NCBI GenBank assembly: GCA_021736475.1
Contig: JAIPFV010000002.1
Location: 1-64,000, forward strand
DNA: 64,000 bases
Source of the DNA: Spirochaetia bacterium
Lineage (GTDB): Bacteria > Spirochaetota > Spirochaetia > DSM-16054 > Sediminispirochaetaceae
Direction of reading: 5' to 3'
This document shows, one piece after another, positions 1-64,000 of the stretch. A model generated the notes under the pieces. It worked only from the letters and a program-made list of their open reading frames with translations. It had not been told where the DNA came from and did no database searches. Positions within the stretch are counted from its first letter, which is position 1. Each line of letters starts with the position of its first letter. Position numbers and translations under genes: made by a program.

Positions 1-894
1 GTACTTCTCCTCCTGAAGGGTTCGCAGGGTAATAAAGTTTCCCTTCGACTTGGCCATCTTATGCTGACCCATGACAAGAAACTCAGCGTGGACCCAGAAG
101 TTCACCCATTTCTTGCCCGTTGCGCTTTCGGATTGGGCAATTTCGTTGGTATGATGCACGGGAATGTGGTCTACCCCGCCGCAATGAATATCAAAGTGCT
201 CACCCAAATAGCGCATGCTCATAGCTGAGCATTCCACATGCCAGCCGGGGTATCCCTTTCCCCATGGAGAATCCCAAATCATTGCCTGATTTTCAAATTT
301 CGAGCGGGTGAACCACAGCACAAAATCACGGGGATTCTTTTTATTGCGGTCAACTTCTATCCGGGCGCCCGACTGCAAGTCCTGGGTGTCAAGGCGGGCT
401 AATTTTCCGTACTCCGGGAAAGTATCTATACTAAAATAGACATTGCCCCCGGATTCATAGGTATGACCGTTTTGCTCAATTTTTTTAATGAGTCCAACCA
501 TATCCCCGATGTGATCGGTGGCTTTGCAGGTAATGGTAGGGCGCCGAATATTCAGGTTATCGATATCTAGAAAGAAAGCTTCAGTATAGAACTGGGCAAT
601 ATCCCATACAGAACGGCCGGATTCGCGGGAGCTTTTTACCATTTTATCTTCACCCTCATCGGCATCATCCGTCAGGTGGCCTACATCAGTGACATTCATT
701 ACATGTTCTGCTTCATACCCTGCGTACTCCAGCACACGGCGCAGAAGGTCTTCCGACACGTAGGTTCTGAGATTCCCGATATGAGCATAATTATACACAG
801 TTGGACCGCAGGTATACATCTTCGCCTTACCCGGTTCGATCGCATAAAAATCTTCAATTTTTCTTGTCATGGTATTGTATAAACGAAGTTGCAT
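1..894 (-). CDS. cysS: Cysteinyl-tRNA synthetase, 5' part (runs off the left edge)
   Basis: Class I aminoacyl-tRNA synthetase that charges tRNA-Cys in the cytoplasm. The first 298 codons are in the window and the rest lies beyond base 1. Cys29 and Cys222 match the zinc ligands of the family, the HIGH-type signature is HIGN at residues 38-41, and the KMSKS-type loop reads KMAKS at residues 279-283, close to the edge. The ATG at 892-894 is the first start that gives the usual N-terminus, and the motif spacing is normal. It diverges from murB across a 55 bp gap. The family call is secure; only the C-terminal anticodon-binding part is unseen. Confidence 0.96.
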   Translation of the reverse strand, partial: MQLRLYNTMTRKIEDFYAIEPGKAKMYTCGPTVYNYAHIGNLRTYVSEDLLRRVLEYAGYEAEHVMNVTDVGHLTDDADEGEDKMVKSSRESGRSVWDIAQFYTEAFFLDIDNLNIRRPTITCKATDHIGDMVGLIKKIEQNGHTYESGGNVYFSIDTFPEYGKLARLDTQDLQSGARIEVDRNKKNPRDFVLWFTRSKFENQAMIWDSPWGKGYPGWHVECSAMSMRYLGEHFDIHCGGVDHIPVHHTNEIAQSESATGKKWVNFWVHAEFLVMGQHKMAKSKGNFITLRTLQEEKY

Positions 895-949
895 ACAAAG
901 CCCCCCAAATTGGATTAAGCGGTAGAAAATCCAGCCGTTTTCACTTATT

Positions 950-1873
950 ATGATCCGCGTGGATATTAATGTAGGAGATATAGTAAAAAAAATCAACATA
1001 AGCGGTCAGGTCAAACTGCATGAACCTATGAGCCGGCACACCTCATTTAAAATCGGCGGCCCGGCAGACATTTATACTGTCCCTGCGGATGAAGCCGATA
1101 TCGTACTAATCGCCGGAGTGGCACAGAGCGAAGGAGTGCCTCTGTTTGTCCTTGGAGACGGGGCTAATATTCTGGTTTCTGATAAGGGTATTCGGGGCAT
1201 TGTGCTGGATATGTCTCAGTTTGCAGCTATACAAGTAAAAGGGCAGCAACTGCACTGCGGAGCGGGAGCAGAGATCAGCGATGCGGCCGAAATTGCCGCC
1301 CAACACGCCCTGAGCGGATTAGAATTTATCTACAAAATGCCGGGCAGTGTCGGCGGAGCCCTCTGGATGAATGCCCGCTGTTACGGTCAGTCGATCTCGG
1401 AAGTACCGGGAACTGTACACTACCTGGATGATATGCTTGATCATCAGGACCTCACCCTTCCGGACCCCCGCTTTGCCTACAAAAAATCCCCTTTCCAGGG
1501 CAGTCGCGCTGTTCTGCTAAGCCTAGACTTAAGCCTGCAGACAGCCGATCAAACAGCAATCTGGTCGCGTATGCAGGAGGTTCGAGACGACCGCCGCAGG
1601 AAAGGACACTTTGAATATCCTTCCGCCGGGTCTGTATTTAAGAACAATCGCAACTTTGGCATGCCGAGCGGGCAGATCCTTGATGAGTTAGGCCTGCGGG
1701 GGCTCCGAAGAGGGGGAGCACAAATCGCACCCTTCCATGCTAATATTATTATCAACAACGGAACAGCCTCAGCTGAGGATGTGAGAGACCTAATTCTTCA
1801 CGCCCAGGAGCTTGCGTATAAAAAGCGAAATATTGTATTGGAACCGGAGGTTCGACTGGTTGGAGACTGGTAA
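950..1873 (+). CDS. murB: UDP-N-acetylenolpyruvoylglucosamine reductase MurB
   Basis: FAD- and NADPH-dependent cytoplasmic enzyme that reduces UDP-GlcNAc-enolpyruvate to UDP-MurNAc, the second committed step of peptidoglycan synthesis. At 307 aa it is the short (type II) form. Visible signatures are the FAD-binding stretch around MPGSVGG (130-136), the catalytic serine segment SAGSVFKN (Ser228 as proton donor) and the C-terminal LEPEVR (297-302) carrying the second catalytic acid. The start at 950 has no strong Shine-Dalgarno, but the next methionine (residue 27) would cut into the conserved N-terminus. A hairpin at 1904-1937 follows the stop. Confidence 0.95.
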   Translation: MIRVDINVGDIVKKINISGQVKLHEPMSRHTSFKIGGPADIYTVPADEADIVLIAGVAQSEGVPLFVLGDGANILVSDKGIRGIVLDMSQFAAIQVKGQQLHCGAGAEISDAAEIAAQHALSGLEFIYKMPGSVGGALWMNARCYGQSISEVPGTVHYLDDMLDHQDLTLPDPRFAYKKSPFQGSRAVLLSLDLSLQTADQTAIWSRMQEVRDDRRRKGHFEYPSAGSVFKNNRNFGMPSGQILDELGLRGLRRGGAQIAPFHANIIINNGTASAEDVRDLILHAQELAYKKRNIVLEPEVRLVGDW

Positions 1874-1903
1874 ACAGCTGCTGTTCCGGTTAAAATAAGC
1901 TTT

Positions 1904-1937
1904 GGCATTTCAAAAATCATCGATTTTTGAAAGTGCC
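1904..1937 (+). terminator. Long hairpin between murB and mgtE
   Basis: An 11 bp perfect stem (1908-1918 with 1922-1932, loop of three) is extended by a further 4 bp (GGCA/TGCC) after a one-base bulge. It starts 30 bases after the murB stop and ends about 40 bases before the mgtE start. No T-run follows on the plus strand, so a classic intrinsic terminator is only one reading; an mRNA-stabilising or leader structure for mgtE is the other. Confidence 0.4.
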
Positions 1938-1977
1938 TGTACTGATAACACCCATTGTGGAAAAGCGAGGTCACCTT

Positions 1978-3324
1978 ATGAGCACCTATATCGACTATTA
2001 TCGGTCTTACCGAGAAATGATGACCGGCAATGAAATGCGATCACTTTTTTCAGAGATTGCAGTTAGTGACTTAGTTAACGATTGGCGTGAATTAACTGAA
2101 AATGAGAAAACTGAAATTTTTCTGCATCTGGACCCCGAAAAGAAACTAGACCTGATTATCGAACTGCCCTATCAGGAACAGGAGACAATCATAGAATCGC
2201 TCTCCGTCCAAGGGAAAAAGGCACTCTTTCAGGCGATGGAACCGGATGACCTGGTAGACCTTGTCCAAACTCTAAGCCATGAAGTACGCCGCTCGGTCTG
2301 GGACAACCTTAGCGACGAAGCCAAACGGGAGATGCTCTTTCTGCTACGGTTCGATGAGGATGATGCAGCCGGAATGATGACCCCCCGTTACCTTGCGATA
2401 CGGGCCAGTGTCAGTGTCTCCCAAGCCCTGGGATTTATTCGCAACAATGTAAAAAAAGTGGAAATTCCGTATTACATTTACGTACTCGATGATCTGCAGC
2501 GTCTTATAGGAACGGTGTCTATCAAGGATATACTCTCTTCCGAAGACAATCTTTCCGTTGCGGAGATAATGGAACGAAAAGTAATTTCCGTGCTTGATGA
2601 GACCGACCGAGAAGAGGTAGCCCGTACCCTTGAAGAACATGACCTGATTTCCATTCCGGTTGTCGACCATGACAACCTGCTGCTTGGTGTGGTTACCTTT
2701 GACGATGTAATCGATGTAATTCGCGAAGAGCAGACTGAGGATGTCTATAAGATGGGTGCTATGTCCGGTGAAGTCGGCTCCTACATGGACACCTCAATGT
2801 GGGGCTTGGTAAAAAAACGGGTACCCTGGCTTATCGTCCTGCTCCTCTTTGGAACCATAACAACCAATGTGGTCCATCACTATGAAGAGTTAGCCCTTGG
2901 AGCGGCTTTTCTGTTTGTGTTTATGCCGGTTATTACTCAAACCGGGGGTAACTCAGGCAGTCAATCCGCAACCCTGATGATCCGCGGTTTGGCAACCGGA
3001 GAAATACACTTTAGGCAGACAGGGATAATTTTTCTAAGGGAGATTCTGGTTGGCATGATGATGGGCTTGATTACCGGAGTGGTTATAATCGCGCGCAGCA
3101 TTCTGATGCCCCCGGGGGTTGGAGTCTTTGAAGGCTTGGCACTGGGGCTGTCTTTAGTGTTTGTGGTTCTCATCTCAAATCTGATTGGAACTCTCATGCC
3201 CCTTTTTATTCACCGCCTGGGTTTTGACCCGACGGTTATGTCCACCCCTCTGATGGCAACGGTAATCGATGTCTGCGGACTCACCATCTATTTTGAAACG
3301 GCCCGATATCTGCTGAGTCTTTGA
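1978..3324 (+). CDS. mgtE: Magnesium transporter MgtE
   Basis: Inner-membrane Mg2+ channel gated by intracellular Mg2+. The 448 aa protein has the standard order: an N-terminal superhelical domain, two CBS domains (about residues 120-240), a connecting helix and a C-terminal pore with about five membrane segments. The pore signature GGNSGSQ is at 323-329, and a conserved aspartate occurs in the last helices (VIDVCG). A TTG-initiated frame opens at 1927, but the ATG at 1978 has a GAGG sequence 7 nt upstream and gives the usual family N-terminus. It ends one base before a convergent gene. Confidence 0.95.
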   Translation: MSTYIDYYRSYREMMTGNEMRSLFSEIAVSDLVNDWRELTENEKTEIFLHLDPEKKLDLIIELPYQEQETIIESLSVQGKKALFQAMEPDDLVDLVQTLSHEVRRSVWDNLSDEAKREMLFLLRFDEDDAAGMMTPRYLAIRASVSVSQALGFIRNNVKKVEIPYYIYVLDDLQRLIGTVSIKDILSSEDNLSVAEIMERKVISVLDETDREEVARTLEEHDLISIPVVDHDNLLLGVVTFDDVIDVIREEQTEDVYKMGAMSGEVGSYMDTSMWGLVKKRVPWLIVLLLFGTITTNVVHHYEELALGAAFLFVFMPVITQTGGNSGSQSATLMIRGLATGEIHFRQTGIIFLREILVGMMMGLITGVVIIARSILMPPGVGVFEGLALGLSLVFVVLISNLIGTLMPLFIHRLGFDPTVMSTPLMATVIDVCGLTIYFETARYLLSL

Positions 3325-3325
3325 G

Positions 3326-4732
3326 CTAAGGGGTTGTAGTCTCTACCTTCAAGCCAATGGAGAGGGGAAGCTCTACCCGGCCGCTCCGTTTCCTCTCAGC
3401 CATAAGCTTAAACCAAAGCTCAACAAAATCATCTGCCCTCCTCTTATACTCACCCCGCAGCGCTGCGGACCAACTCTCTACCGCCTCCCGGCTTAGATCC
3501 TGCTTCCAGGTCAGTTTTCCGGAGGCGGATATACTCAAACAGCCAAGCGAAGCCCTCGCCTCCAGCTTTGCGGAATGCTCTGCAACCGAGGTATACGGGA
3601 ACCGAGATGCGAATCGGCATTTCCAGTTCCATCCGGAAGTCTTTAAACTAAAACCTGCCTCGTGCTTATATTTTCCGGTACGCTCCCCTTCTTCAGTAAA
3701 ACCCCAGGCATGGCTAAAGGAACTGTTACAATCGAAAAATGAAAAGCCCGTATATACCTTCCCGCCCAGTTCTCGTTCACATTCCACATACCGAAGCGGA
3801 ACCGCGGGAAGCTTGTTCCTCGAGATTTCTCCATGTATGCTTAAACCACTTCTATCAAAATTGACTCCCGCCAAGCCGGAGAGAGAGGCCTTTTTCTGAG
3901 GTAAAACTCCTTTTGAATTTTCAAACCCTTCACCAATCCAGCGCCCGAGTATGCTCAGCTGCCAATCAAAGCGTCCAGTACTGTGTAGGTCTACATAGCT
4001 TCTGAAGAAACTTGATGGTTTCCCTATTGCTGAATACATCAATGCCCACAAATAACGACACTCCTGCCGCCCTTCCTGAATAATCAGATTCAAACCGAAT
4101 GTATGTGCCCTTTGTGATTGCACGATACTCATAGAATTAGTTTGCAATGGCTGTGCAGCCGCTTCCCCTTCCTCCGCTACTTGATTAAATGAAATCCCCT
4201 GCTCATCGAAGGCAGATGTCTGCAGCATTTCATATACCCAGGGCTCGAGAAGAATTTTCCGACCTATTTCAATAGAGAACCAGCCTCCCCAATGGTATAG
4301 AGTTTCAGCTTCCCTCATAAAGAAACCATACTCGGAACCGTCCTGCCATACAGCTCCGTAGCTGGGAACAGGGTTTAGTGAAAAATCGATACGACAGCCT
4401 GCCGACTGTTGATACACTTGCGAGTTGAGGGAGTACTGGAAGGGTTTTTCAATTTCCTTAATAACACCTCTCCTAATCACCGGGCCGATACCCAGAGAAT
4501 GCCACTGAAGAGAAATACTCGCGCTCTGCCGCAGAGGACTTTCTCCCTCGCTCAAAAGCATGCAACGAAAGCCCGGTTGTATAGCCTCGATTTTTAACTT
4601 TTGAAGCTCCTCTTCGAGCCTGCTTTCGATACGCATTACCGTCTCCACCCCCTCAGTCGAACTGGGGTGAAAAGCTGCTGACAGGAAAAGAAAAATGGTA
4701 AATCCTAGAGTTAATAGTTTTCGTCGGTGCAT
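3326..4732 (-). CDS. Hypothetical exported protein, possible outer-membrane barrel
   Basis: A 468 aa protein not recognised from motifs. It opens with a cleavable signal peptide (MHRRKLLTLGF, then a hydrophobic core to about residue 25). The rest lacks long hydrophobic helices and is rich in alternating polar/aromatic stretches such as SGLSIHGEISRN and GKVYTGFSFFDC, suggestive of beta strands; the last strand-like segment (LSIGLKVE) lies near the C-terminus. An outer-membrane or periplasmic beta-rich protein is therefore an inference. No Shine-Dalgarno is obvious before the ATG. It is convergent with mgtE (1 bp apart) and divergent from ackA. Confidence 0.75.
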   Translation of the reverse strand: MHRRKLLTLGFTIFLFLSAAFHPSSTEGVETVMRIESRLEEELQKLKIEAIQPGFRCMLLSEGESPLRQSASISLQWHSLGIGPVIRRGVIKEIEKPFQYSLNSQVYQQSAGCRIDFSLNPVPSYGAVWQDGSEYGFFMREAETLYHWGGWFSIEIGRKILLEPWVYEMLQTSAFDEQGISFNQVAEEGEAAAQPLQTNSMSIVQSQRAHTFGLNLIIQEGRQECRYLWALMYSAIGKPSSFFRSYVDLHSTGRFDWQLSILGRWIGEGFENSKGVLPQKKASLSGLAGVNFDRSGLSIHGEISRNKLPAVPLRYVECERELGGKVYTGFSFFDCNSSFSHAWGFTEEGERTGKYKHEAGFSLKTSGWNWKCRFASRFPYTSVAEHSAKLEARASLGCLSISASGKLTWKQDLSREAVESWSAALRGEYKRRADDFVELWFKLMAERKRSGRVELPLSIGLKVETTTP

Positions 4733-4895
4733 ATACTAGTAGGAACATAGATTTATGCCCTCCTGCTTCAACAATACCCGCGTTTTAAATAATAACATTG
4801 AGTAAAATAAGCACAATATTAGAGTTCTTCCTTTGTTCATTGAATTTTTGTTGGAGCCATGCGAAAATATTAATCAAAACAATTGGAGGAATGCA

Positions 4896-6233
4896 GTGGA
4901 TATACTAACACTTAATTGCGGTAGTTCATCGGTGAAGTATCAGGTGTATAACTGGGATAACAAAGAAATCCTGGCGAACGGAATTGTCGAACGAATCGGT
5001 CAGGAAATGTCATCTATTGAACAGCACGCTCCTGGCAAGGAGACCTTTGAAAAGGAACAGCAGTGCCCCAGCCATAAAGAGGCTATTCAACTAATTATCG
5101 ACAGCCTCACCGACAAAACCTATGGTGCTATTGAGGATATGAGCAGCATCAAGGCGGTGGGACATCGAGTGGTACAGGGCGGCGATAAGTTCAACAAATC
5201 TGTCATAATTGATAAGAACGCGCTGGATACTTTTAAGAAAGTTTCTAATTTGGCTCCGCTGCATAACCCGGCTAATATTCAGGGAATTGAAGCGGCTCAG
5301 AAACTGCTGCCGGACGTACCGCATTGTGCGGTTATGGATACCGCCTGGCACCAAACGATGCCCAAGCATGCCTTTCTGTACGCCCTTCCCTATGACTGGT
5401 ATGAAAATTACGGCGTACGTAAATACGGTTTCCACGGGACCTCATTTTTGTATGTCGCAAAGCGCACTGCCGTATTAATGGGAAAAGACCCATTAAAGCT
5501 AAACGCAATTATCTGCCATATCGGTAATGGAGCCAGCATTTGTGCAATAAAAGATGGCGTCTCAGTAGATACCTCCATGGGCCTCACTCCCCTGGAAGGT
5601 CTGGTGATGGGAACCCGCAGCGGTGACTTTGACCCTGCAGTGGTATTTCATATGATGAAGAATGCCGGGATGAAGGCGGATGATATTGAAACCCAACTCA
5701 ATAAAAAAAGCGGGATCCTTGGAATTACCGGTAAATATATCGACCGAAGGGATATCCAAGTAGCAGCTAAAGAGGGAGATGAACGCTCTGAGCTCGCCAT
5801 ACAGATGGAAGTGTATCGTCTGCGGAAATACATAGGCGCTTATGCAGCGGCTTTGGGCCGGGTTGATGCGCTGGTGTTTACCGCCGGAGTAGGAGAACAG
5901 GCACCGGCAATCCGCCGACGAATAGTTGACGGCTTGGATATCCTAGGTATTAAGGCCGACTTAGACAAAAACGACCTCTCCTCTACCCCCAACGCTGAAA
6001 CTGATATTACCGCGCCCGGTTCAGCCACAAAGATCTATGTCGTTCCCACCGATGAAGAGCTGGTAATGACGGAAGACACCTACGCGCTGATGAATGGAAC
6101 TTATGATGCGCATACCAATTTCACTTATTCATTCCAGAGCAAGGACTACTCTAATAAAGCCCGGGCTGCACGTTTCGCAAAGCAAGTGCAGAAAAAACCT
6201 GATCTACAAAAAGTAGTTGCAAAACCGGAGTAA
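4896..6233 (+). CDS. ackA: Acetate kinase
   Basis: Cytoplasmic enzyme interconverting acetyl phosphate + ADP and acetate + ATP, the ATP-yielding step of acetate fermentation. Family motifs include LNCGSSSVK at the N-terminus, GHRVVQGG, the phosphate loop [15 protein letters not shown] and PTDEE near the end. The open frame extends upstream to 4833, but the GTG at 4896 has a perfect GGAGG six bases before it and gives the canonical N-terminus. At 445 aa it is about 40 residues longer than the usual 400; the extra sits at the C-terminus as a basic tail after [11 protein letters not shown] strong hairpin follows. No pta is adjacent. Confidence 0.96.
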
Positions 6234-6241
6234 TTTATTAA

Positions 6242-6271
6242 CCTGTAAGGCTCTCACGAGAGCCTTACAGG
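6242..6271. terminator. Bidirectional terminator hairpin between ackA and the DJ-1 gene
   Basis: A 30 nt perfect inverted repeat (CCTGTAAGGCTCTC with its complement, about 13 bp with a 4 nt loop) lies between two convergent genes. T-tracts are weak on both sides. A second small hairpin, GAAGCT/AGCTTC, follows at about 6279-6296. The position and stem strength support a shared transcription end. Confidence 0.65.
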
Positions 6272-6315
6272 GTGTTTGGAAGCTTATTTGAGCTTCTTAA
6301 AGTTTCTGGAATTTT

Positions 6316-6867
6316 CTAAAAGGCCTGCAAGGTTTTGGTTTTTACTTTTTCTGCAGTTTCACTATCTACTAAATACGTAATAAGGGCGATCGCAAATTCA
6401 GCTGCAGTTCCGGGACCGCGACTGGTGATTACGGTTCCATCCTTCACCACGCGTTCTTCACTGAAAGCGGCCTGCTTAAAGCGTCCCTCAAAACCGGGAA
6501 AACAGGTGGCTGTTTTGCCTTTCAGTATCCCAAGGGGCTCTAACACAACCGCCGGGGCGGCACAAATTCCGGCTACTAGGCCGCCGCTTTGAAAAATACT
6601 AGTGATAAACTCTTGTGCATGGGAAGATGAGAACACATTTTCCGCGCCGGGCATACCACCGGGAATAACTACCCCATCAAATGTGTGTGGGTTAATTTGG
6701 TCTACAGTGGTATCGGTTTTAATTGTTACATCATGACCACCGTGCACCATCTCTCCGGTAACTCCAACCACGGTAATCTCAACGCCGGCCCTACGGAGAA
6801 AGTCAACCTGGGTTAAGCCCTCAACCTCTTCAAAGCCTTCTGCAAAAAGTACTGCTACGCGTTTCAT
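6316..6867 (-). CDS. DJ-1/PfpI family protein
   Basis: Cytoplasmic member of the DJ-1/ThiJ/PfpI family (183 aa, full length), whose members act as glyoxalase/deglycase-type or redox-sensing proteins. The nucleophile elbow GICAAPAV carries Cys102, and the upstream acidic segment GFEEVEG (11-17) supplies the conserved glutamate beside the cysteine. An AGGAGG Shine-Dalgarno precedes the ATG at 6867. An 18 bp perfect palindrome lies 16 bases upstream, in the gap to the DAHP synthase gene, and could be an operator. The exact substrate cannot be told. Confidence 0.9.
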   Translation of the reverse strand: MKRVAVLFAEGFEEVEGLTQVDFLRRAGVEITVVGVTGEMVHGGHDVTIKTDTTVDQINPHTFDGVVIPGGMPGAENVFSSSHAQEFITSIFQSGGLVAGICAAPAVVLEPLGILKGKTATCFPGFEGRFKQAAFSEERVVKDGTVITSRGPGTAAEFAIALITYLVDSETAEKVKTKTLQAF

Positions 6868-6882
6868 ACTACCTCCTCATAT

Positions 6883-6900
6883 TAAGGGTACGTACCCTTA
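6883..6900. promoter_or_regulatory. 18 bp perfect palindrome upstream of the DJ-1 gene
   Basis: The sequence TAAGGGTACGTACCCTTA is perfectly self-complementary with no loop, as expected for a dimeric repressor/activator site rather than a hairpin. It sits in the 51 bp gap between aroG (ends 6919) and the DJ-1 start (6867), just upstream of the ribosome-binding site. No regulator gene is adjacent. Confidence 0.4.
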
Positions 6901-6918
6901 TATCATTCACCTATATCA

Positions 6919-7983
6919 TTAAGCATGGCCTAAATTTGTAAGTTTATCATAGGCCTGTAGAACGATCTTTTTTGTCTCTTCCCAGCCAATACACTCATCA
7001 GTTACCGAAACTCCGTATTTAAGCAGGGAGATGTCTTCCGGAATTTTTTGGGATCCCTCAAACAGATTACTCTCCAGCATAAACCCCGATAAAACCGGTT
7101 GTCCATGACTCACCTGGTCTATTATAGAACGTAAGACCCTCTGCTGCCGGGGCGACTTTTTTCCCGAATTTTCATGGCTGCAGTCGACCACCACCGATGG
7201 GTTAAGCTGAGCGCTCCGCATCATTTCTTCGGCATTTTCTACATCTTCTTCGTGGTAATTAGGCCCGCCTCTGCCGCCACGCAGAATTAGGTGGCAGACA
7301 TCGTTTCCGGTTGTGTTAAGCACACTGGTACTCCCCTTCGAATCAATCCCGATAAAACTGGCCGGGTGGGTAGCCGATTGCATAGCATTAACCGCCAATT
7401 CCAGATTACCGCTGGTACCATTTTTAAAACCCACCGGCATTGAAAGACCGCTGGCCAGATTACGATGGGTCTGGCTTTCGGTTGTACGTGCTCCGATTGC
7501 AGCCCAGGATACCAAGTCGTCAATATATTGAGGCACATAGGGATCCAACATCTCCGAGCCGGCCGGAAGTCCCAAAGATGTGATTTCCAGTAAGGTCTTT
7601 CGGGCGGTTTCCAAGCCTAATGCAATATCATAGGAACCATCCAACAGAGGGTCCACTATAAGGCCACGCCAACCGATAGTAGTACGCGGTTTTTCAAAAT
7701 AGACCCGCATAATAATGTAGATTCTATCTTTTACCTGTTCTCGGAGTTCATTCAATTTATGGGCATAATCCAAGGCAGCCTGAGTATCATGTATAGAACA
7801 GGGGCCGATGATGCCCAGGATACGGGGATCTTCCCGATTTATTATTCTTTTAACTGTCTCTCGGCTTTCGTACACCAGTTCTGCCGACTCATCGGACAGG
7901 GGAAACCGCTGTTTCAATTCAACCGGCGGAATCAGGGGCTGTATATTATCTATGTGAAGATCATTTACCTTGCGCATTGTCAT
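6919..7983 (-). CDS. aroG: 3-deoxy-7-phosphoheptulonate synthase (type I DAHP synthase)
   Basis: Condenses phosphoenolpyruvate and erythrose 4-phosphate, the first step of the shikimate pathway. The 354 aa length and motifs are those of the AroF/G/H class: GPCSIHD near residue 61, LPAGSEMLDP, GARTTESQTHR and VDCSHENSGKK. The start overlaps the 3' end of the acyl-CoA ligase gene by 23 bases, so translation is probably coupled. A second ATG at 7977 has the better-spaced AAAGGA and may be the true start. Which aromatic amino acid feeds back on it cannot be read, so the aroG symbol is by class only. Confidence 0.94.
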   Translation of the reverse strand: MTMRKVNDLHIDNIQPLIPPVELKQRFPLSDESAELVYESRETVKRIINREDPRILGIIGPCSIHDTQAALDYAHKLNELREQVKDRIYIIMRVYFEKPRTTIGWRGLIVDPLLDGSYDIALGLETARKTLLEITSLGLPAGSEMLDPYVPQYIDDLVSWAAIGARTTESQTHRNLASGLSMPVGFKNGTSGNLELAVNAMQSATHPASFIGIDSKGSTSVLNTTGNDVCHLILRGGRGGPNYHEEDVENAEEMMRSAQLNPSVVVDCSHENSGKKSPRQQRVLRSIIDQVSHGQPVLSGFMLESNLFEGSQKIPEDISLLKYGVSVTDECIGWEETKKIVLQAYDKLTNLGHA

Positions 7984-9832
7984 TTTCCTTTGTTTCTATT
8001 TTATGCTTATTGCCCAACTGTGTGTAGAGGTATCGTTTAATTTTTCTGGTTGGTGTCTTTTCAAAGGGCTCATTCTCCTCTAAAATTTCACTTACCCTGG
8101 AAAAGGCGTTTAGCCGTTTGTTCACTTTTTGCTTCAAATGGGTCAAATACTCATTTGCTTGCTTAGAGATATCAACTGCCGACTCTGCTATATCTTTTAC
8201 CTGTTCTCTTAAAGAATCGTAATCGATATGTACCATGGCTATCAACCGCCCCTCCTCTTCGACTACCAGCGACTCATTCACAAAATCATATTCATTTATA
8301 AGCGCTTCTATCTCTTCCGGATAGATATTTTCACCACTGGGTCCGAGAATCATATTTTTAAGACGACCACGAATAAAAAGGTACCCATCCTCATCTACTA
8401 GGCCTAAATCACCGGTATGAAACCAACCGTCAGGAGTCAACACTTCAGCAGTTTTTTCCGGTTCCTTGAAATAGCCCTGCATTACTATTGGACCCTTCAC
8501 AAGAATCTCCCCCTCACCTGTAGCTGCATCGGGTTGATCGATTTTAACGGTAACTCCCGTTAAGATCGGTCCTGTTGAGCGATACCGTGTGTAAGCAGGA
8601 CCACAACCGGCAATCAGCGGTGCAGTCTCGGTAAGTCCATAGCCGATAGCGTAGGGAAAGCGGGCTTCCCGCAGAAAGAACTCCACGTCCTCCGCCAGAG
8701 CAGCCCCACCAATACCGAAAAATTGAATATTCCCACCGAAAATTCGCACAAGTCCCCGTCCTATGAGTCGATTTATCAGTTTCCGAAGGGGCGGCAGTTT
8801 ATATGCTGAACGGCTCAACCAGGTTTTGTTGATTTTGGGCAGGACGACTGAGCGGTAGATCTTCTCGATTAAAAGCGGTACTGAGAGGACCGTGTGGGGA
8901 CGTACCTGCTTAAGTGCCGGCAGCAGCACCACTGGGGCGGGCGGCTTTTTGAGATACACCACATGGGACCCTAACAGAAGCGGGGTAATTAGGCCGACGG
9001 TACACTCATAGGTGTGTGCAAGGGGGAGAATCGACAGCAGCCGGTCCCCCGGTTTAAGCCGTGGAATATCTGCAGAGGCTTCCGCATCATAGACAAGATT
9101 CCTATGGCTCAACATTACCCCCTTGGATTTTCCGGTGGTTCCGGAGGTGTAAATAATCGAGGCAGTATCGTCCTCAGCGACCACTCCGCTCATCTCCACC
9201 TCGTGTTCTTGCAGCTGAATCTGTTCCCAGGTCTTGCTCTCGGTTTTTAGGTCGGCAGCCGGCACCGGCCGGGGGAGCTCCGATAGAGAGTCAATGCACA
9301 GCGCCGGTTTGCTGGAGTCTTCGATAGATGTTCGAATTTTATCCAGCAGCTTCACACTTACACAAAAAGCTGACGGCTCGGAATGGTTAATAATATTGGC
9401 AATCTCTTCGGTATGAAAATCGGTGAGGATGGGTACCACTACCGCACCTAATGTAGTTACTGCAAAATAGCACACGGCCCAGTGAGGCTGATTCTCACTC
9501 AGCAGAATTACCCGGTCGCCCTTTTTTATTCCCTTATCTTTCAAATAATAGCGTAAGGAGACCACGCGATCATAGAAATCTTTATATGACAGTGAATCTT
9601 CATCGACATAAGACAGTACGTCGTAGTGTCCGTACTTTTCTGTACTTTCCACCAGCAAATTTTCTAGCGTAAGAGCCTTTAAGCGCACGATCTCACCTCT
9701 TATATAGTATTTTTGAAGGATGTTGAGAAACAGTCTATCCACTTTAGTACGCAATAAAAGTTTAATCAACATTCTCTTAAACATTCTCTTGAGGAGAGGG
9801 ACCGGTAATGACACAAAAAAAGCATGCAGCAT
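7961..9832 (-). CDS. AMP-dependent synthetase/long-chain acyl-CoA ligase
   Basis: Activates fatty acids to acyl-CoA by way of acyl-adenylate. The 623 aa sequence has the full adenylate-forming fold: YTSGTTGKSKG phosphate loop at 228-238, GYGLTETAPL, the hinge aspartate segment FHTGDLG and the C-terminal GENIYPEEIE with basic residues near the end. About 50 residues precede the usual fold start; they form a basic-hydrophobic segment (LLKRMFKRMLIKLLL) that may associate with the membrane. It overlaps aroG by 23 bases. A second, only moderately similar ligase is encoded at 19748-21451. Confidence 0.92.
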   Translation of the reverse strand: MLHAFFVSLPVPLLKRMFKRMLIKLLLRTKVDRLFLNILQKYYIRGEIVRLKALTLENLLVESTEKYGHYDVLSYVDEDSLSYKDFYDRVVSLRYYLKDKGIKKGDRVILLSENQPHWAVCYFAVTTLGAVVVPILTDFHTEEIANIINHSEPSAFCVSVKLLDKIRTSIEDSSKPALCIDSLSELPRPVPAADLKTESKTWEQIQLQEHEVEMSGVVAEDDTASIIYTSGTTGKSKGVMLSHRNLVYDAEASADIPRLKPGDRLLSILPLAHTYECTVGLITPLLLGSHVVYLKKPPAPVVLLPALKQVRPHTVLSVPLLIEKIYRSVVLPKINKTWLSRSAYKLPPLRKLINRLIGRGLVRIFGGNIQFFGIGGAALAEDVEFFLREARFPYAIGYGLTETAPLIAGCGPAYTRYRSTGPILTGVTVKIDQPDAATGEGEILVKGPIVMQGYFKEPEKTAEVLTPDGWFHTGDLGLVDEDGYLFIRGRLKNMILGPSGENIYPEEIEALINEYDFVNESLVVEEEGRLIAMVHIDYDSLREQVKDIAESAVDISKQANEYLTHLKQKVNKRLNAFSRVSEILEENEPFEKTPTRKIKRYLYTQLGNKHKIETKENDNAQGK

Positions 9833-9844
9833 CGCGTCCCTTAT

Positions 9845-9871
9845 TTGACTTCAAATGGAAACTATGATAAT
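9845..9871 (+). promoter_or_regulatory. Possible sigma70 promoter for asnS
   Basis: TTGACT (9845-9850) and GATAAT (9866-9871) each match consensus at five of six bases but are separated by only 15 bp, shorter than the ideal 17. The asnS start is 32 bases downstream, with an AAGGAG site. Weak support. Confidence 0.3.
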
Positions 9872-9903
9872 TCTTTAGGGCACTAATATAGAAGGAGTTA
9901 TCT

Positions 9904-11289
9904 ATGGCATCACGCATACGCAATATACTGACAATGGAGCCTACAGAGCAGACGGTTACTGTTGAGGGCTGGGTTAAAACCAAACGCGACTCAAAGAACC
10001 TGACTTTTTTAGAAATCACCGACGGATCTTCCTTCCGCGGCATTCAGGTAATTGTCGACCACGACGCCGAGGGGACTTTTGACCACCTCGATGCTGCAAC
10101 TACCGGCTCAAGCGTCCGAATCAAGGGCAAACTTGTGGCATCCCCCGGAAAAAACCAATCGGTAGAGGTCCAGGCCACTCAGGTCGACATAATTGGAGAA
10201 GCCCCGGCGGACTCCTACCCTCTGCAGAAAAAACGACACTCTTTTGAGTTTTTAAGGGAAATCGCCCATTTGCGCCCGCGAACCAACACCTTTGGTGCGG
10301 TTACACGAGTGAGAAATGCCTTGAGCTTTGCAATACACAGATTTTTCCAGGAGCAGGGTTTTATGTACATCCACACCCCGATCATTTCGGCCAGTGATTG
10401 TGAAGGGGCCGGAGAGATGTTTCAGGTGACTACCCTGCCTATGGAAAAACTACCGACCCAGGATGGAGCCGTCGATTACAGCCGAGACTTTTTCGGTAAA
10501 CAGGCCAGTCTGACAGTCAGCGGCCAGCTCGAGGCCGAAATCTACGCCCTGGCAATGCGTGACGTTTACACTTTTGGTCCCACCTTCAGGGCGGAAAATT
10601 CTAACACCAGCCGTCATTTAGCGGAGTTTTGGATGATAGAGCCGGAAATGGCATTCTGTACCCTCGAGGGTGATATGGAATTGGCGGAAGAGTTTATCAA
10701 GTATATTCTGAAGTATGTACTTGATCATTGTCCGGAGGATATGGACTTTTTTAGTAAGTGGATAGAAAAGGGAGTGAAGGAGAGCATTCAACAGGTGGTG
10801 GATTCTAAATTTCAGCATGTAACTTATTCAAAGGCAGTTGAGCTGCTTGAAAAGGCAGACCGCTCCTTCGAATACCCCATCGGCTGGGGAGAGGATTTGC
10901 AATCCGAACATGAACGGTACCTGACCGAAGAAGTGTTCAAAGGGCCGGTTATTGTCACTGATTATCCCAAGGAGATAAAAGCCTTCTACATGAAGCTTAA
11001 CGAAGATAACAAAACAGTGCGGGCGATGGACGTACTGGTACCCCGCCTGGGAGAGATAATCGGCGGAAGTGAACGTGAGGACCACTACGATACTCTGTTG
11101 AAAAGAATTGAGGAGATGAACCTGAACCCTGAAGACTACTGGTGGTACCTTGACCTGCGCCGATACGGCAGCGTTCCCCACTCGGGCTTTGGGCTGGGCT
11201 TTGAACGGCTGGTACAGTACGTAACCGGAATGCATAACATTCGTGACGTAATTCCTTTTCCGAGAACTGTTAAAAACGCCGAGTTCTAA
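9904..11289 (+). CDS. asnS: Asparaginyl-tRNA synthetase
   Basis: Class IIb synthetase that charges tRNA-Asn directly, so the organism need not rely only on the Asp-tRNA amidotransferase route. The 461 aa protein has an N-terminal OB-fold anticodon domain ([19 protein letters not shown]), motif 2 around [22 protein letters not shown], and motif 3 [13 protein letters not shown] near the C-terminus. The asparagine-type motif 2 separates it from AspS. A GAAGGAG site precedes the ATG. It is convergent with the YaiI gene, with a 15 bp gap and no visible terminator. Confidence 0.97.
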
Positions 11290-11304
11290 TACACTGCGCA
11301 GACT

Positions 11305-11754
11305 CTATCGTTGAAGTTTTGTGAGCTCCCGGTCGAAAGCTCCTGCAAACAGGCGTATCTCGCGTTCGCCTATTGCGTCGCCGCCGACCGGGGTAACTCC
11401 GGCCTCCCGCAGCTCCGCTAATGCATCCCGTACCGAAAGACGTTCCCGAATATTCTCTTGGGTAAACACACTTCCTCGATCATCAAGTGCAACTGCTCCT
11501 TTTTCCACGACCCTGGCTGCAAGGGGTATATCATGGGTAATTACAAGATCACCCGGTTGTACATGCTCCACGATATAGTCATCCACATCCCCTGAACCGT
11601 GCTCAACCAGCACATTTTCTATCCTGTCTCCCTTGGCATCGGCGAGTTTACGGTCCGAGACAAACACCGTTTTGATACGCGTACGCTCGGCGGCCTTTCT
11701 GATAATACTGCGCACGCGTCGGGGACATGAATCGGCATCAACTAGTATTTCCAT
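11305..11754 (-). CDS. YaiI/YqxD (DUF188) family protein
   Basis: A 149 aa full-length member of the DUF188 family, small PIN-like proteins of unproven function. Conserved acidic patches are visible: VDADSCPRRVR at the N-terminus, ENVLVEHGSGDVDDYI and DLVITHDIPLA, with aspartates placed as in metal-binding nuclease-like folds. The start codon overlaps the manA stop (TAATG), so the two are co-translated. Biochemical role unknown. Confidence 0.9.
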   Translation of the reverse strand: MEILVDADSCPRRVRSIIRKAAERTRIKTVFVSDRKLADAKGDRIENVLVEHGSGDVDDYIVEHVQPGDLVITHDIPLAARVVEKGAVALDDRGSVFTQENIRERLSVRDALAELREAGVTPVGGDAIGEREIRLFAGAFDRELTKLQR

Positions 11755-13019
11755 TACTTCTGCCCATCTGCTTTTGCTGGGATCGTAGCAAGATACAGTT
11801 CGCCCCGCCCGGAGAAGGTATAGTTACCTGCCCCATAGGGGGCAATAAAACTCTCACCGCGGACAATATGAAGGTAACTGTCCCCTGACTCAGAAAGGAG
11901 TTCAAAATCTCCCTTTGTGCAGATTCCAATTTCGAGGGATGTTCTGCCCTCCCACCTCTGGGAAATAGATTCCTCAGACTCTATCTGCAGTAAGTCAAAC
12001 TCATCTATGGGCACCGGATAGCGGCGCAGGTTGGATTCTGCTTTCTCTCCCCGCAGTATATCCGCGGGACGAGGTTCGAAGGATATCACCCTCAGGAGCT
12101 CAGGAACATCCACGTGCTTCTGGGTTAGCCCGCCGCGAAGTACATTATCGGAGTTGGCCATTAATTCTACTCCCATCCCGGCAACATAGGCGTGCAGCAC
12201 CCCGGCCGGTTGATAGAGGGCCTCCCCCGGAGAAAGTTCTACCACGTTAAGGTACAGTGGCGCATGCACGCCTACATTCACCCCGTGCTGCTCATAAAAA
12301 GTAACCACCAGCTCCGCCTCTTTCTGTTGGGTTGAGGCTGCTGAGGCCCATGAGTACAGCAATTCAATCAGCTCTGCCTGATCTTTCTCCGAAAGGTTCA
12401 TAATATTTTCAAAAAATTGCTTTAGCCACTCGGCATCCTTAATTGCGCCGGGCGCATCCGCCGGTGCGATTTTTTCTTTATAGATGCTCTTAAATGTCTC
12501 ATCCTCTAGAGTAGTGCCCAGGTAAGAGTACCAGGCATCTATTTCAGCGGCGGCTCTGAAGCCGCACAGAGCTGTAAAAGGGGTAAGAGCGCATATTATT
12601 TCCGGTTTGTGATTCCTATCGCGGTAATTCCGCTCGAAAGCATCAATCGGTATACCCGCCGCCTCCTCGCGATCAAATCCGTCCTGCGCTTGCCGGCGAC
12701 TCGGGTGGGCTTGAATAGAGAGGGGCTGGGCTGCCGCCAATACCTTAAATAGAAAAGGAAGACCTTCTGAGAAGCGATCGGCTTCGGGGCCTAGGAAGTT
12801 AGAGGGCGACTCCTCAATTGCAGATTTCAGATCCATCCGCTTCTCATTCTCCTCCGAGAGGACCAGTTTCGACTGGCCCCGCGGGTGACTTCCCATCCAC
12901 ATTTCTGCGTAAGGAGTACCGGGTTTATTCTGAATGCCAAGCAGTTCAGGAATGAGGGCTGTTGAGCCCCAGGGATAATGTTGGATCAAATTCTCTAATT
13001 TAAATAGCTGTTTATACAT
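11754..13019 (-). CDS. manA: Mannose-6-phosphate isomerase, class I
   Basis: Zinc-dependent cytoplasmic isomerase linking fructose 6-phosphate and mannose 6-phosphate. Signatures are the N-terminal IQHYPWGS, AEMWMGSHPRG, the metal-site IQAHPSR and YNKPE-type RNHKPEI, and the later GVLHAYVAGMGVELMANSDNVLRGGL. The frame is open to 13067, but a promoter-like TTGACC/TATACA pair there would start transcription near 13033. The ATG at 13019, which gives MYKQLFKLENLIQHYPWG, is therefore the best start (422 aa). It is followed by the overlapping YaiI gene. Confidence 0.94.
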   Translation of the reverse strand: MYKQLFKLENLIQHYPWGSTALIPELLGIQNKPGTPYAEMWMGSHPRGQSKLVLSEENEKRMDLKSAIEESPSNFLGPEADRFSEGLPFLFKVLAAAQPLSIQAHPSRRQAQDGFDREEAAGIPIDAFERNYRDRNHKPEIICALTPFTALCGFRAAAEIDAWYSYLGTTLEDETFKSIYKEKIAPADAPGAIKDAEWLKQFFENIMNLSEKDQAELIELLYSWASAASTQQKEAELVVTFYEQHGVNVGVHAPLYLNVVELSPGEALYQPAGVLHAYVAGMGVELMANSDNVLRGGLTQKHVDVPELLRVISFEPRPADILRGEKAESNLRRYPVPIDEFDLLQIESEESISQRWEGRTSLEIGICTKGDFELLSESGDSYLHIVRGESFIAPYGAGNYTFSGRGELYLATIPAKADGQK

Positions 13020-13039
13020 AATATTACTCATGTTTAAAG

Positions 13040-13067
13040 TGTATAGAAGAGGCTTACTGCTGGTCAA
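13040..13067 (-). promoter_or_regulatory. Candidate sigma70 promoter for manA
   Basis: On the minus strand TTGACC (13067-13062) is followed after 16 bp by TATACA (13045-13040). The predicted transcription start near 13033 leaves a short leader before the ATG at 13019 and argues against starts farther upstream. Confidence 0.45.
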
Positions 13068-13136
13068 TGCAACAGCTCAAACTTTGGTCATCTACTGACT
13101 TCCAAATTTAGAATTGCTGTGTTCAATGCAGGTGCC

Positions 13137-13166
13137 TTGAAACCTAAGTACTATTTCCTTCATACT
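13137..13166 (+). promoter_or_regulatory. Candidate sigma70 promoter for galT-galK-pfp
   Basis: TTGAAA (13137-13142), an 18 bp spacer and CATACT (13161-13166) lie 35 bases before the galT start, with GAAGGAG in between as ribosome-binding site. No operator-like palindrome is evident beside it. Confidence 0.4.
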
Positions 13167-13200
13167 GTTGCATATAGAATAATCTCTGAAGGAGTCAACC

Positions 13201-14241
13201 ATGAACCTATCCGAGTATCCCCATCGACGGTACAACCCGCTTACCGGCGACTGGGTACTGGTATCCCCCCATCGAACAAAACGTCCTTGGCAGGGGCATC
13301 AGGAGAAGGCACAGGTCGAGGAAAAACCCAGTTACGATCCAAACTGTTATCTATGTCCCGGGAACTCCCGGGCGGGTGGAATTACAAACCCCGACTACCA
13401 AAATACATTTGTGTTTGTGAATGATTTTTCAGCTTTGCTGGAGGACGCACCAACAGACCGAATGGATGAAGATAACCTGTTTATCGCCCACAGTGAACGA
13501 GGGGTGTGCAAGGTCATCTGCTTCTCGCCCCGTCATGATCTTACCCTTCCGCTGATGGAAGTAGAGGATATTCGGCGGGTAGTGGATGTGTGGGAGGAGG
13601 AATACCGCCGGCTTGGTGAGAAAGAGTTTATCAACTACGTTCAGATTTTTGAGAATCGCGGCGCAACTATGGGCTGTTCAAACCCTCATCCCCATGGACA
13701 GATATGGTCTAACGAGACTATTCCCCAGATACCTCAGCAAGAGACCAACATGCAGCGACACTACCTAGAAACCCATCAAAGCTGCCTGCTGTGCGATTAT
13801 GCACAAAAGGAAACCGAGCGCGGAGAGCGGATAGTAGTAGAGAATGACTCATTTGTGGCGCTGGTTCCCTTCTGGGCGGTATGGCCCTTTGAGACCATGG
13901 TCCTGCCCCGTCGCCACGCCGCATCATTAAGCGATCTTACCCAGCCGGAACGCAATGATTTAGCCTCTCTGATGAAGCGGCTGGGAATCCGCTACGATAA
14001 TCTGTTTCAAACCCATTTCCCCTACTCCATGGGCCTGCATCAGCGCCCAACCGATGCTCAGGAGCACAGTGAGTGGCACTTTCATATTCATTACTACCCT
14101 CCGCTGCTTCGCTCGGCAACTGTGAAAAAGTTTATGGTCGGATATGAGCTGCTGGCAACAGTGCAACGGGACATAAGCGCAGAGTCGGCCGCTGCCCGCT
14201 TACGGGAATTATCTGAAACCCATTTTCTCCGCCAGGAATAG
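13201..14241 (+). CDS. galT: Galactose-1-phosphate uridylyltransferase
   Basis: Leloir-pathway enzyme exchanging UMP between UDP-glucose and galactose 1-phosphate. The 346 aa length is standard. The active-site HPH is at 163-165 (His165 as UMP-carrying nucleophile) inside [12 protein letters not shown], Cys49/Cys52 match the zinc pair, and the C-terminal [11 protein letters not shown]-like segment ([11 protein letters not shown]) is present. It is first in a run with galK (15 bp gap) and pfp (48 bp gap). galE is not in the window. A GAAGGAG site 6 bases before the ATG fixes the start. Confidence 0.96.
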
Positions 14242-14256
14242 CAGAAGGAGCATAAT

Positions 14257-15516
14257 ATGAGTTCAATCAATGAGAAAGCGATTCAACGCCTGTACGGCAG
14301 CGCCGACGAGCAGCAGCAACTCCTCCGTTATACTTCACTGCTGGATGAGTTTCATAATCGTTTTGCCACAGATCGGGCATATTTGTTCAGCAGTCCAGGA
14401 CGTACCGAGCTGGGAGGGAATCATACCGACCACAACCACGGCAAAGTCCTGGCAGGCAGCATTCAGCTTGACAAAATTGCCGCGGTAACTCCCCGGGATG
14501 ACATGCAGGTTGAAATAGTCACCGCAGGCTTTCCCAAGGATATAGCAGCCGATCTGCATCAACTGCAGCCACAGGAAGCTGAAGCCGGCCGCGCTTCTGC
14601 TCTGGTACGCGGAATTGCCGCCTATTTTGCCGAACGTGGATACGGATACGGCGGTTTTTCAGCGTATGTACACAGTCAGGTTGCAATGGGCTCCGGACTC
14701 AGCTCTTCCGCCTCTATCGAGGTACTAATCGCACAGATTTTCAATACCCTGTATCATCAGGGCCGGCTGTCAGCAATAGAACTGGCTCAGGCGGGACGTT
14801 ATGCAGAAAATCAATACTTTAAGAAACCCTGTGGACTGATGGACCAGATTGCCTGTGCCCAAGGGGGAATCGCCGCTATTGATTTTACCGATAGTGAGTC
14901 TCCCGGGCTGGAACAGATTGATTTTGATTTCAGCAGCCACGGCTATCAGCTTATGATTCTAGATACCGGCGGAGATCATGCCGATCTGACCCATGAGTAT
15001 GCCTCTATTCCCCAGGAGATGAGGTGTGTTGCCGCAGAGCTTGGCTGTGAGGTTTTGGGTCAGACGGATCTTGAGCGCTTAACGGCGGCGGCGCATCAAG
15101 TCAGACAGAGCTGCGGTGACCGGCCCTTCTTACGGGCACTGCACTACTTTCAAGAAAACCGGCGAGTCGAACTGCTGCAGGAAGCCCTGCAGTTTGAGGA
15201 TATCAACGCCTACCTGAGGATAGTCGGAGAGTCTGGCACCTCATCCTGGACCCTCCTTCAGAACTGCATACCTACCGGGGCTGTCCAGGATCAATCAGTG
15301 GCCTATTCATTGGGGCTTCTGCAGTCTTTGTGCCCGGAGGGAGTTTTCAGGGTTCATGGCGGCGGCTTTGCCGGAACAGTGCAGGGGTATGTACCTGTGT
15401 CGCAATTCAAAGAGCTGGAAGAACAGCTGAACTCCCAATTCGGGGAAGGCGCCGTAACCGCTTTGAGAATTCGCAGCGAGGGAGTTATCCATTTAGATGG
15501 GGAGTTTCTTGACTGA
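14257..15516 (+). CDS. galK: Galactokinase
   Basis: GHMP-family kinase phosphorylating galactose at C1. Visible are the galactokinase signature region GRTELGGNHTDHNHG (about 48-62), the GHMP phosphate loop MGSGLSSSASIEV and the C-terminal glycine motif VHGGGFAGTVQ. At 419 aa it is slightly longer than the E. coli enzyme. The signature GGNHTDHN differs from the common GEHTDYN, as in other anaerobe-type GalKs. AGAAGGAG precedes the ATG. It shares an operon with galT and supplies glucose 1-phosphate to glycolysis through its partners. Confidence 0.95.
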   Translation: MSSINEKAIQRLYGSADEQQQLLRYTSLLDEFHNRFATDRAYLFSSPGRTELGGNHTDHNHGKVLAGSIQLDKIAAVTPRDDMQVEIVTAGFPKDIAADLHQLQPQEAEAGRASALVRGIAAYFAERGYGYGGFSAYVHSQVAMGSGLSSSASIEVLIAQIFNTLYHQGRLSAIELAQAGRYAENQYFKKPCGLMDQIACAQGGIAAIDFTDSESPGLEQIDFDFSSHGYQLMILDTGGDHADLTHEYASIPQEMRCVAAELGCEVLGQTDLERLTAAAHQVRQSCGDRPFLRALHYFQENRRVELLQEALQFEDINAYLRIVGESGTSSWTLLQNCIPTGAVQDQSVAYSLGLLQSLCPEGVFRVHGGGFAGTVQGYVPVSQFKELEEQLNSQFGEGAVTALRIRSEGVIHLDGEFLD

Positions 15517-15564
15517 ACAGCGCATCTATCGTATAAAACAGCATGAAAAAGGAGTGAAAGCACA

Positions 15565-17220
15565 ATGAATATTAGCCCACTACAAACAGTTCGCTACCAA
15601 TTTGCACCTACCCTGCCGGCAGTGCTGCAAAACAACATAAAAAACGTTGGAATCAAATACGGCGAACAAACCGAATCGGTCGAAAACCAGACAAAGATGA
15701 AGGAATTGTTCCCCCATACCTATGGACTTCCGACAGTAAGCTTTGCGGCAGGAGAATCTTCCCACCGGAACAAGCCCATCAATATCGGAGTCGTACTCTC
15801 CGGCGGGCAGGCACCCGGAGGGCATAATGTGATTGCCGGAATTTATGACGCCCTAAAAGCGGCAAATAGCGAATCAAAACTGTATGGATTTCTTAACGGT
15901 CCGGCGGGTATCCTCGAAGACCGGCTTATAGAAATCACTGGTCAATATGTGGATCAGTATCGGAACACCGGGGGCTTTGATATGATAGGGTCCGGCCGAA
16001 CCAAACTGGAGTCCGAAGAACAGTTTGCAAAAACCACCGAGGTGTGTAAAAAACATTCCATTTCAGCGATTGTAGTTATCGGCGGGGACGATTCAAATAC
16101 AAATGCGGCGGTACTGGCTGAATATTACCGCAGGCAGGGCACCGAAATTTCTGTGATTGGAGTTCCCAAAACTATTGACGGCGACCTGAAGAACGAACAG
16201 ATCGAGGTTTCTTTTGGGTTTGATACCGCCACCAAAACTTATGCTGAGCTGATTGGGAATATCGAGCGGGATGCGAACTCTGCAAAAAAATATTGGCACT
16301 TCATTAAACTGATGGGCCGCAGCGCCTCACATATCTGTCTGGAGTGCGCCCTGCAGACACAACCGAATGTGGCAATTATCTCGGAGGAGGTGGAAGAGAA
16401 ACACACTACCCTTAACGAAATTGTAGATGATATTGTCAAGAAGGTAGTGAATCGCAGTGAACATGGAGAAAACTTTGGAGTTGTGCTGGTTCCGGAGGGG
16501 CTGATCGAATTTATTCCGGAAATGAAAACCCTGATTTCCGAGCTAAATAGCCTTTTAGCCGAACATGAGTCCTACTTTTCATCCCTCCATACCTTTGAAG
16601 ATCAATCCGAGTGGATCAATAAGAATCTCACCCGTGATGCCTCGTATGTATTCTCTACCCTTCCGAATAACATTCAACGACAATTGTTGATGGACCGTGA
16701 TCCCCACGGTAATGTACAGGTATCCAGAATAGAGACAGAGAAACTGCTGATCGAGATGGTAGAAGATAATCTGAACGAGTTAAAAGCTGAAGGAAAGTAC
16801 AAGGGCAAGTTCAGTACCCAGCACCACTTCTTCGGATATGAAGGCCGTGCCGCTTTTCCTTCCAATTTTGATGCAAATTACACCTACAGTCTGGGGTACA
16901 ATGCGTATCTACTGATTTCCTTCGGACTCTCAGGTTACATTTCCTCGATACAAAATCTATCTGCTCCTGCAGAGGAGTGGATTGCCGGCGGGATTCCCAT
17001 AACCATGATGATGAACCTTGAAATGCGCCACGGTAAAATGAAACCGGTTATTAAGAAGGCCTTAGTACAGTTAAAGGACAAACCCTTTAAGACCTTTGCA
17101 GCAAAGCGTGAAGAGTGGGGAATCAAAACTTCATTTTCTTATCCAGGAGCAATCCAATACTTCGGACCGGATGAAGTGTGTAACCGCCCGACCATAACCC
17201 TCTCATTGGAAAGCCAATAA
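15565..17220 (+). CDS. pfp: Pyrophosphate-dependent 6-phosphofructokinase (long type)
   Basis: Phosphorylates fructose 6-phosphate using PPi and runs reversibly in glycolysis. The 551 aa length is that of the long PFP subclass found in spirochaetes and plants. The substrate loop [13 protein letters not shown], the PPi-type GGDDSNT (Asp where ATP enzymes have Gly), catalytic PKTIDGD and [11 protein letters not shown] are all visible. Following galT-galK by 48 bp, it links galactose entry to glycolysis. An intrinsic terminator follows at 17250. AAAGGAG lies 10 bases before the ATG. Confidence 0.95.
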
Positions 17221-17249
17221 TCTGCCTAAAATCTGCCTATAATCTGATT

Positions 17250-17284
17250 GAGGCTGCTCACATGCTGGGCAGCTCTTTTTTTTT
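17250..17284 (+). terminator. Intrinsic terminator after pfp
   Basis: GAGGCTGC pairs with GCAGCTC (one bulged G) around an 11 nt loop and is followed directly by a run of ten T. It closes the galT-galK-pfp operon 30 bases after the stop. Confidence 0.85.
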
Positions 17285-17318
17285 CTCACTTTAAGAATTT
17301 TAACTTACTAACTTAAAC

Positions 17319-18524
17319 CTACAGGCGCCGGTTTAAAATTGAATATATCTCATCCGGTGTAAGATCAACCGGAGTTCCTTTCACCGAACTAGTATCAGCG
17401 ATATTACGCAACTCTGCAGAGGTAAACCCGTAATCGGAGAGTAAGGGCAGGGAGAACTCTTCTACCCAGCGGTAAAGCTCATCTACCAGGGATCGGCAGT
17501 TTTGTTCGGCATTTCCATGATCACTCCCGGTAAAGACGGTTGCCGCCTGGGAGTACTTTGCAAGTCCCCGGCTCTCGGTATCGCTTTTTAACAAGCTACC
17601 CACCACTAGCTCGCTGGCCGCCGGAAGCAGGGTACCACAGACCACCCCATGGGGGATGTTTCGGAGGGCTCCCAAGGGAGAGGCTAATCCGTGAACTACC
17701 CCTAAGCCGGCTCCCGCCAGAGCAACTCCGGATAAATAGGCGGCATAGGCCATTTGGCCCCGGGCATTCAAATTTTCCCCGTCACGGAGCGAAGCCGGGA
17801 GAGACCAGCGGCTGCGCTGCAATCCATTCAGCGCCAGGGCATCGGTAAAGGGAGTTGCTCTTGTAGACACATATGCCTCTAAGAGTTGGGTTACCGCATC
17901 CATTCCCGATGCGGCCGTCACGTCATAGGGACAGCTCTTGATTACCAGCGGATCAAGCACCGCCAGGTCCGGTACATAGGCATCGTTGCGCAGGGACTTC
18001 TTAAAGCCGTGTTCCCCTACTTCGCTGATAACCGCGTTTTTAGTCGCCTCCGCCCCGGTACCGGAGGTCGCTGGTATCGCGATCAACGGGTGACGCAGGG
18101 GTTTGGATATAAGGCTTCCCACTCCCTCCAGATATTCCCGCACACTTCCATGATGGTGAAGCATAACGGCTACTGCCTTGGCAGTATCGATCACACTGCC
18201 CCCGCCTACGGCAAGCACCGCATCTGCCTGCAACTCAGCGGCGGTATCGCGTATCTGATCCACCTTTAATGGCGAGGGTTCCCCGGATATCGGAAAATGA
18301 GGGGCTTCTATACCGGCAGCCCGCAGCTGCTCTTCAAACTGCTCACGGTACCCACCTGCAGAATATGAATCACCTCCGGTTATGAGGGCTACCCGGGAAA
18401 AACCCTGGCGGCGAAGATACTCGGGAATTGAAAATAGAACTCCTTCTCCAACTTTTAAGCTCGGAAGCGGAGGATTTTCAAAGACAAGTTTTTCATCTTC
18501 CAGGATTCTGCTTAACAGGCCCAT
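17319..18524 (-). CDS. Iron-containing (group III) alcohol dehydrogenase
   Basis: NAD(P)-dependent metal alcohol dehydrogenase, probably fermentative or aldehyde-reducing. Motifs are GGGSVIDTAKA (nucleotide binding), AIPATSGTGAEAT, SGMDAVTQLLEAY with the metal aspartate/histidine region and the two histidine-bearing segments VVHGLASPLG and IPHGVVCG. The 401 aa length is typical of stand-alone enzymes. It is last in an operon with an exported transglutaminase-like protein (37 bp gap) and an acyl-CoA ligase. The substrate cannot be assigned from sequence. Confidence 0.93.
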   Translation of the reverse strand: MGLLSRILEDEKLVFENPPLPSLKVGEGVLFSIPEYLRRQGFSRVALITGGDSYSAGGYREQFEEQLRAAGIEAPHFPISGEPSPLKVDQIRDTAAELQADAVLAVGGGSVIDTAKAVAVMLHHHGSVREYLEGVGSLISKPLRHPLIAIPATSGTGAEATKNAVISEVGEHGFKKSLRNDAYVPDLAVLDPLVIKSCPYDVTAASGMDAVTQLLEAYVSTRATPFTDALALNGLQRSRWSLPASLRDGENLNARGQMAYAAYLSGVALAGAGLGVVHGLASPLGALRNIPHGVVCGTLLPAASELVVGSLLKSDTESRGLAKYSQAATVFTGSDHGNAEQNCRSLVDELYRWVEEFSLPLLSDYGFTSAELRNIADTSSVKGTPVDLTPDEIYSILNRRL

Positions 18525-18561
18525 CGGCAGTCCTCCCTTATTGTGCTTCTATCATACGAAA

Positions 18562-19755
18562 CTAATGTGTAATTCGAGGATTAATGAAATCAATACCAAT
18601 CCATGCATTTGTATTCGACATGTTTTGGTCGATTAGTCCAAGTTCAACCTGATCGGTTGTCTCGGCTACCAAATAGCGTTTTTCATCGAGAGGGAAACGA
18701 GCTCCCTGACCGTCTACGTCGACCGCCGCCATACTGTGTTTGTACACCGAAGATACCATCAGAATTGCATCAATCTGGTAGTGATGGAGGAGCATAGTAT
18801 AAAGCAGCCCCCGGGAATCACAGTCACCACGGTTCTCCACCGCCGCCCGCAAGGGGGAGAGACAATCGGACAGGCTTTCCAGACGCTCGTACTCAAAACT
18901 CTGCACCCATGCTAACAGTACTGCGGCAATCTCCTCGGGCTTGTGATCCTGTGGTGATAGATAGGTCTGCAGTGCCGAATAGAGCGGACGGCTTCGGACG
19001 AACAAGTCACGATACACAAGCCGGTAGTACCGTTTCCAGGCAGCTTCCGCGTATTCGGTCCCCCCGTATACCGACAAAACCCGTGCTTCCCGTTCAATTA
19101 CATCCTGGGTCGCATCGATAGCGGCATTACTTAAGGCAAGTGGAACCTGGCGGCCCTCAAATTGAATTTCAAAGCGTTCCACATCCTGAGCCGGATAGGG
19201 CGATACCGATTGACTAATAGGTCCCGGCTCTACCAGACCGCGGTCTCCGATAGCCAGTGAATCCATCGCGGAGAAAAGGGTATCCTGATAGGTGGAGAGT
19301 TTGCCCTTTAGAGCAAAGCCAACTACCACCACATCGATCCTGGGGGACTCGATACAGAGCACATATCCTTGGAAACGACGGTCCTGCTGTTGGAACTCCA
19401 CCTGTGAGAGGTGGGCATCCATTCCGGAATGAGCGTAGCTGCTGCCGGCATATACATGGGCACCAAGTTCGGCGGCAACGGTAGAATGCATTTGGTTCAC
19501 ATCCTGAAACTGTCCGCCCGGATGCTGTTTAAGCAAAAAATAGGCTTCTTCTGCCTGGTTGACCGCCGAAAACTTGTTCTCTTCAATTCCCTGTACCTGC
19601 CAGCTGGCCGGCAAGTTCACAAACAGCTCCTCTCCAAACTGCAGATACTCGCCCCAGCTTTTTCCGGCCGGCACAAGCAAACACAAAAAAACAAACAGAA
19701 CAGCGGCGCCCTTCCGTTCTAAGGCAGGAAGGGCCGCTTTAATAAAACTACTCAC
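18562..19755 (-). CDS. Exported transglutaminase-like protein of unknown function
   Basis: A 397 aa protein with an N-terminal signal peptide (hydrophobic core AAVLFVFLCLLVPAG, about 17-31). The C-terminal third has a transglutaminase/cysteine-protease-like core: Cys312 in NRGDCDSR, His340 in YKHSMAAV and an acidic residue in YLVAETT (Glu365), spaced as in bacterial transglutaminase-like domains. The middle part is not recognised. The GTG start overlaps the ligase stop by 8 bases, so it is co-translated with a cytoplasmic acyl-CoA ligase, an odd pairing. A periplasmic amidase, crosslinking or protease role is inference. Confidence 0.8.
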   Translation of the reverse strand: MSSFIKAALPALERKGAAVLFVFLCLLVPAGKSWGEYLQFGEELFVNLPASWQVQGIEENKFSAVNQAEEAYFLLKQHPGGQFQDVNQMHSTVAAELGAHVYAGSSYAHSGMDAHLSQVEFQQQDRRFQGYVLCIESPRIDVVVVGFALKGKLSTYQDTLFSAMDSLAIGDRGLVEPGPISQSVSPYPAQDVERFEIQFEGRQVPLALSNAAIDATQDVIEREARVLSVYGGTEYAEAAWKRYYRLVYRDLFVRSRPLYSALQTYLSPQDHKPEEIAAVLLAWVQSFEYERLESLSDCLSPLRAAVENRGDCDSRGLLYTMLLHHYQIDAILMVSSVYKHSMAAVDVDGQGARFPLDEKRYLVAETTDQVELGLIDQNMSNTNAWIGIDFINPRITH

Positions 19756-21451
19756 TGGACTCCCCGTCCACCTTGAAGCGCTTAATTTTCTTGGTGGTCG
19801 TCATTTCCATTGGTTCATTCAAGACTTTAAATCGCTCAATCCGCTTATACGGCATTAACTCGAGGTTTACCTCTTTTATAATGGAATCGATACGGGCTTC
19901 AATATCCTGGGAACTGAAGGCCTCGTAGTTGGGATATACAAAAGCTTCAATACCCTCGGTCTTCATTTTCTCGTCGGTCACATACCCCTTGACCATGATC
20001 TGCTCGATCTCATCGTACAATTGGAAGTAATCTTCGATTTCCTCGGGAAAGACGTTTTTGCCGCCCTCGGTTACGATTAGGTTCTTCTGGCGGCCGGTGA
20101 GATACAGGTAGTTCTCGCTGTCCAGATAACCGACGTCTCCGGTTTTAAACCATCCGTCATCGGTAAAGACTTCCTTGGTAGCCGCCTCATTATGATAATA
20201 GCCCTGCATTACCATAGGACCTCGGGCAATCAACTCCCCGTTACCCTCTTCATCCGGATCAAGCACCTTCATTTCGGCTTGGGGAATAACCTTGCCTACG
20301 GAAGCCTCTTTATAATGCTCCACCGGATTCAGGGTAAGAATCGGGGATGTTTCGGTAAGACCGTAGCCCTGCACAAAATCAATACCCAGCTGGTTAAACA
20401 TACTGAAAGTCGATGAGGGAAGCGGCCCGCCTCCACAAATACAGATTCGATTAGTATCGAGGGACAACTTCTTCAATATGCCCTTAAACATCTTCTTTCC
20501 GGGGTTTACTCCAAAGGTCTTTTTAATAAACCCGCTCACGAACATCAACCCCCGGATAAGCCCGTACACCACAATACCCTTCTCACGGACTCCCCGCAGC
20601 AGGCCCTTCAACAGTTTATTGAACAACATGGGAATACCGAGAAACATGGTAACTTGCCCCTCATGCAGATCTTTCAAGATTTGCTTTATCACCAGTTTCT
20701 TGGCAAATACAATTTCCGCACCAACCGAGATAGCTTCGATGAACACCGCTAACATGGTATAAGAGTGGTGGATCGGAAGAAGGGCATAAAACACATCGGT
20801 ATGGTATACGGACATATTCGCCTGAGCGAGAAAACAGTCGCTTACAAGGTTTTTATGGGTCAGCATAACTCCTTTCTGATTTCCCGTTGTACCCGAAGTA
20901 TATAAGATGGCCGCTAAATCCTCTTCTACGGGCATTTCCCGGGCAGGAGCATCCTGGTCCTTTATATCCAGAATATAATGCTCTTTTCCTGGAGCTAAAG
21001 AAATTTTCTCTTTTAACTTTATTTTGCCTTCCTGTTCAATTTCCTCGAACTTTTCCTCATCGATGAAGGCAATCTTTGCATCGGAAAAATCAATAAAGGC
21101 GGCTATATCCTTATTTCTCAGCTGATAATCGATCGGAACCACCACTCCCCCGGCATACAGTACCGCGAGGTAGGCAATTGCCCATTCAGGTGAATTTTTA
21201 CCGGTCACCGCTACGCGGTCGCCCTTTTTCACACCACTGTGCACTAGATGGTTTGAAACAGATTTTATTGCCGCCAGGGTTTCTCCATAATTGAGAAAGA
21301 TGTTGTCCGGCTCGTAAATGCTAAAACAGCGCCGCTCCGGGAACCTCTCACTAGTGATGGAAAATAATTCAGGGAGTGTAGGCCACTCACCTTGAAAATG
21401 ACTGCCCCTATATGCATCTAAAAACTTCCACGGTGCTTCCTTTTCCCGCAT
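19748..21451 (-). CDS. AMP-dependent synthetase/long-chain acyl-CoA ligase
   Basis: A 567 aa adenylate-forming ligase. The phosphate loop YTSGTTGNQKG is at 184-194, followed by VQGYGLTETSPIL, WFKTGDVGYLD and the C-terminal GGKNVFPEEIEDY. It probably makes acyl-CoA from fatty acids for lipid recycling. It is the first gene of an operon with the transglutaminase-like protein and the alcohol dehydrogenase. Compared with the 7961-9832 ligase it lacks the hydrophobic N-terminal extension and differs in linker sequence, so the two are paralogues rather than a recent duplication. Confidence 0.92.
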   Translation of the reverse strand: MREKEAPWKFLDAYRGSHFQGEWPTLPELFSITSERFPERRCFSIYEPDNIFLNYGETLAAIKSVSNHLVHSGVKKGDRVAVTGKNSPEWAIAYLAVLYAGGVVVPIDYQLRNKDIAAFIDFSDAKIAFIDEEKFEEIEQEGKIKLKEKISLAPGKEHYILDIKDQDAPAREMPVEEDLAAILYTSGTTGNQKGVMLTHKNLVSDCFLAQANMSVYHTDVFYALLPIHHSYTMLAVFIEAISVGAEIVFAKKLVIKQILKDLHEGQVTMFLGIPMLFNKLLKGLLRGVREKGIVVYGLIRGLMFVSGFIKKTFGVNPGKKMFKGILKKLSLDTNRICICGGGPLPSSTFSMFNQLGIDFVQGYGLTETSPILTLNPVEHYKEASVGKVIPQAEMKVLDPDEEGNGELIARGPMVMQGYYHNEAATKEVFTDDGWFKTGDVGYLDSENYLYLTGRQKNLIVTEGGKNVFPEEIEDYFQLYDEIEQIMVKGYVTDEKMKTEGIEAFVYPNYEAFSSQDIEARIDSIIKEVNLELMPYKRIERFKVLNEPMEMTTTKKIKRFKVDGESSE

Positions 21452-21547
21452 AGCTCCTCCTTTAGTCTATCCGAACATTTTCTATTCTTTTAAATCCTAC
21501 TATAGCGGATGGACCCGTAGAACACAAGTGAAACTTGAAGGCCAACC

Positions 21548-22330
21548 TTACTGTTCTGCTTCGGTGTCGGTTCCGAGACGAGTCTGTGCAATAAAGCCGT
21601 GTTCAATCACTTCGCTGCGTACCTGCCGCTGCTGCTCATCCAAAAGAGGAACCCAGTTGTATTCAGTCAACAGGGCTTCAATGTGTTTAAACTTCGCTTT
21701 GTAGTTCATATGGGCATTTTCATGCACATAGTACCCAAGATATAGGTATTCACTTCTCCGCTGCCTCGCTAAGGCTATCTGCCGCAACACCGCATAAGTG
21801 CCGAGGCTCAAATGGGCATAGTTTGGATCCCAATAGCAATAAATGGCAGACAGCACAGAGGGGCTCATATCCATATGGCTCACCGCCAGCAATTTTTCAC
21901 CCTCGTATATCTGCAGCTCCTTTCCGAAGGGGGCATTCTCGAAAAAGGAGTGTTTAAAATCCTCATAGCTGGGCTCTCCGTTGTGCTCGAACCTTTCCGA
22001 GTGAGCACAGTACAGGTCGTACTTCTCTGCAGTAGGTTCAAGCTCACTCTGCACAACCCTCAGATGACGGTTTTTCCGCAGCACACGTCTGAAGCTGCGG
22101 TTGAAGGTGAACTTTCTTACCGGAATGCGGATTGGAATACATTGGCTGCATTCACTACACAGGGGGCGAAAGAAATGTTCTCCGAAATGCCGAAAACCGA
22201 TTGCAAGCATGAAGTTCATGCCTTCAGCGTCAATCTCGCGTACCACAAGGGTTTCACTCTCGAAGGTAAGCCCATCAATATATGGACAGGGGGTTTCAAG
22301 TAAGCCCATCGGAATGCCTTGAATATTCAT
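21548..22330 (-). CDS. bpt: Aspartate/glutamate leucyltransferase (Bpt, ATE family)
   Basis: Transfers leucine from Leu-tRNA to proteins with N-terminal Asp or Glu, marking them for ClpS/ClpAP in the N-degron pathway. The N-terminal ATE domain shows CPYIDGL and the cysteine cluster CSECSQC, then RIPVRKFTFNRSFRR; the C-terminal half holds YCYWDPNYAHLSLGTYA and YLYLGYYVHENAHMNYKAKF. At 260 aa it is the bacterial length. Met8 (22309) has a better-placed AAGG and is an alternative start. It diverges from hisD. No clpS or clpA is nearby. Confidence 0.92.
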   Translation of the reverse strand: MNIQGIPMGLLETPCPYIDGLTFESETLVVREIDAEGMNFMLAIGFRHFGEHFFRPLCSECSQCIPIRIPVRKFTFNRSFRRVLRKNRHLRVVQSELEPTAEKYDLYCAHSERFEHNGEPSYEDFKHSFFENAPFGKELQIYEGEKLLAVSHMDMSPSVLSAIYCYWDPNYAHLSLGTYAVLRQIALARQRRSEYLYLGYYVHENAHMNYKAKFKHIEALLTEYNWVPLLDEQQRQVRSEVIEHGFIAQTRLGTDTEAEQ

Positions 22331-22457
22331 TCCAAAATACTCGGCAAAAACAGCCTTTTTTTCAAGGGCTCCACCTTTTGGTTTAGGTGCAAGTGGTATA
22401 AAGCGTGCTGTTCAACTGGTGCAGAAAATAATCCTACTTACATTGACTGTCTTGGGT

Positions 22458-22466
22458 TGGTATACT
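22458..22466 (+). promoter_or_regulatory. Extended -10 element upstream of hisD
   Basis: TGGTATACT matches the extended -10 pattern TGnTATAAT at all but one base. It lies about 40 bases before the hisD ATG at 22507. No good -35 is visible at 17 bp. Confidence 0.3.
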
Positions 22467-22506
22467 ACAGTATTTTTACTACTACATGGATTACATGGAA
22501 AGAAAA

Positions 22507-23811
22507 ATGCAGATATACATACAAAAATGGAACGAATACAGCGACGAACAAAAGAACAGGATGTTCCAGCGATCGGAAATGGATATTTCCGAGGTGGAAG
22601 ATTCAATTGCACAGATACTCGAGCAGGTACGTCTGAAGGGCGACCAAGCCCTCATAGAGTATACCCAACGTTTTGATAAAGCCGATCTTAGGACTGTCCC
22701 ACTGCAGGTACAACCGGAAGAGTTCGAAGCCGCGGCTCAAGCCCTTGATGATGATCTAAAGGGATCCATCGAGTTTGCAGTCAACACCACCTGGAACTAT
22801 CACTTGTCGCAAAAACCGGAGGGCATGCAAATGAAGGAGCTGCACCCCGGACTTATAGCCGGGGAACGTGCCCTTCCAATAGATTCGGCAGGACTGTACG
22901 TTCCGCGCGGCCGCGGCAGTTTTCCTTCGATGCTGTATATGCTGGCGGTTCCTGCAAAAATCGCCGGGGTACCTTCAATTCAAATTGTCACTCCTCCTAA
23001 TCCGGACGGAAGTGTGGATGCGGCGTGTCTGTACGCTGCCAAACTAATCGGAATCGAGAAAGTTTTCCGGGTGGGGGGAGCCCATGCAATTGCGGCCCTG
23101 GCCTACGGCACCGAAAGCATTCCGGGAGTGCTCAAAGTAGTCGGCCCCGGCAGCAGCTACGTCACGGCAGCTAAACGCCTGCTGGCCTCGAAAATCGATA
23201 CGGGCTTACCGGCGGGCCCCTCCGAATCTATGATTATTGCCGATGAACAGGCAGATGCCTGGAATATTGCACTGGATTTAATGGTCGAGGCGGAACACGG
23301 CTCCGACTCATGTGCTCTGCTGCTGACGGATTCACCCGCCCTCGCAGAACAGGTGCGCTCCAGTGTGAGTCAAATAGGCGGTTCGCTTCCCGCCCCGCGA
23401 GCCGGTTTTGTGCAGGATGTATTTAACCGCTACGGGGGAATAATCCTCACCGAGTCTATCGATGAGGCAGTGGAAATTGTGAACCGCTTTGCCCCGGAAC
23501 ACCTGCTGATTAACACCCGTGAACCCTTTCATATTATGAATAAAATCACCAATGCCGGTGAGATTCTGTTAGGAAAGCACCTTCCCTTTTCGGCGGCCAA
23601 TTACAGTACCGGAGCGAACGCGGTATTACCGACCGGCGGATGGGCTAAGAGCTACTCTCCGGTATCGGTCCGCGATTTTATGAAATTCTCGTCGGTGGTG
23701 TATGCAGAGAAAAACGGATATCAACAATTAAAAGAACACGTAATACGTATTGCCGAGTATGAAGGCTTTATTACCCACGGAAATGCCCTTAAGATGCGGA
23801 GGGAAGAGTGA
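22507..23811 (+). CDS. hisD: Histidinol dehydrogenase
   Basis: Zinc enzyme that oxidises histidinol to histidine in two NAD-dependent steps, the last of histidine synthesis. Signatures are GLYVPRGRG, PAGPSESMI, EAEHGSDSCALL and FAPEHLLI. The frame is open from 22486, but the ATG at 22507 has GGAAAG a few bases upstream and gives the normal length (434 aa). It is the first gene of hisD-folC-hisC, with a 4 nt stop/start overlap to folC. The other his genes are elsewhere. Confidence 0.95.
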   Translation: MQIYIQKWNEYSDEQKNRMFQRSEMDISEVEDSIAQILEQVRLKGDQALIEYTQRFDKADLRTVPLQVQPEEFEAAAQALDDDLKGSIEFAVNTTWNYHLSQKPEGMQMKELHPGLIAGERALPIDSAGLYVPRGRGSFPSMLYMLAVPAKIAGVPSIQIVTPPNPDGSVDAACLYAAKLIGIEKVFRVGGAHAIAALAYGTESIPGVLKVVGPGSSYVTAAKRLLASKIDTGLPAGPSESMIIADEQADAWNIALDLMVEAEHGSDSCALLLTDSPALAEQVRSSVSQIGGSLPAPRAGFVQDVFNRYGGIILTESIDEAVEIVNRFAPEHLLINTREPFHIMNKITNAGEILLGKHLPFSAANYSTGANAVLPTGGWAKSYSPVSVRDFMKFSSVVYAEKNGYQQLKEHVIRIAEYEGFITHGNALKMRREE

Positions 23812-25181
23812 GTGATACCAGTAATCCGGCTGAAGAGCTGTTTGCCTATTTTGGATCGTTTGTAAATTTTGAACAGAAGCAGAAGCAGACTATTCGAGAA
23901 TATCGACTGGACCGTATGCATCAGCTCCTCGAGTTTTTTGGAAACCCCCATACCCGTCTACACACTATTCATATCGCCGGCTCAAAGGGAAAGGGATCTA
24001 CCGCCATATATCTGGCCCGCGGATTGGAAGCTTTAGGCTATCCCACAGGCTTATACAGTTCGCCACACATAAGCAACTACCGAGAGCGCATCACCAAGGC
24101 CGGCAGTTTCTTTCCAACCGAGATGTACCTCGAAGTCGGCGGCCGGATCAAAAAAGCTCTTCCGGAATTTAAGCGTACAGTACTGGCAGGTGAGGCCGAA
24201 CCAACGGCGTTTGAATTATTTACCCTATTTGCGTTTCTTCTGTTTGTAGAGGCCGGCTGCAGCTATGCGGTAATAGAGACGGGAATCGGAGGGCGGCTGG
24301 ATGCCACTAATGTAATCACGCCACAAGCGGCGGTCATTATGCCGATTGAATTGGAGCACACCGACATTTTAGGATCGTCCCTGGAACAGATCGCTTCTGA
24401 AAAGGCAGGAATTATCAAACCGGGCAGACCGGTGTTTGTCTCCCGCCAGAGGGAAAAAGCGCTGGGGGTGCTCAGGGAAAAGGCCGAGGAGAGCCAGAGT
24501 CCGTTTTATTACTTTCCCGAGTACCCCCAGAATTTCTCGGCGTCGGTCAACTCGCTGGGCACCCGGCTGAAGCTTCAATGGAAGGACGATTCACAAGGAC
24601 AAGCAATTACTCTCAATTTAGCAATGCAGGGAGAGGTACAGGCAGAAAATGCTGCGCTGGCTCTGACCGTACTGCGAGAGCTTCTGCCGGAGCAGTTCGC
24701 ATCATCCAGCTATCCTGCTGTACTGCAGGCGGTAGCCTCCGCCGGCTTGCCGGGACGAATGGAAAAGTGCCGATCCGCTCCTACGGTGATTCTTGATGGG
24801 GCACATACCCCTTCATCAATACAACGTACAATCACCGCTTTTCAGCAGGTATACGGTGCACAGGGGATATGTATTTTCGGCTCGGTAGAGGGCAAGGATA
24901 CCGCTGGTATGGCCGCGGCTATCACTGAGGCCTTTAGTGATATTATTATTTCGCAACCCGGAACGTTTAAACCGAACTCCCCGGAGGAAGTGGCAAAAGT
25001 ATTTCATAGGCTGACAGCGTCCGCAGAGCTAATTACCAACCCGAACACTGCCCTTCAAAGAGCTTTGGAGCTCTCCGGAGGCACACGACCGGTTCTAGTG
25101 ACCGGATCATTCTACATGGTAGCCGAAATTCGTCCACTTCTGCAGAAAGAACACAGTTCGGGCATCCAGGAGGTTATATGA
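23808..25181 (+). CDS. folC: Folylpolyglutamate/dihydrofolate synthase
   Basis: Mur-ligase-type ATP enzyme adding glutamate to folates. The 457 aa protein shows the P-loop HIAGSKGKGSTAIYLA, YSSPHISNYRERI, the metal-site ETGIGGRLDATN and LDGAHTPSSI in the C-terminal domain. The GTG start overlaps the hisD stop (GTGA), and the gene ends in an ATGA overlap with hisC, so the three are translationally coupled. Placement between two histidine genes is organisational and does not imply a histidine function. Confidence 0.94.
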   Translation: MSDTSNPAEELFAYFGSFVNFEQKQKQTIREYRLDRMHQLLEFFGNPHTRLHTIHIAGSKGKGSTAIYLARGLEALGYPTGLYSSPHISNYRERITKAGSFFPTEMYLEVGGRIKKALPEFKRTVLAGEAEPTAFELFTLFAFLLFVEAGCSYAVIETGIGGRLDATNVITPQAAVIMPIELEHTDILGSSLEQIASEKAGIIKPGRPVFVSRQREKALGVLREKAEESQSPFYYFPEYPQNFSASVNSLGTRLKLQWKDDSQGQAITLNLAMQGEVQAENAALALTVLRELLPEQFASSSYPAVLQAVASAGLPGRMEKCRSAPTVILDGAHTPSSIQRTITAFQQVYGAQGICIFGSVEGKDTAGMAAAITEAFSDIIISQPGTFKPNSPEEVAKVFHRLTASAELITNPNTALQRALELSGGTRPVLVTGSFYMVAEIRPLLQKEHSSGIQEVI

Positions 25182-26254
25182 ACCCAGCACTTGTTTCGGC
25201 ACGAGCCCGCGGGCTGACCCCGTACACCCCCGGCGAACAGCCTCAGGATAAAACCTACATCAAACTGAACACAAATGAGAATCCCTACCCCCCTGCCCCC
25301 GCTGTCCAGACTCAGCTTAGGGAATCTATCGCAGAGGAACTCAGGCTCTACCCTGATCCTAACTCTACCCAGCTCCGCGAGGCGTTGGCCGGACACTATC
25401 AACTGACCCCAGAGGAGGTCTTCGTCGGGAATGGATCGGATGAGGTTCTCTCGTTTGCCTTTTACGCTTTTTTTGACCCTCACAACGGACCAGTTCTCTT
25501 TCCGGCCCACACTTACAGCTTTTATCCGGTGTACTGCACCTACTACGGTCTGGAGTACCGGAAAATTCCAATGGGCGAAGATTTTTCAGTACGGCTTTCA
25601 GGTTTCAGTGAACAGGATACTTTCTCGGGAGTCATATTTCCCAATCCCAATGCTCCCACGGGAATTGCAATTTCTCGGGAGCAGATTGCAGCCTTCCTAG
25701 GCTCGGCACGTAGTGACCGTGTGTACGTAATTGACGAGGCGTATGTTGACTTTGGTGCTGAGTCCTGCAGCGGGCTGGTTCGAGAGTTTCCCAATTTACT
25801 GGTGGTGCACACTTTTTCCAAAAGCCGTTCACTGGCCGGGTTACGACTCGGCTTCGCCCTCGGGAACCCGGAGCTCATAGCCACGCTTTTCACAGTAAAA
25901 GACTCGTTTAATTCCTATCCCCTAAACCGTTTGAGCCAACAGCTCGCCCTTCGTGCATTGGAGAATAAAAGCTATTATGAGAAGATGCAGGAGAAGATAA
26001 TCGAAACCCGCGAGAGAACGGTCGACCGGCTTCGTACACGGGGGTGGAATGTACTGCCCTCCTCGGCCAACTTTATTTTTGCGTCAGCTCCGGGAATTGA
26101 CGGCGGTACGCTGTATTCAGATTTAAAACAGAGGGGAATTTTAGTCCGCCACTTTAACCATACTGGTATTAAAGAGTTTGTTCGTATTACCATAGGTACT
26201 GATGAACAGATGGATAGGTTACTGGCCGACTTAGATGCGCTTTACTCAAAATAG
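25178..26254 (+). CDS. hisC: Histidinol-phosphate aminotransferase
   Basis: PLP enzyme converting imidazole-acetol phosphate and glutamate to histidinol phosphate. The 358 aa fold-type I sequence has LNTNENPYPPAP, GNGSDEVL, IFPNPNAPTGIA, the aspartate VIDEAYVDFG and the PLP lysine in HTFSKSRSLAGLRLGF. The ATG overlaps the folC stop. Its stop codon TAG (26252-26254) is formed by the first three bases of a repeated two-hairpin element, so the element may have been inserted at, or defines, the 3' end of this gene. Confidence 0.95.
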   Translation: MNPALVSARARGLTPYTPGEQPQDKTYIKLNTNENPYPPAPAVQTQLRESIAEELRLYPDPNSTQLREALAGHYQLTPEEVFVGNGSDEVLSFAFYAFFDPHNGPVLFPAHTYSFYPVYCTYYGLEYRKIPMGEDFSVRLSGFSEQDTFSGVIFPNPNAPTGIAISREQIAAFLGSARSDRVYVIDEAYVDFGAESCSGLVREFPNLLVVHTFSKSRSLAGLRLGFALGNPELIATLFTVKDSFNSYPLNRLSQQLALRALENKSYYEKMQEKIIETRERTVDRLRTRGWNVLPSSANFIFASAPGIDGGTLYSDLKQRGILVRHFNHTGIKEFVRITIGTDEQMDRLLADLDALYSK

Positions 26255-26320
26255 TTTCGCATGCCGCTTCGCGGCAACCGAAACGACGAAAATAGCCGTA
26301 TTCGGCTATTTTCTTAATAG
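26252..26320 (+). repeat. Two-hairpin repeat element, copy 1 (upstream of the macrodomain gene)
   Basis: Hairpin 1: outer stem GTTTCG/CGAAAC, a 2x2 internal loop, inner stem TGCCGC/GCGGCA and loop TTC. An invariant GAC linker follows, then hairpin 2: GAAAATAGCCG/CGGCTATTTTC with a TATT loop. The element begins with the hisC stop codon, and its last bases (TAATAG) run into the AGGAGG ribosome-binding site of the next gene. Copies 2 and 3 share stems and linker but differ in loops. Hairpin 2 followed by TTAAT could act as an attenuator. Confidence 0.75.
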
Positions 26321-26330
26321 GAGGAATCTT

Positions 26331-26882
26331 ATGAAAAAGCTGCTGCAGGATCGTGTAATTGTTCAAACCGGGGATATTACATCAATTGAAGTTGATGCGA
26401 TTGTAAATGCCGCCAACTCCAGTTTAATGGGTGGTGGGGGTGTTGACGGGGCCATCCACCGTCGTGGAGGGAAGGCAATTCTACAGGAGTGCAAGGAAAT
26501 CCGTCAACATCAGTATCCGGAAGGGCTTCCAACCGGCAAAGCAGTGATTACAAATGCGGGAAAGCTCCCCTCCTCCCATATAATCCATACTGTCGGCCCG
26601 GTATGGCATGGAGGTAATCAGGATGAAGAACAACAGCTTGAAGCGGCGTATACCAATTCCCTATCAGTTGCATCTGAAACCGGATTAAAAACCGTCGCTT
26701 TTCCGGCTATTAGCACTGGAGTATACGGCTTTCCGAAATCAAAGGCCGCCACCATTGCATATCAGACTATCAAACAATTTCTCAACAGTCATAGCCTTCC
26801 GAGGGAGGTATATCTGGTGTTTTTCAGCAGCGATGATGAACAGGTATTTCTGGAGACATTGCAAACCTACAACCTGGAGTAG
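26331..26882 (+). CDS. Macrodomain ADP-ribose-binding protein (YmdB-like deacetylase)
   Basis: A single macrodomain of 183 aa, probably hydrolysing O-acetyl-ADP-ribose or removing ADP-ribose from targets. Motifs are GDITSIEVDAIVNAANSS, the diphosphate loop GGGGVDGAIHRRGG, GLPTGKAVIT and FPAISTGVYGFPK. The frame extends upstream to 26235 through the repeat element, but AGGAGG six bases before the ATG at 26331 fixes this start. It is followed three bases after its stop by the RqcH-like gene. The two-hairpin element occupies the leader and may control it. Confidence 0.93.
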   Translation: MKKLLQDRVIVQTGDITSIEVDAIVNAANSSLMGGGGVDGAIHRRGGKAILQECKEIRQHQYPEGLPTGKAVITNAGKLPSSHIIHTVGPVWHGGNQDEEQQLEAAYTNSLSVASETGLKTVAFPAISTGVYGFPKSKAATIAYQTIKQFLNSHSLPREVYLVFFSSDDEQVFLETLQTYNLE

Positions 26883-26885
26883 CCT

Positions 26886-28319
26886 GTGTCATTAAACTGG
26901 AAGGAGATCGACCTCGTACTGGAGGAGCTTCGTTTAGAGAACAGCTCTATCCAGAAAATTCGCCAACCCGATTTTAAGACCCTTGTACTTGATCTCTACG
27001 CTCCCGGAAACCGGCAAAGTCTGTTTATTTCTCTGGCCCAGGGAAAAACCCGTCTCCATCGGCTTACCCGCTCCTTCAAAAATCAAGTCCCTCTACAGCG
27101 TTTTGCCCAATTTTTACGCTCACGCATCAAGGGGGGGAAGATCCGCACTGCAGAGCAGATCGGCGGCGAGCGAATAGTACGCTTGGAGATCACCCGGGGG
27201 GGCGAAACGACACTGCTGTATATACGGCTATGGGGAGGGGCTGCAAACATTATCGCCACCGACAGCAGCCATATTATTCTGGATGCGTTCTATCGCCGCC
27301 CCAAGCGCAACGAGGTTTCAGGAGAGTACTTCAACCCGCAAGAAATAATTGCTGCCGCTAAAGCTAAAACCGCGGATGATACTCCCCCCAAGAAGTTCAC
27401 CCCTCGCGAAAACCCTAGCTCATTGAGCTTCAATCAGTTTATTGAACAGGAGTATTTCAAGCGAGAGATAGAACAAGAGTTAGGTAGTCTTAGAGAACGG
27501 GCGGAGGCACTGCATGAAAAGCAGATAGCTAATATCGATTCTAAAATCTCCGAGCTGCAGCGCAAATCCTATGACAATGAGGAGCTTGAGGGGCTGAAAC
27601 AGACCGGTGATCTTATAATGGCTAATCTGCATTTAATTCAGCCGGGAAGTAAATGGGCGCGCCTGGAGGATTTCTATCATGAAAACGCTCCCACCGAAAT
27701 TGAGTTAGATCCCACCCTCAGCCCACAGCAGAACGGTGAAGCCTATTATAAAAAATATCGAAAAGCAAAACGCCAGGGGGAACATCTTAAAGAAGAACTT
27801 GCCAACCTTAAACAGAGTAAACGGCAACTGCAGCAGCAGACCGAACAGCTGTATGCAATCGACGACCCTGAGCAGCAGCTGCAGGCACTTAGGGAGTTTA
27901 TTTCCCAGTACAGCCCTAAAAAAGGCCAGAAATCCGGCACCGCCGCACCGGGCTTGCGCTTTCAGTCCGGTCAGTTCACCATCCTGGTAGGGCGAACCGC
28001 CAAGGAGAACGATGCACTCCTCCGGCATTATGTACGGGGCAACGATTACTGGCTGCACACCCGCGACTACCCCGGTGGATATGTCTTTATTAAATACATC
28101 TCCGGTAAATCGGTTCCCCTGGAAACCTTGCTGGATGCCGGCAATTTGGCTTTACACTACTCTAAGGGAAGAGCCGGTGGTAAGGCTGAACTTTATTACA
28201 CCCAGGTAAAATACCTTCGACGGGCAAAAGAGGGACCCCAAGGCCTGGTCATTCCAACACAAGAAAAAAACATCTCGATAGAACTGGATGAGGAGCGGAT
28301 ACAGCGATTACTGAGCTAA
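26886..28319 (+). CDS. rqcH: NFACT family protein (RqcH-like, ribosome quality control)
   Basis: RqcH binds stalled 50S-peptidyl-tRNA complexes and recruits tRNA-Ala to add C-terminal alanine tails. The 477 aa protein has an NFACT-N domain, a long charged coiled coil (about 190-340, e.g. ELQRKSYDNEELEGLKQ) and a C-terminal NFACT-R domain (FTILVGRTAKEN, GNDYWLHTRDYPGGYVFI). It is about 100 residues shorter than the B. subtilis protein. The position expected to hold the Asp-Arg pair reads Glu95-Arg96. The GTG start lies three bases after the macrodomain stop. Confidence 0.85.
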   Translation: MSLNWKEIDLVLEELRLENSSIQKIRQPDFKTLVLDLYAPGNRQSLFISLAQGKTRLHRLTRSFKNQVPLQRFAQFLRSRIKGGKIRTAEQIGGERIVRLEITRGGETTLLYIRLWGGAANIIATDSSHIILDAFYRRPKRNEVSGEYFNPQEIIAAAKAKTADDTPPKKFTPRENPSSLSFNQFIEQEYFKREIEQELGSLRERAEALHEKQIANIDSKISELQRKSYDNEELEGLKQTGDLIMANLHLIQPGSKWARLEDFYHENAPTEIELDPTLSPQQNGEAYYKKYRKAKRQGEHLKEELANLKQSKRQLQQQTEQLYAIDDPEQQLQALREFISQYSPKKGQKSGTAAPGLRFQSGQFTILVGRTAKENDALLRHYVRGNDYWLHTRDYPGGYVFIKYISGKSVPLETLLDAGNLALHYSKGRAGGKAELYYTQVKYLRRAKEGPQGLVIPTQEKNISIELDEERIQRLLS

Positions 28320-28359
28320 TACACCCCCCTGTTCATGATGGATTGAAAGAGAGGGCTAT

Positions 28360-29277
28360 GTGCGAGATAATACAACTATGGAAACTGGATCGAACTTTCG
28401 TGCTCCACTAGTAAGCGGTATATTTTATCCTGAAGATGCGGATACCCTTGTACAGTTAGTACAGGATCTGCTGGACAGGGTTTCTTCAGAAGAGGACCAA
28501 CAGACAAGTCCCCCACCGGGACATCAACTGCGCGTTTTGCTTGTACCCCATGCCTCATATCCGCATATAGGCAGCTACCTTGCCAGGGCTTTTCTGCATG
28601 TATCTATGACTATGCCAATTGAGCGGGTAGTACTTGTATCTACAGTACATCGGGATTTCGAAAAGCGGGTTTGGCTTCCGGATTTCGATGCGTTCCGATG
28701 TCCCCTCGCCGATTTCCCGGTAGACAGGCAGTCGATACGCAGCCTCACCGACAGTGCCTCCAGCGACAATTCTTCCAGCGACGGAGAACCTTTTCAAATA
28801 AATAATATCCCCTTTGCTGAGGAGCATTCCCAGGAGATACTCCTGCCCATGCTTGCTCGAACCCTTCCTAATGCGGTTATCCTACCGCTGCTGCTTGGTC
28901 AAAACTCACGAGAGCTCATCCAGCACACTGCACATGCCTTAAAACAGTTGCAGCTGACTGAGGACCCGCATACCCTGTTTATCATAAGCTCCAATCTCAG
29001 CAGTTTCACCGATTCAGTGAATGCCCAGAAGCAAGCCCAAAGTTTTCTCTCTGAACTTGAACAGGAATCGCCTAATTTTTTGGCTTCACGCCAAATTACA
29101 GCCTGCGGCCGGGGCGGACTTCAGCTGGTTCAAGAGCTGTTCCACGGAGACCTCACTTACCTGAATTTGGAAGTGGGACGCTCAGGGGTCATTCAGCCTG
29201 AGCAGAGAGAGGTATGGTACGGAAGTTTTGCCGGTTATATCCCTATAAAAACACATACCACCAGGGAGGAGTTATGA
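28360..29277 (+). CDS. Memo family protein (AmmeMemoRadiSam system protein B)
   Basis: A 305 aa Memo-family protein, related by fold to LigB-type extradiol dioxygenases but with no settled reaction. Conserved points are LVPHASYP (usual PHAGY), VVLVSTVHRD in place of the GPSHH motif, EEHSQEILLPML and ACGRGGLQLV, so most putative metal/active-site residues (His, His, Cys) remain. The GTG at 28360 follows GAGAGG; ATG 28378 is an alternative. It overlaps the AMMECR1 gene by ATGA. The radical-SAM partner expected for the three-gene system is not in the window. Confidence 0.88.
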   Translation: MRDNTTMETGSNFRAPLVSGIFYPEDADTLVQLVQDLLDRVSSEEDQQTSPPPGHQLRVLLVPHASYPHIGSYLARAFLHVSMTMPIERVVLVSTVHRDFEKRVWLPDFDAFRCPLADFPVDRQSIRSLTDSASSDNSSSDGEPFQINNIPFAEEHSQEILLPMLARTLPNAVILPLLLGQNSRELIQHTAHALKQLQLTEDPHTLFIISSNLSSFTDSVNAQKQAQSFLSELEQESPNFLASRQITACGRGGLQLVQELFHGDLTYLNLEVGRSGVIQPEQREVWYGSFAGYIPIKTHTTREEL

Positions 29278-29828
29278 ATTTTAGCCTTTCTTCACAGGAA
29301 AAATCTATTTTACTCAAGACAGCCCGCGAGAGCATCCGCGGAGCACTTACCGGAGAGCCCCCACAATACCCCGAAGCAACTGAAAACCTGCAGCAGGACT
29401 GCGGCGCCTTTGTCACCCTGCATGCAGGGGAAAAACTGCGGGGCTGCATCGGACATATAATCGCCACTAAACCGCTGCTCGAAGCGGTGAAGGAGTTAGC
29501 CCGGTCAAGTGCTTTTGAAGACCCCCGTTTCCCCCCCCTGAGGCTATCTGAATTGGATGCGGTGGATATAGAAATCTCCGTGCTCACCCCTCTGGAGCGG
29601 GCTGAATCAGCCGAACAGGTTGAAGTCGGAGTACATGGGGTATATATTAAATCCGGTGCCCGTTCGGGAGTACTACTACCACAAGTACCGGTAGAACAGG
29701 GCTGGAACCGCCGCCAATATTTAAGCAACCTCTGCCTAAAAGCAGGCCTTGCAGGCGACTGCTGGACCAGCCCCCAGGCCGAGTTGTATCTGTTCACTGC
29801 CATAGTGTTCGGGGAGAAGGAGCAATAA
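29274..29828 (+). CDS. AMMECR1 domain protein (AmmeMemoRadiSam system protein A)
   Basis: A 184 aa AMMECR1-domain protein. The invariant LRGCIGHI is clear, with FEDPRFPPLRLSELD and IEISVLTPLE following as in the family. Function unproven; bacterial genomes pair it with Memo and a radical-SAM protein. The start codon lies inside the Memo stop (ATGA), with GGAGG directly upstream, so translation is coupled. The frame also opens earlier (29214) but only within Memo. An unknown membrane protein starts four bases after its stop. Confidence 0.92.
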   Translation: MNFSLSSQEKSILLKTARESIRGALTGEPPQYPEATENLQQDCGAFVTLHAGEKLRGCIGHIIATKPLLEAVKELARSSAFEDPRFPPLRLSELDAVDIEISVLTPLERAESAEQVEVGVHGVYIKSGARSGVLLPQVPVEQGWNRRQYLSNLCLKAGLAGDCWTSPQAELYLFTAIVFGEKEQ

Positions 29829-29832
29829 TTTT

Positions 29833-31341
29833 ATGCAGACATCATCACTAGTTCGATCAAACGAGATCTCTCCACCCCTGGTAACCCCTCTGATCAGCGG
29901 AGAGCATAAATACACCGGTATTAGAATCGCACCTGCCCATTCAGGACTTCATAAAACGATTCGAAATCCGCAAAGCTTAAGCGGCTGGTATGTGTCTGAA
30001 AACAATATCTCCCCCTGGCAATGGAACTCAACCATGGAGCACCAAAAGTGGCTCTACCTGACCTTCTCCGATACATCCCAAGACCTACATCCCCTGAGCG
30101 ATATATTTCATATGAAGATCGAGGGAACCCTTCGTATGCTCGAACGTTATTTGCGGGCTCTCAACAGCCTTGCTAATCGTGAAAAGCTTGATGCCAATGC
30201 GTTGTATCTTTCAGCCAGCTTCTATGATGAAAGCGGGAACTTCTACTTTCTCAATCCGCAAATTGCCCAGCTCACTCAACAGAATTATGAACAGTTAATC
30301 GGAACACCGGAAAAGAATGGAACCGGAGCTATCGGAGGGCAGCAAGAGATTCTACCGGTGTTGGCCAATCACCTGCAGCTTCAATTGCTTCGAAACAGCA
30401 ACCAAGCCTCCAGTCAAACCAGGACACCGCTGCATCTACACACACAGCTGCCCCAGCTGAATCCACGGATTGCTGATTTTTTGTTCAAACAGGTAAATAA
30501 CAGGCTCTCCTCTTCTCGATCTGATGCTCGTACTGCTGCTCGGGGCAGAGCTGCAAGGGCTTCTAGTTCACCCTTTGCCGATAAGATTCTGGAGTTTGCA
30601 GACGAAATTTCCCTTTGGCTTGACAGCACGGTTTTTGAAAATATCCATTTGGAGCAGGCCGAAGAGCGCCGGAAAGATGCTAATGCGGCGGAGCAGGCTA
30701 TCCGGAAAAGAGAAAAAAGGCGTAATTTTAAAAAGAACCACGGTTCCACTGTTTTTATTAGTGCAGCAGCTCTACTAGCATTAGCCTTCTTTGCGTCCCC
30801 CTTTGTAAAAAATGCATTCGAGCCGGATATTACCGTTGGACTTACTCCTGTGGAAGTAATTGAGCTATTTTATCAAAGCCAAAACAGCCTAGACCACGAG
30901 GCAATGAATGAGTGCACCAGTAGTTCAGCCGGAAAAGCTTATATAAACCAAGTCACTACTCTGTTTGTAATTTCAAGAGTTCGTCAGGGAATCGAAATGA
31001 AAGATGTTTTCACTCCAGCCCCGGAATGGGTAGCAGCCGGACAGCCTGAATTGAAGGACACTAGTTTCGTCTTTGGTATCACCGATCTTAACATAAGAGC
31101 CACCAGCGAGAACCGTCAGTTTGAAGTTGCTTTCATCAAATGGTCGACCCTCCCACCTAAAGCTGAAGAGCTTACTTCAGAAGAGAAAATGGCGGAGGTC
31201 GCATCCACCGATGAAGTGCAGGCCTTTCGGGTTAAAGAAACCGTACACCTGATCGATACATCCAAGGGGTGGAAGATAGACCGTATTGAGCGGACCCACT
31301 ATGAACCCTACGACTTTAGAACAGCGATGCAATCAAGGTAA
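29833..31341 (+). CDS. Unknown membrane-anchored protein downstream of AMMECR1
   Basis: A 502 aa protein not recognised. Residues 1-290 look soluble. A strongly basic stretch (IRKREKRRNFKKNHG) precedes a single membrane helix (VFISAAALLALAFFASPFV, about 308-326), and about 175 residues follow that may be external. The outer part, starting VGLTPVEVIELFYQSQNSLDHEAM, resembles the start of NTF2/DUF4878-like folds, which is a guess. AAGGAG lies upstream, and it probably shares the Memo-AMMECR1 transcript. Its 3' end overlaps the convergent FecR-like gene by 26 bases. Confidence 0.75.
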   Translation: MQTSSLVRSNEISPPLVTPLISGEHKYTGIRIAPAHSGLHKTIRNPQSLSGWYVSENNISPWQWNSTMEHQKWLYLTFSDTSQDLHPLSDIFHMKIEGTLRMLERYLRALNSLANREKLDANALYLSASFYDESGNFYFLNPQIAQLTQQNYEQLIGTPEKNGTGAIGGQQEILPVLANHLQLQLLRNSNQASSQTRTPLHLHTQLPQLNPRIADFLFKQVNNRLSSSRSDARTAARGRAARASSSPFADKILEFADEISLWLDSTVFENIHLEQAEERRKDANAAEQAIRKREKRRNFKKNHGSTVFISAAALLALAFFASPFVKNAFEPDITVGLTPVEVIELFYQSQNSLDHEAMNECTSSSAGKAYINQVTTLFVISRVRQGIEMKDVFTPAPEWVAAGQPELKDTSFVFGITDLNIRATSENRQFEVAFIKWSTLPPKAEELTSEEKMAEVASTDEVQAFRVKETVHLIDTSKGWKIDRIERTHYEPYDFRTAMQSR

Positions 31342-32356
31342 ACACAGAGGTGCTAAAAAAAAGACCGCTGGAAATACTCATGGAAAGAGCTAAATTATCA
31401 CGAACACCCCGATTCATGTCTCCAACCAGGGGATCGGCATAGGCAAAAGTGAGCGCGGCTGCCCCGAAAACAGCTCCTATACCGGCAGTCAAAAGCGAGC
31501 CCCGCCTCAACTGTGACTGGGTAAAATTAAACTGAGCTCCGGGAGGAGGCTCCTTGCCTCCGTCTTCTGTGTCTGTCGAAGTCTCCGTCTCTGCCGCAAA
31601 CTCGCTCTCAGGGGAAACAGCAATGGGAGTAGCCTGAAAATCGTTCTGCCTCCAGAAAGTCTGTATTTCCGATGAAAGAACATCCCTTTGAAAGGCATAA
31701 CGAGGCACAGCGGGGGATTCTTCGACATTCTCTGTACTATCACTAAGCTCATATACAGACAGCATTTCATCAGCGGAAAGCTCAACCCCTTGCTCACTGA
31801 ACAAGTCAGCTTCTGTTTCTACGATATTCACGGTAGGCTGAACTTCCACCTGCCCTTCAAAGCAGTATACAGAGGCAACCGTAGTGTTTTTTTCTGAGTT
31901 GTAAAGTATATCGTATCCGAAATCGGTTCCCCGAACCCCTGCGACCATACTCGGACCTGTGAGCGCAAACTGTGACAGGCCTGCTAACTTTTGAACTCTG
32001 GCCCGAACACGGCCATAGGAGACCTTGTAGCGAGAGGAGTCCGGTTCGGAGGCTTCGTCAATTTTAAAACTGGTATTTTCAGCTATCTTGAGCACATTCC
32101 TGGACCCTGTCACCTGAATTTCCAAAAAGGTACCCTTATACGTGTTTATATAATCTCCCGGATAAAAGTCCAATCCTTCAACAATGTCGGCGGCAAGATC
32201 GTACACTTCCGATTTCCCATCACGCACTATTTCGAAACTTGTACCGGATGCATAGATTAAACTGCCCGCAGCAGCATCTGCACCGGTAGAAGCCTGGCTC
32301 CACAGGGGCATGAAAGCACTGCAAAGGAACAGGGCTGTTATCCATACTCGCATCAT
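31316..32356 (-). CDS. FecR-domain exported protein
   Basis: An exported FecR-like protein of about 347 aa. From the ATG at 32356 (AGGAG four bases upstream) it starts with a signal peptide (MMRVWITALFLCSAFMPLWSQA). The FecR beta domain follows: GDYINTYKGTFLEIQVTG, NTSFKI, YGRVRARVQ and PSMVAGVRGTDFGYDI. The C-terminal 60 residues hold two hydrophobic segments. In spirochaetes such proteins usually stand apart from iron uptake, and no TonB receptor or ECF sigma gene is near, so signalling to a sigma factor is unlikely. Last gene of the murC-to-miaA run. Confidence 0.85.
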   Translation of the reverse strand: MMRVWITALFLCSAFMPLWSQASTGADAAAGSLIYASGTSFEIVRDGKSEVYDLAADIVEGLDFYPGDYINTYKGTFLEIQVTGSRNVLKIAENTSFKIDEASEPDSSRYKVSYGRVRARVQKLAGLSQFALTGPSMVAGVRGTDFGYDILYNSEKNTTVASVYCFEGQVEVQPTVNIVETEADLFSEQGVELSADEMLSVYELSDSTENVEESPAVPRYAFQRDVLSSEIQTFWRQNDFQATPIAVSPESEFAAETETSTDTEDGGKEPPPGAQFNFTQSQLRRGSLLTAGIGAVFGAAALTFAYADPLVGDMNRGVRDNLALSMSISSGLFFSTSVFTLIASLF

Positions 32357-32408
32357 TTGGCTCCTTTTGTTCATACTCTCAGAAGTGTACCGCAAAACCA
32401 CCCGTATA

Positions 32409-33401
32409 TCAAACAAAATCAGAGACCCGTATAGAAATCGCCTCGGACTCTTCAGGAGTATACCACTCGGTCTCGGCTATTCGCTTAAAAAAAGTAATTT
32501 GTCGTTTTGCATAACGGCGGCTGTTTTTTTTAATTTCAGCTCTGATCTGATCGAACATAGTTTCTGTAAAGCTTCCGATCTCGGGCCTATGAATATCTGA
32601 ACTTTCATCTTCAAAGCGTTGGGCTTCAAAAAACTCGCGATATCCAATCCCACGCATCCCGGGATCTTCAGCTGTAAAACCCCGTGCTATCAGCTCCCTC
32701 ACTTCGCCCACCAGCCCTTCCGCCCACATTTGCTCTACCCGACGATCAATTCTAGAGTAAAGCTCCACCCGTTCCCGGTGCAGACCGAGAACTAAATACT
32801 CATACCCGGGTCGCAGGGATGGAGACTGTCGGTAGCTGCTGAGAGGCTTTCCAGAGCTATACTGCACCTCCAACGCCCGGATTACACGCTGAGTATCATT
32901 TGGATGCAGTTTTTGGGCAGTCACAGGATCACACTGCTGCAGTTCCTGAAACAGTTCTTCCCTGCCCGATTGCCGCAATCTTGTATAGAGGGACTCTCTA
33001 ATTTCCACATCCGCCGATGGGGTTGGGGGAAGACCGTACAAAAAGTGGTAAAAGTAAAAGGCGGTCCCACCGGTGATCAATGGGATGTGCCCGCGGGAAC
33101 AAATATCCTGTATCAAACGGTCCGCATCTCGCACAAACTGCCCGACATCATACTGTTCAGTGGGACTGCACATGTCTATTAAATGATGGGGAATTCGCCG
33201 CTGTAGTTCAGATGACGGTTTTGCGGTTCCAATATCAAGGGAGCGATACACCTGCATTGAGTCGGCATTGATGATTTCAAACTTATGCTCGGAGTCAACA
33301 AAGAGCTGTTCCACCAATGCGGTCTTGCCGACCGCAGTGGGACCGAACAGCAGTACGACGGGTAGATTATTCTTCGATTCTATACTCAACTTTTTTATCA
33401 A
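32409..33401 (-). CDS. miaA: tRNA dimethylallyltransferase MiaA
   Basis: Adds the dimethylallyl group to A37 of tRNAs reading U-starting codons. The 330 aa protein has the P-loop GPTAVGKT at 20-27, INADSMQVYRSLDIGTAKP, HLID and the C-terminal KRQITFFKR. The apparent start is TTG at 33401, inside rpoZ; TTG 33389 is the only later option before the P-loop, so at least 23 bases overlap rpoZ. No Shine-Dalgarno is seen for either, which points to translational coupling with rpoZ. Confidence 0.94.
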   Translation of the reverse strand: MIKKLSIESKNNLPVVLLFGPTAVGKTALVEQLFVDSEHKFEIINADSMQVYRSLDIGTAKPSSELQRRIPHHLIDMCSPTEQYDVGQFVRDADRLIQDICSRGHIPLITGGTAFYFYHFLYGLPPTPSADVEIRESLYTRLRQSGREELFQELQQCDPVTAQKLHPNDTQRVIRALEVQYSSGKPLSSYRQSPSLRPGYEYLVLGLHRERVELYSRIDRRVEQMWAEGLVGEVRELIARGFTAEDPGMRGIGYREFFEAQRFEDESSDIHRPEIGSFTETMFDQIRAEIKKNSRRYAKRQITFFKRIAETEWYTPEESEAISIRVSDFV

Positions 33402-33558
33402 GGATCTGTTTGATTGCGGTGGGAACCACTTTTCCGTTATTTATTTCAACTTCCTCATCACCGGTAATGGTTAGCTGATTTGCCCGCTTAATGGCGGCAG
33501 AGGTCATTTCGTAGATATTTCCTTTCCAGCCTACAAGCTTATCGAGGGGTATTATCAT
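33367..33558 (-). CDS. rpoZ: RNA polymerase omega subunit
   Basis: A 63 aa omega-like protein that stabilises beta prime in core RNA polymerase. The pattern MIIPLDKLVGWKGNIYEMTS followed by AAIKRANQL and KVVPTAIKQIL matches the short omega form, with the conserved arginine/alanine helix. AGGAGA lies 8 bases before the ATG. Its 3' end overlaps miaA. A good promoter and three 13 bp tandem repeats lie in the 81 bp gap upstream, so rpoZ-miaA can probably be transcribed apart from cmk. Confidence 0.85.
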   Translation of the reverse strand: MIIPLDKLVGWKGNIYEMTSAAIKRANQLTITGDEEVEINNGKVVPTAIKQILDKKVEYRIEE

Positions 33559-33578
33559 AAAGTTTCTCCTAAATTAAT

Positions 33579-33617
33579 TACGTCGTTTATATACGTCGTC
33601 TAAATACGTCAGATTCT
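33579..33617 (-). repeat. Three 13 bp tandem repeats in the rpoZ leader
   Basis: On the plus strand TACGTC occurs at 33579, 33592 and 33605, exactly 13 bp apart. The first two units agree at 11 of 13 bases (TACGTCGTTTATA, TACGTCGTCTAAA); the third keeps only the TACGTC core. They fall between the predicted start of transcription and the rpoZ ribosome-binding site. Confidence 0.6.
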
Positions 33618-33628
33618 TTGGTGCATAC

Positions 33629-33658
33629 AGTATAGCAAATTAGTCCTTCTTCTGTAAA
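33629..33658 (-). promoter_or_regulatory. Candidate sigma70 promoter for rpoZ-miaA
   Basis: On the minus strand TTTACA (33658-33653), an 18 bp spacer and TATACT (33634-33629) each fit consensus at five of six bases. The -35 overlaps the end of cmk. The expected start near 33622 gives a leader of about 60 bases containing the TACGTC repeats. Confidence 0.45.
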
Positions 33659-34185
33659 GAATCAACTGCTTGTTCGATTATATCGGCGATTTGAAACTGA
33701 TTCAGTGTATCTGCATCTACAATTAAATCGGCAAAATCGTATTTATCATTATCGATCCCGTAGATTTTCTTGTAGCGTCCATTGTCTCGTAGGTCCCGTC
33801 GGTGGGTCTCCTTCAGTTTATCCTCAACACTTCCACCCTCACGCTCGGCAATTCTGGCAGCCCGTGTTTCGAGTGAAGCCTTCAGATACACCTTCAAGTC
33901 CGCATCTTCTAACAGCCAGATTGCGAGTCGCGAACCCAACACACAGTCCCCTTCCTCAGCCATTTCGACCTGCTTTCTATCAAGCTCCCGGTCATACGAG
34001 TAATCCTTCTCAGCCAGACTGCAAAACTCCTCGAAATCTATCCCTTTTTCATCGGCCATATCATGAAAGGTATAGTTTATAAGGCGTAGATTCAGCCTCT
34101 CCGCAACTATACGGCTTACAGACGAGTTTCCGCAGCCGCTCTTACCTGAAATTGCAATTTTTAAGCCGGTGTTCTTATTCGACAT
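33640..34185 (-). CDS. Cytidylate kinase-like protein
   Basis: A 181 aa P-loop kinase of the short archaeal/spirochaetal cytidylate kinase type, expected to phosphorylate CMP/dCMP. The nucleotide loop reads ISGKSGCGNSS (12-22), with Asn20 where most P-loops have lysine. The monophosphate-binding and lid regions follow (VLGSRLAIWLL, TRAARIAEREGG, RRDLRDNGRYKKIYG). It overlaps yicC by 11 bases. The same neighbours (yicC, rpoZ, miaA) are common in treponemes. The substrate is inferred from family. Confidence 0.85.
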   Translation of the reverse strand: MSNKNTGLKIAISGKSGCGNSSVSRIVAERLNLRLINYTFHDMADEKGIDFEEFCSLAEKDYSYDRELDRKQVEMAEEGDCVLGSRLAIWLLEDADLKVYLKASLETRAARIAEREGGSVEDKLKETHRRDLRDNGRYKKIYGIDNDKYDFADLIVDADTLNQFQIADIIEQAVDSLQKKD

Positions 34186-35041
34186 TCCTTAGTTGCTCCC
34201 TTATTTTTTCTAATGCATCCTTTGCCTCAACCACAGCTTGGTTAATTGCAATGATATTACTTTTTGAACCGATAGTATTAATTTCCCGATGCATCTCCTG
34301 ACAAATAAAATCCAGCTTTTTCCCAACGCCACCGCTTTCCTGCATATAATTCATAAACTGATCGAGATGACTCCGCATCCGTACGGTTTCTTCGCCTACC
34401 GAATATTTCATCAGCATCACAGCAGTCTCGGAGAGGATACGGTTCTCATCGTAATTCTCCCCTACCAGTTCTTTAAAACGCTCGGTAAGCTGATTCTGAA
34501 TATACTCTTCGAGTTTGACCGAATGGGCTTCAATGGTGGCCAGGCTAGCTTCTAAACTTTGCATGAGGGCACGGATATCCGCATCGGTAGATTCACCTTC
34601 TCTCTGTCGGGATCTTACAAATTCAGAGGCAGCCGCTTCCAACTCCTGTAAAACCAACTTTTCAAACCATTCGAGGTCACGGTTCTTTACCGGCTTGATA
34701 ACTCCTTCTAACCGTAAAAAGTGGCTTAACCGGGGTTCTTCTTGCAGACCGACTGTTTCCGCCAGTCGGCGCAGTGCCGCAGCATACTCTTTGGCCGCAC
34801 TCTGATCAATATACACCTCCAAATCCTCTTCCAGCTCCTTTACCCGCAGGGATATTTCAACCCGCCCCCTAACTATCCTTGATTTTAGATAGTTACGTAG
34901 TGCAGGTTCCAGAGGCGAGAGAAAGGGCGGAGCATTAATCACAATGTCTAAATATCGATTATTGTAGGACTTTAATTCAAGAGCAAGATTCACCCGTTCA
35001 TCCTGATATTCTCGGTATGAGTATCCGGTCATGCTTATCAT
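34175..35041 (-). CDS. yicC: YicC family endoribonuclease-like protein
   Basis: A 288 aa YicC/DUF1732 protein; family members are described as metal-dependent endoribonucleases acting on RNA including small RNAs. The N-terminus MISMTGYSYREY and LKSYNNRYLDI, and the C-terminus GKKLDFICQEMHREINTIGSK with the following NQAVVEAKDALEKIREQLRNVE, are family hallmarks. The start overlaps the murC stop (ATGA) and the end overlaps cmk. Confidence 0.93.
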   Translation of the reverse strand: MISMTGYSYREYQDERVNLALELKSYNNRYLDIVINAPPFLSPLEPALRNYLKSRIVRGRVEISLRVKELEEDLEVYIDQSAAKEYAAALRRLAETVGLQEEPRLSHFLRLEGVIKPVKNRDLEWFEKLVLQELEAAASEFVRSRQREGESTDADIRALMQSLEASLATIEAHSVKLEEYIQNQLTERFKELVGENYDENRILSETAVMLMKYSVGEETVRMRSHLDQFMNYMQESGGVGKKLDFICQEMHREINTIGSKSNIIAINQAVVEAKDALEKIREQLRNVE

Positions 35042-36489
35042 TTATTTTTCTCCAACCCAAAAATATTATACAACGTAAGTCCAAGCCGCCAATTATCACC
35101 GGCACCCATAGTAATAAACAGGTCGCCTGGCTGGAGCAGCTTTTGTAAGTCCGGTTCCGCATCTTCTAACTCGTGATAATACCTCACCTGGGAATGCTGC
35201 TGCCTGACCGCATCATAGAGGGTCCGACCGTCCACAGACCCCACCTTCTCTCTGGCGGAGGCATAAATTTTATGGAGTATCACTATATCTGCATCCGAAA
35301 AGGCTGCCGCAAAATCCGGTAACAGAGCCTGAGTACGCGTATATGTGTGGGACATAAAATCGACAATTATACGCCGGTTGGGGTAAAACTCACGAAACCC
35401 CTGGAGCGTGGTTTTTATCTCCCTTGGATGATGACCGTAATCATCGGCAAACAACACTCCAGCCTGCTCCCCGAGTATCTCCGAACGCCGCTTACTGCCG
35501 CTGAAGGTCCCCAAGGCCCCGGCAATGGCATCAATATCCGACTCCGTTACTTTTCCCTTCGCATCCACCAGGATACCGTGTACAGCCGCGACTGCAGCAG
35601 CTCCGTCCACCACAGAGTGCACTCCGGGTACCTTTAGATGAAACTCCGAAGGCCATCCGGCAAGCTGAAATGTATGCAGCCCAGGGCTAAACCTGTAATT
35701 TACAATCTGAAAATCCCCGGACGCCTTAAAACCATAGGGAACCAGATGCAGATCCGAGCGCAACTGACTCACTTTGGCCGCACATGCGGACGCCCCTGAG
35801 TCATCGGCGCAGTAAATCAGCTTTCCCCCCTGGGGGAGTTTTAATGCATATTCGACGAAAGCCGATTCTATATCGGCATAATCACGATAATAGTCTAAAT
35901 GATCAGCATCTACCGTAGTGATAACCAGCTGGTTGGGATGGAAAGCAAGAAAATTGCGCCGGTATTCACAAGTCTCGGCAATAAAATAACGATCACCTCC
36001 AAAGTATGTAGCCCGATTCTGAAAAGCTTTCACCGCCGACCCCACTAGAACCCCCGTCGGCAGGGCGAGGTCCTTCACGACTGTACCGGCCATGGCGGTG
36101 GTAGTCGTTTTCCCGTGCACTCCGGCGATGCCGGTGGCATGCAGGTCTCGCGACAGATCTCCGAGAGCCTGGGTGTATTCCACCAGCGGGATTCCACGTT
36201 CCCGGGCAGCGAGCAATTCCGGATGTGTCTCCGGATTGTATGCAGCGGAATAAATTACTAAATCCGTTTCCGCAGGAAGGTTTTCGGGCCGAAAACCTTC
36301 AGCATACGGAATCTTCAGATTTTTTAGAATTGCATCAGTATAAAACTGCTCTTCCGTATCGCTGCCGGAAACCTCTGCACCATGGCCCAACAGGAGTTCA
36401 GCCATGGCGGACATTCCTGTCCCCTTAATGCCCACTAAATATATTGAGGCCGTATTCAAATCTGGTGGTAAAATAGTGTTCGAAGCCAT
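35038..36489 (-). CDS. murC: UDP-N-acetylmuramate-alanine ligase MurC
   Basis: Adds the first peptide residue (L-Ala) to UDP-MurNAc in the cytoplasm. The 483 aa protein shows the N-terminal Rossmann loop GIKGTGMSAMA, the ATP loop GVHGKTTTT (123-131), a YRRNFLAFHPNQLVITTVDADHLDYY segment and DDYGHHPREI of the C-terminal domain. The shape is between MurC and the Mpl recycling ligase; GIKGTGMSA and the ending GAGDNWRLG favour MurC. First gene of the run to the FecR-like protein. Confidence 0.9.
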   Translation of the reverse strand: MASNTILPPDLNTASIYLVGIKGTGMSAMAELLLGHGAEVSGSDTEEQFYTDAILKNLKIPYAEGFRPENLPAETDLVIYSAAYNPETHPELLAARERGIPLVEYTQALGDLSRDLHATGIAGVHGKTTTTAMAGTVVKDLALPTGVLVGSAVKAFQNRATYFGGDRYFIAETCEYRRNFLAFHPNQLVITTVDADHLDYYRDYADIESAFVEYALKLPQGGKLIYCADDSGASACAAKVSQLRSDLHLVPYGFKASGDFQIVNYRFSPGLHTFQLAGWPSEFHLKVPGVHSVVDGAAAVAAVHGILVDAKGKVTESDIDAIAGALGTFSGSKRRSEILGEQAGVLFADDYGHHPREIKTTLQGFREFYPNRRIIVDFMSHTYTRTQALLPDFAAAFSDADIVILHKIYASAREKVGSVDGRTLYDAVRQQHSQVRYYHELEDAEPDLQKLLQPGDLFITMGAGDNWRLGLTLYNIFGLEKNK

Positions 36490-36594
36490 ATTAGGATATT
36501 ACCTGTCCTCATTCATTTGTTCAACATTACTAACGCACCATTTACAATGTATTATTTCCTTGACCTTCAACAAATGATCTACTACCCTTAGTAT

Positions 36595-36660
36595 TAGTTT
36601 CGTATGCTGCGTAGCGGCAAGCGAAACGACGAAAATAGCTGCAGGCTATTTTCTTATTAG
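36595..36660 (+). repeat. Two-hairpin repeat element, copy 2 (upstream of glgC)
   Basis: Outer stem GTTTCG/CGAAAC, inner stem TGCTGC/GCGGCA (one G-U pair where copy 1 has C-G) with loop GTA, GAC linker, then GAAAATAGC/GCTATTTTC with a 5 nt loop and TTATTAG end. The element ends directly before the AGAGAGGA ribosome-binding site of glgC, in a 189 bp intergenic region with no other strong signal. Confidence 0.75.
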
Positions 36661-36678
36661 AAAGAGAGGATAAAAACA

Positions 36679-37962
36679 TTGGAAAAGGTATTATCAATTG
36701 TGCTTGGCGGCGGGAAAGGCACACGACTTTACCCCTTAACAAAAGACAGAGCAAAACCGGCGGTTCCCTTTGGAGGGAAATACAGGTTAGTTGACATACC
36801 CATCTCTAACTGTATCAACGCCAATTTTAAGCAAATCTATATTTTGACTCAATTCAACAGCGCTTCTCTGCACAACCATATTTCAAACACCTATATTTTC
36901 GATGTCTTTACCCATGGCTTCGTCGAAGTCCTTGCAGCTGAGCAGACTTTTGAAAACACCAGCTGGTACGAAGGAACGGCCGATGCGGTGCGTAAAAACT
37001 TCTCTCATTTTCACGATCAGGAACCTACACACTACCTGATTTTAGCCGGAGACCAACTCTATCGTACCGATTTTTCGGATATGCTGAATCAGCACATAGA
37101 AAGCGGTGCTGAAATTACCGTGGCAGCTACTCCGGTTTCCCGCAACCAGGCGACCGGTTTGGGCATTATGAAGGCCGACAAAAACCGCCGGGCGGTTTCT
37201 TTCATCGAAAAACCGACCCCCGAAGCCAATATAGAAGAGATGAAAGTACCCCAAAGCATCCTCTATGCTCAAGGTATGCAGGCGGACTCCTCAAAGGAGT
37301 ATCTAGCCTCGATGGGCATTTATATCTTTAATGCCGACACCATGGAGAAGGTTTTAGACAACAATTATACCGATTTTGGAAAAGAGATTATACCAATCGC
37401 AATCAGTGAAAGGCACGTGAACACCTACGTGTTTAACGGTTTCTGGGAAGATATTGGAACCATCAAGGCCTTCTACGAAACAAACCTTAACCTCGCCTCA
37501 CTTACGCCGGCGTTTAACTTTTACGACGAGCAGATGCCTATCTATACACACCGGCGGCATTTGCCGGCGACAAAGGTTAACTTTTGCACTATTAGTCAAT
37601 CCCTCACCGGTGAAGGCAGCATCATCACCAATGCATCAATTGTGAACTCCGTGGTGGGTGTACGTACCCTGATAGAGTCCGGCGCCAGCCTAGACGGTGT
37701 GTATTGTATGGGTGCAAATTACTACGAAACCCACGAGAAAAAACTGGAAAACCAGGCTAAGGGTGTTCCCAATATCGGAATAGGACGCGGAACAATAGTC
37801 AAACGTGCCATTATCGATAAAAACGCCAGGATTGGAGACGGGTGTCGTATAGGTATTGATCATATCGATCGCCAAGACGGGGACTACGGTAATTATTGGA
37901 TTGTAGATGGAATCATTATAATACCGAAAAACGGGATAATCCCTCAGGGAACTATCATCTAA
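36679..37962 (+). CDS. glgC: Glucose-1-phosphate adenylyltransferase
   Basis: Makes ADP-glucose for glycogen synthesis. The 427 aa protein has LGGGKGTRLYPLT and the substrate region AKPAVPFGGKYRLVDIPIS at the N-terminus, EGTADAVRKN, the catalytic LAGDQLYR, and a C-terminal left-handed beta helix. The start is TTG at 36679, preceded by AGAGAGGA with good spacing. The two-hairpin element sits just upstream. The stop lies in a 14 bp tandem duplication shared with the convergent Nudix gene. No glgA or glgB is in view. Confidence 0.95.
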   Translation: MEKVLSIVLGGGKGTRLYPLTKDRAKPAVPFGGKYRLVDIPISNCINANFKQIYILTQFNSASLHNHISNTYIFDVFTHGFVEVLAAEQTFENTSWYEGTADAVRKNFSHFHDQEPTHYLILAGDQLYRTDFSDMLNQHIESGAEITVAATPVSRNQATGLGIMKADKNRRAVSFIEKPTPEANIEEMKVPQSILYAQGMQADSSKEYLASMGIYIFNADTMEKVLDNNYTDFGKEIIPIAISERHVNTYVFNGFWEDIGTIKAFYETNLNLASLTPAFNFYDEQMPIYTHRRHLPATKVNFCTISQSLTGEGSIITNASIVNSVVGVRTLIESGASLDGVYCMGANYYETHEKKLENQAKGVPNIGIGRGTIVKRAIIDKNARIGDGCRIGIDHIDRQDGDYGNYWIVDGIIIIPKNGIIPQGTII

Positions 37963-37980
37963 GAGATATCATCTAAGAGA
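37953..37980. repeat. 14 bp tandem duplication at the glgC/Nudix gene junction
   Basis: TATCATCTAAGAGA occurs twice in direct succession (37953-37966 and 37967-37980). The first copy contains the glgC stop (TAA); the second contains the stop of the convergent Nudix gene (TGA on the minus strand). Confidence 0.85.
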
Positions 37981-38394
37981 ATTGCTTAAACAACGAACAA
38001 TACTTTTATCGGAATCCGCCATCGGCATATGCTTCAGATCGTTCAATGAGACCCATCTGATTTCCTGATGTTCATTCAGCACAAATGCATCACTGATCAA
38101 ACGCACCGCGTACGCTGAAAGTTCATACATCTGATCACGATTCACAAATTGATCGCTGCAGAGTTTCTCGCCAACCACAATGTCTATCGAGAATTCTTCG
38201 AAAAACTCCCTTTTCAACGCCTGTTGGGGCGTTTCAGAGTCCCTTTTTTTTCCACCCGGAAACTCCCATGCTTCACCGATACTGCTGCCCGGCTTACGGA
38301 GGGCTACTAAAAATTTATCCTTCCTGCGGGCAATGCCCGCAGTCGAGACTCGGGGTAAAGGGTCGGATTGCTGCTTCACTGATGTATGCTCCAC
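37969..38394 (-). CDS. Nudix hydrolase (MutT-like)
   Basis: A 141 aa Nudix protein, probably hydrolysing oxidised or other nucleoside triphosphates. The Nudix box runs GGKKRDSETPQQALKREFFE then EFSI: the G-x5-E-x7-RE-x2-EE core is intact, while the usual glycine after EE is Ser. Conserved EAWEFPGG precedes it. Last gene of a minus-strand run from the lipoprotein at 42299. MutT versus other Nudix substrates cannot be told. Confidence 0.88.
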   Translation of the reverse strand: MEHTSVKQQSDPLPRVSTAGIARRKDKFLVALRKPGSSIGEAWEFPGGKKRDSETPQQALKREFFEEFSIDIVVGEKLCSDQFVNRDQMYELSAYAVRLISDAFVLNEHQEIRWVSLNDLKHMPMADSDKSIVRCLSNSLR

Positions 38395-38430
38395 TACTTA
38401 TCCTGAAGTTTCCTGAAATTATTTGTATCG

Positions 38431-38844
38431 TTAGAGAAACAGAACTCGGGGAAAAAGAAAATGCAGCAGTCCAATAACTACCAAAGTAATTCCAATGGCG
38501 CTCTTATTGTCCACGAAAATCCGCTGCAGCTTATCTATGAAAGAAGAGCCGATTTCCGACTGTTCTTTATAATAATCGAGAAAAAACACCCCGGCCATCA
38601 GCAACAGGCTTAGCGCCGGTAAAAGATCGCCCACTACGGCTACATCACCCTTTGTTACACTCAAAATCTTGAATATGCCGACCACGAGGGATAGTAGAAT
38701 AAAGACCATACGCGAGGCAATATTAATCCGGAGCCCTTCGTGAAGCTTCTCTAACATAGGAATCTTTTCCTGTAAGAGAGGGGCTGCCAGTATAAGACCG
38801 CCTAAAATATTCAATATAACTGCAAGTAAATAAAATTGTACCAT
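38431..38844 (-). CDS. Small membrane protein, unknown
   Basis: A 137 aa protein with about four hydrophobic helices (1-22, 44-64, 74-91, 117-135) separated by short charged loops, and no recognised motif. It lies between a Nudix hydrolase gene (36 bp gap) and another membrane protein gene (60 bp gap), all on the minus strand. Codon use looks like its neighbours. Function unknown; an integral inner-membrane location is inferred. Confidence 0.7.
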   Translation of the reverse strand: MVQFYLLAVILNILGGLILAAPLLQEKIPMLEKLHEGLRINIASRMVFILLSLVVGIFKILSVTKGDVAVVGDLLPALSLLLMAGVFFLDYYKEQSEIGSSFIDKLQRIFVDNKSAIGITLVVIGLLHFLFPRVLFL

Positions 38845-38904
38845 GTGACTCCCCTACCTGTAAGATATTATCAAATTATACAATCAATATAGCATCGTCA
38901 AGCT

Positions 38905-39534
38905 CTATTGTCTCATCTTTTTTTCTAAAGTCACGCTTTCTTCGCCTAATTTTATTGCAGCTCTAATCCTCACTGCGGAGGCCTCTTGCATATCTTCGGG
39001 CAACTCAATTTTTTTTCGCAGAATCCGCGAGTCGAGGGTTTCCCCCTCCGTAAAAGGGACAAATTCGGTCTGTACCCGTGTATCGCTCTCCAATATTCTA
39101 AACTCTATCTGAAACGGCTCTTTCGCTAAGCCGCCCTCTGCAATCTCGGATGGATTCGGTTGCAGCATCAAGCTTGTATATACTGCTCCTGCGTTGAGAT
39201 ACCCATGCAGCGAGAAAGAATATCCCTCAAAGTTGTCCACTTCGCTTCCAGGCCGTATAAACGGGAATACCAGGGTAAGAACCAATATTACCAGCAGGAT
39301 ATCGACAAGAATGATCAGAAGGCCGGGATTACTCCGAAACACGGTTCCAAACCGTGGTTTTCGGCTCGCCCCGGGCAGTTCGGGCTCCGGGGCACTCCCG
39401 CGGCTATGAAACTTTATTTCCCCTGAAGCTACATGCTGGTCGAACACTGACTGATCAGCCAGTTCCTTGGCTGAATAACGGGATTCTGTGGAGGGGGGCC
39501 CCTTCTGGGGGTCAGCGTGGTCCGGCGAGTTCAT
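38905..39534 (-). CDS. Single-pass membrane protein, unknown
   Basis: A 209 aa protein from the ATG at 39534, which has GGGGAG six bases upstream; an earlier ATG at 39558 is possible but less well placed. A polar, proline-rich cytoplasmic part of about 70 residues is followed by one membrane helix (LLIILVDILLVILVLTLVF) and a roughly 110-residue external domain with beta-like alternation. It overlaps the 3' end of nnr by 23 bases and so is translationally coupled to it. No known family recognised. Confidence 0.7.
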   Translation of the reverse strand: MNSPDHADPQKGPPSTESRYSAKELADQSVFDQHVASGEIKFHSRGSAPEPELPGASRKPRFGTVFRSNPGLLIILVDILLVILVLTLVFPFIRPGSEVDNFEGYSFSLHGYLNAGAVYTSLMLQPNPSEIAEGGLAKEPFQIEFRILESDTRVQTEFVPFTEGETLDSRILRKKIELPEDMQEASAVRIRAAIKLGEESVTLEKKMRQ

Positions 39535-41095
39535 CTTTGTCTCCCCGGGCTTCATCAACCCAGACCTTGGACACCGCCCGTGCCAGGTCTTGGGCTAAAA
39601 ACCAGCCCCCAGTCTGATATGCCAGGCGACCGGCTGCCTGATGTAGTGAAGCACCTCTGCAGGAAGCTTCAAAGGCAGACACTCCCGAGGCGAGCATGCC
39701 GGTTATAATGCCCGCTAAGACATCTCCCGAACCACCCGTGGCCATCGCCGGATTCATGCCGTCTACCACAGCAAACCTGCCTTCGGGAGATACAATCCAG
39801 ACCACATGACTCTTCAAGACTATGACCATTTGAAGCTCTCGAGCCACAGGTACAACTGCGGACAGAGGATTAGAGAGGAGGCTCGGTTTATCAGTTTCAA
39901 AGGGACTATCCTTGACTAATGCAAGGAATTCACCCGGATGGGGCGTGAGAATCCAGCGCCCTGCTGTGGTGCTCTGCAGTTTGCTGCTTCCGTGTTCATT
40001 CCACAGTTCCCTGAGTACCCCGATACCATCGGCATCTATAACTCCGGGAAGGGCACTATCTAATAAGGTCTGCAGTATAGAACTGCGGGAGTCTTTTCCC
40101 CATCCCGGACCTGCCAAGAGGGCTGAATAACGACTTTTCAGATCAGCAGCCTGCATGGGCTTATAGGGGCTGACCATGGTTTCGGAAAGCTTGCCTGCCA
40201 GGATGGGATATATTTCCTGATCCGTGAACAAACTTACCAGCCCTGCCCCGGCCCGACCTGCGCCTTCCGCCGCCAGGGCCGCCGCCCCACTGGTTCCAAC
40301 CCTGCCTGCCCATATAGCTGCATGGCCGCGAACATTTTTGTAATCCTGTGACTGGAAGACCGGCCTTCCTATGCCCTCCAGCAGTTCTCCGCTCCCCTCA
40401 CTTTCAAGCTGGGGAGGGTTTTGCAGCAGTTGCGGTGGAAAGCCAAGCTTCACTGTACGAATAGTACCTGCATGCGGTCGTCCAGCGGGAGTATACAGGG
40501 GAACTTTTGGTAAGCCCATGGTCAGAGTAAGATCTGCCTTAACTGCGGGGTATTCTGCCAAAAAGCCACTCCCCAGGCCACTAGGCACGTCGATAGCAAC
40601 CACGTAACCGGTGCTCTCTTCGTTTACGGCTTTGACCATGTCGGCGGCACTTCCGCGCAGCGCTCCGCGTATACCGGTACCGCTAATGCCATCAAACAGT
40701 ACATCCGCAGTGCGGATCGTTGAGCGCGAGGATTCTTCGTCGGTTTCCCAAAAAACAATCGGTATACCGAGCTGCCTCACAATATGATAGTGCATTGCTG
40801 CAGCTTCGTTCATCCGGGTGGCATCGCGACACACAACAGTAACTTCATCTGTGGCCCTGAGGAAGGCTTGACGGGCCATTACCAGTGCATCTCCCCCGTT
40901 GTTGCCTCCTCCGGCAAGAAATACCATTAAGCGGCCTTCACGCCTCGGAGATGGACGAGTCACCTCCCACTCAAGAGAGAACTGCTGGAATGCCTTGATC
41001 CCGGCATTCTCCATAAGAAGGATCCCCGGTATCCCGTATTCTTCCTCAGCAAGACGGTCTATCTCAGCCATTATCTGGGGATGAACTATCCTCAT
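39512..41095 (-). CDS. nnr: Bifunctional NAD(P)H-hydrate repair enzyme (epimerase + ADP-dependent dehydratase)
   Basis: Repairs hydrated NAD(P)H. The N-terminal YjeF/NnrE epimerase domain has GIPGILLMENAG, FLAGGGNNGGDALVMAR and SGTGIRGA; the C-terminal ribokinase-like NnrD domain has LLAGPGWGKDS, GVIDADGI, LTPHPGEF and MATGGSGDVLAGIITG. This fused layout is common in bacteria. The open frame reaches 41182, but the ATG at 41095 after AGGAG gives the family start MRIVHPQIMAEIDR. It overlaps the upstream lipoprotein gene by 32 bases. Confidence 0.94.
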   Translation of the reverse strand: MRIVHPQIMAEIDRLAEEEYGIPGILLMENAGIKAFQQFSLEWEVTRPSPRREGRLMVFLAGGGNNGGDALVMARQAFLRATDEVTVVCRDATRMNEAAAMHYHIVRQLGIPIVFWETDEESSRSTIRTADVLFDGISGTGIRGALRGSAADMVKAVNEESTGYVVAIDVPSGLGSGFLAEYPAVKADLTLTMGLPKVPLYTPAGRPHAGTIRTVKLGFPPQLLQNPPQLESEGSGELLEGIGRPVFQSQDYKNVRGHAAIWAGRVGTSGAAALAAEGAGRAGAGLVSLFTDQEIYPILAGKLSETMVSPYKPMQAADLKSRYSALLAGPGWGKDSRSSILQTLLDSALPGVIDADGIGVLRELWNEHGSSKLQSTTAGRWILTPHPGEFLALVKDSPFETDKPSLLSNPLSAVVPVARELQMVIVLKSHVVWIVSPEGRFAVVDGMNPAMATGGSGDVLAGIITGMLASGVSAFEASCRGASLHQAAGRLAYQTGGWFLAQDLARAVSKVWVDEARGDKDELAGPR

Positions 41096-42299
41096 CTTTC
41101 TCCTCCAAAAACCGGTCGGTTCTCCACCACACAACATCCGCACTGTATTCATGCACCAACAGAGCCGATAACACGCCATCATGGTTCAAATGGAAATCAC
41201 GATACACAATCGATTCTTCGGGAATTTCGATATAGTTGCGTTGAATCACCGTGCCATCACGCCGCAGCAACAGCAGTTCAAACAGCTCGTTCTGATCATG
41301 GGTCATCAAGAAGAACACATTACCGCGACTATTCCCCATTAGCTCATAAAGGCTTCGTATTTTTTTTGACTCTTCAAACTCAGATACGCGATATTCATCG
41401 GTCCGTACCGGTACGGTTACGGAGCCCGCATACTTCTCGCTCTTCAGATCGTACCACCAAATTCGGGAGTGTTGAAAATAGATATCTCGTTTAGTCCCCC
41501 CATCGGTTTCTTCACCACCATAGTAATCTATCTTTAGATATAGGAGGTGTTCATCAATATCGGCGGTAACGGACCCTAGGGAGGGGAGATACTCCTGCCC
41601 CTCGGGCAAAGGGAGATTACTCCGGGAAATAGTTGCCTCGTATAACAGAGATCCCTGGGAACTGAACCAGTACACAAACCAGTGCTGAATAGAGCGGGAT
41701 ATTACTACAATTTCATCGGAATTAGTTACCTGGATCGATTCTATATAGGGAAAAGGTGTTCCTCCTCTGCCTTCTCTTCCGAGGTAATCTATCATGGTTC
41801 CATTTTGATCGAAGCGAAGCACCACCCGGTTCAACATAGCCTGAATATCTTTATCATATTCCTGCTGCATTTCAGAGACCCGGTCTTCTACCAGCAGAGT
41901 TTTGTCGGAGGTGACTGCAATTTCACCAACCTCTTTAAATGGGTACTTGAAGGCTTGCCTGTTAGAAAGCTGGTCATCAGGGGCGTTTTCATTCAGTAGA
42001 AAGGGCTCAGGGTTCTGGTCGGCATTGTAATAGAGCGATACTATATCACCGTAACTAGTAAATTCCATTACTTTCTGTGAGCTACCATTTGAGATAAAAA
42101 ACAGTCCGTTCCGCATAAGAATACGGCTTTTCTGTCTAAAGGGAACCCCTCTTAGCTGAAGCATGTCCAGCTGGTCTTCCATTTTCCCAATCTCAAGCTC
42201 AAAGAGCTTCTCCCTTTCAAGGGTCTTCTTTTCATCTACCCGGCAGGAAAACAAAAACAGTACCAGTAACAGCATTAGTAGAATAATTAGTCGTTTCAT
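41064..42299 (-). CDS. Lipoprotein of unknown function, beta-propeller-like
   Basis: A 411 aa protein with a lipoprotein signal: basic MKRL, a leucine-rich core and the lipobox LFSC (Cys19). The mature part has repeated strand-like blocks (SRILMRNGLFFISN, NRVVLRFDQNGTMIDYLG, VFFLMTHDQNELFELLLLRRDG), like NHL/6-bladed beta-propellers, which is an inference from pattern. Similar lipoproteins occur widely in spirochaetes. The best promoter puts the transcript start within a few bases of its ATG. It is divergent from secA and heads the run down to the Nudix gene. Confidence 0.8.
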   Translation of the reverse strand: MKRLIILLMLLLVLFLFSCRVDEKKTLEREKLFELEIGKMEDQLDMLQLRGVPFRQKSRILMRNGLFFISNGSSQKVMEFTSYGDIVSLYYNADQNPEPFLLNENAPDDQLSNRQAFKYPFKEVGEIAVTSDKTLLVEDRVSEMQQEYDKDIQAMLNRVVLRFDQNGTMIDYLGREGRGGTPFPYIESIQVTNSDEIVVISRSIQHWFVYWFSSQGSLLYEATISRSNLPLPEGQEYLPSLGSVTADIDEHLLYLKIDYYGGEETDGGTKRDIYFQHSRIWWYDLKSEKYAGSVTVPVRTDEYRVSEFEESKKIRSLYELMGNSRGNVFFLMTHDQNELFELLLLRRDGTVIQRNYIEIPEESIVYRDFHLNHDGVLSALLVHEYSADVVWWRTDRFLEEKDEDSSSPDNG

Positions 42300-42307
42300 C
42301 TTACCCC

Positions 42308-42337
42308 ATAGTACTCTTCACAATTCAGTAATGTCAA
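42308..42337 (-). promoter_or_regulatory. Candidate promoter for the lipoprotein operon
   Basis: A perfect TTGACA -35 (42337-42332), an 18 bp spacer and TACTAT (42313-42308) on the minus strand. The expected transcription start at about 42301 is only two bases before the ATG at 42299, which would make the mRNA almost leaderless. Confidence 0.35.
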
Positions 42338-42354
42338 TTCGGTGAACTCTATGG

Positions 42355-42383
42355 TAGAAACATACCCTCATATCGTGTAAAAT
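42355..42383 (+). promoter_or_regulatory. Candidate sigma70 promoter for secA
   Basis: TAGAAA (42355-42360), a 17 bp spacer and TAAAAT (42378-42383). Transcription would start near 42390, which excludes the upstream start at 42387 and supports the ATG at 42432. Confidence 0.45.
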
Positions 42384-42431
42384 AGTATGCTGTTAACACT
42401 TAATGTTCTATGCAAGGCAGGATTTTTCTAT

Positions 42432-45161
42432 ATGATACAGAAGATTACAAATAAAATTATGGGGTCCCAGCATGAAAAGGACCTAAAGGCTATGCTCCCG
42501 TTGCTGTACCAAGTCAACCAACTGGAGAACTGGGCAGCTGAACTCACTCCAAATGATTTTCCTAAAAAAACAGCAGAATTCCGGGCCCGGTACCAGGAGG
42601 GCGAGGCCCTGGACAAAATGCTTCCGGAAGCATTTGCAATGGTCCGGGAGGCAGCCCGGCGCGTACTTGGCGAGCGACACTACGATGTGCAGCTGTTAGG
42701 AGGGATTGTCCTTCATTTCGGTAAAATCATGGAGATGAAAACCGGTGAAGGTAAAACCCTATCTAGTGTGACTGCCGCCTATCTGAATGCTATCCCCGGC
42801 AAGGGGGTTCATGTAGTTACCGTAAACGACTATCTGGCCGAACGTGATGCCGAATGGATGGCACCGGTATATAACTATTTGGGGCTAAGCGTGGGAGCGG
42901 TACTGCCTCAGATGGACAATCAGAACCGGATTGCTGCATACAAACAGGATATTACCTACGGAACCAACAATGAGTTCGGTTTTGATTATCTGCGCGACAA
43001 TATGCGGTGGAGTTCGGAAGAGAAGGTGCAGCGGGACCACAACTACTGTATCATCGATGAAATCGACTCCATCCTCATCGATGAGGCCCGAACTCCCCTG
43101 ATTATCTCCGGCCAGGCTGAAGACGATACCCGAAAGTTTATGGATGTGAACCGCCTGGTTCCCTTGCTTAAAGAATGTGATAAAGATCCTGACACCGGTG
43201 AATACCCCGAGGAGCCGGAGGGTGATTTCAAGGTGGATGAGAAGGGTAAACGGGTGACCTTCACCGAGGAAGGTATGAACCACATTGAGCAGCTGCTGAT
43301 GAAGCATAAGGTCATTCAGGATTCACTGTTTACCGACAACAATTTTGAATATATCCACTACTTCACCCAGGCGGTGAAAGCTCACCGCATGTTTCAGAAA
43401 GATGTAGATTACGTGGTGCAGGAAGGCAAGGTTGAAATCGTCGATGAGTTTACCGGACGTATTCTCACCGGTCGGCGCTACTCCGAAGGGCTGCACCAGG
43501 CTATCGAGGCCAAGGAGGGTATCAAAGTTGCCAAACGCAATAAAACCTTGGCCACGATTACCTTTCAGAACTTCTTTAGAATGTACGATAAGATCTCGGG
43601 CATGACCGGTACCGCCGATACTGAGGCGCGGGAGTTTGGAAAGATCTATAACCTTGAAGTGGTTGTGATCCCGACCAATCGTCCAATGGTACGTCTTGAC
43701 CAGGATGATGCTATCTACCTCAACGAAAAGTTCAAATACGAATCGATAAGTGATGAGATTGCCCGGCTGAAACAGAAGGGGCAGCCGGTGTTGGTTGGTA
43801 CGGTTTCGATTGAAAAATCAGAACACCTATCTTCCCTGTTAAAGAAAAAAGGGGTTCAGCACGAGGTACTCAACGCCAAAAACCACGCTCGCGAGGCTCT
43901 GATTATCGCAGAGGCTGGAGCCAAGGGCTCGGTTACTATTGCAACCAATATGGCCGGACGCGGTACCGATATAAAGCTGGGGGGTAACCCCGATTTCCGG
44001 GCCCGCCGAAAAGTGGGTACCGAAGCGTCGCAGGAGGAATTCCGGGCAGCATATGAAAAAGAGTACCAGTCCTGGGTAAAAGACTACAACGAAGTCAAAC
44101 AGCTTGGGGGCCTTTACATTTTGGGTACCGAGCGGCACGAATCCCGGCGAATCGATAATCAGCTGCGCGGCCGTTCCGGACGTCAGGGAGACCCGGGGGA
44201 GTCTCGCTTTTTTCTCTCCCTGGATGACGACTTGATGCGCCTGTTTGCAAAGGACAACCTCAAGAGCCTTATGGGGCGAATCGGGATGGACAGCGGAGAG
44301 CCGATTTATCATTCATTGATTAATAAAGCAATCGAGCGGGCCCAAAACCGTGTCGAGGAACGAAACTTTGAAATAAGAAAACATCTGCTTGATTTTGACG
44401 ATGTACTCAATGAGCAGAGAAAGTTCATTTATGGTCAGCGAGACGAGATTCTTAAAGATTCAAACCTGAAAGAGCGGGTTGTCGGCACCATCCGTCAGTT
44501 GACCGAAGAGGTAGTTTACAACTATACCCAGAATAGGGGGGACCTTGATTCCGCCAAGGTCGACTTGGAGCAGGAGTTCCAGGCCAAAATGTACTATCAG
44601 CCTGATCTTTCCGATATCGATCTGCAGAAGGACTCGGAAGAGGAGATAGTAAACCGTATTGTAGCACGCATAGACCGGGAGATTCAGGACAAGATTGATG
44701 CAGTCGGGGTAAAGCCCTTCAATGACTTTATCCGGTACAACTACCTCCGACAGATCGACCAGCGCTGGCAGGACCATCTTGATGAATTAGAGGCCCTGCG
44801 CGAGGCGGTTTATTTGCGGACCTACGGACAGAAAAATCCGTTACTGGAATACAAGCTGGAGGGCTTCGATATATTCGACACCCTGATTTATAACATCAGA
44901 AGCCAAATTGCCAGGATGGTAATTAATGTTGAAATCAAGCAGCCGGAGCAAGCGCGCAGGAGGCAGCCGGTTGCCGCCGCAGCGGCCAGTCATAAGCAGT
45001 TGGGTCAATTTGCCGCCGGCGGAGCATCGGCAGCAGCCTCTTCAGGGGGCGGTTCTCAACCCCAGGGTGCGCAGGTAAAGCGAACCGTACCGAAGGTCGG
45101 CCGTAACGAGCCCTGTCCCTGTGGAAGCGGAAAGAAATACAAGCATTGCCACGGAAAGTAA
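42432..45161 (+). CDS. secA: Preprotein translocase ATPase SecA
   Basis: Motor of the Sec export system at the inner membrane. From the ATG at 42432 it is 909 aa. Walker A is MKTGEGKT and Walker B is [15 protein letters not shown]; the preprotein crosslinking domain, [24 protein letters not shown] and the [20 protein letters not shown] block follow, ending in an Ala/Gly/Ser-rich linker and the SEC-C zinc motif [18 protein letters not shown], which binds SecB and lipids. The longer frame to 42387 adds 15 residues unlike the family. A bidirectional terminator follows. Confidence 0.97.
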
Positions 45162-45179
45162 AATACGAGAAGTGAAATA

Positions 45180-45203
45180 AAGCCGGGCCTTTTTGCCCGG
45201 CTT
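45180..45203. terminator. Bidirectional terminator between secA and the LysM/M23 gene
   Basis: AAGCCGGGC and GCCCGGCTT form a 9 bp GC-rich stem around a 6 nt T-rich loop, with T-rich sequence on both outer sides (TATTTATAT on plus, TATTTCAC on minus). It overlaps the stop codon of the LysM gene. Confidence 0.8.
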
Positions 45204-46440
45204 ATTTATATAGGTATCCACCCAGAGGATTCACCGGCACATTATTTTTGTACAGTGAAAAGTGCAAATGGGAACCGGTGCTGCGGCCGCTGTTACCCAT
45301 CAGGCCAAGCCGCTGCCCCTGAGAGATGTACTGATTTTGTCTGACCTCGATGGTACTCAGATGCCCATAGAGACTCTGATACCCGTGGTTATGTTTAATA
45401 ACTACATAGTTTCCATAGCCCCGCGCCTGATTTCCCACGGCGACTACCCGACCTGCCATAGTGGCGTTCACCGAAGTACCCGTGCGGTTTGCTAAATCGA
45501 CCCCGTAGTGCATGCGGCGCACTCCGGTAAAAGGATCGGATCGATACCCGAAACCGGAGGTAAGCCGACCGGCGGCGGGATAAATAAACAGGGTACCCAT
45601 TGCTTTCTTATACTCATATTCACTTATCGCCGCACCCGGGATAAACAGCTTCTGACCAGGCTGAATTTGAGCTGTCTGCAGATCATTGGCATCTAATAGA
45701 TTTTCCAGGGAAACCTCGTAGCGGGCAGAAATCTTCTCCAGCGAATCGCCTCGCTGCACCGTATACGGTACCCCATCGATGTCCGGAATAGTAATTTCGC
45801 TGCCCGCAATCAAGCGCCGGACATCATCGATTTTATTAAAACTAATTAAGGTTCCTACATCCAGATTGTTCTCAGCCGCTATCTCAGACAGGGTATCCCC
45901 CCGCTGTACCACATAAGAGTTGGTATTTACAGAAGTGACGATCGGCCTTTCCCCGAGAGTAATATCACCAGAACCGCGAGCTTCGGATTCCGGAGAAGCA
46001 AAGGCAAGCATTTCCCCGCTTATGGTACCGCTGCCCTCTGGTAAGTCAAACTGAAGCTCCTCTGCTGGGGAAATAGTGCCGTTCAGCTGCAGAGCCCCCA
46101 AGGTAAGCAGCCCTACTACCAACACTCCCGTACCGGTCAAAAGCAGCTTATGCTCATCTAATGTAAGTGGTTTCGGAAGTTTTAACTTCAACCACTTGGA
46201 CACCTTCGGCAACTTCAATTTAGGCAGTCTGGGGCTTAAGCGGGTTGTGATAGCGGACTTAGGATTGGGTCTGGAATTACACTTATGTTTAGGTATGAGC
46301 GATTTAAACTTCCCCTTCCGAACGGATTGCCGCCTTAGAAGTGTAGCCTTCTCCACCAAAGAATTTCGACGTGTGTTTCGCTTTATTTTCTGTGTACGCT
46401 GCATAGTTAATCCATGGTTAGTATAAACTGTATTGCTCAT
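45202..46440 (-). CDS. LysM-M23 peptidoglycan endopeptidase, membrane-anchored
   Basis: A cell-wall hydrolase of about 412 aa. The N-terminus is very basic with a lysine/proline/leucine-rich stretch (RLPKLKLPKVSKWLKLKLPK), then one membrane helix (LLLTGTGVLVVGLLTLGAL), two LysM domains (YVVQRGDTLSEIAAENN and YTVQRGDSLEKISARYE) and a C-terminal M23 domain with the zinc ligands MHYGVDLA and HLHFSLYK. It may be a periplasmic DD-endopeptidase acting with the envelope genes nearby. ATG 46440 or 46404 is the start; neither has a clear ribosome site. Divergent from lepB. Confidence 0.88.
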   Translation of the reverse strand: MSNTVYTNHGLTMQRTQKIKRNTRRNSLVEKATLLRRQSVRKGKFKSLIPKHKCNSRPNPKSAITTRLSPRLPKLKLPKVSKWLKLKLPKPLTLDEHKLLLTGTGVLVVGLLTLGALQLNGTISPAEELQFDLPEGSGTISGEMLAFASPESEARGSGDITLGERPIVTSVNTNSYVVQRGDTLSEIAAENNLDVGTLISFNKIDDVRRLIAGSEITIPDIDGVPYTVQRGDSLEKISARYEVSLENLLDANDLQTAQIQPGQKLFIPGAAISEYEYKKAMGTLFIYPAAGRLTSGFGYRSDPFTGVRRMHYGVDLANRTGTSVNATMAGRVVAVGNQARGYGNYVVIKHNHGYQSLYGHLSTIEVRQNQYISQGQRLGLMGNSGRSTGSHLHFSLYKNNVPVNPLGGYLYK

Positions 46441-46512
46441 AACTCTTAATATCCATATCGACAAAATGGAACTTACATATTAATATTAGTTCTCATTTTT
46501 ATAGGACAGTTT

Positions 46513-47004
46513 ATGCGATCACCCTTTACGCACATTGTACTAATAGCTCTTGCTGTCTGCTTTGCAGCACTCTCACTCTATGATGTAAAGTATATCGATG
46601 GGGACTCTATGTTTCCAACTTTGCGGTCAGACCAGACAATTTTTATATATCGATGGGCTTATGGGGCCAGACTACCTTGGAGCGATGGATATATTATTCG
46701 GTGGGGTAGAATTAAACCGCATGAGCTTGTATTCTTCAGAGAACCGGTTTACTCTCTTCCAGTAGTAAAACGCTGTGTGGGAACCGCAGGAACAGCAGTA
46801 CAGCGGGAGGGAAATATGTTTATTATTGGCAACATACACATTCCTATCAGTGAAATCCATGCAACTGAACTGCTGAATTTAGAAGCGATACCTGAGGGAA
46901 AAGTATTTCTCCTCGGGGATAACCGTAAGGTATCTCTGGACTCCCGTTATTATGGGCTTATAGATGTAAGTCGCATAGAGGGGCGGGTACTGGGATATAA
47001 CTAG
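46513..47004 (+). CDS. lepB: Signal peptidase I
   Basis: S26 membrane peptidase that removes signal peptides of exported proteins. At 163 aa it is among the shortest forms, with one N-terminal membrane helix (IVLIALAVCFAALSLY). The catalytic serine is Ser32 in GDSMFPTL and the general base Lys86 in VVKRCVGT; box E GDNRKVSLDSRYYG is present. AGGA six bases before the ATG. It is 15 bp upstream of a penicillin-binding protein gene, probably one transcript. Confidence 0.92.
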   Translation: MRSPFTHIVLIALAVCFAALSLYDVKYIDGDSMFPTLRSDQTIFIYRWAYGARLPWSDGYIIRWGRIKPHELVFFREPVYSLPVVKRCVGTAGTAVQREGNMFIIGNIHIPISEIHATELLNLEAIPEGKVFLLGDNRKVSLDSRYYGLIDVSRIEGRVLGYN

Positions 47005-47019
47005 GACGGGTAAAGCAAT

Positions 47020-48891
47020 ATGTCGAAAGCTACTAGAAGATTCGGAATAGTTATAATCTTGTTTACAGTATTTGTACTTTTACTGGTTGCCCAATACTTT
47101 AAGGTAATGGTGCTAGAACCGGATAAACCAGAACCCGAACGCACCATAGAGACTTCCTCTGAACGCGGTCCGATTCTGGACAGAAACGGTCGGATATTAG
47201 CAATGCAGACCAGGCTATTCTCCGTTACCGCCTGGGTTCCTAATATAGAAAATCCTGCATATACTGCCGAAACTTTAGCCCCTATTCTTAAACTTGACGC
47301 TGAAATGCTTAAACGACGTATCGACCAGAGTCGAGGCTTTTTGTACATCAAACGCAAAGTCTCACCCAGCACCCGTGAAAAAGTAAGAAGACTGATTGCC
47401 GACCGTAAACTACCCGGGATTTCCCTGGAACCGGAGTACGGCCGCAACTATCCTGAGCAAGATTTAGCCGCGCATGTATTAGGTTTTGTGGGCACCGACA
47501 ATGTTGGGCTGGATGGTATCGAGCTTACCTACAATGATACTCTGGCCCCCTCGGCCGATGCCGAGGACAACGCACCCGTAAAATACGGAAACCAACTGTT
47601 TCTTACCCTTGATCTTAATATTCAGTATATGGCTGAAGAAGTCGCTCAGAAGACCTATGAGGAATACGATGCAAACTCAGTAATGGTCCTAGTGATGGAT
47701 GCCCGTAACGGGGAAATTTTAGGCTGGGCCAACTCACCCGATTTCGATCCAAATACCTTTAACCGGACAGACGTTTTTGCTAAGAACAACCGTCCCGTCA
47801 CCTACGCATACGAACCTGGGTCGGTATTTAAAATCTTCTCAATTGCCTCGCTCTTAGAACTCGGAGCACTGGCACCGGATACCGAATTTTACTGCAACGG
47901 CTATTATGAGCGTGAGTTTCCAAACGCCGATACGGTGCACATTAACTGTCTGGGAACCCATGGAACCGTGAATGCGCAGACAATTCTGCAATACTCATGC
48001 AACGCCGGTGCTGCCTATGCCTCTGATCTGGTGAGTAAAGAAGAGTTTCACCGTCAAATCACCGAGTTCGGGTTTGGAAGTAAAACGCATCTGCCCTTTC
48101 CAGGTGAAACCGGGGGAATATTCAGTGAACCTGAAAGGTGGTCGGGGCGTACCAAACCTACCATTGCTATTGGGCAGGAAATATCCGTTACAGCGCTTCA
48201 AATGATTACCGCCGCTACCGCTTTCACCAACCAGGGAATGCTGTTGCAGCCGCATATAGTAAAGAAAATTGTGTCCCCCGATGGGAAAATCATACAGGAA
48301 AACAAACGGGAACCGATCCGCCAGGCTGTCCGGCCGGAGGTTGCTGAAGCATCTCTCTTGATGATGGAAACAGTCACCGCCGATGGTGGAACCGCTCACC
48401 GGGCAAGAATCGATGGCATTCGGATGTCCGCCAAAACCGGCACCGCCCAGAAAATTGATCCGCGCACCGGGAACTACTCTGAAAACTCATTTGTAGCCTC
48501 CACTATGGCGATTTATCCTACCGATGATCCTAGACTGATCACCTATATCGTAATCGACACTCCCCAGGGAGATGAGTTTTATGGTGGAAGGATTGCCGCC
48601 CCGATGATCAGGGAGCTGGGTCTAAAGCTAATCCCTTACATGGGGATACCTACCGAGAATGAAGAGGTAATCCGCCATTCGGGGGTTGTAAAACTAAAGC
48701 AGCAGCCCCAGGTTGAGATAGGAGCCAGTCTACCCGACCTTCGGGGAATATCCAAACGACGGCTGCTGCCACTGCTCTCCCACGAAGATATTGATGCTAT
48801 TTTTCGAGGCGAGGGATGGGTTAAATCACAGGATCCTGAGCCAGGTACTCCGGTAACTAAAAACATGCAGTTAATTTTGGAGTTTGAATGA
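47020..48891 (+). CDS. Penicillin-binding protein (FtsI/PBP2-like transpeptidase) with PASTA domain
   Basis: Class B transpeptidase crosslinking peptidoglycan, 623 aa. A short cytoplasmic tail and membrane helix (IVIILFTVFVLLLVAQYF) lead to the dimerisation domain RGPILDRNGRILA. The active-site SVFK is at 268-271 (Ser268 acylated by beta-lactams), SCN at 326-328 and KTGTAQ follows; a PASTA-like domain ends the protein (LPDLRGISKRRLL). FtsI versus an elongation PBP cannot be decided, although PASTA is common in division-type PBPs. It overlaps the maf gene by ATGA. Confidence 0.93.
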   Translation: MSKATRRFGIVIILFTVFVLLLVAQYFKVMVLEPDKPEPERTIETSSERGPILDRNGRILAMQTRLFSVTAWVPNIENPAYTAETLAPILKLDAEMLKRRIDQSRGFLYIKRKVSPSTREKVRRLIADRKLPGISLEPEYGRNYPEQDLAAHVLGFVGTDNVGLDGIELTYNDTLAPSADAEDNAPVKYGNQLFLTLDLNIQYMAEEVAQKTYEEYDANSVMVLVMDARNGEILGWANSPDFDPNTFNRTDVFAKNNRPVTYAYEPGSVFKIFSIASLLELGALAPDTEFYCNGYYEREFPNADTVHINCLGTHGTVNAQTILQYSCNAGAAYASDLVSKEEFHRQITEFGFGSKTHLPFPGETGGIFSEPERWSGRTKPTIAIGQEISVTALQMITAATAFTNQGMLLQPHIVKKIVSPDGKIIQENKREPIRQAVRPEVAEASLLMMETVTADGGTAHRARIDGIRMSAKTGTAQKIDPRTGNYSENSFVASTMAIYPTDDPRLITYIVIDTPQGDEFYGGRIAAPMIRELGLKLIPYMGIPTENEEVIRHSGVVKLKQQPQVEIGASLPDLRGISKRRLLPLLSHEDIDAIFRGEGWVKSQDPEPGTPVTKNMQLILEFE

Positions 48892-50711
48892 ACTTCTTAG
48901 AACAGAACCGTAAGCATCTGGTACGCCTGTTTCCCACACTAGATACGGAAATTTTTGACCGGTTTCATCCATCGGAAAAACTATCAATCGGCATATCTGC
49001 ACAAGGCGCAGCTACCGCACAGCTTGAAGGCCGGTGGATACATTCAAAGCATAATCCATACAGGGAAGCGGCACGTCTGCTTGATTACAACAGTGAACCT
49101 CTTACGCCGGCGTGTATCTTTTTCGGTTTTGGCCTTGCTTATCAAATTGAGGAATTTTTCCGCAGGTTTCCCCAGGGTAACGCAATTATCGTTGAGCAGA
49201 GCCCCGAACTCTTTCTGAAAGCCCTCACAGCCCGTGACTTTACTTCCCTGTTCAACGAAAAGATTTCTCTGCTCATTGGGCTGGAAGCCGCCGAATTACG
49301 TGCAGCTCTTTCGCCACTGATTGGCAGAAACCATACCGTTATTCCTCTGCAAGCCGTTACTCAGACCGCTCCTGATTATTACTCCCTTGCTCACAGCATC
49401 GTAGAAGCCGAACGATCACGCAAGAGAGTAAACTCTAGCACTGTAAAGCGTTTCGGTCGCAGATGGATACGAAATCTCGCTCAAAACCTGGACACGATGG
49501 GTATGGCTGGAAACCTGAACCAGCTTCGGGATCTCTTTCGGGGAATACCGGCAATGGTCATTGCGGCCGGGCCTACTCTGGATACAGTCCTTCCTGACTT
49601 GGAGCAACTGCAGCAACGGATGGTATTAATCGCTACAGACACCTCACTGCGAGCCCTATTGCGCAATGGAGTTACTCCGGATTTTACACTGGTAGTTGAC
49701 CCTCAATACTGGAACACCCGTCATCTCGACGGTCTGGATTTACAAAGAACCATCCTCATTTCGGAATCCGCTACTCATCCTCGGGTTTTCCAGCACTCTT
49801 ACCGGGCTGTTTTTTTCAGCGGCTCGGTATTTCCTCTGGGAGGATACCTGGAACCGGGAGATGGGCCGCCCCATAAGCTGGGGGCCGGCGGCTCAGTTAC
49901 CACTACCGCCTGGGACTTTGCCCGCTATATTGGTGCCCAAGAAATATATTTAAGCGGTTTAGATCTTGGTTTTCCCGAAAAAAGAACCCACTATTGCGGC
50001 AGTTTTTTCGAACAGCTGCTGTTTACTCAGTCGAATCGCTTCAGCCCTTATGAGGGGCTTATATTTAACTATCTTCACAGCGGTGAACCCTTCTACCATG
50101 AAAACTACGACGGCGGCCTGACCCTAACCGACCGTCGCCTCATTATATATCGTCAGTGGTTTGAAGAACAGATAGCAAAAGACTCGGGCAGCACTTTTAC
50201 CCTTTCGCCAAAGGGTGTGAAAATACCGGGAATACAATTGGCCACGGTATCCCAACTACTGAAACTCCCCCCCTCTCGCCCGTTAATTGAGCGGCAAATA
50301 GACCGCACACTACAATTATATACCCTTCAACAGCAGCAAGACCGTGAAAAAAGAAAAAAGCAGCTGCAGAAAAGAATCAGTTCTCTTATCGATGAGCTGT
50401 ACCGCCTGAAAAGCATTGCAGAACAGGGCTTACAGGTAATCGCAGAAATTGAGGGCTACGCTGATGATCAATTCAAGCACTCCAAGCTCCAAGAAGCGTT
50501 GACTACTCTGGATACTCTGGATCAAAAGCTGCTGCACTCTGCAAGCCGTCATGTAGTCGGATTTCTGATTAACCCTGTGCTTGAGCAGATCCAGGAAGAG
50601 CTGTCGTCCAGCCAAAATCTACAAGAGAACCTACAAAGTTCTCAACAGGTTTACCAAAACCTTTTAGATTCGGCGAACTTCCATATAGAGGTATTTAGTA
50701 GCAACCAATAG
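48888..50711 (+). CDS. Maf-like DUF115 protein (6-hydroxymethylpterin kinase MptE-like fold)
   Basis: A 607 aa DUF115 protein. The conserved core is IPAMVIAAGPTLD, IATDTSLRALLRNGVTPDFTL then VVDPQ, and GAGGSVTTTAWDFARYIGAQ with SGLDLGFP (about 218-360). Relatives are the Maf motility-associated factors that attach nonulosonic acids to flagellins, so a flagellin-glycosylation role fits this motile genome, though it stands apart from sugar-synthesis genes. The C-terminal 170 residues form coiled coils. It overlaps the PBP stop by ATGA. A repeat element and terminator lie downstream. Confidence 0.85.
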   Translation: MNFLEQNRKHLVRLFPTLDTEIFDRFHPSEKLSIGISAQGAATAQLEGRWIHSKHNPYREAARLLDYNSEPLTPACIFFGFGLAYQIEEFFRRFPQGNAIIVEQSPELFLKALTARDFTSLFNEKISLLIGLEAAELRAALSPLIGRNHTVIPLQAVTQTAPDYYSLAHSIVEAERSRKRVNSSTVKRFGRRWIRNLAQNLDTMGMAGNLNQLRDLFRGIPAMVIAAGPTLDTVLPDLEQLQQRMVLIATDTSLRALLRNGVTPDFTLVVDPQYWNTRHLDGLDLQRTILISESATHPRVFQHSYRAVFFSGSVFPLGGYLEPGDGPPHKLGAGGSVTTTAWDFARYIGAQEIYLSGLDLGFPEKRTHYCGSFFEQLLFTQSNRFSPYEGLIFNYLHSGEPFYHENYDGGLTLTDRRLIIYRQWFEEQIAKDSGSTFTLSPKGVKIPGIQLATVSQLLKLPPSRPLIERQIDRTLQLYTLQQQQDREKRKKQLQKRISSLIDELYRLKSIAEQGLQVIAEIEGYADDQFKHSKLQEALTTLDTLDQKLLHSASRHVVGFLINPVLEQIQEELSSSQNLQENLQSSQQVYQNLLDSANFHIEVFSSNQ

Positions 50712-50777
50712 AGGCTGCAAAAACGGTATCGCTCAAAGGTAGCCGCAAAATCCCTTCGCATTTTTTTGTAAAAGTAT

Positions 50778-50804
50778 TAAAGAAAGCCTCCCTATTACCG
50801 AAAT
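50778..50804 (+). promoter_or_regulatory. Weak sigma28-like promoter before repeat copy 3
   Basis: TAAA (50778-50781), exactly 15 bp, then ACCGAAAT, compared with the flagellar sigma consensus TAAA-N15-GCCGATAA. The -35 and the CCGA core match; the rest is poor. A sigma28 gene lies in this window, which makes the reading possible but not shown. Confidence 0.2.
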
Positions 50805-50823
50805 GATAAATAGGGGCATTAAC

Positions 50824-50892
50824 TAGTTTCGGATGTCGCTGTGCGACAACCGAAACGACGAAAATAGCCGGATACGTCTATTTTCTTATTAG
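50824..50892 (+). repeat. Two-hairpin repeat element, copy 3 (no gene downstream)
   Basis: Same layout as copies 1 and 2: GTTTCG/CGAAAC outer stem, inner stem TGTCGC/GCGACA, GAC linker, then GAAAATAG/CTATTTTC with a less perfect top, and TTATTAG end. The inner pair C-G of copy 1 is T-A here, a compensated change. It lies after maf in a 290 bp intergenic region and is followed 26 bases later by an intrinsic terminator, with no plus-strand gene, so it may be part of a short transcript. Confidence 0.75.
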
Positions 50893-50917
50893 AATAATAG
50901 CCTTTTAATTTAATTTA

Positions 50918-50959
50918 ACGGTATGCTTTTTGAAACGTCCAGAAGCATACCGTTTTTTT
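50918..50959 (+). terminator. Intrinsic terminator after repeat copy 3
   Basis: ACGGTATGCTT (50918-50928) pairs perfectly with AAGCATACCGT (50943-50953) around a 14 nt loop, followed by seven T. It ends plus-strand transcription 42 bases before the end of the convergent cheA-like gene. T-richness on the other side is weaker. Confidence 0.85.
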
Positions 50960-51001
50960 ATTCCCAAGCACTGAAATCTGTGGAGGGGAAGAATAAAAGC
51001 G

Positions 51002-52903
51002 CTACAGAGAACCGGTTACAGCGATGGAAGGGCTCAAATAATAGAGTTCGGATTCCGTATTATACAGACTCATCTTATGCAGATGGGGACTGCCCGCAAT
51101 ATACAGGGTGATACTTTCCTCGGCAACTTCCTTCTGGAAGAGTATCTCATCGACTAATACCAGAACTTTATATTTTAGATAGGAAATTACAACCCCAAGG
51201 CTCTGCGGAGGATATGTATCGGTATAGAAAAGCTGCCCCTCAGGGTTAAAAACCGGAAACTCGTTCCAAAACAACTCTCCATTTTTGCCGGACAAGAACC
51301 TGCCGCTTTTCAATTCTATCTGTGATTCCACATACTTTGCAGGTATTGCTACCAGTTTATTTTCATATCGTATCACCAGCAGGGAGAGTATTGAAAAGCC
51401 CGCCGGCAAGGTCATTATAAAACTGGTCCCAAGCCCAGGGTGAGACGCAACCTCAAGCTTTCCTCCCTCAAATTCTTGTAGTTTTTGGTAAACTAGATCC
51501 AAACCGTAGCCGCGGCCGGCACGGGAGTCGGCCTCAGAGAGAGTTGAAAGTCCCGGATACACTAAATATGAAAGCAGCTCGTCATTACTACCGGCTTCTA
51601 TTCCCGCTTTGCGGGCTTGTTGTTTCAGTCCGTCCTCGTCAATACCGGCCCCGTCATCGGCAACTGTTATCCGGATCTGTTCGTCTTCTTTCTCGGCGGC
51701 AATAGTGATCCTTCCCATAGAGGCCTTACCCTTCTGCGCTCGCTCTACTGGTTTCTCAATACCGTGACTCACCGCATTCCGCAGCAAGTGAACTATAATT
51801 TCAGATATAAGCTCTGCTGCCCGGCGATCAAGGGTAATATTGCAGCGTTCTAGATGCAGTTCAACCTCTTTGTCCAGAGCACTGGCCAGATCACGAACCA
51901 ACCTGTAGTGGGGCTGCAGGGCATTATCAAGCTGCACCAGGCTGATACGATGGGTAAATGCTTCAAGATCATCAACTAATCGAGTAAACAGAGAAAGGTG
52001 TTCACTCTCTTTACCTAAGCTTGCCGATAGCTCCCGTTTCAGACGATGAGCCCGGATCTTAAGTTCATCTACATAGCCGTTGAGCTCGTCCAGATCACCT
52101 CCGTTTATGTGCACCTGCAGCTCATTCGTAAACTCAAGGCTGTCACTTTTCCGAACCTGCTCACCAAGCACACTCTTGTAGTCCAGTGGGGAGATGCTAA
52201 TTTTTTTTATCTGATCGATATTCACCGCCCGGTATAGTTCACTTTCCGGGAGGTTACCCGTACAGAAGAACATAAGCTGCAGAAAACGCTTCGGGTCCTC
52301 GTCCGCGGCTGCTGCGCCAAACTGGGGTTCACTGTGCACCACTTGAACCAGCTGTTCCAGATTGCTCATGATAAGATAGGCTTTGGCATAGGGAAGTTCA
52401 GCTTGATCCGAAAGCTCAACATACACCCGAAAAAAGCGCTCCTCTCTTTTTCTTGACTCCCGCAGCAATGATTTCTCAAAGTCACTGAGCATCGGCATAA
52501 AGGGTTCCTCATTCCGGGAAGCCTCCAGAACAGTCTCCCTGCTTTGGTCTTTTTTTTGGCCTTTGCTGTGCATACGATGCTGCCGCAATTGGCCCAGCAT
52601 TTCCTGGACCTTGTCGACACTGGAAAAAAAGGCATCAAATTGACTACGATTCGGCGCCTCAGAATGATCTCGAATAGTCTGTATAGCGCTTTCTATCTGA
52701 TGAGCTTCAGCTGCAATTTCCGTTTGGTTAAGATAATCAGCTTCAGATTTTAAGGAGTGGGCATTTCGAAACAACTCATCAATGTGATTCGGATCCCTTG
52801 GATTCTGCTCAAGAGCCAGAAGACTGCGATTGAGCCCTTTAATGAAGCTCTCACTATCTCTTAGAAAGGAGTTAAACAGAGAGCTTTGATTATCTTTTAC
52901 CAT
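51002..52903 (-). CDS. CheA-like histidine kinase (Hpt, dimerisation, ATPase, CheW)
   Basis: A 633 aa hybrid of the CheA family. An N-terminal Hpt domain has the phosphorylation site NAHSLKSE (His49; Ser instead of the usual Gly after Lys). No P2 domain is recognisable. The ATPase domain is intact: N box HLLRNAVSHGIE, G1 VADDGAGID and G2 RAGRGYGLDLV. A C-terminal CheW-like domain follows (LVIRYENKLVAIPAKYV). Last gene of the flagellar run, 13 bases after the J-domain gene. No cheW, cheY or cheB is adjacent, so it may signal outside classic chemotaxis. Confidence 0.88.
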   Translation of the reverse strand: MVKDNQSSLFNSFLRDSESFIKGLNRSLLALEQNPRDPNHIDELFRNAHSLKSEADYLNQTEIAAEAHQIESAIQTIRDHSEAPNRSQFDAFFSSVDKVQEMLGQLRQHRMHSKGQKKDQSRETVLEASRNEEPFMPMLSDFEKSLLRESRKREERFFRVYVELSDQAELPYAKAYLIMSNLEQLVQVVHSEPQFGAAAADEDPKRFLQLMFFCTGNLPESELYRAVNIDQIKKISISPLDYKSVLGEQVRKSDSLEFTNELQVHINGGDLDELNGYVDELKIRAHRLKRELSASLGKESEHLSLFTRLVDDLEAFTHRISLVQLDNALQPHYRLVRDLASALDKEVELHLERCNITLDRRAAELISEIIVHLLRNAVSHGIEKPVERAQKGKASMGRITIAAEKEDEQIRITVADDGAGIDEDGLKQQARKAGIEAGSNDELLSYLVYPGLSTLSEADSRAGRGYGLDLVYQKLQEFEGGKLEVASHPGLGTSFIMTLPAGFSILSLLVIRYENKLVAIPAKYVESQIELKSGRFLSGKNGELFWNEFPVFNPEGQLFYTDTYPPQSLGVVISYLKYKVLVLVDEILFQKEVAEESITLYIAGSPHLHKMSLYNTESELYYLSPSIAVTGSL

Positions 52904-52916
52904 TACGAGGCTCCTT

Positions 52917-53561
52917 TCAAATTTGTGAAAACAGAGACAAAGATTTGCTGCGAACTTTGCGGTCTAAAGATTGCATTCCTTTGACGAGTATGCCTACAAA
53001 TACATTCTTTGTGCCACACATTTCGACAGTTTGAAGTATTGCCAGTTTTACCGCCCGAGAACTACCTTCAAACAGAGCTTCAAGATCTTCAGCGGAGATA
53101 CTAACCCGCAGACGGCCAATTGCCTCGACAGCAGCAAGGACTACCGCCTCGGAAGGGTCTTGCAAAGCCTTGCGAAGATACACATAGGCTCCTTTTTGTT
53201 GAGAAAAACCCAGTCGCTTGGCCGCAAAGGCACGCATACTTGCCGTTTTTCCCTTCAAAAGGAGCTGCCCAATCTCATACACAGAAGTCTTTACCCCCTC
53301 TGCAGAAGAGGGTCGTGACGGCCGTAGTGGAGAAGTCCGATATGTACGCCGAACAGTCGAATCGAGGTAACTTCGTTTCTCTTCACGGGCCAAGAGAGTT
53401 TTATAGGCCGCCGCCACTTTTCTAAATTGTTCTCCCGTGCTGGGATCTTTGCTCATATCGGGATGGTACTTTTTTGCCAGAACTCGGTAGGCAGATTTTA
53501 TTTGTCCGGCATCCGCCCCTGCGGGAAGGCCCAATGTACGGTAGTACCTAAGCTCTTCCAC
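52917..53561 (-). CDS. J-domain protein with HEAT-like repeats
   Basis: A 214 aa protein. The N-terminal J-domain carries HPD at 33-35 (KKYHPDMSKD), needed to stimulate an Hsp70. There is no glycine/phenylalanine or zinc region of DnaJ; instead the C-terminal half has helical repeats typical of HEAT/armadillo (EAVVLAAVEAIGRLR, AVKLAILQTVEMCG, DRKVRSKSLSLFS). It overlaps the Hsp70 gene by 14 bases, so the two are a co-translated chaperone pair. The HEAT part probably binds a specific client, not yet known. Confidence 0.87.
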   Translation of the reverse strand: MEELRYYRTLGLPAGADAGQIKSAYRVLAKKYHPDMSKDPSTGEQFRKVAAAYKTLLAREEKRSYLDSTVRRTYRTSPLRPSRPSSAEGVKTSVYEIGQLLLKGKTASMRAFAAKRLGFSQQKGAYVYLRKALQDPSEAVVLAAVEAIGRLRVSISAEDLEALFEGSSRAVKLAILQTVEMCGTKNVFVGILVKGMQSLDRKVRSKSLSLFSQI

Positions 53562-55245
53562 ATTGAACCTCCTGCTCCTTTAGCAGTTCGTGAATCTCGG
53601 CTAAAACCGCCTCCAGCGCAACCTGGTACTGACGCAGAACTTTAACCGGAGATTCAGCATCGGCCCTGCGCGCTGCGGATAGAATTGTATGCACCTCTTT
53701 AATAAAAGCGGGAGCAGTATCGGCCGGTACCATTTCGATTAAGGTATCAGTCCGGCGTATCAAATTCTTGAGTTTTTCAAAGTGTTCATCTTCGGATACC
53801 ATACTTGCAGCATCACTTTCCCGGTCGATCGTAACATTTTTTTCGATACCCGTATCTATATCCCGGGCAACTACCTTTAACAATCCATCAAGGTCAATCT
53901 TAAACACTACCTCGATCTTTGCGGCGCCCCTTTCCATCTTTTTGATTCCGGAGAGAAGAAAACGGCCTAGAGAGACGTTTTTTACAGCAGATTGACTCTC
54001 TCCCTGGAGGATATGTACGGCAACACTCTGCTGGCCATCGGCTACCGTAGTAAACAACTGTTTTCTTTCTGCCGGAAGGGGAGCGTTCTTCTCTACTACC
54101 GGCAAAAACTTTTCACCTTCGATTTCAACTCCTAGGGGTAAGGGAGTGACATCTTTCAGTGAATGAAGCCGGTTCCGTTGGACAGTCGAGTTGGTCGAAA
54201 GCATAGAGGCGTAAACCGCTGTTCCAAGAGCCACAACCTCATCGGGGTTCACCTTAGCCTGGGGTCGCACATGAAGGAGCTCATTCATCAAATGAGAGAT
54301 TAGCGGTATTCTACTGGAACCACCGCTAAAAATGAGGGTATCAATCGCAACTTTTGAATCGTGAACCGCTTCACGGCTCAGGGTAATAGTTTTTTCAATT
54401 AACGGATAAATCAGTTTGTTGAACTCTTCCCGCTGCACAGTGTAGTGCAAGTGTATCGGTGTTCTATTTACATCGATAAACGGCAGAGCCACCGCAGCAG
54501 TATCCCTTTCGGATAGTTCAATTTTAGCCCTTTCAATCTGATCGAGCAGCTGTTGACGTAAAAAGGCATCCTCAGTCACACTAAAGCCGGCCTGCTGGTT
54601 GAAGGGTTCTGAGATACGCTGAAAAAGCAGTTTATCAAAATCAATTCCGCCTAGCTGATTATTCCCGTTGCTTGCCAGGACTTCAAAATTACTGCCGTCA
54701 CTGGTAAGGACGGTTGCATCAAAGGTACCTCCGCCAATATCATACACTAAAATATTCTTACGCGCATGTATCTGAGATGCGTAGGCCAGGGAAGCAGCGG
54801 TGGGCTCGTTGATTATACGATGAACTCTTAATCCTGCTAAACGCCCAGCTTCCTGGGTGGCCTTCCGCTGAAGTTCATTAAAGTAAGCGGGAACAGAAAT
54901 GACAACATCCCGCAAGTCCTCCCCCATATATGTTTCACAATCACGTCTTACTTTTTTAAGTATCTCCGCACTTATCTCCTGTGGTGTAAATGACCGGTTC
55001 CGCAGCTTTATTTCCGTTTTTTGTCCGATAAGACGCTTGATGGAGCTTATTGTCCCCTCGGCATTCACCATAGCCTGATTCTTCGCAGCTTCCCCAACCA
55101 AAAGCTCCCCCGATTCAGTTAAAGCTACCACTGAGGGAGTGAGAGTTTTACCACGATCATTGGGAATAATTCGAGGGGTATCATCATCCATAAATGCTGC
55201 GGCAGTATTTGTGGTGCCTAGATCAATTCCAATTATTCGGCTCAT
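53548..55245 (-). CDS. Hsp70 family chaperone (DnaK/HscA-like)
   Basis: A 565 aa Hsp70. The N-terminal ATPase domain has IIGIDLGTTNTAAA, ISVPAYFNE, INEPTAASLAYA, VYDIGGGTFDATVL and FSGGSSRIPLI; the substrate-binding sandwich (VTPLPLGVEIEG onward) and a shortened helical lid follow. It is about 70 residues shorter than standard DnaK, mainly in the lid. It differs from housekeeping DnaK and is not beside grpE or hrcA; its partner is the J/HEAT protein next door. Start overlaps the upstream gene by ATGA. Confidence 0.92.
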   Translation of the reverse strand: MSRIIGIDLGTTNTAAAFMDDDTPRIIPNDRGKTLTPSVVALTESGELLVGEAAKNQAMVNAEGTISSIKRLIGQKTEIKLRNRSFTPQEISAEILKKVRRDCETYMGEDLRDVVISVPAYFNELQRKATQEAGRLAGLRVHRIINEPTAASLAYASQIHARKNILVYDIGGGTFDATVLTSDGSNFEVLASNGNNQLGGIDFDKLLFQRISEPFNQQAGFSVTEDAFLRQQLLDQIERAKIELSERDTAAVALPFIDVNRTPIHLHYTVQREEFNKLIYPLIEKTITLSREAVHDSKVAIDTLIFSGGSSRIPLISHLMNELLHVRPQAKVNPDEVVALGTAVYASMLSTNSTVQRNRLHSLKDVTPLPLGVEIEGEKFLPVVEKNAPLPAERKQLFTTVADGQQSVAVHILQGESQSAVKNVSLGRFLLSGIKKMERGAAKIEVVFKIDLDGLLKVVARDIDTGIEKNVTIDRESDAASMVSEDEHFEKLKNLIRRTDTLIEMVPADTAPAFIKEVHTILSAARRADAESPVKVLRQYQVALEAVLAEIHELLKEQEVQCGRA

Positions 55246-55826
55246 CGGCGGCCCTCTGTCATTGATATAATTAGTTCTACTTCAGCTACAGTAGAATCTA
55301 CCCTGGAAGCGATAACATCAAGTGAAATCCCCTGCCGATAGAGTTCGATAACACGCTCTCGTTTTGGTGGTGTCACGGTATCCTGGTGGGAATCATCGTT
55401 CTCCGGAAGGGAGCTGTCAGGCTGCATTTCCGTTGAAATGTCAACAGTACGAGCATTTGGCGGGGAGACTTCACTGGCCTCCGGTACTGGCGGTGCTTTC
55501 GGCTTCACTATCTGCGCAGGGCGAATCTGATTATAAGTATCAGTACTTTTATTCAGTTTTTCCGAATGTTTTTGAAGCAGAGAAATCCGATGATCAGCCT
55601 CTTGAATCATTTCATTCAATGATTTGAGCTGCTGTTCGATCAGTCCAATATTCCTGTCAGCGGTTTGATTCAGATCTACAACCATTCGATCTATCTCGTT
55701 TCTTACCTGTTCAGTTATTGCAGTACTCGACTTTTCTTTGTTTATTCTTTTTACCAGTAGTATATATACTATTCCTGCTATAATTATACTGGTTCCGATG
55801 CTCACCATGATTGAAGTAATATACAT
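55242..55826 (-). CDS. Membrane-anchored coiled-coil protein with helix-turn-helix-like C-terminus
   Basis: A 194 aa protein. One N-terminal membrane helix (VSIGTSIIIAGIVYILLV), a coiled coil (about 35-95, NQTADRNIGLIEQQLKSL), a proline-rich linker, and a C-terminal block RERVIELYRQGISLDVIASR that looks like a small helix-turn-helix, as in SwrB-type motility proteins. That likeness is a pattern guess. It sits between the 109 aa gene and the Hsp70 gene in the flagellar run. Not recognised otherwise. Confidence 0.75.
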   Translation of the reverse strand: MYITSIMVSIGTSIIIAGIVYILLVKRINKEKSSTAITEQVRNEIDRMVVDLNQTADRNIGLIEQQLKSLNEMIQEADHRISLLQKHSEKLNKSTDTYNQIRPAQIVKPKAPPVPEASEVSPPNARTVDISTEMQPDSSLPENDDSHQDTVTPPKRERVIELYRQGISLDVIASRVDSTVAEVELIISMTEGRR

Positions 55827-55829
55827 ATG

Positions 55830-56159
55830 TTATCCCGATATATCGATGTTTTTTCCTAAGGCAGGATCCTCGAAATAGTGTTTTTTCCTCTTCTCTTCCG
55901 ATTGTTCAGACTCTTGTCCTTTGCCTTCTTCATGCTTGAGGCCACCACCTTCGGATTGTTTTTCCCGTATCTGTGTACTTTCCTCCGGTACTTCTTCAGT
56001 TTGCCTCACTGATTCAGCATTCTGCCTGGTCTGTTTAGCAAGCTCCGCCCCGCGGAGACCCTGCTGCACCACTGAAGCTTCTTTCAGCACTGCCTGCTGT
56101 TTTCCTACCTGATTAATATGAGCAAATAGTACCTGTAAATCAATCGGTTGAAGGGGCAT
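55830..56159 (-). CDS. Small charged protein, unknown
   Basis: A 109 aa, strongly polar protein: a short helical N-terminus (MPLQPIDLQVLFAHINQVGK), a glutamine/alanine-rich helix, then a Glu/Lys/Gln-rich low-complexity tail ending in YFEDPALGKNIDISG. No signal peptide or membrane helix. Its start overlaps the fapA stop by 20 bases. Small proteins of this kind follow FapA in other spirochaete flagellar runs; no function is assigned. Real rather than chance, judged by the operon fit. Confidence 0.65.
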   Translation of the reverse strand: MPLQPIDLQVLFAHINQVGKQQAVLKEASVVQQGLRGAELAKQTRQNAESVRQTEEVPEESTQIREKQSEGGGLKHEEGKGQESEQSEEKRKKHYFEDPALGKNIDISG

Positions 56160-58113
56160 TGTTTGGCCTCGAATAGTCCTCCTCAGGTTGAATGTATTTC
56201 GTTACTTTTATATCGTCCTTCTCGTTCACAAAAGTAACTGATTTATATTCGTTTCTTACTTCTAAAGCGGCTTCTTTGATGCTGAGCTTGACTCCACTAA
56301 ATACGCGTTCAGAAGCCGATATCCGTCCCTTTACCTTCAAGGACGAGAGGTAGTGCTGCAGTTCATCTATCTCTTCCTGCTTCTCTTGCTTCTCCTGTTC
56401 GATGGCGGACTTCTTTTCGGTGATCTCTTTAAGATAAGCCAGCTTTTCCTTTGACAGCTTTTTACCACTCTTCTCCTTCAGCTTTTTAATGGTGGTCATA
56501 TCCTGCATAATCTTATCAAGCTGTTCTTCAATCTCTTCATTTCGAGTGTTAAGATCATATAAGCGCTGTTTGCTGTTTGGATCATAACCGACTTCCAGCA
56601 CTGTTTCTGAGCCTGCCACGGACCCCAAAGTTTTCGCATGAATCTCTTCGGCCGCCTTCAGATGCCCACCTACAATAGTAGCCCGTTTACCCTGGCAGAT
56701 AATTCGGTGGTTGGCGCTCACCTTAGAATTGATGATACCGTCGGAGGCAACCACTAGATCGCCTGCTTCAATCCGGGCATTTTCGATGAACTTTGACCAC
56801 ACCCCACGCCCGGCCCGTACAAAGCCCTCGCCTTTACCGGTTATTCCCTGATGTACAATTACATCACCCTCGGCATCCAGTTCGCTCTTCCCGACATTTC
56901 CCATTACTTCGATATTTCCGGCCGCCTGGACCTTGAAACCGTCTTCGACATTGCCTTTGACGATTACCGTCCCCAGGAAAATGACATTACCACCGGTCTT
57001 TAAGTTTACATCTCCCGGAACTACTAAAATCGGTTCCACACTGATTTTGTTGTTTGCCAGCATCACCTGGCCGTTGATGGACGCCAAGGCAGTCATTCCG
57101 TCATCCGAAAGGTGGACGTTCTTGCCTACTTCAAACTTTACATCGTTGCCGTCTTTCGCAGGCAGCAGCTTCCCGGTTACCGTTCGTCCGGGCTGGCCCT
57201 CGCCGGGAGGAATTTTCTTTGCTAGGGCCTGACCTTCAACCACATTTTGGATTACATTCGATTCTTTAAAATCTACCCGCCCGTTCTTTTCCTTTAGCTT
57301 TATTTTTGAACGATCGGTTTCAAAATTATAAATAATCCGGGCATCACTCCCATTTACCGGGGCGGTTCCCTCTGCTACTAAAACTGTCTCATTGTAGGTA
57401 GGAAAGTCCACAAACTTTCGGAGAGGCTCTTCCTTTATTCCAAATACCACACCGTTGGTTTTAAGAAAACCAAGCAGACCGTCAAAATTAGGATCTGCTC
57501 CATTTTTAGTAGGCGGTTTGCAGATCATAAACGCCTTCATATCAAAATCGGTAATGTCGACGGTAATAATTGAATCGTTGGCTGGATTGTAATCAAAGTC
57601 GCCAATTTTTATATAGCGGTTATCGGCGGCCTTTACAGTTTTCTGGATCATCTGTTTATCATAGCGCTCGATGTCTCGCTCTTTTACCTTGGCATAGACC
57701 TGCCTTTCAGTGACGGGAGTTCCGTTCCCAACCGGCGGTATCACCTTTAGGAACACTCCTTCGGGGAAGAGCCGTACAACCGCCTCTCCATCTCTATCTT
57801 GATCTTTATCCTCTTCCATACCGGAACCCATTTCAAAAGAGTCTTCAGTCAGTTTAAGCTGGGCCGGATCAATTGCCGGATAAGCTACTATCACACAGTT
57901 TGTCCGTCCGATGCCGAAGGTTCCTTTTTTACCGGGTTCGCGAATTTCGTATTCTATCTTTTTTATAGGAAGGGAAAGCTCAATTGCAGCCTGACGCAGG
58001 GCTTCATCGAGGTCTTCTCCTTCAACCTGAACCCAGCGGCTCTTGCGGTCTTCTTCTGCCTGGGTCCGCATAAACTCTCTTAGCTTGGCAATTTCTACCA
58101 CTTCGCCCCCCAC
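56140..58113 (-). CDS. FapA family (DUF342) protein with Jag-N domain
   Basis: A 657 aa FapA/DUF342 protein, polymer-like beta-helix scaffolds often found in flagellar operons. An N-terminal Jag-N domain (VQVEGEDLDEALRQAA, GIGRTNCVIV) leads to the DUF342 repeats, e.g. VVPGDVNLKTGGNVIFLG, VKGNVEDGFKVQAAGNIEV and VIVHQGITGKGEG, then a long C-terminal coiled coil (EITEKKSAIEQEKQEKQEEI). Start GTG at 58113 is four bases after the sigma28 stop; GTG 58101 has a GGGGGG just upstream and is a good alternative. A role in flagellar or surface assembly is inferred. Confidence 0.88.
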   Translation of the reverse strand: MGGEVVEIAKLREFMRTQAEEDRKSRWVQVEGEDLDEALRQAAIELSLPIKKIEYEIREPGKKGTFGIGRTNCVIVAYPAIDPAQLKLTEDSFEMGSGMEEDKDQDRDGEAVVRLFPEGVFLKVIPPVGNGTPVTERQVYAKVKERDIERYDKQMIQKTVKAADNRYIKIGDFDYNPANDSIITVDITDFDMKAFMICKPPTKNGADPNFDGLLGFLKTNGVVFGIKEEPLRKFVDFPTYNETVLVAEGTAPVNGSDARIIYNFETDRSKIKLKEKNGRVDFKESNVIQNVVEGQALAKKIPPGEGQPGRTVTGKLLPAKDGNDVKFEVGKNVHLSDDGMTALASINGQVMLANNKISVEPILVVPGDVNLKTGGNVIFLGTVIVKGNVEDGFKVQAAGNIEVMGNVGKSELDAEGDVIVHQGITGKGEGFVRAGRGVWSKFIENARIEAGDLVVASDGIINSKVSANHRIICQGKRATIVGGHLKAAEEIHAKTLGSVAGSETVLEVGYDPNSKQRLYDLNTRNEEIEEQLDKIMQDMTTIKKLKEKSGKKLSKEKLAYLKEITEKKSAIEQEKQEKQEEIDELQHYLSSLKVKGRISASERVFSGVKLSIKEAALEVRNEYKSVTFVNEKDDIKVTKYIQPEEDYSRPNNAPSTD

Positions 58114-58118
58114 GGTAA

Positions 58119-58907
58119 CTAGAAAATCCCCTTTTTAATATTGGTCAGTTTTGAACGCAGACGAATAATTGCCTTTGTATGCAGCTGGCTTATCCGCGAT
58201 TCAGTGACTTCCAGTACCTTACCAATCTCTTTAAGAGTAAGATCCTCGTAGTAATACAGAACCAGCACTTTTTTTTCTTTCTCAGGAAGCTCATCGATAG
58301 CCTGTACAATAACCCGCTTTATTTCTTCTTTCTCTACAATTGTATCAGGATTTAAGCTTTGGGGAGATTCAATGCTGTCGACAATAGAAATACTATCGTT
58401 TTCTTCGCTGCTGTACCATACATCGTTCAGCGAAAGAATAGAAGTACCGCTAATCTTCATCATTGTTTTCTGAAAATCGCTCTCCGACATCCCCAGTTCC
58501 GCAGCTATCTCTTTATCCGTTGCCGAACGTCCCAAGGATGCCTCCAGACGATGTACGGTATCTTCAATTTCACGTGATTTTTGTCTTACCGACCGGGGCA
58601 CCCAGTCTATAGACCGGAGCTCATCGAAGATAGCTCCGCGTATACGTGTGACAGCATAGGTTTTAAACTTCACGTGTTTATCCGGATCGTATTTATTGAT
58701 GGCATCGATCAAACCAAAGACTCCGAACCCTACCAGATCGTCAAAGTCGACGTTATGCGGCATACCTACTGCCACCTTGCCGGCAACATACTTCACCAAG
58801 GGTGCGTACTGCTTGACAAACATATCGCGAATTTTGGGATCTTGATTTTTTCTGTACAATTCCCAGAGTTCTTCTTCTGTCTTCTCCTCTAACAGTTTCT
58901 CCCCCAT
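58119..58907 (-). CDS. fliA: Flagellar sigma factor (FliA/WhiG, sigma28)
   Basis: Directs RNA polymerase to late flagellar and chemotaxis promoters. The 262 aa length is normal. Region 2 shows [19 protein letters not shown] and [19 protein letters not shown] then DWVPRSVR; region 3 follows ([20 protein letters not shown]); region 4 is [20 protein letters not shown] with the helix-turn-helix [20 protein letters not shown] 58907 has AGGAAGG upstream. It lies between the acidic membrane protein and fapA. No anti-sigma FlgM gene is visible nearby. Confidence 0.95.
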
Positions 58908-58910
58908 ACC

Positions 58911-59651
58911 TTATCCTTCCTGGTCTCTTCCAATAATAGTACGAACCGCCTTGGCAACTGTGGCCGGATCTTGTTCATCCCCCATTATATCTACCGAATC
59001 GCTAGAGGAGTACCCCCCTCCCCCATTAGATTCACTTTCTGCGTCTTGAGCAGCAGCTACACTTTCAAATGAGTCGGAAAACTCATCTAAATCGGGCAAT
59101 GTGTCCACATCAGCTAAGCTTTCGAACTCCTGATAGTCGGTTGAAGCACCGGTTGGCTTCTCAGCCCCCCTGCTCTCAGAGCCGGCAGAGACTTGGGAAC
59201 TGCTTGCTGTGGTGGCTTCTCTCGGTGGCGCTGAGGAACTTTGATTATCCGCCTCCGAAACCTCCTCTACAAACTGTTCTTCATCTTCCCCGAACTGCTC
59301 GGATTCAGATTCGCTTCCAACTGTCGATTCTGCAGTGTCCCCGTAACTGTATTCTTCTCCATCGAGCACAATATTAAGATTATTACCCTGTTGTGCCGGT
59401 GTCTCATTTTCTTCAGCCTCACCACTCTCAACCGCAAAGCCTTCTTCTTCCGACTCCTGCTGCTCAAAGAGTTCCGGAACAAAGCGCAGCAGCAGCAGGC
59501 TTATCCCGGCGCCGAACAGCCCAAATGCTGCTCCGCCGATTAAAACCCGCAAAAGAAGATCAAAAAATGCGACCCTACCGAACAGTCCTGCAAGCAAAGC
59601 AATTACAGCTGCACTGCCGGCACTCCAAAGAATAACTTTTATATTAGGCAT
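58911..59651 (-). CDS. Acidic two-helix membrane protein, unknown
   Basis: A 246 aa protein: two N-terminal membrane helices (VILWSAGSAAVIALLAGLFG and LLLRVLIGGAAFGLFGAGIS), then 170 residues of acidic, serine-rich, probably disordered sequence, ending in a small ordered motif ATVAKAVRTIIGRDQ. Sits between flhG (56 bp gap) and fliA (3 bp gap) in the flagellar operon. The layout suggests a membrane tether for flagellar factors, which is inference. No family recognised. Confidence 0.75.
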   Translation of the reverse strand: MPNIKVILWSAGSAAVIALLAGLFGRVAFFDLLLRVLIGGAAFGLFGAGISLLLLRFVPELFEQQESEEEGFAVESGEAEENETPAQQGNNLNIVLDGEEYSYGDTAESTVGSESESEQFGEDEEQFVEEVSEADNQSSSAPPREATTASSSQVSAGSESRGAEKPTGASTDYQEFESLADVDTLPDLDEFSDSFESVAAAQDAESESNGGGGYSSSDSVDIMGDEQDPATVAKAVRTIIGRDQEG

Positions 59652-59707
59652 ATAAGCCTCAGTCCCCCTACATAAAGACTATGAGAATATTCTACGACCG
59701 TCAAGTT

Positions 59708-60577
59708 TTATGTCTTTCCTAACAGTCGTTTCAAAAAGCTGCCGACCCCGCTGCCTTCCTTGTACTCAACGTTTTCCAACCGGCTCACAATATGACGTAC
59801 GCAAATTGAGGCTTTCCCGTTTGGTTCGGAAGCCATAAAGGGCTTCTGGTGAATTACCGCCGAGCCGACTCCCTGATCCTCATATACGTAGCCCAGGTAA
59901 TCGAGCTTCAGATTCAGGAACTGACCGGCAATATTGATCACCCTTTCTGCTATTTTACGCCCTTCTGTCACACTTTTCACTCTATTTACTATCAATTTCA
60001 GGCCTAAGTCCATATTTTCTATTTCTGTTGCAATAATCTTGATTATACCATACGCATCAGTAATAGCGGTAGGCTCCGGAGTGGTAACAATAATGGCATC
60101 ATCCGCCGCCGCGATAAACCCCAGTACATTATTCGAAACCCCAGCGCTGGTATCAATAATAATGATATCTGCATTAGACAGAGCGGAGAGCTCTTCGATA
60201 AAATGGCCCCGTTCTTCGTCGGTGAGGTTGGCGATTTTGGAAAAACCGGAAGCACCCGCAACTATCTGAATACCGTATTCGGTATCCATCAGGATTTCAC
60301 TCATCCGCTTTTGCTTGCGGATAAGGTGGTACAGGTTGTACTTCGGAATAATTCCAAGTATCACATTTACATTGGCAAGGCCGAGATCAGCATCCATAAC
60401 TATTACTTTTTTGCCTAGTTGAGCATAGGCCATGGCCAAGTTGATTGATATGTTGGTTTTCCCTACTCCGCCCTTCCCGCTGGCAATTGCAATAATTCTG
60501 GTTTTGTTCTCGGAACCACCCTCTTCCGATTTGCGGTTTTTCATGAGCTCCCGCAACTGTTCAGCCTGATCCGTCAT
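59708..60577 (-). CDS. flhG: FlhG (YlxH), MinD-type ATPase controlling flagellar number
   Basis: ATPase that regulates the number and position of flagella, partly by activating the GTPase FlhF. The 289 aa protein begins with DQAEQLR (3-9), the conserved helix that stimulates FlhF, followed by the deviant Walker A GKGGVGKT (34-41), DADLGLANVN and IDTSAGVSNN. A typical MinD C-terminal membrane helix is present in outline (GVGSFLKRLLGK). Start overlaps flhF by ATGA, so the pair is translationally coupled. Confidence 0.94.
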   Translation of the reverse strand: MTDQAEQLRELMKNRKSEEGGSENKTRIIAIASGKGGVGKTNISINLAMAYAQLGKKVIVMDADLGLANVNVILGIIPKYNLYHLIRKQKRMSEILMDTEYGIQIVAGASGFSKIANLTDEERGHFIEELSALSNADIIIIDTSAGVSNNVLGFIAAADDAIIVTTPEPTAITDAYGIIKIIATEIENMDLGLKLIVNRVKSVTEGRKIAERVINIAGQFLNLKLDYLGYVYEDQGVGSAVIHQKPFMASEPNGKASICVRHIVSRLENVEYKEGSGVGSFLKRLLGKT

Positions 60578-61842
60578 TTTTCACCCCGCTTTGTTTTTGT
60601 CATCTCTTTACCCACCCTGTAAAGCTGCTCCTGCTCTGCCGGAGTAACCGCATCATTTCCATCTGTGCCGTCCTCTTCGGAGTGATCTACCTCACCGAAT
60701 TTCTGTTTTAGCCGATCCACATGAATCGGGAAGCCTTCCAAGGTTTTTAACATGCGTATACGGGTCGCCCGCTGAATATCCTCCGGAACCCGTTGCCCGT
60801 CGGCAACATACGAGAGCTGTTTGCCCCTTTCATTCAACACGCTGATTAAATTTCCGATCCGCATTGTCTCATCGAGTTTGGTGAGTACGACAGCCTCATA
60901 ATTGAAGGGTTCGAACTGCTGCATAATTTCTTTCAGGTCCGAGACCTTTGTAGTGGCACTCACAGCTAGATGGATTTCCGCTTTTCCGCCGCAACCGTCC
61001 AATATCTCCCGCATCTTAGCCAGATTCATATAATCCTTTGGACTCTTTCCAATGGTATCAATTAGCACTAAATCGGCATCCTGATCCAGAGCTATCTGAT
61101 TCTGTAAATCCTGGAAAGATTCTACGCTTGTAAAAGGTACCTGCAGGATTTCCGCATAGGTGCGAATCTGCTGCTTCGCGCCGATTCTATAATTATCTAT
61201 AGTAATAATCCGCACATCCTTCGATCGCTCACCCTTGCTTCCAAGACTGTGTATAGCTGCCAGTTTGGCAATGGTAGTAGTTTTTCCAACACCCGTCGGC
61301 CCTACCAGGATAAGTATGCGCGGTTTCCCCTCACGGTAGGTTTCCTTCACAGGGACGCACTCACCAATCCATTCCAGCACCTGGGATAACACATACTCCG
61401 TATCATTCAGTTGTTCATAACTGAGCTCCTGCCGTAGGCGCTCCAGCAAATTCTGAATAAAGTGAAAAGAAAACTCATTCTGTGACAACACTTCGGTTAC
61501 CTCAGAAAAGACAGAATGATCCTCCTGTACTTTAGGAGGTGTGTAAGATTCAAACTGCTGCTTCAGCGACTGGACTTCCTCAAGAACTTTCTGCAGGGTT
61601 TTATCCCCTTTTACGCTATCGAGAATCTTCTGTTTTTCTTCCTGTACCCGGGCTTTCTGCTTACTCGGGGTTTCCTGAGCAATGTAACCGGTCATCTCAA
61701 CTCCCTCTTTAGAAAACATTCCCATAAACCCTCCCAGTCGTACTGTTCTATGGGTCAGAATTTTCGCCCGTTCTCCGTACTTTCGACGGATTTTTTCCAA
61801 TACTTCGTGATGACTGGGCGCTTGTTCAGTAAAATACTGCAT
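60574..61842 (-). CDS. flhF: Flagellar GTPase FlhF
   Basis: SRP-type GTPase that sets flagellar site and number. The 422 aa protein has an N-terminal B domain (MQYFTEQAPSHHEVLEKIRR), an N helical bundle, and the G domain with P-loop GPTGVGKTT (181-189), IDNYRIGAKQQIRTYAEIL, LIDTIGKSPKD and LTKLDETMRIGN. It lies between flhA (12 bp gap) and flhG and shares the operon with both. Its dimer partner and activator FlhG is encoded next. Confidence 0.95.
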   Translation of the reverse strand: MQYFTEQAPSHHEVLEKIRRKYGERAKILTHRTVRLGGFMGMFSKEGVEMTGYIAQETPSKQKARVQEEKQKILDSVKGDKTLQKVLEEVQSLKQQFESYTPPKVQEDHSVFSEVTEVLSQNEFSFHFIQNLLERLRQELSYEQLNDTEYVLSQVLEWIGECVPVKETYREGKPRILILVGPTGVGKTTTIAKLAAIHSLGSKGERSKDVRIITIDNYRIGAKQQIRTYAEILQVPFTSVESFQDLQNQIALDQDADLVLIDTIGKSPKDYMNLAKMREILDGCGGKAEIHLAVSATTKVSDLKEIMQQFEPFNYEAVVLTKLDETMRIGNLISVLNERGKQLSYVADGQRVPEDIQRATRIRMLKTLEGFPIHVDRLKQKFGEVDHSEEDGTDGNDAVTPAEQEQLYRVGKEMTKTKRGEK

Positions 61843-61854
61843 ATCTTATCCTCT

Positions 61855-63957
61855 TCATGACTGCTGTACCTGGGTATCCAGGACTATCTCTCCCAGACCT
61901 TCCGTTGTTATATCCGCGACTACCTCCGGTACTGATAAAACCGCGATATCGGGTATATCACGCTCCAGGCTCTGTCGAACCAACTTTCGGGCAGCCTCGG
62001 AGCAGAGCATTACCGGCATATACCCCAACTGTTGTACCTGATGTACTGCATTGGTTGCAGCATTGATCCACGCCCGGTGCTTCTCAGGCTCCAGAGATGC
62101 AATCGGTCCCTGAGCCGTTTCGACCCGTGAATCAATGATCTCTTGCTCAAGCTCCGGATTGATAGTCAATACCCGCAACACACGATTCTCATCGGCATAC
62201 TGAAGACAAATCTGTCGCCCCAGGGCTTGCCGGGCTTTTTCCCCTAAAAAGGTTACGTTGTTGGAAACTGGTGCGTAATCGGCTAAGGTCTCCAGTATGG
62301 GCACCATATTACGGATTGAAACCCGTTCCTGCAATAAGCCTTGCAATACTTTCTGCATTTCTCCCAAAGACAATGATTTATTTACATCGTCCACAACCGC
62401 CGGGTAGTTATCACGCAGGGTATCCAGAATTGACTTCACTTCCTGACGTCCAAGCATTTCGTGGGCGTGTCTCTTAATGATTTCTGTGAGATGAGTAGCA
62501 ATAATTGACGGGCTGTCGACAACCGTATAACCTGACCGTTCAGCCTCTTCACGATGGTCTTCATCAATCCACAGGGCCGGCAAACCAAAGGCGGGGTCGG
62601 TTGCCTTGTCACCTTCAATTTCCTCGCTTACATCTCCCGGATTGATAGCCAGGTAGAAGCCGGTTTTCAGCTTAGCCCGGCCTACTTCAACTCCCTTTAT
62701 CTTTACGCTGTATTCGCTTGGTTCCAGACGCATATTATCTATTATTCTTATTCGCGGCACTACTAAGCCAAGTTCCAGGGCGGATTCACGGCGTATACGG
62801 GTAATCCGGTCCAGCAGCTCCGCACCTTGGTCTTTATCAACCAGCGGGATCAACCCGTATCCAAGTTCCAAGGAAAGTGGATCCAAGGGCACTATTGGAG
62901 ATACATCCTGGGGTTCTTCCTCCGGAGTAGCTGCTTCTTCTGCCTCTCTAGCCGTTCTTTGTGCCGCCACCTGCTTACTGGAGAGCCGGTAGGCTAGATA
63001 TCCAATTAGCAGTGCAAGAGGAACCAAAACCAAAGTAGGAAAGCCAGGTAAAAATGCAAGAAACAGCAGAAAAAATGAGGCAATCCAATAAACCCGCGAG
63101 TGCTGGCTGAACTGCTCTGAAACGTCCGAACCAAAGGTTCCATCCGAGATTGCCCTGGTTACTATTAGACCGGTAGCAGTGGAAATAAACAGAGCTGGAA
63201 ACTGGGTAACCAAACCGTCACCGACGGTTAAGGAGACGTAGGTATTGGCTGCCAGACCGATAGATTCTCCGTGAATGGTAGTTCCGACAATCAGACCTCC
63301 GACTATATTTATAGCGGTGATCAAAATACCAACCTTTACGTTTCCCGAAACAAACTTCGAAGCACCATCCATTGCACCGTAGAAGTCAACCTCCCGCTGC
63401 AGGTCGTTTTTCTGTCGGGTGGCCTCTTCTTCAGTCAATGAGCCGGAATTGTAGGCGGCTTCAATTGCCATCTGCTTACCGGGCAGTGCATCCAGGGTAA
63501 ATCGTGCAGCTACCTCCGCAACTCGGGTCGCGCCCTTGGTAATAACAATAAACTGCACCGAGATCAAAATGATAAATATAATAAATCCAATGACAAGCCC
63601 TTCGGTTCCCGAAGTACCGACCACAAACGTCGCGAAAGCTTTTACGATCTTACCTTCAAACTCACTGCCTTGAGAGAGAATTAGACGGGTAGAGCTTACA
63701 TTTAAGGCTAATCCAAACACCGTTGAAAGCAAAAGGAGAGTCGGGAATACTGAGAACTCCAACGCTCGGCGGGTATAGAGAACGATCAATATTACCAGTA
63801 AACTGAATACCAGGTTTGAGGCCATCAGTAAATCCAGCATGAATGCCGGAAGGGGTATTAGCATCATAGCTATAACGGCAATTACACCAACCGCAACCAT
63901 AATATCGCTTCTTCCGTTCAGGAGCGAACCCCGTAATGTGCCGGAAATATCAGCCAT
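61855..63957 (-). CDS. flhA: Flagellar export apparatus protein FlhA
   Basis: Inner-membrane export gate of the flagellar type III system. 700 aa, full length. Eight N-terminal membrane helices (from ALMMLIPLPAFMLDLLM-like hydrophobic blocks; VIGFIIFIILISVQFIVITKGA is one), the FHIPEP-type loop region with RVAEVAARFTLDALPGKQMAIE then A, and a long cytoplasmic domain (PLDPLSLELGYGLI onward). AAGGAG lies 5 bases before the ATG at 63957. First visible gene of the flagellar operon; flhB would be expected upstream, off the right edge. Confidence 0.97.
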   Translation of the reverse strand: MADISGTLRGSLLNGRSDIMVAVGVIAVIAMMLIPLPAFMLDLLMASNLVFSLLVILIVLYTRRALEFSVFPTLLLLSTVFGLALNVSSTRLILSQGSEFEGKIVKAFATFVVGTSGTEGLVIGFIIFIILISVQFIVITKGATRVAEVAARFTLDALPGKQMAIEAAYNSGSLTEEEATRQKNDLQREVDFYGAMDGASKFVSGNVKVGILITAINIVGGLIVGTTIHGESIGLAANTYVSLTVGDGLVTQFPALFISTATGLIVTRAISDGTFGSDVSEQFSQHSRVYWIASFFLLFLAFLPGFPTLVLVPLALLIGYLAYRLSSKQVAAQRTAREAEEAATPEEEPQDVSPIVPLDPLSLELGYGLIPLVDKDQGAELLDRITRIRRESALELGLVVPRIRIIDNMRLEPSEYSVKIKGVEVGRAKLKTGFYLAINPGDVSEEIEGDKATDPAFGLPALWIDEDHREEAERSGYTVVDSPSIIATHLTEIIKRHAHEMLGRQEVKSILDTLRDNYPAVVDDVNKSLSLGEMQKVLQGLLQERVSIRNMVPILETLADYAPVSNNVTFLGEKARQALGRQICLQYADENRVLRVLTINPELEQEIIDSRVETAQGPIASLEPEKHRAWINAATNAVHQVQQLGYMPVMLCSEAARKLVRQSLERDIPDIAVLSVPEVVADITTEGLGEIVLDTQVQQS

Positions 63958-64000
63958 TATAATCTCCTTGAATCTGTATACAATACTTCACTTACGATAC

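Follow-up and report, generated by a model that had tools for sequence, protein, structure and literature searches.

What does an Hsp70 with its own J-domain protein do in the middle of a flagellar locus, and which of its parts does that role require? Hsp70 is usually taught as an ATP machine. The locus described here presents a natural series at a single position, running from an intact protein, through one with a dead ATPase, to the substrate-binding domain (SBD) alone and finally to an SBD with a HEAT protein that lacks both ATPase and J domain. The series raises the question of how the substrate half functions by itself, and supplies a small test protein of 202 residues. Families and genomes are cited as numbered in the present survey (f- and G-numbers, respectively).

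Gene layout of the locus

The window, the whole stretch of 64,000 nucleotides that was analysed, carries the pair in one run of genes on the minus strand (Table 1). ORFs with Pfam matches confirm the Hsp70, the J-domain/HEAT protein (J-HEAT) and the CheA-like kinase proposed in the earlier note as real genes, and ORF coordinates bear out the 14-base overlap between the start of J-HEAT and the end of Hsp70. FapA and sigma-28 lie upstream of Hsp70 on the same strand. The described order, with the pair between FapA/sigma-28 and the kinase, holds, but two small genes, TM/HTH and orf109, separate Hsp70 from FapA. The first is the constant upstream neighbour of Hsp70 and, judged by position, probably corresponds to the 'TM+HTH' gene of PMC10802407. 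The FlgV-like protein has no Pfam match, and we infer its identity from the features in Table 1. A DnaK-length Hsp70 and a DnaJ-type match are found on another contig (G000:C1:20513-22294 and 22493), in keeping with the claimed distance from housekeeping loci.

Table 1. Genes of the flagellar locus in the window
Feature	Position	Strand	Evidence
FlhG, FlhF, FlhA of the same gene run	59708..63957	(-)	
FlgV-like protein, 246 aa	58911..59651	(-)	Position; hydrophobic N-terminus and polar tail (by eye); conserved C-terminal peptide
Sigma-28, FliA/WhiG family	58119..58907	(-)	Pfam / curated profile matches
FapA	56140..58113	(-)	Pfam FapA 4.8e-75
Conserved 109-aa protein (orf109), function unassigned	55830..56159	(-)	No Pfam match; recurs in same gene run
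TM/coiled-coil/HTH-type protein, 194 aa	55242..55826	(-)	DUF6115, DUF2802 and SpiroCoCo_C matches, all below curated cut-off
Flagellar-locus Hsp70, 565 aa	53548..55245	(-)	Pfam HSP70 E 1e-143, motifs, arch, trees
J-domain + HEAT protein, 214 aa, GTG start	52917..53561	(-)	DnaJ E 1.8e-17, HEAT_2 E 1.1e-7
CheA-like histidine kinase, 633 aa	51002..52903	(-)	Hpt, P2, HATPase_c

The Hsp70 and its J-HEAT partner

The window protein belongs to the Hsp70 superfamily, with the ATPase motifs IDLGTTN, VKR, NEPTAA, DLGGGTFD and GGSSRIP and a substrate-binding β-sandwich with a peptide cleft. Full-length relatives keep the ATPase motifs with minor substitutions, except in two genomes (G153 and G174) where they are lost; Borrelia-like Hsp70s have NFKV at the K70 site. 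Scores fall below the housekeeping DnaK equivalog cut-offs (TIGR02350, 506.1 vs. 822.55; PRK00290, 520.6 vs. 648), and the linker (HSLKD) and arch (E404, V429) differ from the VLLLD linker and hydrophobic-404/Ala429 arch kept by 17 canonical-length DnaKs (conservative swaps at 389/390). An acidic residue occupies position 404 in 49 of 64 flagellar Hsp70s and in 0/17 of these DnaKs, while position 429 is Val or Ile in 52 of the 64 and Ala in 17/17. Linker positions 390/392 are mostly polar in the flagellar proteins, and Q433 is invariant. The lid is short, as the earlier note had it; in the predicted model of a relative, the lid region comprises three helices following a low-confidence linker.

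The partner is a J-domain protein by its HPD motif, which is present in 65 of the 68 typed J-HEAT ORFs. It is not a canonical DnaJ (curated DnaJ_bact score 59.2 vs. 377.2): HEAT repeats stand in place of the zinc-binding and C-terminal client domains, and an AF2 model (pLDDT 90.7) displays eight HEAT-type helices after a flexible linker. A literature search for bacterial J-HEAT proteins found nothing. The J-contact Arg of Hsp70, which we take to be the equivalent of E. coli R167, is Ala or Glu in all eight Borrelia-like Hsp70s, which occur without J-HEAT; among the other 58 it is Arg in 45 and Lys in 6. Genome G191, discussed below, was still included in the alignments of this residue and of the ATPase motifs.

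The flagellar pair shares its domain plan, ATPase motifs and HPD with canonical DnaK-DnaJ-GrpE, but differs in forming its own class clade, in the acidic arch, polar linker and short lid of the Hsp70, and in the HEAT repeats that form the J-protein's client end. Only in f11 was a GrpE gene seen adjoining the pair.

Distribution and phylogeny

A profile search identified J-HEAT or a HEAT remnant in at least 63 of 394 genomes of the window's class; of the 68 profile matches, five from f3 genomes cover the J domain only and were left out of the carriers. The earlier note had suggested a gene-neighbourhood survey, in which unrelated contexts in most genomes would speak against its proposal. Within the class the survey gave the opposite, as 63/63 carriers display one flagellar locus, FliA-FapA-orf109-TM/HTH-(Hsp70-J-HEAT)-(CheA-like). 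The TM/HTH gene is in view for 61 of them; contigs of G274 and G376 end before it, and the 192-aa Hsp70 of G274, considered as a reduced form, is instead cut by the contig edge. About 20 class families share this gene order, as do two families outside the class (f35, f20). In 8/8 Borrelia-like genomes, Hsp70 occupies the same slot, right after the TM/HTH gene, without J-HEAT.

In a draw of 118 class genomes, all 23 carriers are FapA-positive, and there is no carrier among 26 FapA-less (P 0.0016) or 19 FlhA-less genomes (P 0.011), where carrier counts assume that the draw lies within the 394 profile-searched genomes and both hypergeometric P values treat genomes as independent despite ancestry. 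Hsp70 or SBD fills the slot in 30 of the 92 FapA-positive genomes of the draw. The pair is absent from 5/5 Treponema-like f3 genomes whose locus was examined; with this absence and its patchy presence elsewhere, it is therefore dispensable for motility in general. A tie to flagellar or signalling proteins, as first proposed, is well supported by position in the class, but in f38 the pair adjoins cysS/trxB, away from flagellar genes, as seen in two genomes whose flanks are long enough and, in agreement, on a short contig of a third. A strictly flagellar association was accordingly rejected for the phylum (f38, f11) and kept for the class.

All 63 class flagellar Hsp70s are monophyletic with respect to DnaK (support 0.86, or 0.75 with more outgroups), and their tree follows that of FapA, with 30 of 37 well-supported splits common to both. 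Beyond the class, f35 and f38 join at support 0.73 in a tree with one f38 sequence, from which three sequences chosen in error had been left out. A clean clade at this depth was not retained: in a tree that also takes in f20, f11 and two further f38 sequences, six other Hsp70s of non-flagellar loci intrude. The pair has probably been inherited with the flagellar locus since before the window's class arose. It is very improbable that the protein is a general stress Hsp70 duplicate merely sitting in a flagellar operon: its full ATPase motif set and the HPD of its partner would suit such a duplicate, but the separate clade and fixed position, the lack of carriers among flagella-less genomes of the draw, the changed arch and linker and the SBD-only descendants described below do not. 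Tree and arch likewise disfavor a general DnaK duplicate.

Reduced forms at the same position

Repeated loss of the ATPase half is not visible from the window alone, and emerged from the class survey. At the level of sequence, the ATPase half is lost and the SBD kept, next to J-HEAT or its HEAT remnant, in four genomes of two families, f67 (G177, G270) and f73 (G218, G350), and two genomes of a third family (G153, G174) retain a dead ATPase. In f73 the J domain is gone as well, leaving the SBD and a HEAT-only partner. The SBD-only genes match the profile with E values of 6.5e-30 (G177), 1.1e-42 (G270), 3.5e-25 (G218) and 3.9e-25 (G350), and for three of them hhalign profile-profile probabilities are 99.5-99.9%, vs. 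at most 1.3% when another ORF was shuffled 20 times. The protein of f67 has a Pfam match to HSP70 391-492 (9.3e-21) as well as matches to DnaK SBD folds.

Searches by tblastn for a frameshifted ATPase in the reduced loci found nothing better than 0.16 apart from G372, where a 44-aa stub of the ATPase is fused to HEAT. Searches for a relocated ATPase half (E 1e-8) gave one DnaK-length match each in G177 and G270 and one contig-cut gene in G218; G350 has two contig-cut N-terminal Hsp70 fragments, and a second Hsp70 is possible there. Two further candidates were set aside. G191 (f49) is not counted as a fifth SBD-only genome, as the 193-aa ORF in its slot is not recognisable as Hsp70, with no SBD profile match at E 10 and an hhalign probability of 1%, like shuffles. 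A TM/HTH-SBD fusion in G350 is not claimed, the ORF crossing an N gap.

These forms may be decaying remnants, the ATP-driven pair being the sole functional form and SBD retention incidental, a reading we consider somewhat unlikely. In its favor, losses are patchy, G372 has the ATPase stub, G164 keeps J-HEAT only, and the G191 ORF is past recognition. With dS values of 1.1-2.5 for f73 and f49 (none could be computed for f67), NG86 gives a dN/dS in f73 of 0.27 for the SBD and 0.25 for HEAT, vs. 0.11 for FapA. Evolution is faster in the reduced genes than in FapA, and slow decay could therefore be under way. Nor is the f49 contrast between dead ATPase (0.22) and SBD (0.145) larger than in intact pairs (f4: 0.18 vs. 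0.11). Against decay, however, two f67 genera have open frames of about 200 aa that start at the interdomain linker, the same reduction is found in two f73 genomes, f73 dN/dS is well below 1, and an SBD fold is predicted with high confidence for the SBD-only protein. It is tempting, if still doubtful, to speculate that the SBD was freed from the ATPase at least twice and persists as a static clamp for peptides, working with the HEAT protein in the flagellar or chemosensory apparatus, such that SBD and HEAT in f73 would form a structural adaptor without an ATP cycle.

The CheA-like kinase

The kinase has the CheA hallmarks of a P1 His, a P2 domain and ATPase N and G boxes; the H-box His is kept in 69 and the N-box Asn in 70 of 71 aligned sequences. 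The earlier note was wrong in denying it a P2 domain (PF07194 scores 29.4 bits vs. a cut-off of 23). No Pfam match to the dimerisation (PF02895) or CheW-like domain was found in the window kinase; an f35 relative has both.

A CheA-like gene lies in the examined stretch of 44/63 class carriers (40 with recognised Hsp70 or SBD, four without), and contig-cut fragments occur in G354 and G403. In the gene orders compared, it follows the pair. In f73 a CheW-like gene stands between pair and kinase, in f35 the pair precedes CheW-CheA, and the f11 pair is part of a CheD-CheR-CheB operon that also encodes GrpE and Hpt. This adjacency, together with the precedent of Hsp70-like StkA upstream of the Dif proteins (PMC4319316), would suit a pair acting as private chaperone of the adjoining chemosensory kinase. 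We nonetheless regard this as unlikely. The kinase does not qualify as an obligate client, as 30 class genomes have it in the slot without the pair. Conversely, 18 genomes have Hsp70 and J without a counted CheA-like gene, 14 of them with none or weak matches (E > 1e-13) in the stretch and two (G294, G392) on contigs ending too early to judge, and all eight Borrelia-like genomes have Hsp70 and no CheA-like gene. The kinase adjoins the pair in most carriers, but the link is looser than had been claimed: it is a frequent, not an obligate, neighbor.

A proposed grip-and-dock model

We think it reasonably likely that Hsp70 and J-HEAT are a dedicated pair of the FlhA-FlhF-FlhG-FlgV-FliA-FapA locus, in which SBD gripping and HEAT docking are the indispensable functions. 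The HEAT arm would dock on a constant partner of flagellar or chemosensory type, where the J domain, through its HPD, would load the neighboring Hsp70. The SBD, with its altered arch, would grip one particular peptide segment of a presumably single client, rather than generic unfolded chains, and ATP turnover would release it. Gripping and docking, not ATP-driven refolding, would thus be the essential step. One lead to a candidate client is the FlgV C-terminal peptide, which is conserved where visible; most Hsp70-less stretches end before FlgV, and so offer no contrast between carriers and non-carriers.

Relation to known systems

The end gene of the B. burgdorferi flgB superoperon, bb0264, is presumably this Hsp70, which its position matches. 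Borrelia-like genomes resemble the window in carrying a member of the Hsp70 clade right after the TM/HTH gene, but have neither J-HEAT nor a CheA-like gene, and the Hsp70 lid is nearly missing. The Hsp70 appears to be a neglected flagellar gene that ends the Borrelia-like superoperon: the FlgV papers report co-transcription of bb0272-bb0264, a range that covers it, while their main texts, figure images aside, contain neither 'Hsp70' nor 'DnaK' and name no such chaperone (PMC11607428, PMC10802407).

The cyanobacterial DnaK1-DnaJ3-GrpE system is likewise a dedicated Hsp70 and J pair for a motility machine, but serves type IV pili rather than flagella, and its abstract mentions neither a HEAT arm nor an SBD-only form (PMC9239167). 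Myxococcus StkA and SglK are Hsp70 paralogues linked to social motility; they belong to other loci, and the available parts of the two reports mention no J-HEAT partner (PMC4319316, PMC8265645). Chlamydomonas cilia proteins appear among the PDB matches, namely J-protein RSP16 (7jtk) and HSP70A (7n6g, 7sqc); there too an Hsp70 and a J-protein are built into a motile organelle, an unrelated one that serves as analogy only.

Genes of the locus

An ORF check bore out the coordinates that an earlier note had assigned to three genes of the window (Hsp70, J-protein and CheA-like kinase), including a 14-base overlap between the 565-residue Hsp70 and the 214-residue J-protein, which starts with GTG. 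Pfam assigns the former to HSP70 (E 1e-143) and detects DnaJ (E 1.8e-17) and HEAT_2 (E 1.1e-7) in the latter, here termed J-HEAT. The kinase had been described as lacking a P2 domain, which is wrong, since Pfam detects Hpt, P2 and HATPase_c. Two small genes separate Hsp70 from FapA. As had been claimed, the pair lies far from dnaK housekeeping loci: a DnaK-length Hsp70 and a DnaJ-type gene are located on another contig.

Genes for SecA, an M23/LysM peptidase, signal peptidase, PBP2 and a Maf-type protein form one block in the window, which recurs, complete or partial, next to the flagellar locus in many class families. The FlgV-position protein (FlgV-like by position) and its relatives share a similar short C-terminal peptide in Hsp70-bearing genomes where seen.

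Features of the window and of other fetched stretches (L numbers)
Stretch	Positions	Strand	Feature
Window	42387-50711		SecA-to-Maf block
Window	51002-52903	-	CheA-like kinase
Window	52917-53561	-	J-HEAT
Window	53548-55245	-	Hsp70
Window	58911-59651	-	FlgV-position protein
L075 (G245)	1065-4147		canonical-length Hsp70 and J-protein ORF
L238 (f73)	4392-4868		CheW-like gene
L111 (f76)	3755-4231		CheW-like gene
L322 (f35)	4473-4946		CheW-like gene
L104 (f49)	3034-5148		second CheA-like ORF
L106 (f49)	3031-5145		second CheA-like ORF
L394 (f11, G016)	1-11382	one strand	operon with pair

The flagellar slot within the class

FapA is present in 92 of the 118 class genomes of the draw. Stretches around it were taken from every FapA-positive genome except G230, whose match is weak, and their genes were typed with profile HMMs built from those same stretches. 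In stretches that extend far enough, gene order is nearly constant as FapA-orf109-TM/HTH (orf109 being a conserved 109-residue protein), and the slot after TM/HTH adopts five states: Hsp70-J-HEAT-CheA-like, Hsp70-J-HEAT, CheA-like alone, Hsp70 alone (8/8 genomes of the Borrelia-like family f5), or none of the set (5/5 genomes of the Treponema-like family f3). The pair is present in two records named Treponema (L302, L311). Hsp70 or its substrate-binding half (SBD) occupies the slot in at least 30 of the 92 FapA-positive genomes, a lower bound because contig ends truncate several loci.

A J-HEAT profile with a 1e-20 threshold, scored on the best seven candidates per genome, matches at least 68 of the 394 class genomes. 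Five were not counted as carriers, only the J domain being matched. Each of the remaining 63 was inspected, and all have the gene in the flagellar locus, the contig ending before TM/HTH in G274 and G376. The 23 carriers that fall in the draw are all FapA-positive; there are none among its 26 FapA-less genomes (P 0.0016) or its 19 FlhA-less genomes (P 0.011), both values being uncorrected for ancestry and assuming the 118 genomes to lie within the 394. FlhA-family matches occur without a FapA match in G156:C77, G208:C26 (f52) and the f54 g94 genomes; these possibly belong to other secretion systems or point to a reduced set of flagellar genes. In G245, Hsp70 and J-protein ORFs of dnaK-dnaJ type lie downstream of the flagellar pair, at a distance of about 5 kb.

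The CheA-like kinase is a frequent neighbour of the pair, not an obligate partner. Among 131 class genomes, a sample enriched for J carriers, 39 have Hsp70, J and CheA-like genes (plus one without TM/HTH in view) and 18 have Hsp70 and J without a counted CheA-like gene (G354 and G403 retain a cut fragment of it; G294 and G392 end too early). CheA-like occurs without the pair in 30, Hsp70 alone in nine (eight Borrelia-like, plus G096, where the contig stops at that point), and J with CheA-like but no recognised full Hsp70 in four (G164, G191, G350, G372); of the rest, one has J by itself on a cut contig, 25 show TM/HTH only (some of them cut) and four have no TM/HTH in view. Of 71 aligned CheA-like sequences, two of which come from outside the class, 69 have the H-box His and 70 the N-box Asn. 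A CheW-like gene precedes the kinase in f73, f76 and f35 (Pfam-tested in f35), which suggests that the class kinase descended from a full CheW-CheA pair. In f49 the first CheA-like ORF is followed by another, 704 residues long and weakly CheA-like.

Loss of the ATPase half

Full-length Hsp70s retain the ATPase motifs with minor substitutions, except in G153 and G174 (f49), where the ATPase half is present with dead motifs; those of G206, from the same genus, are intact. At the locus level, the SBD alone fills the Hsp70 slot in G177 and G270 (f67) and in G218 and G350 (f73), adjoining a J-HEAT or HEAT gene. The f67 cases, from two genera, are a 221-residue ORF with homology starting at the linker (G177) and one of 202 residues (G270); five f67 genomes were searched, the other three having no J-HEAT match, and three of f73. 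The J domain is also lost in f73, G350 encoding a 138-residue pure HEAT protein and G218 having the same region. G191, in which an unrecognisable ORF precedes J-HEAT, was dropped from the SBD-only set, leaving four genomes in two families rather than five in three. In G350 an ATPase half may persist elsewhere in the genome. Together with the weaker wider clade, these points make a dedicated chaperone system and a free-standing SBD clamp slightly less probable, and decay of the reduced forms more probable. G164 retains J-HEAT alone, and G372 has a 44-residue ATPase stub fused to HEAT.

HPD is found in 65/68 typed J-HEAT ORFs and is missing from both proteins of f73 and from the fusion in G372. 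Because the J-proteins of f67 and of G153/G174 retain it, they may recruit housekeeping DnaK.

Alone, the f67 SBD-only protein matches Pfam HSP70 (9.3e-21). Its predicted fold is a β-sandwich with three helices (pLDDT 89.5), and the top Foldseek matches of the model are DnaK SBD structures (E 3.6e-15), the TM of about 0.55 reflecting a different placement of lid and sandwich. J-HEAT is predicted to comprise a J domain, a flexible linker and eight further helices (pLDDT 90.7), and the model matches designed HEAT-like alphaRep proteins.

NG86 dN/dS values, rough because dS is 1.1 to 2.5, are 0.27 (SBD), 0.25 (HEAT), 0.15 (CheA-like) and 0.11 (FapA) in f73; in f49 the dead ATPase half gives 0.22 (43% identity) versus 0.145 for the SBD (56%), a weak contrast because the ATPase half is the faster in 3/7 computable intact pairs. 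In f67, dS is not computable.

Sequence features and relationships

Position 404 is Asp or Glu in 49/64 flagellar-locus Hsp70s versus 0/17 canonical-length DnaKs, and position 429 is Val or Ile in 52/64 and Ala in 17/17, respectively. Q433 is invariant. In the class, though not in f35 or f38, polar residues predominate at linker positions 390 and 392. The J-contact Arg position, which we take to be R167 in E. coli numbering, is Ala or Glu in 8/8 Borrelia-like Hsp70s, all without J-HEAT; the other 58 have Arg in 45 and Lys in six.

By position, the slot Hsp70 of the Borrelia-like genomes presumably corresponds to B. burgdorferi bb0264. Co-transcription of bb0264 within the flgB superoperon has been reported in FlgV papers (PMC10802407, PMC11607428), and their main texts contain neither 'Hsp70' nor 'DnaK'. 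Passages of a paper on DnaK duplication (PMC11019930) mention neither spirochaetes nor flagella. In the open-licence literature, with subscription literature mostly outside our scope, no report of the pair or of SBD-only Hsp70s was found. Dedicated Hsp70s are described for other motility systems, namely cyanobacterial DnaK1-DnaJ3 (PMC9239167) and Myxococcus StkA and SglK (PMC4319316, PMC8265645).

In a first tree, 63 class Hsp70s are monophyletic (support 0.86) and group with f35 and one f38 sequence against other Hsp70s (0.73). The Hsp70 and FapA trees have 30/37 well-supported splits in common, and the distance correlation of 0.55 was matched by 0/2000 permutations. This class history fits vertical inheritance with many losses. 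Adding f20, f11 and two further f38 sequences leaves the class monophyletic (0.75); a clean wider clade is weakened, six Hsp70s of non-flagellar loci falling inside the group that joins class and outside-class pairs.

The flagellar setting on which the earlier note had built holds for the class carriers, but f38 and f11 differ outside the class. The order in f35 is FliA-FapA-orf109-TM/HTH-Hsp70-J-HEAT-CheW-CheA (the last two by Pfam), and in f20 FapA-TM/HTH-Hsp70-J-HEAT; the deeper origin of the pair rests mainly on this common gene order. In f38, cysS and trxB flank the pair in two genomes, the third being a short contig, and cheD lies about 4 kb away in one. The f11 order is CheD-CheR-CheB-ComFB-Hsp70-J-HEAT-GrpE-HEAT/cyclase-Hpt-response regulator/GGDEF/EAL, an operon of chemotaxis and second-messenger genes with its own complete Hsp70 system. 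Of the 19 further stretches taken around FapA outside the class, most show no Hsp70. A phylum-wide profile search matched at least 23/296 (eight full matches from the class, 13 to the J domain in f3, and G013 and G016), and is not exhaustive because the f35 and f38 pairs are missing from its matches.

In the wider tree, a further group of Hsp70s (496-570 residues; L082, L083, L084, L089-L091), from non-flagellar loci of class genomes, falls close to those of the pairs.
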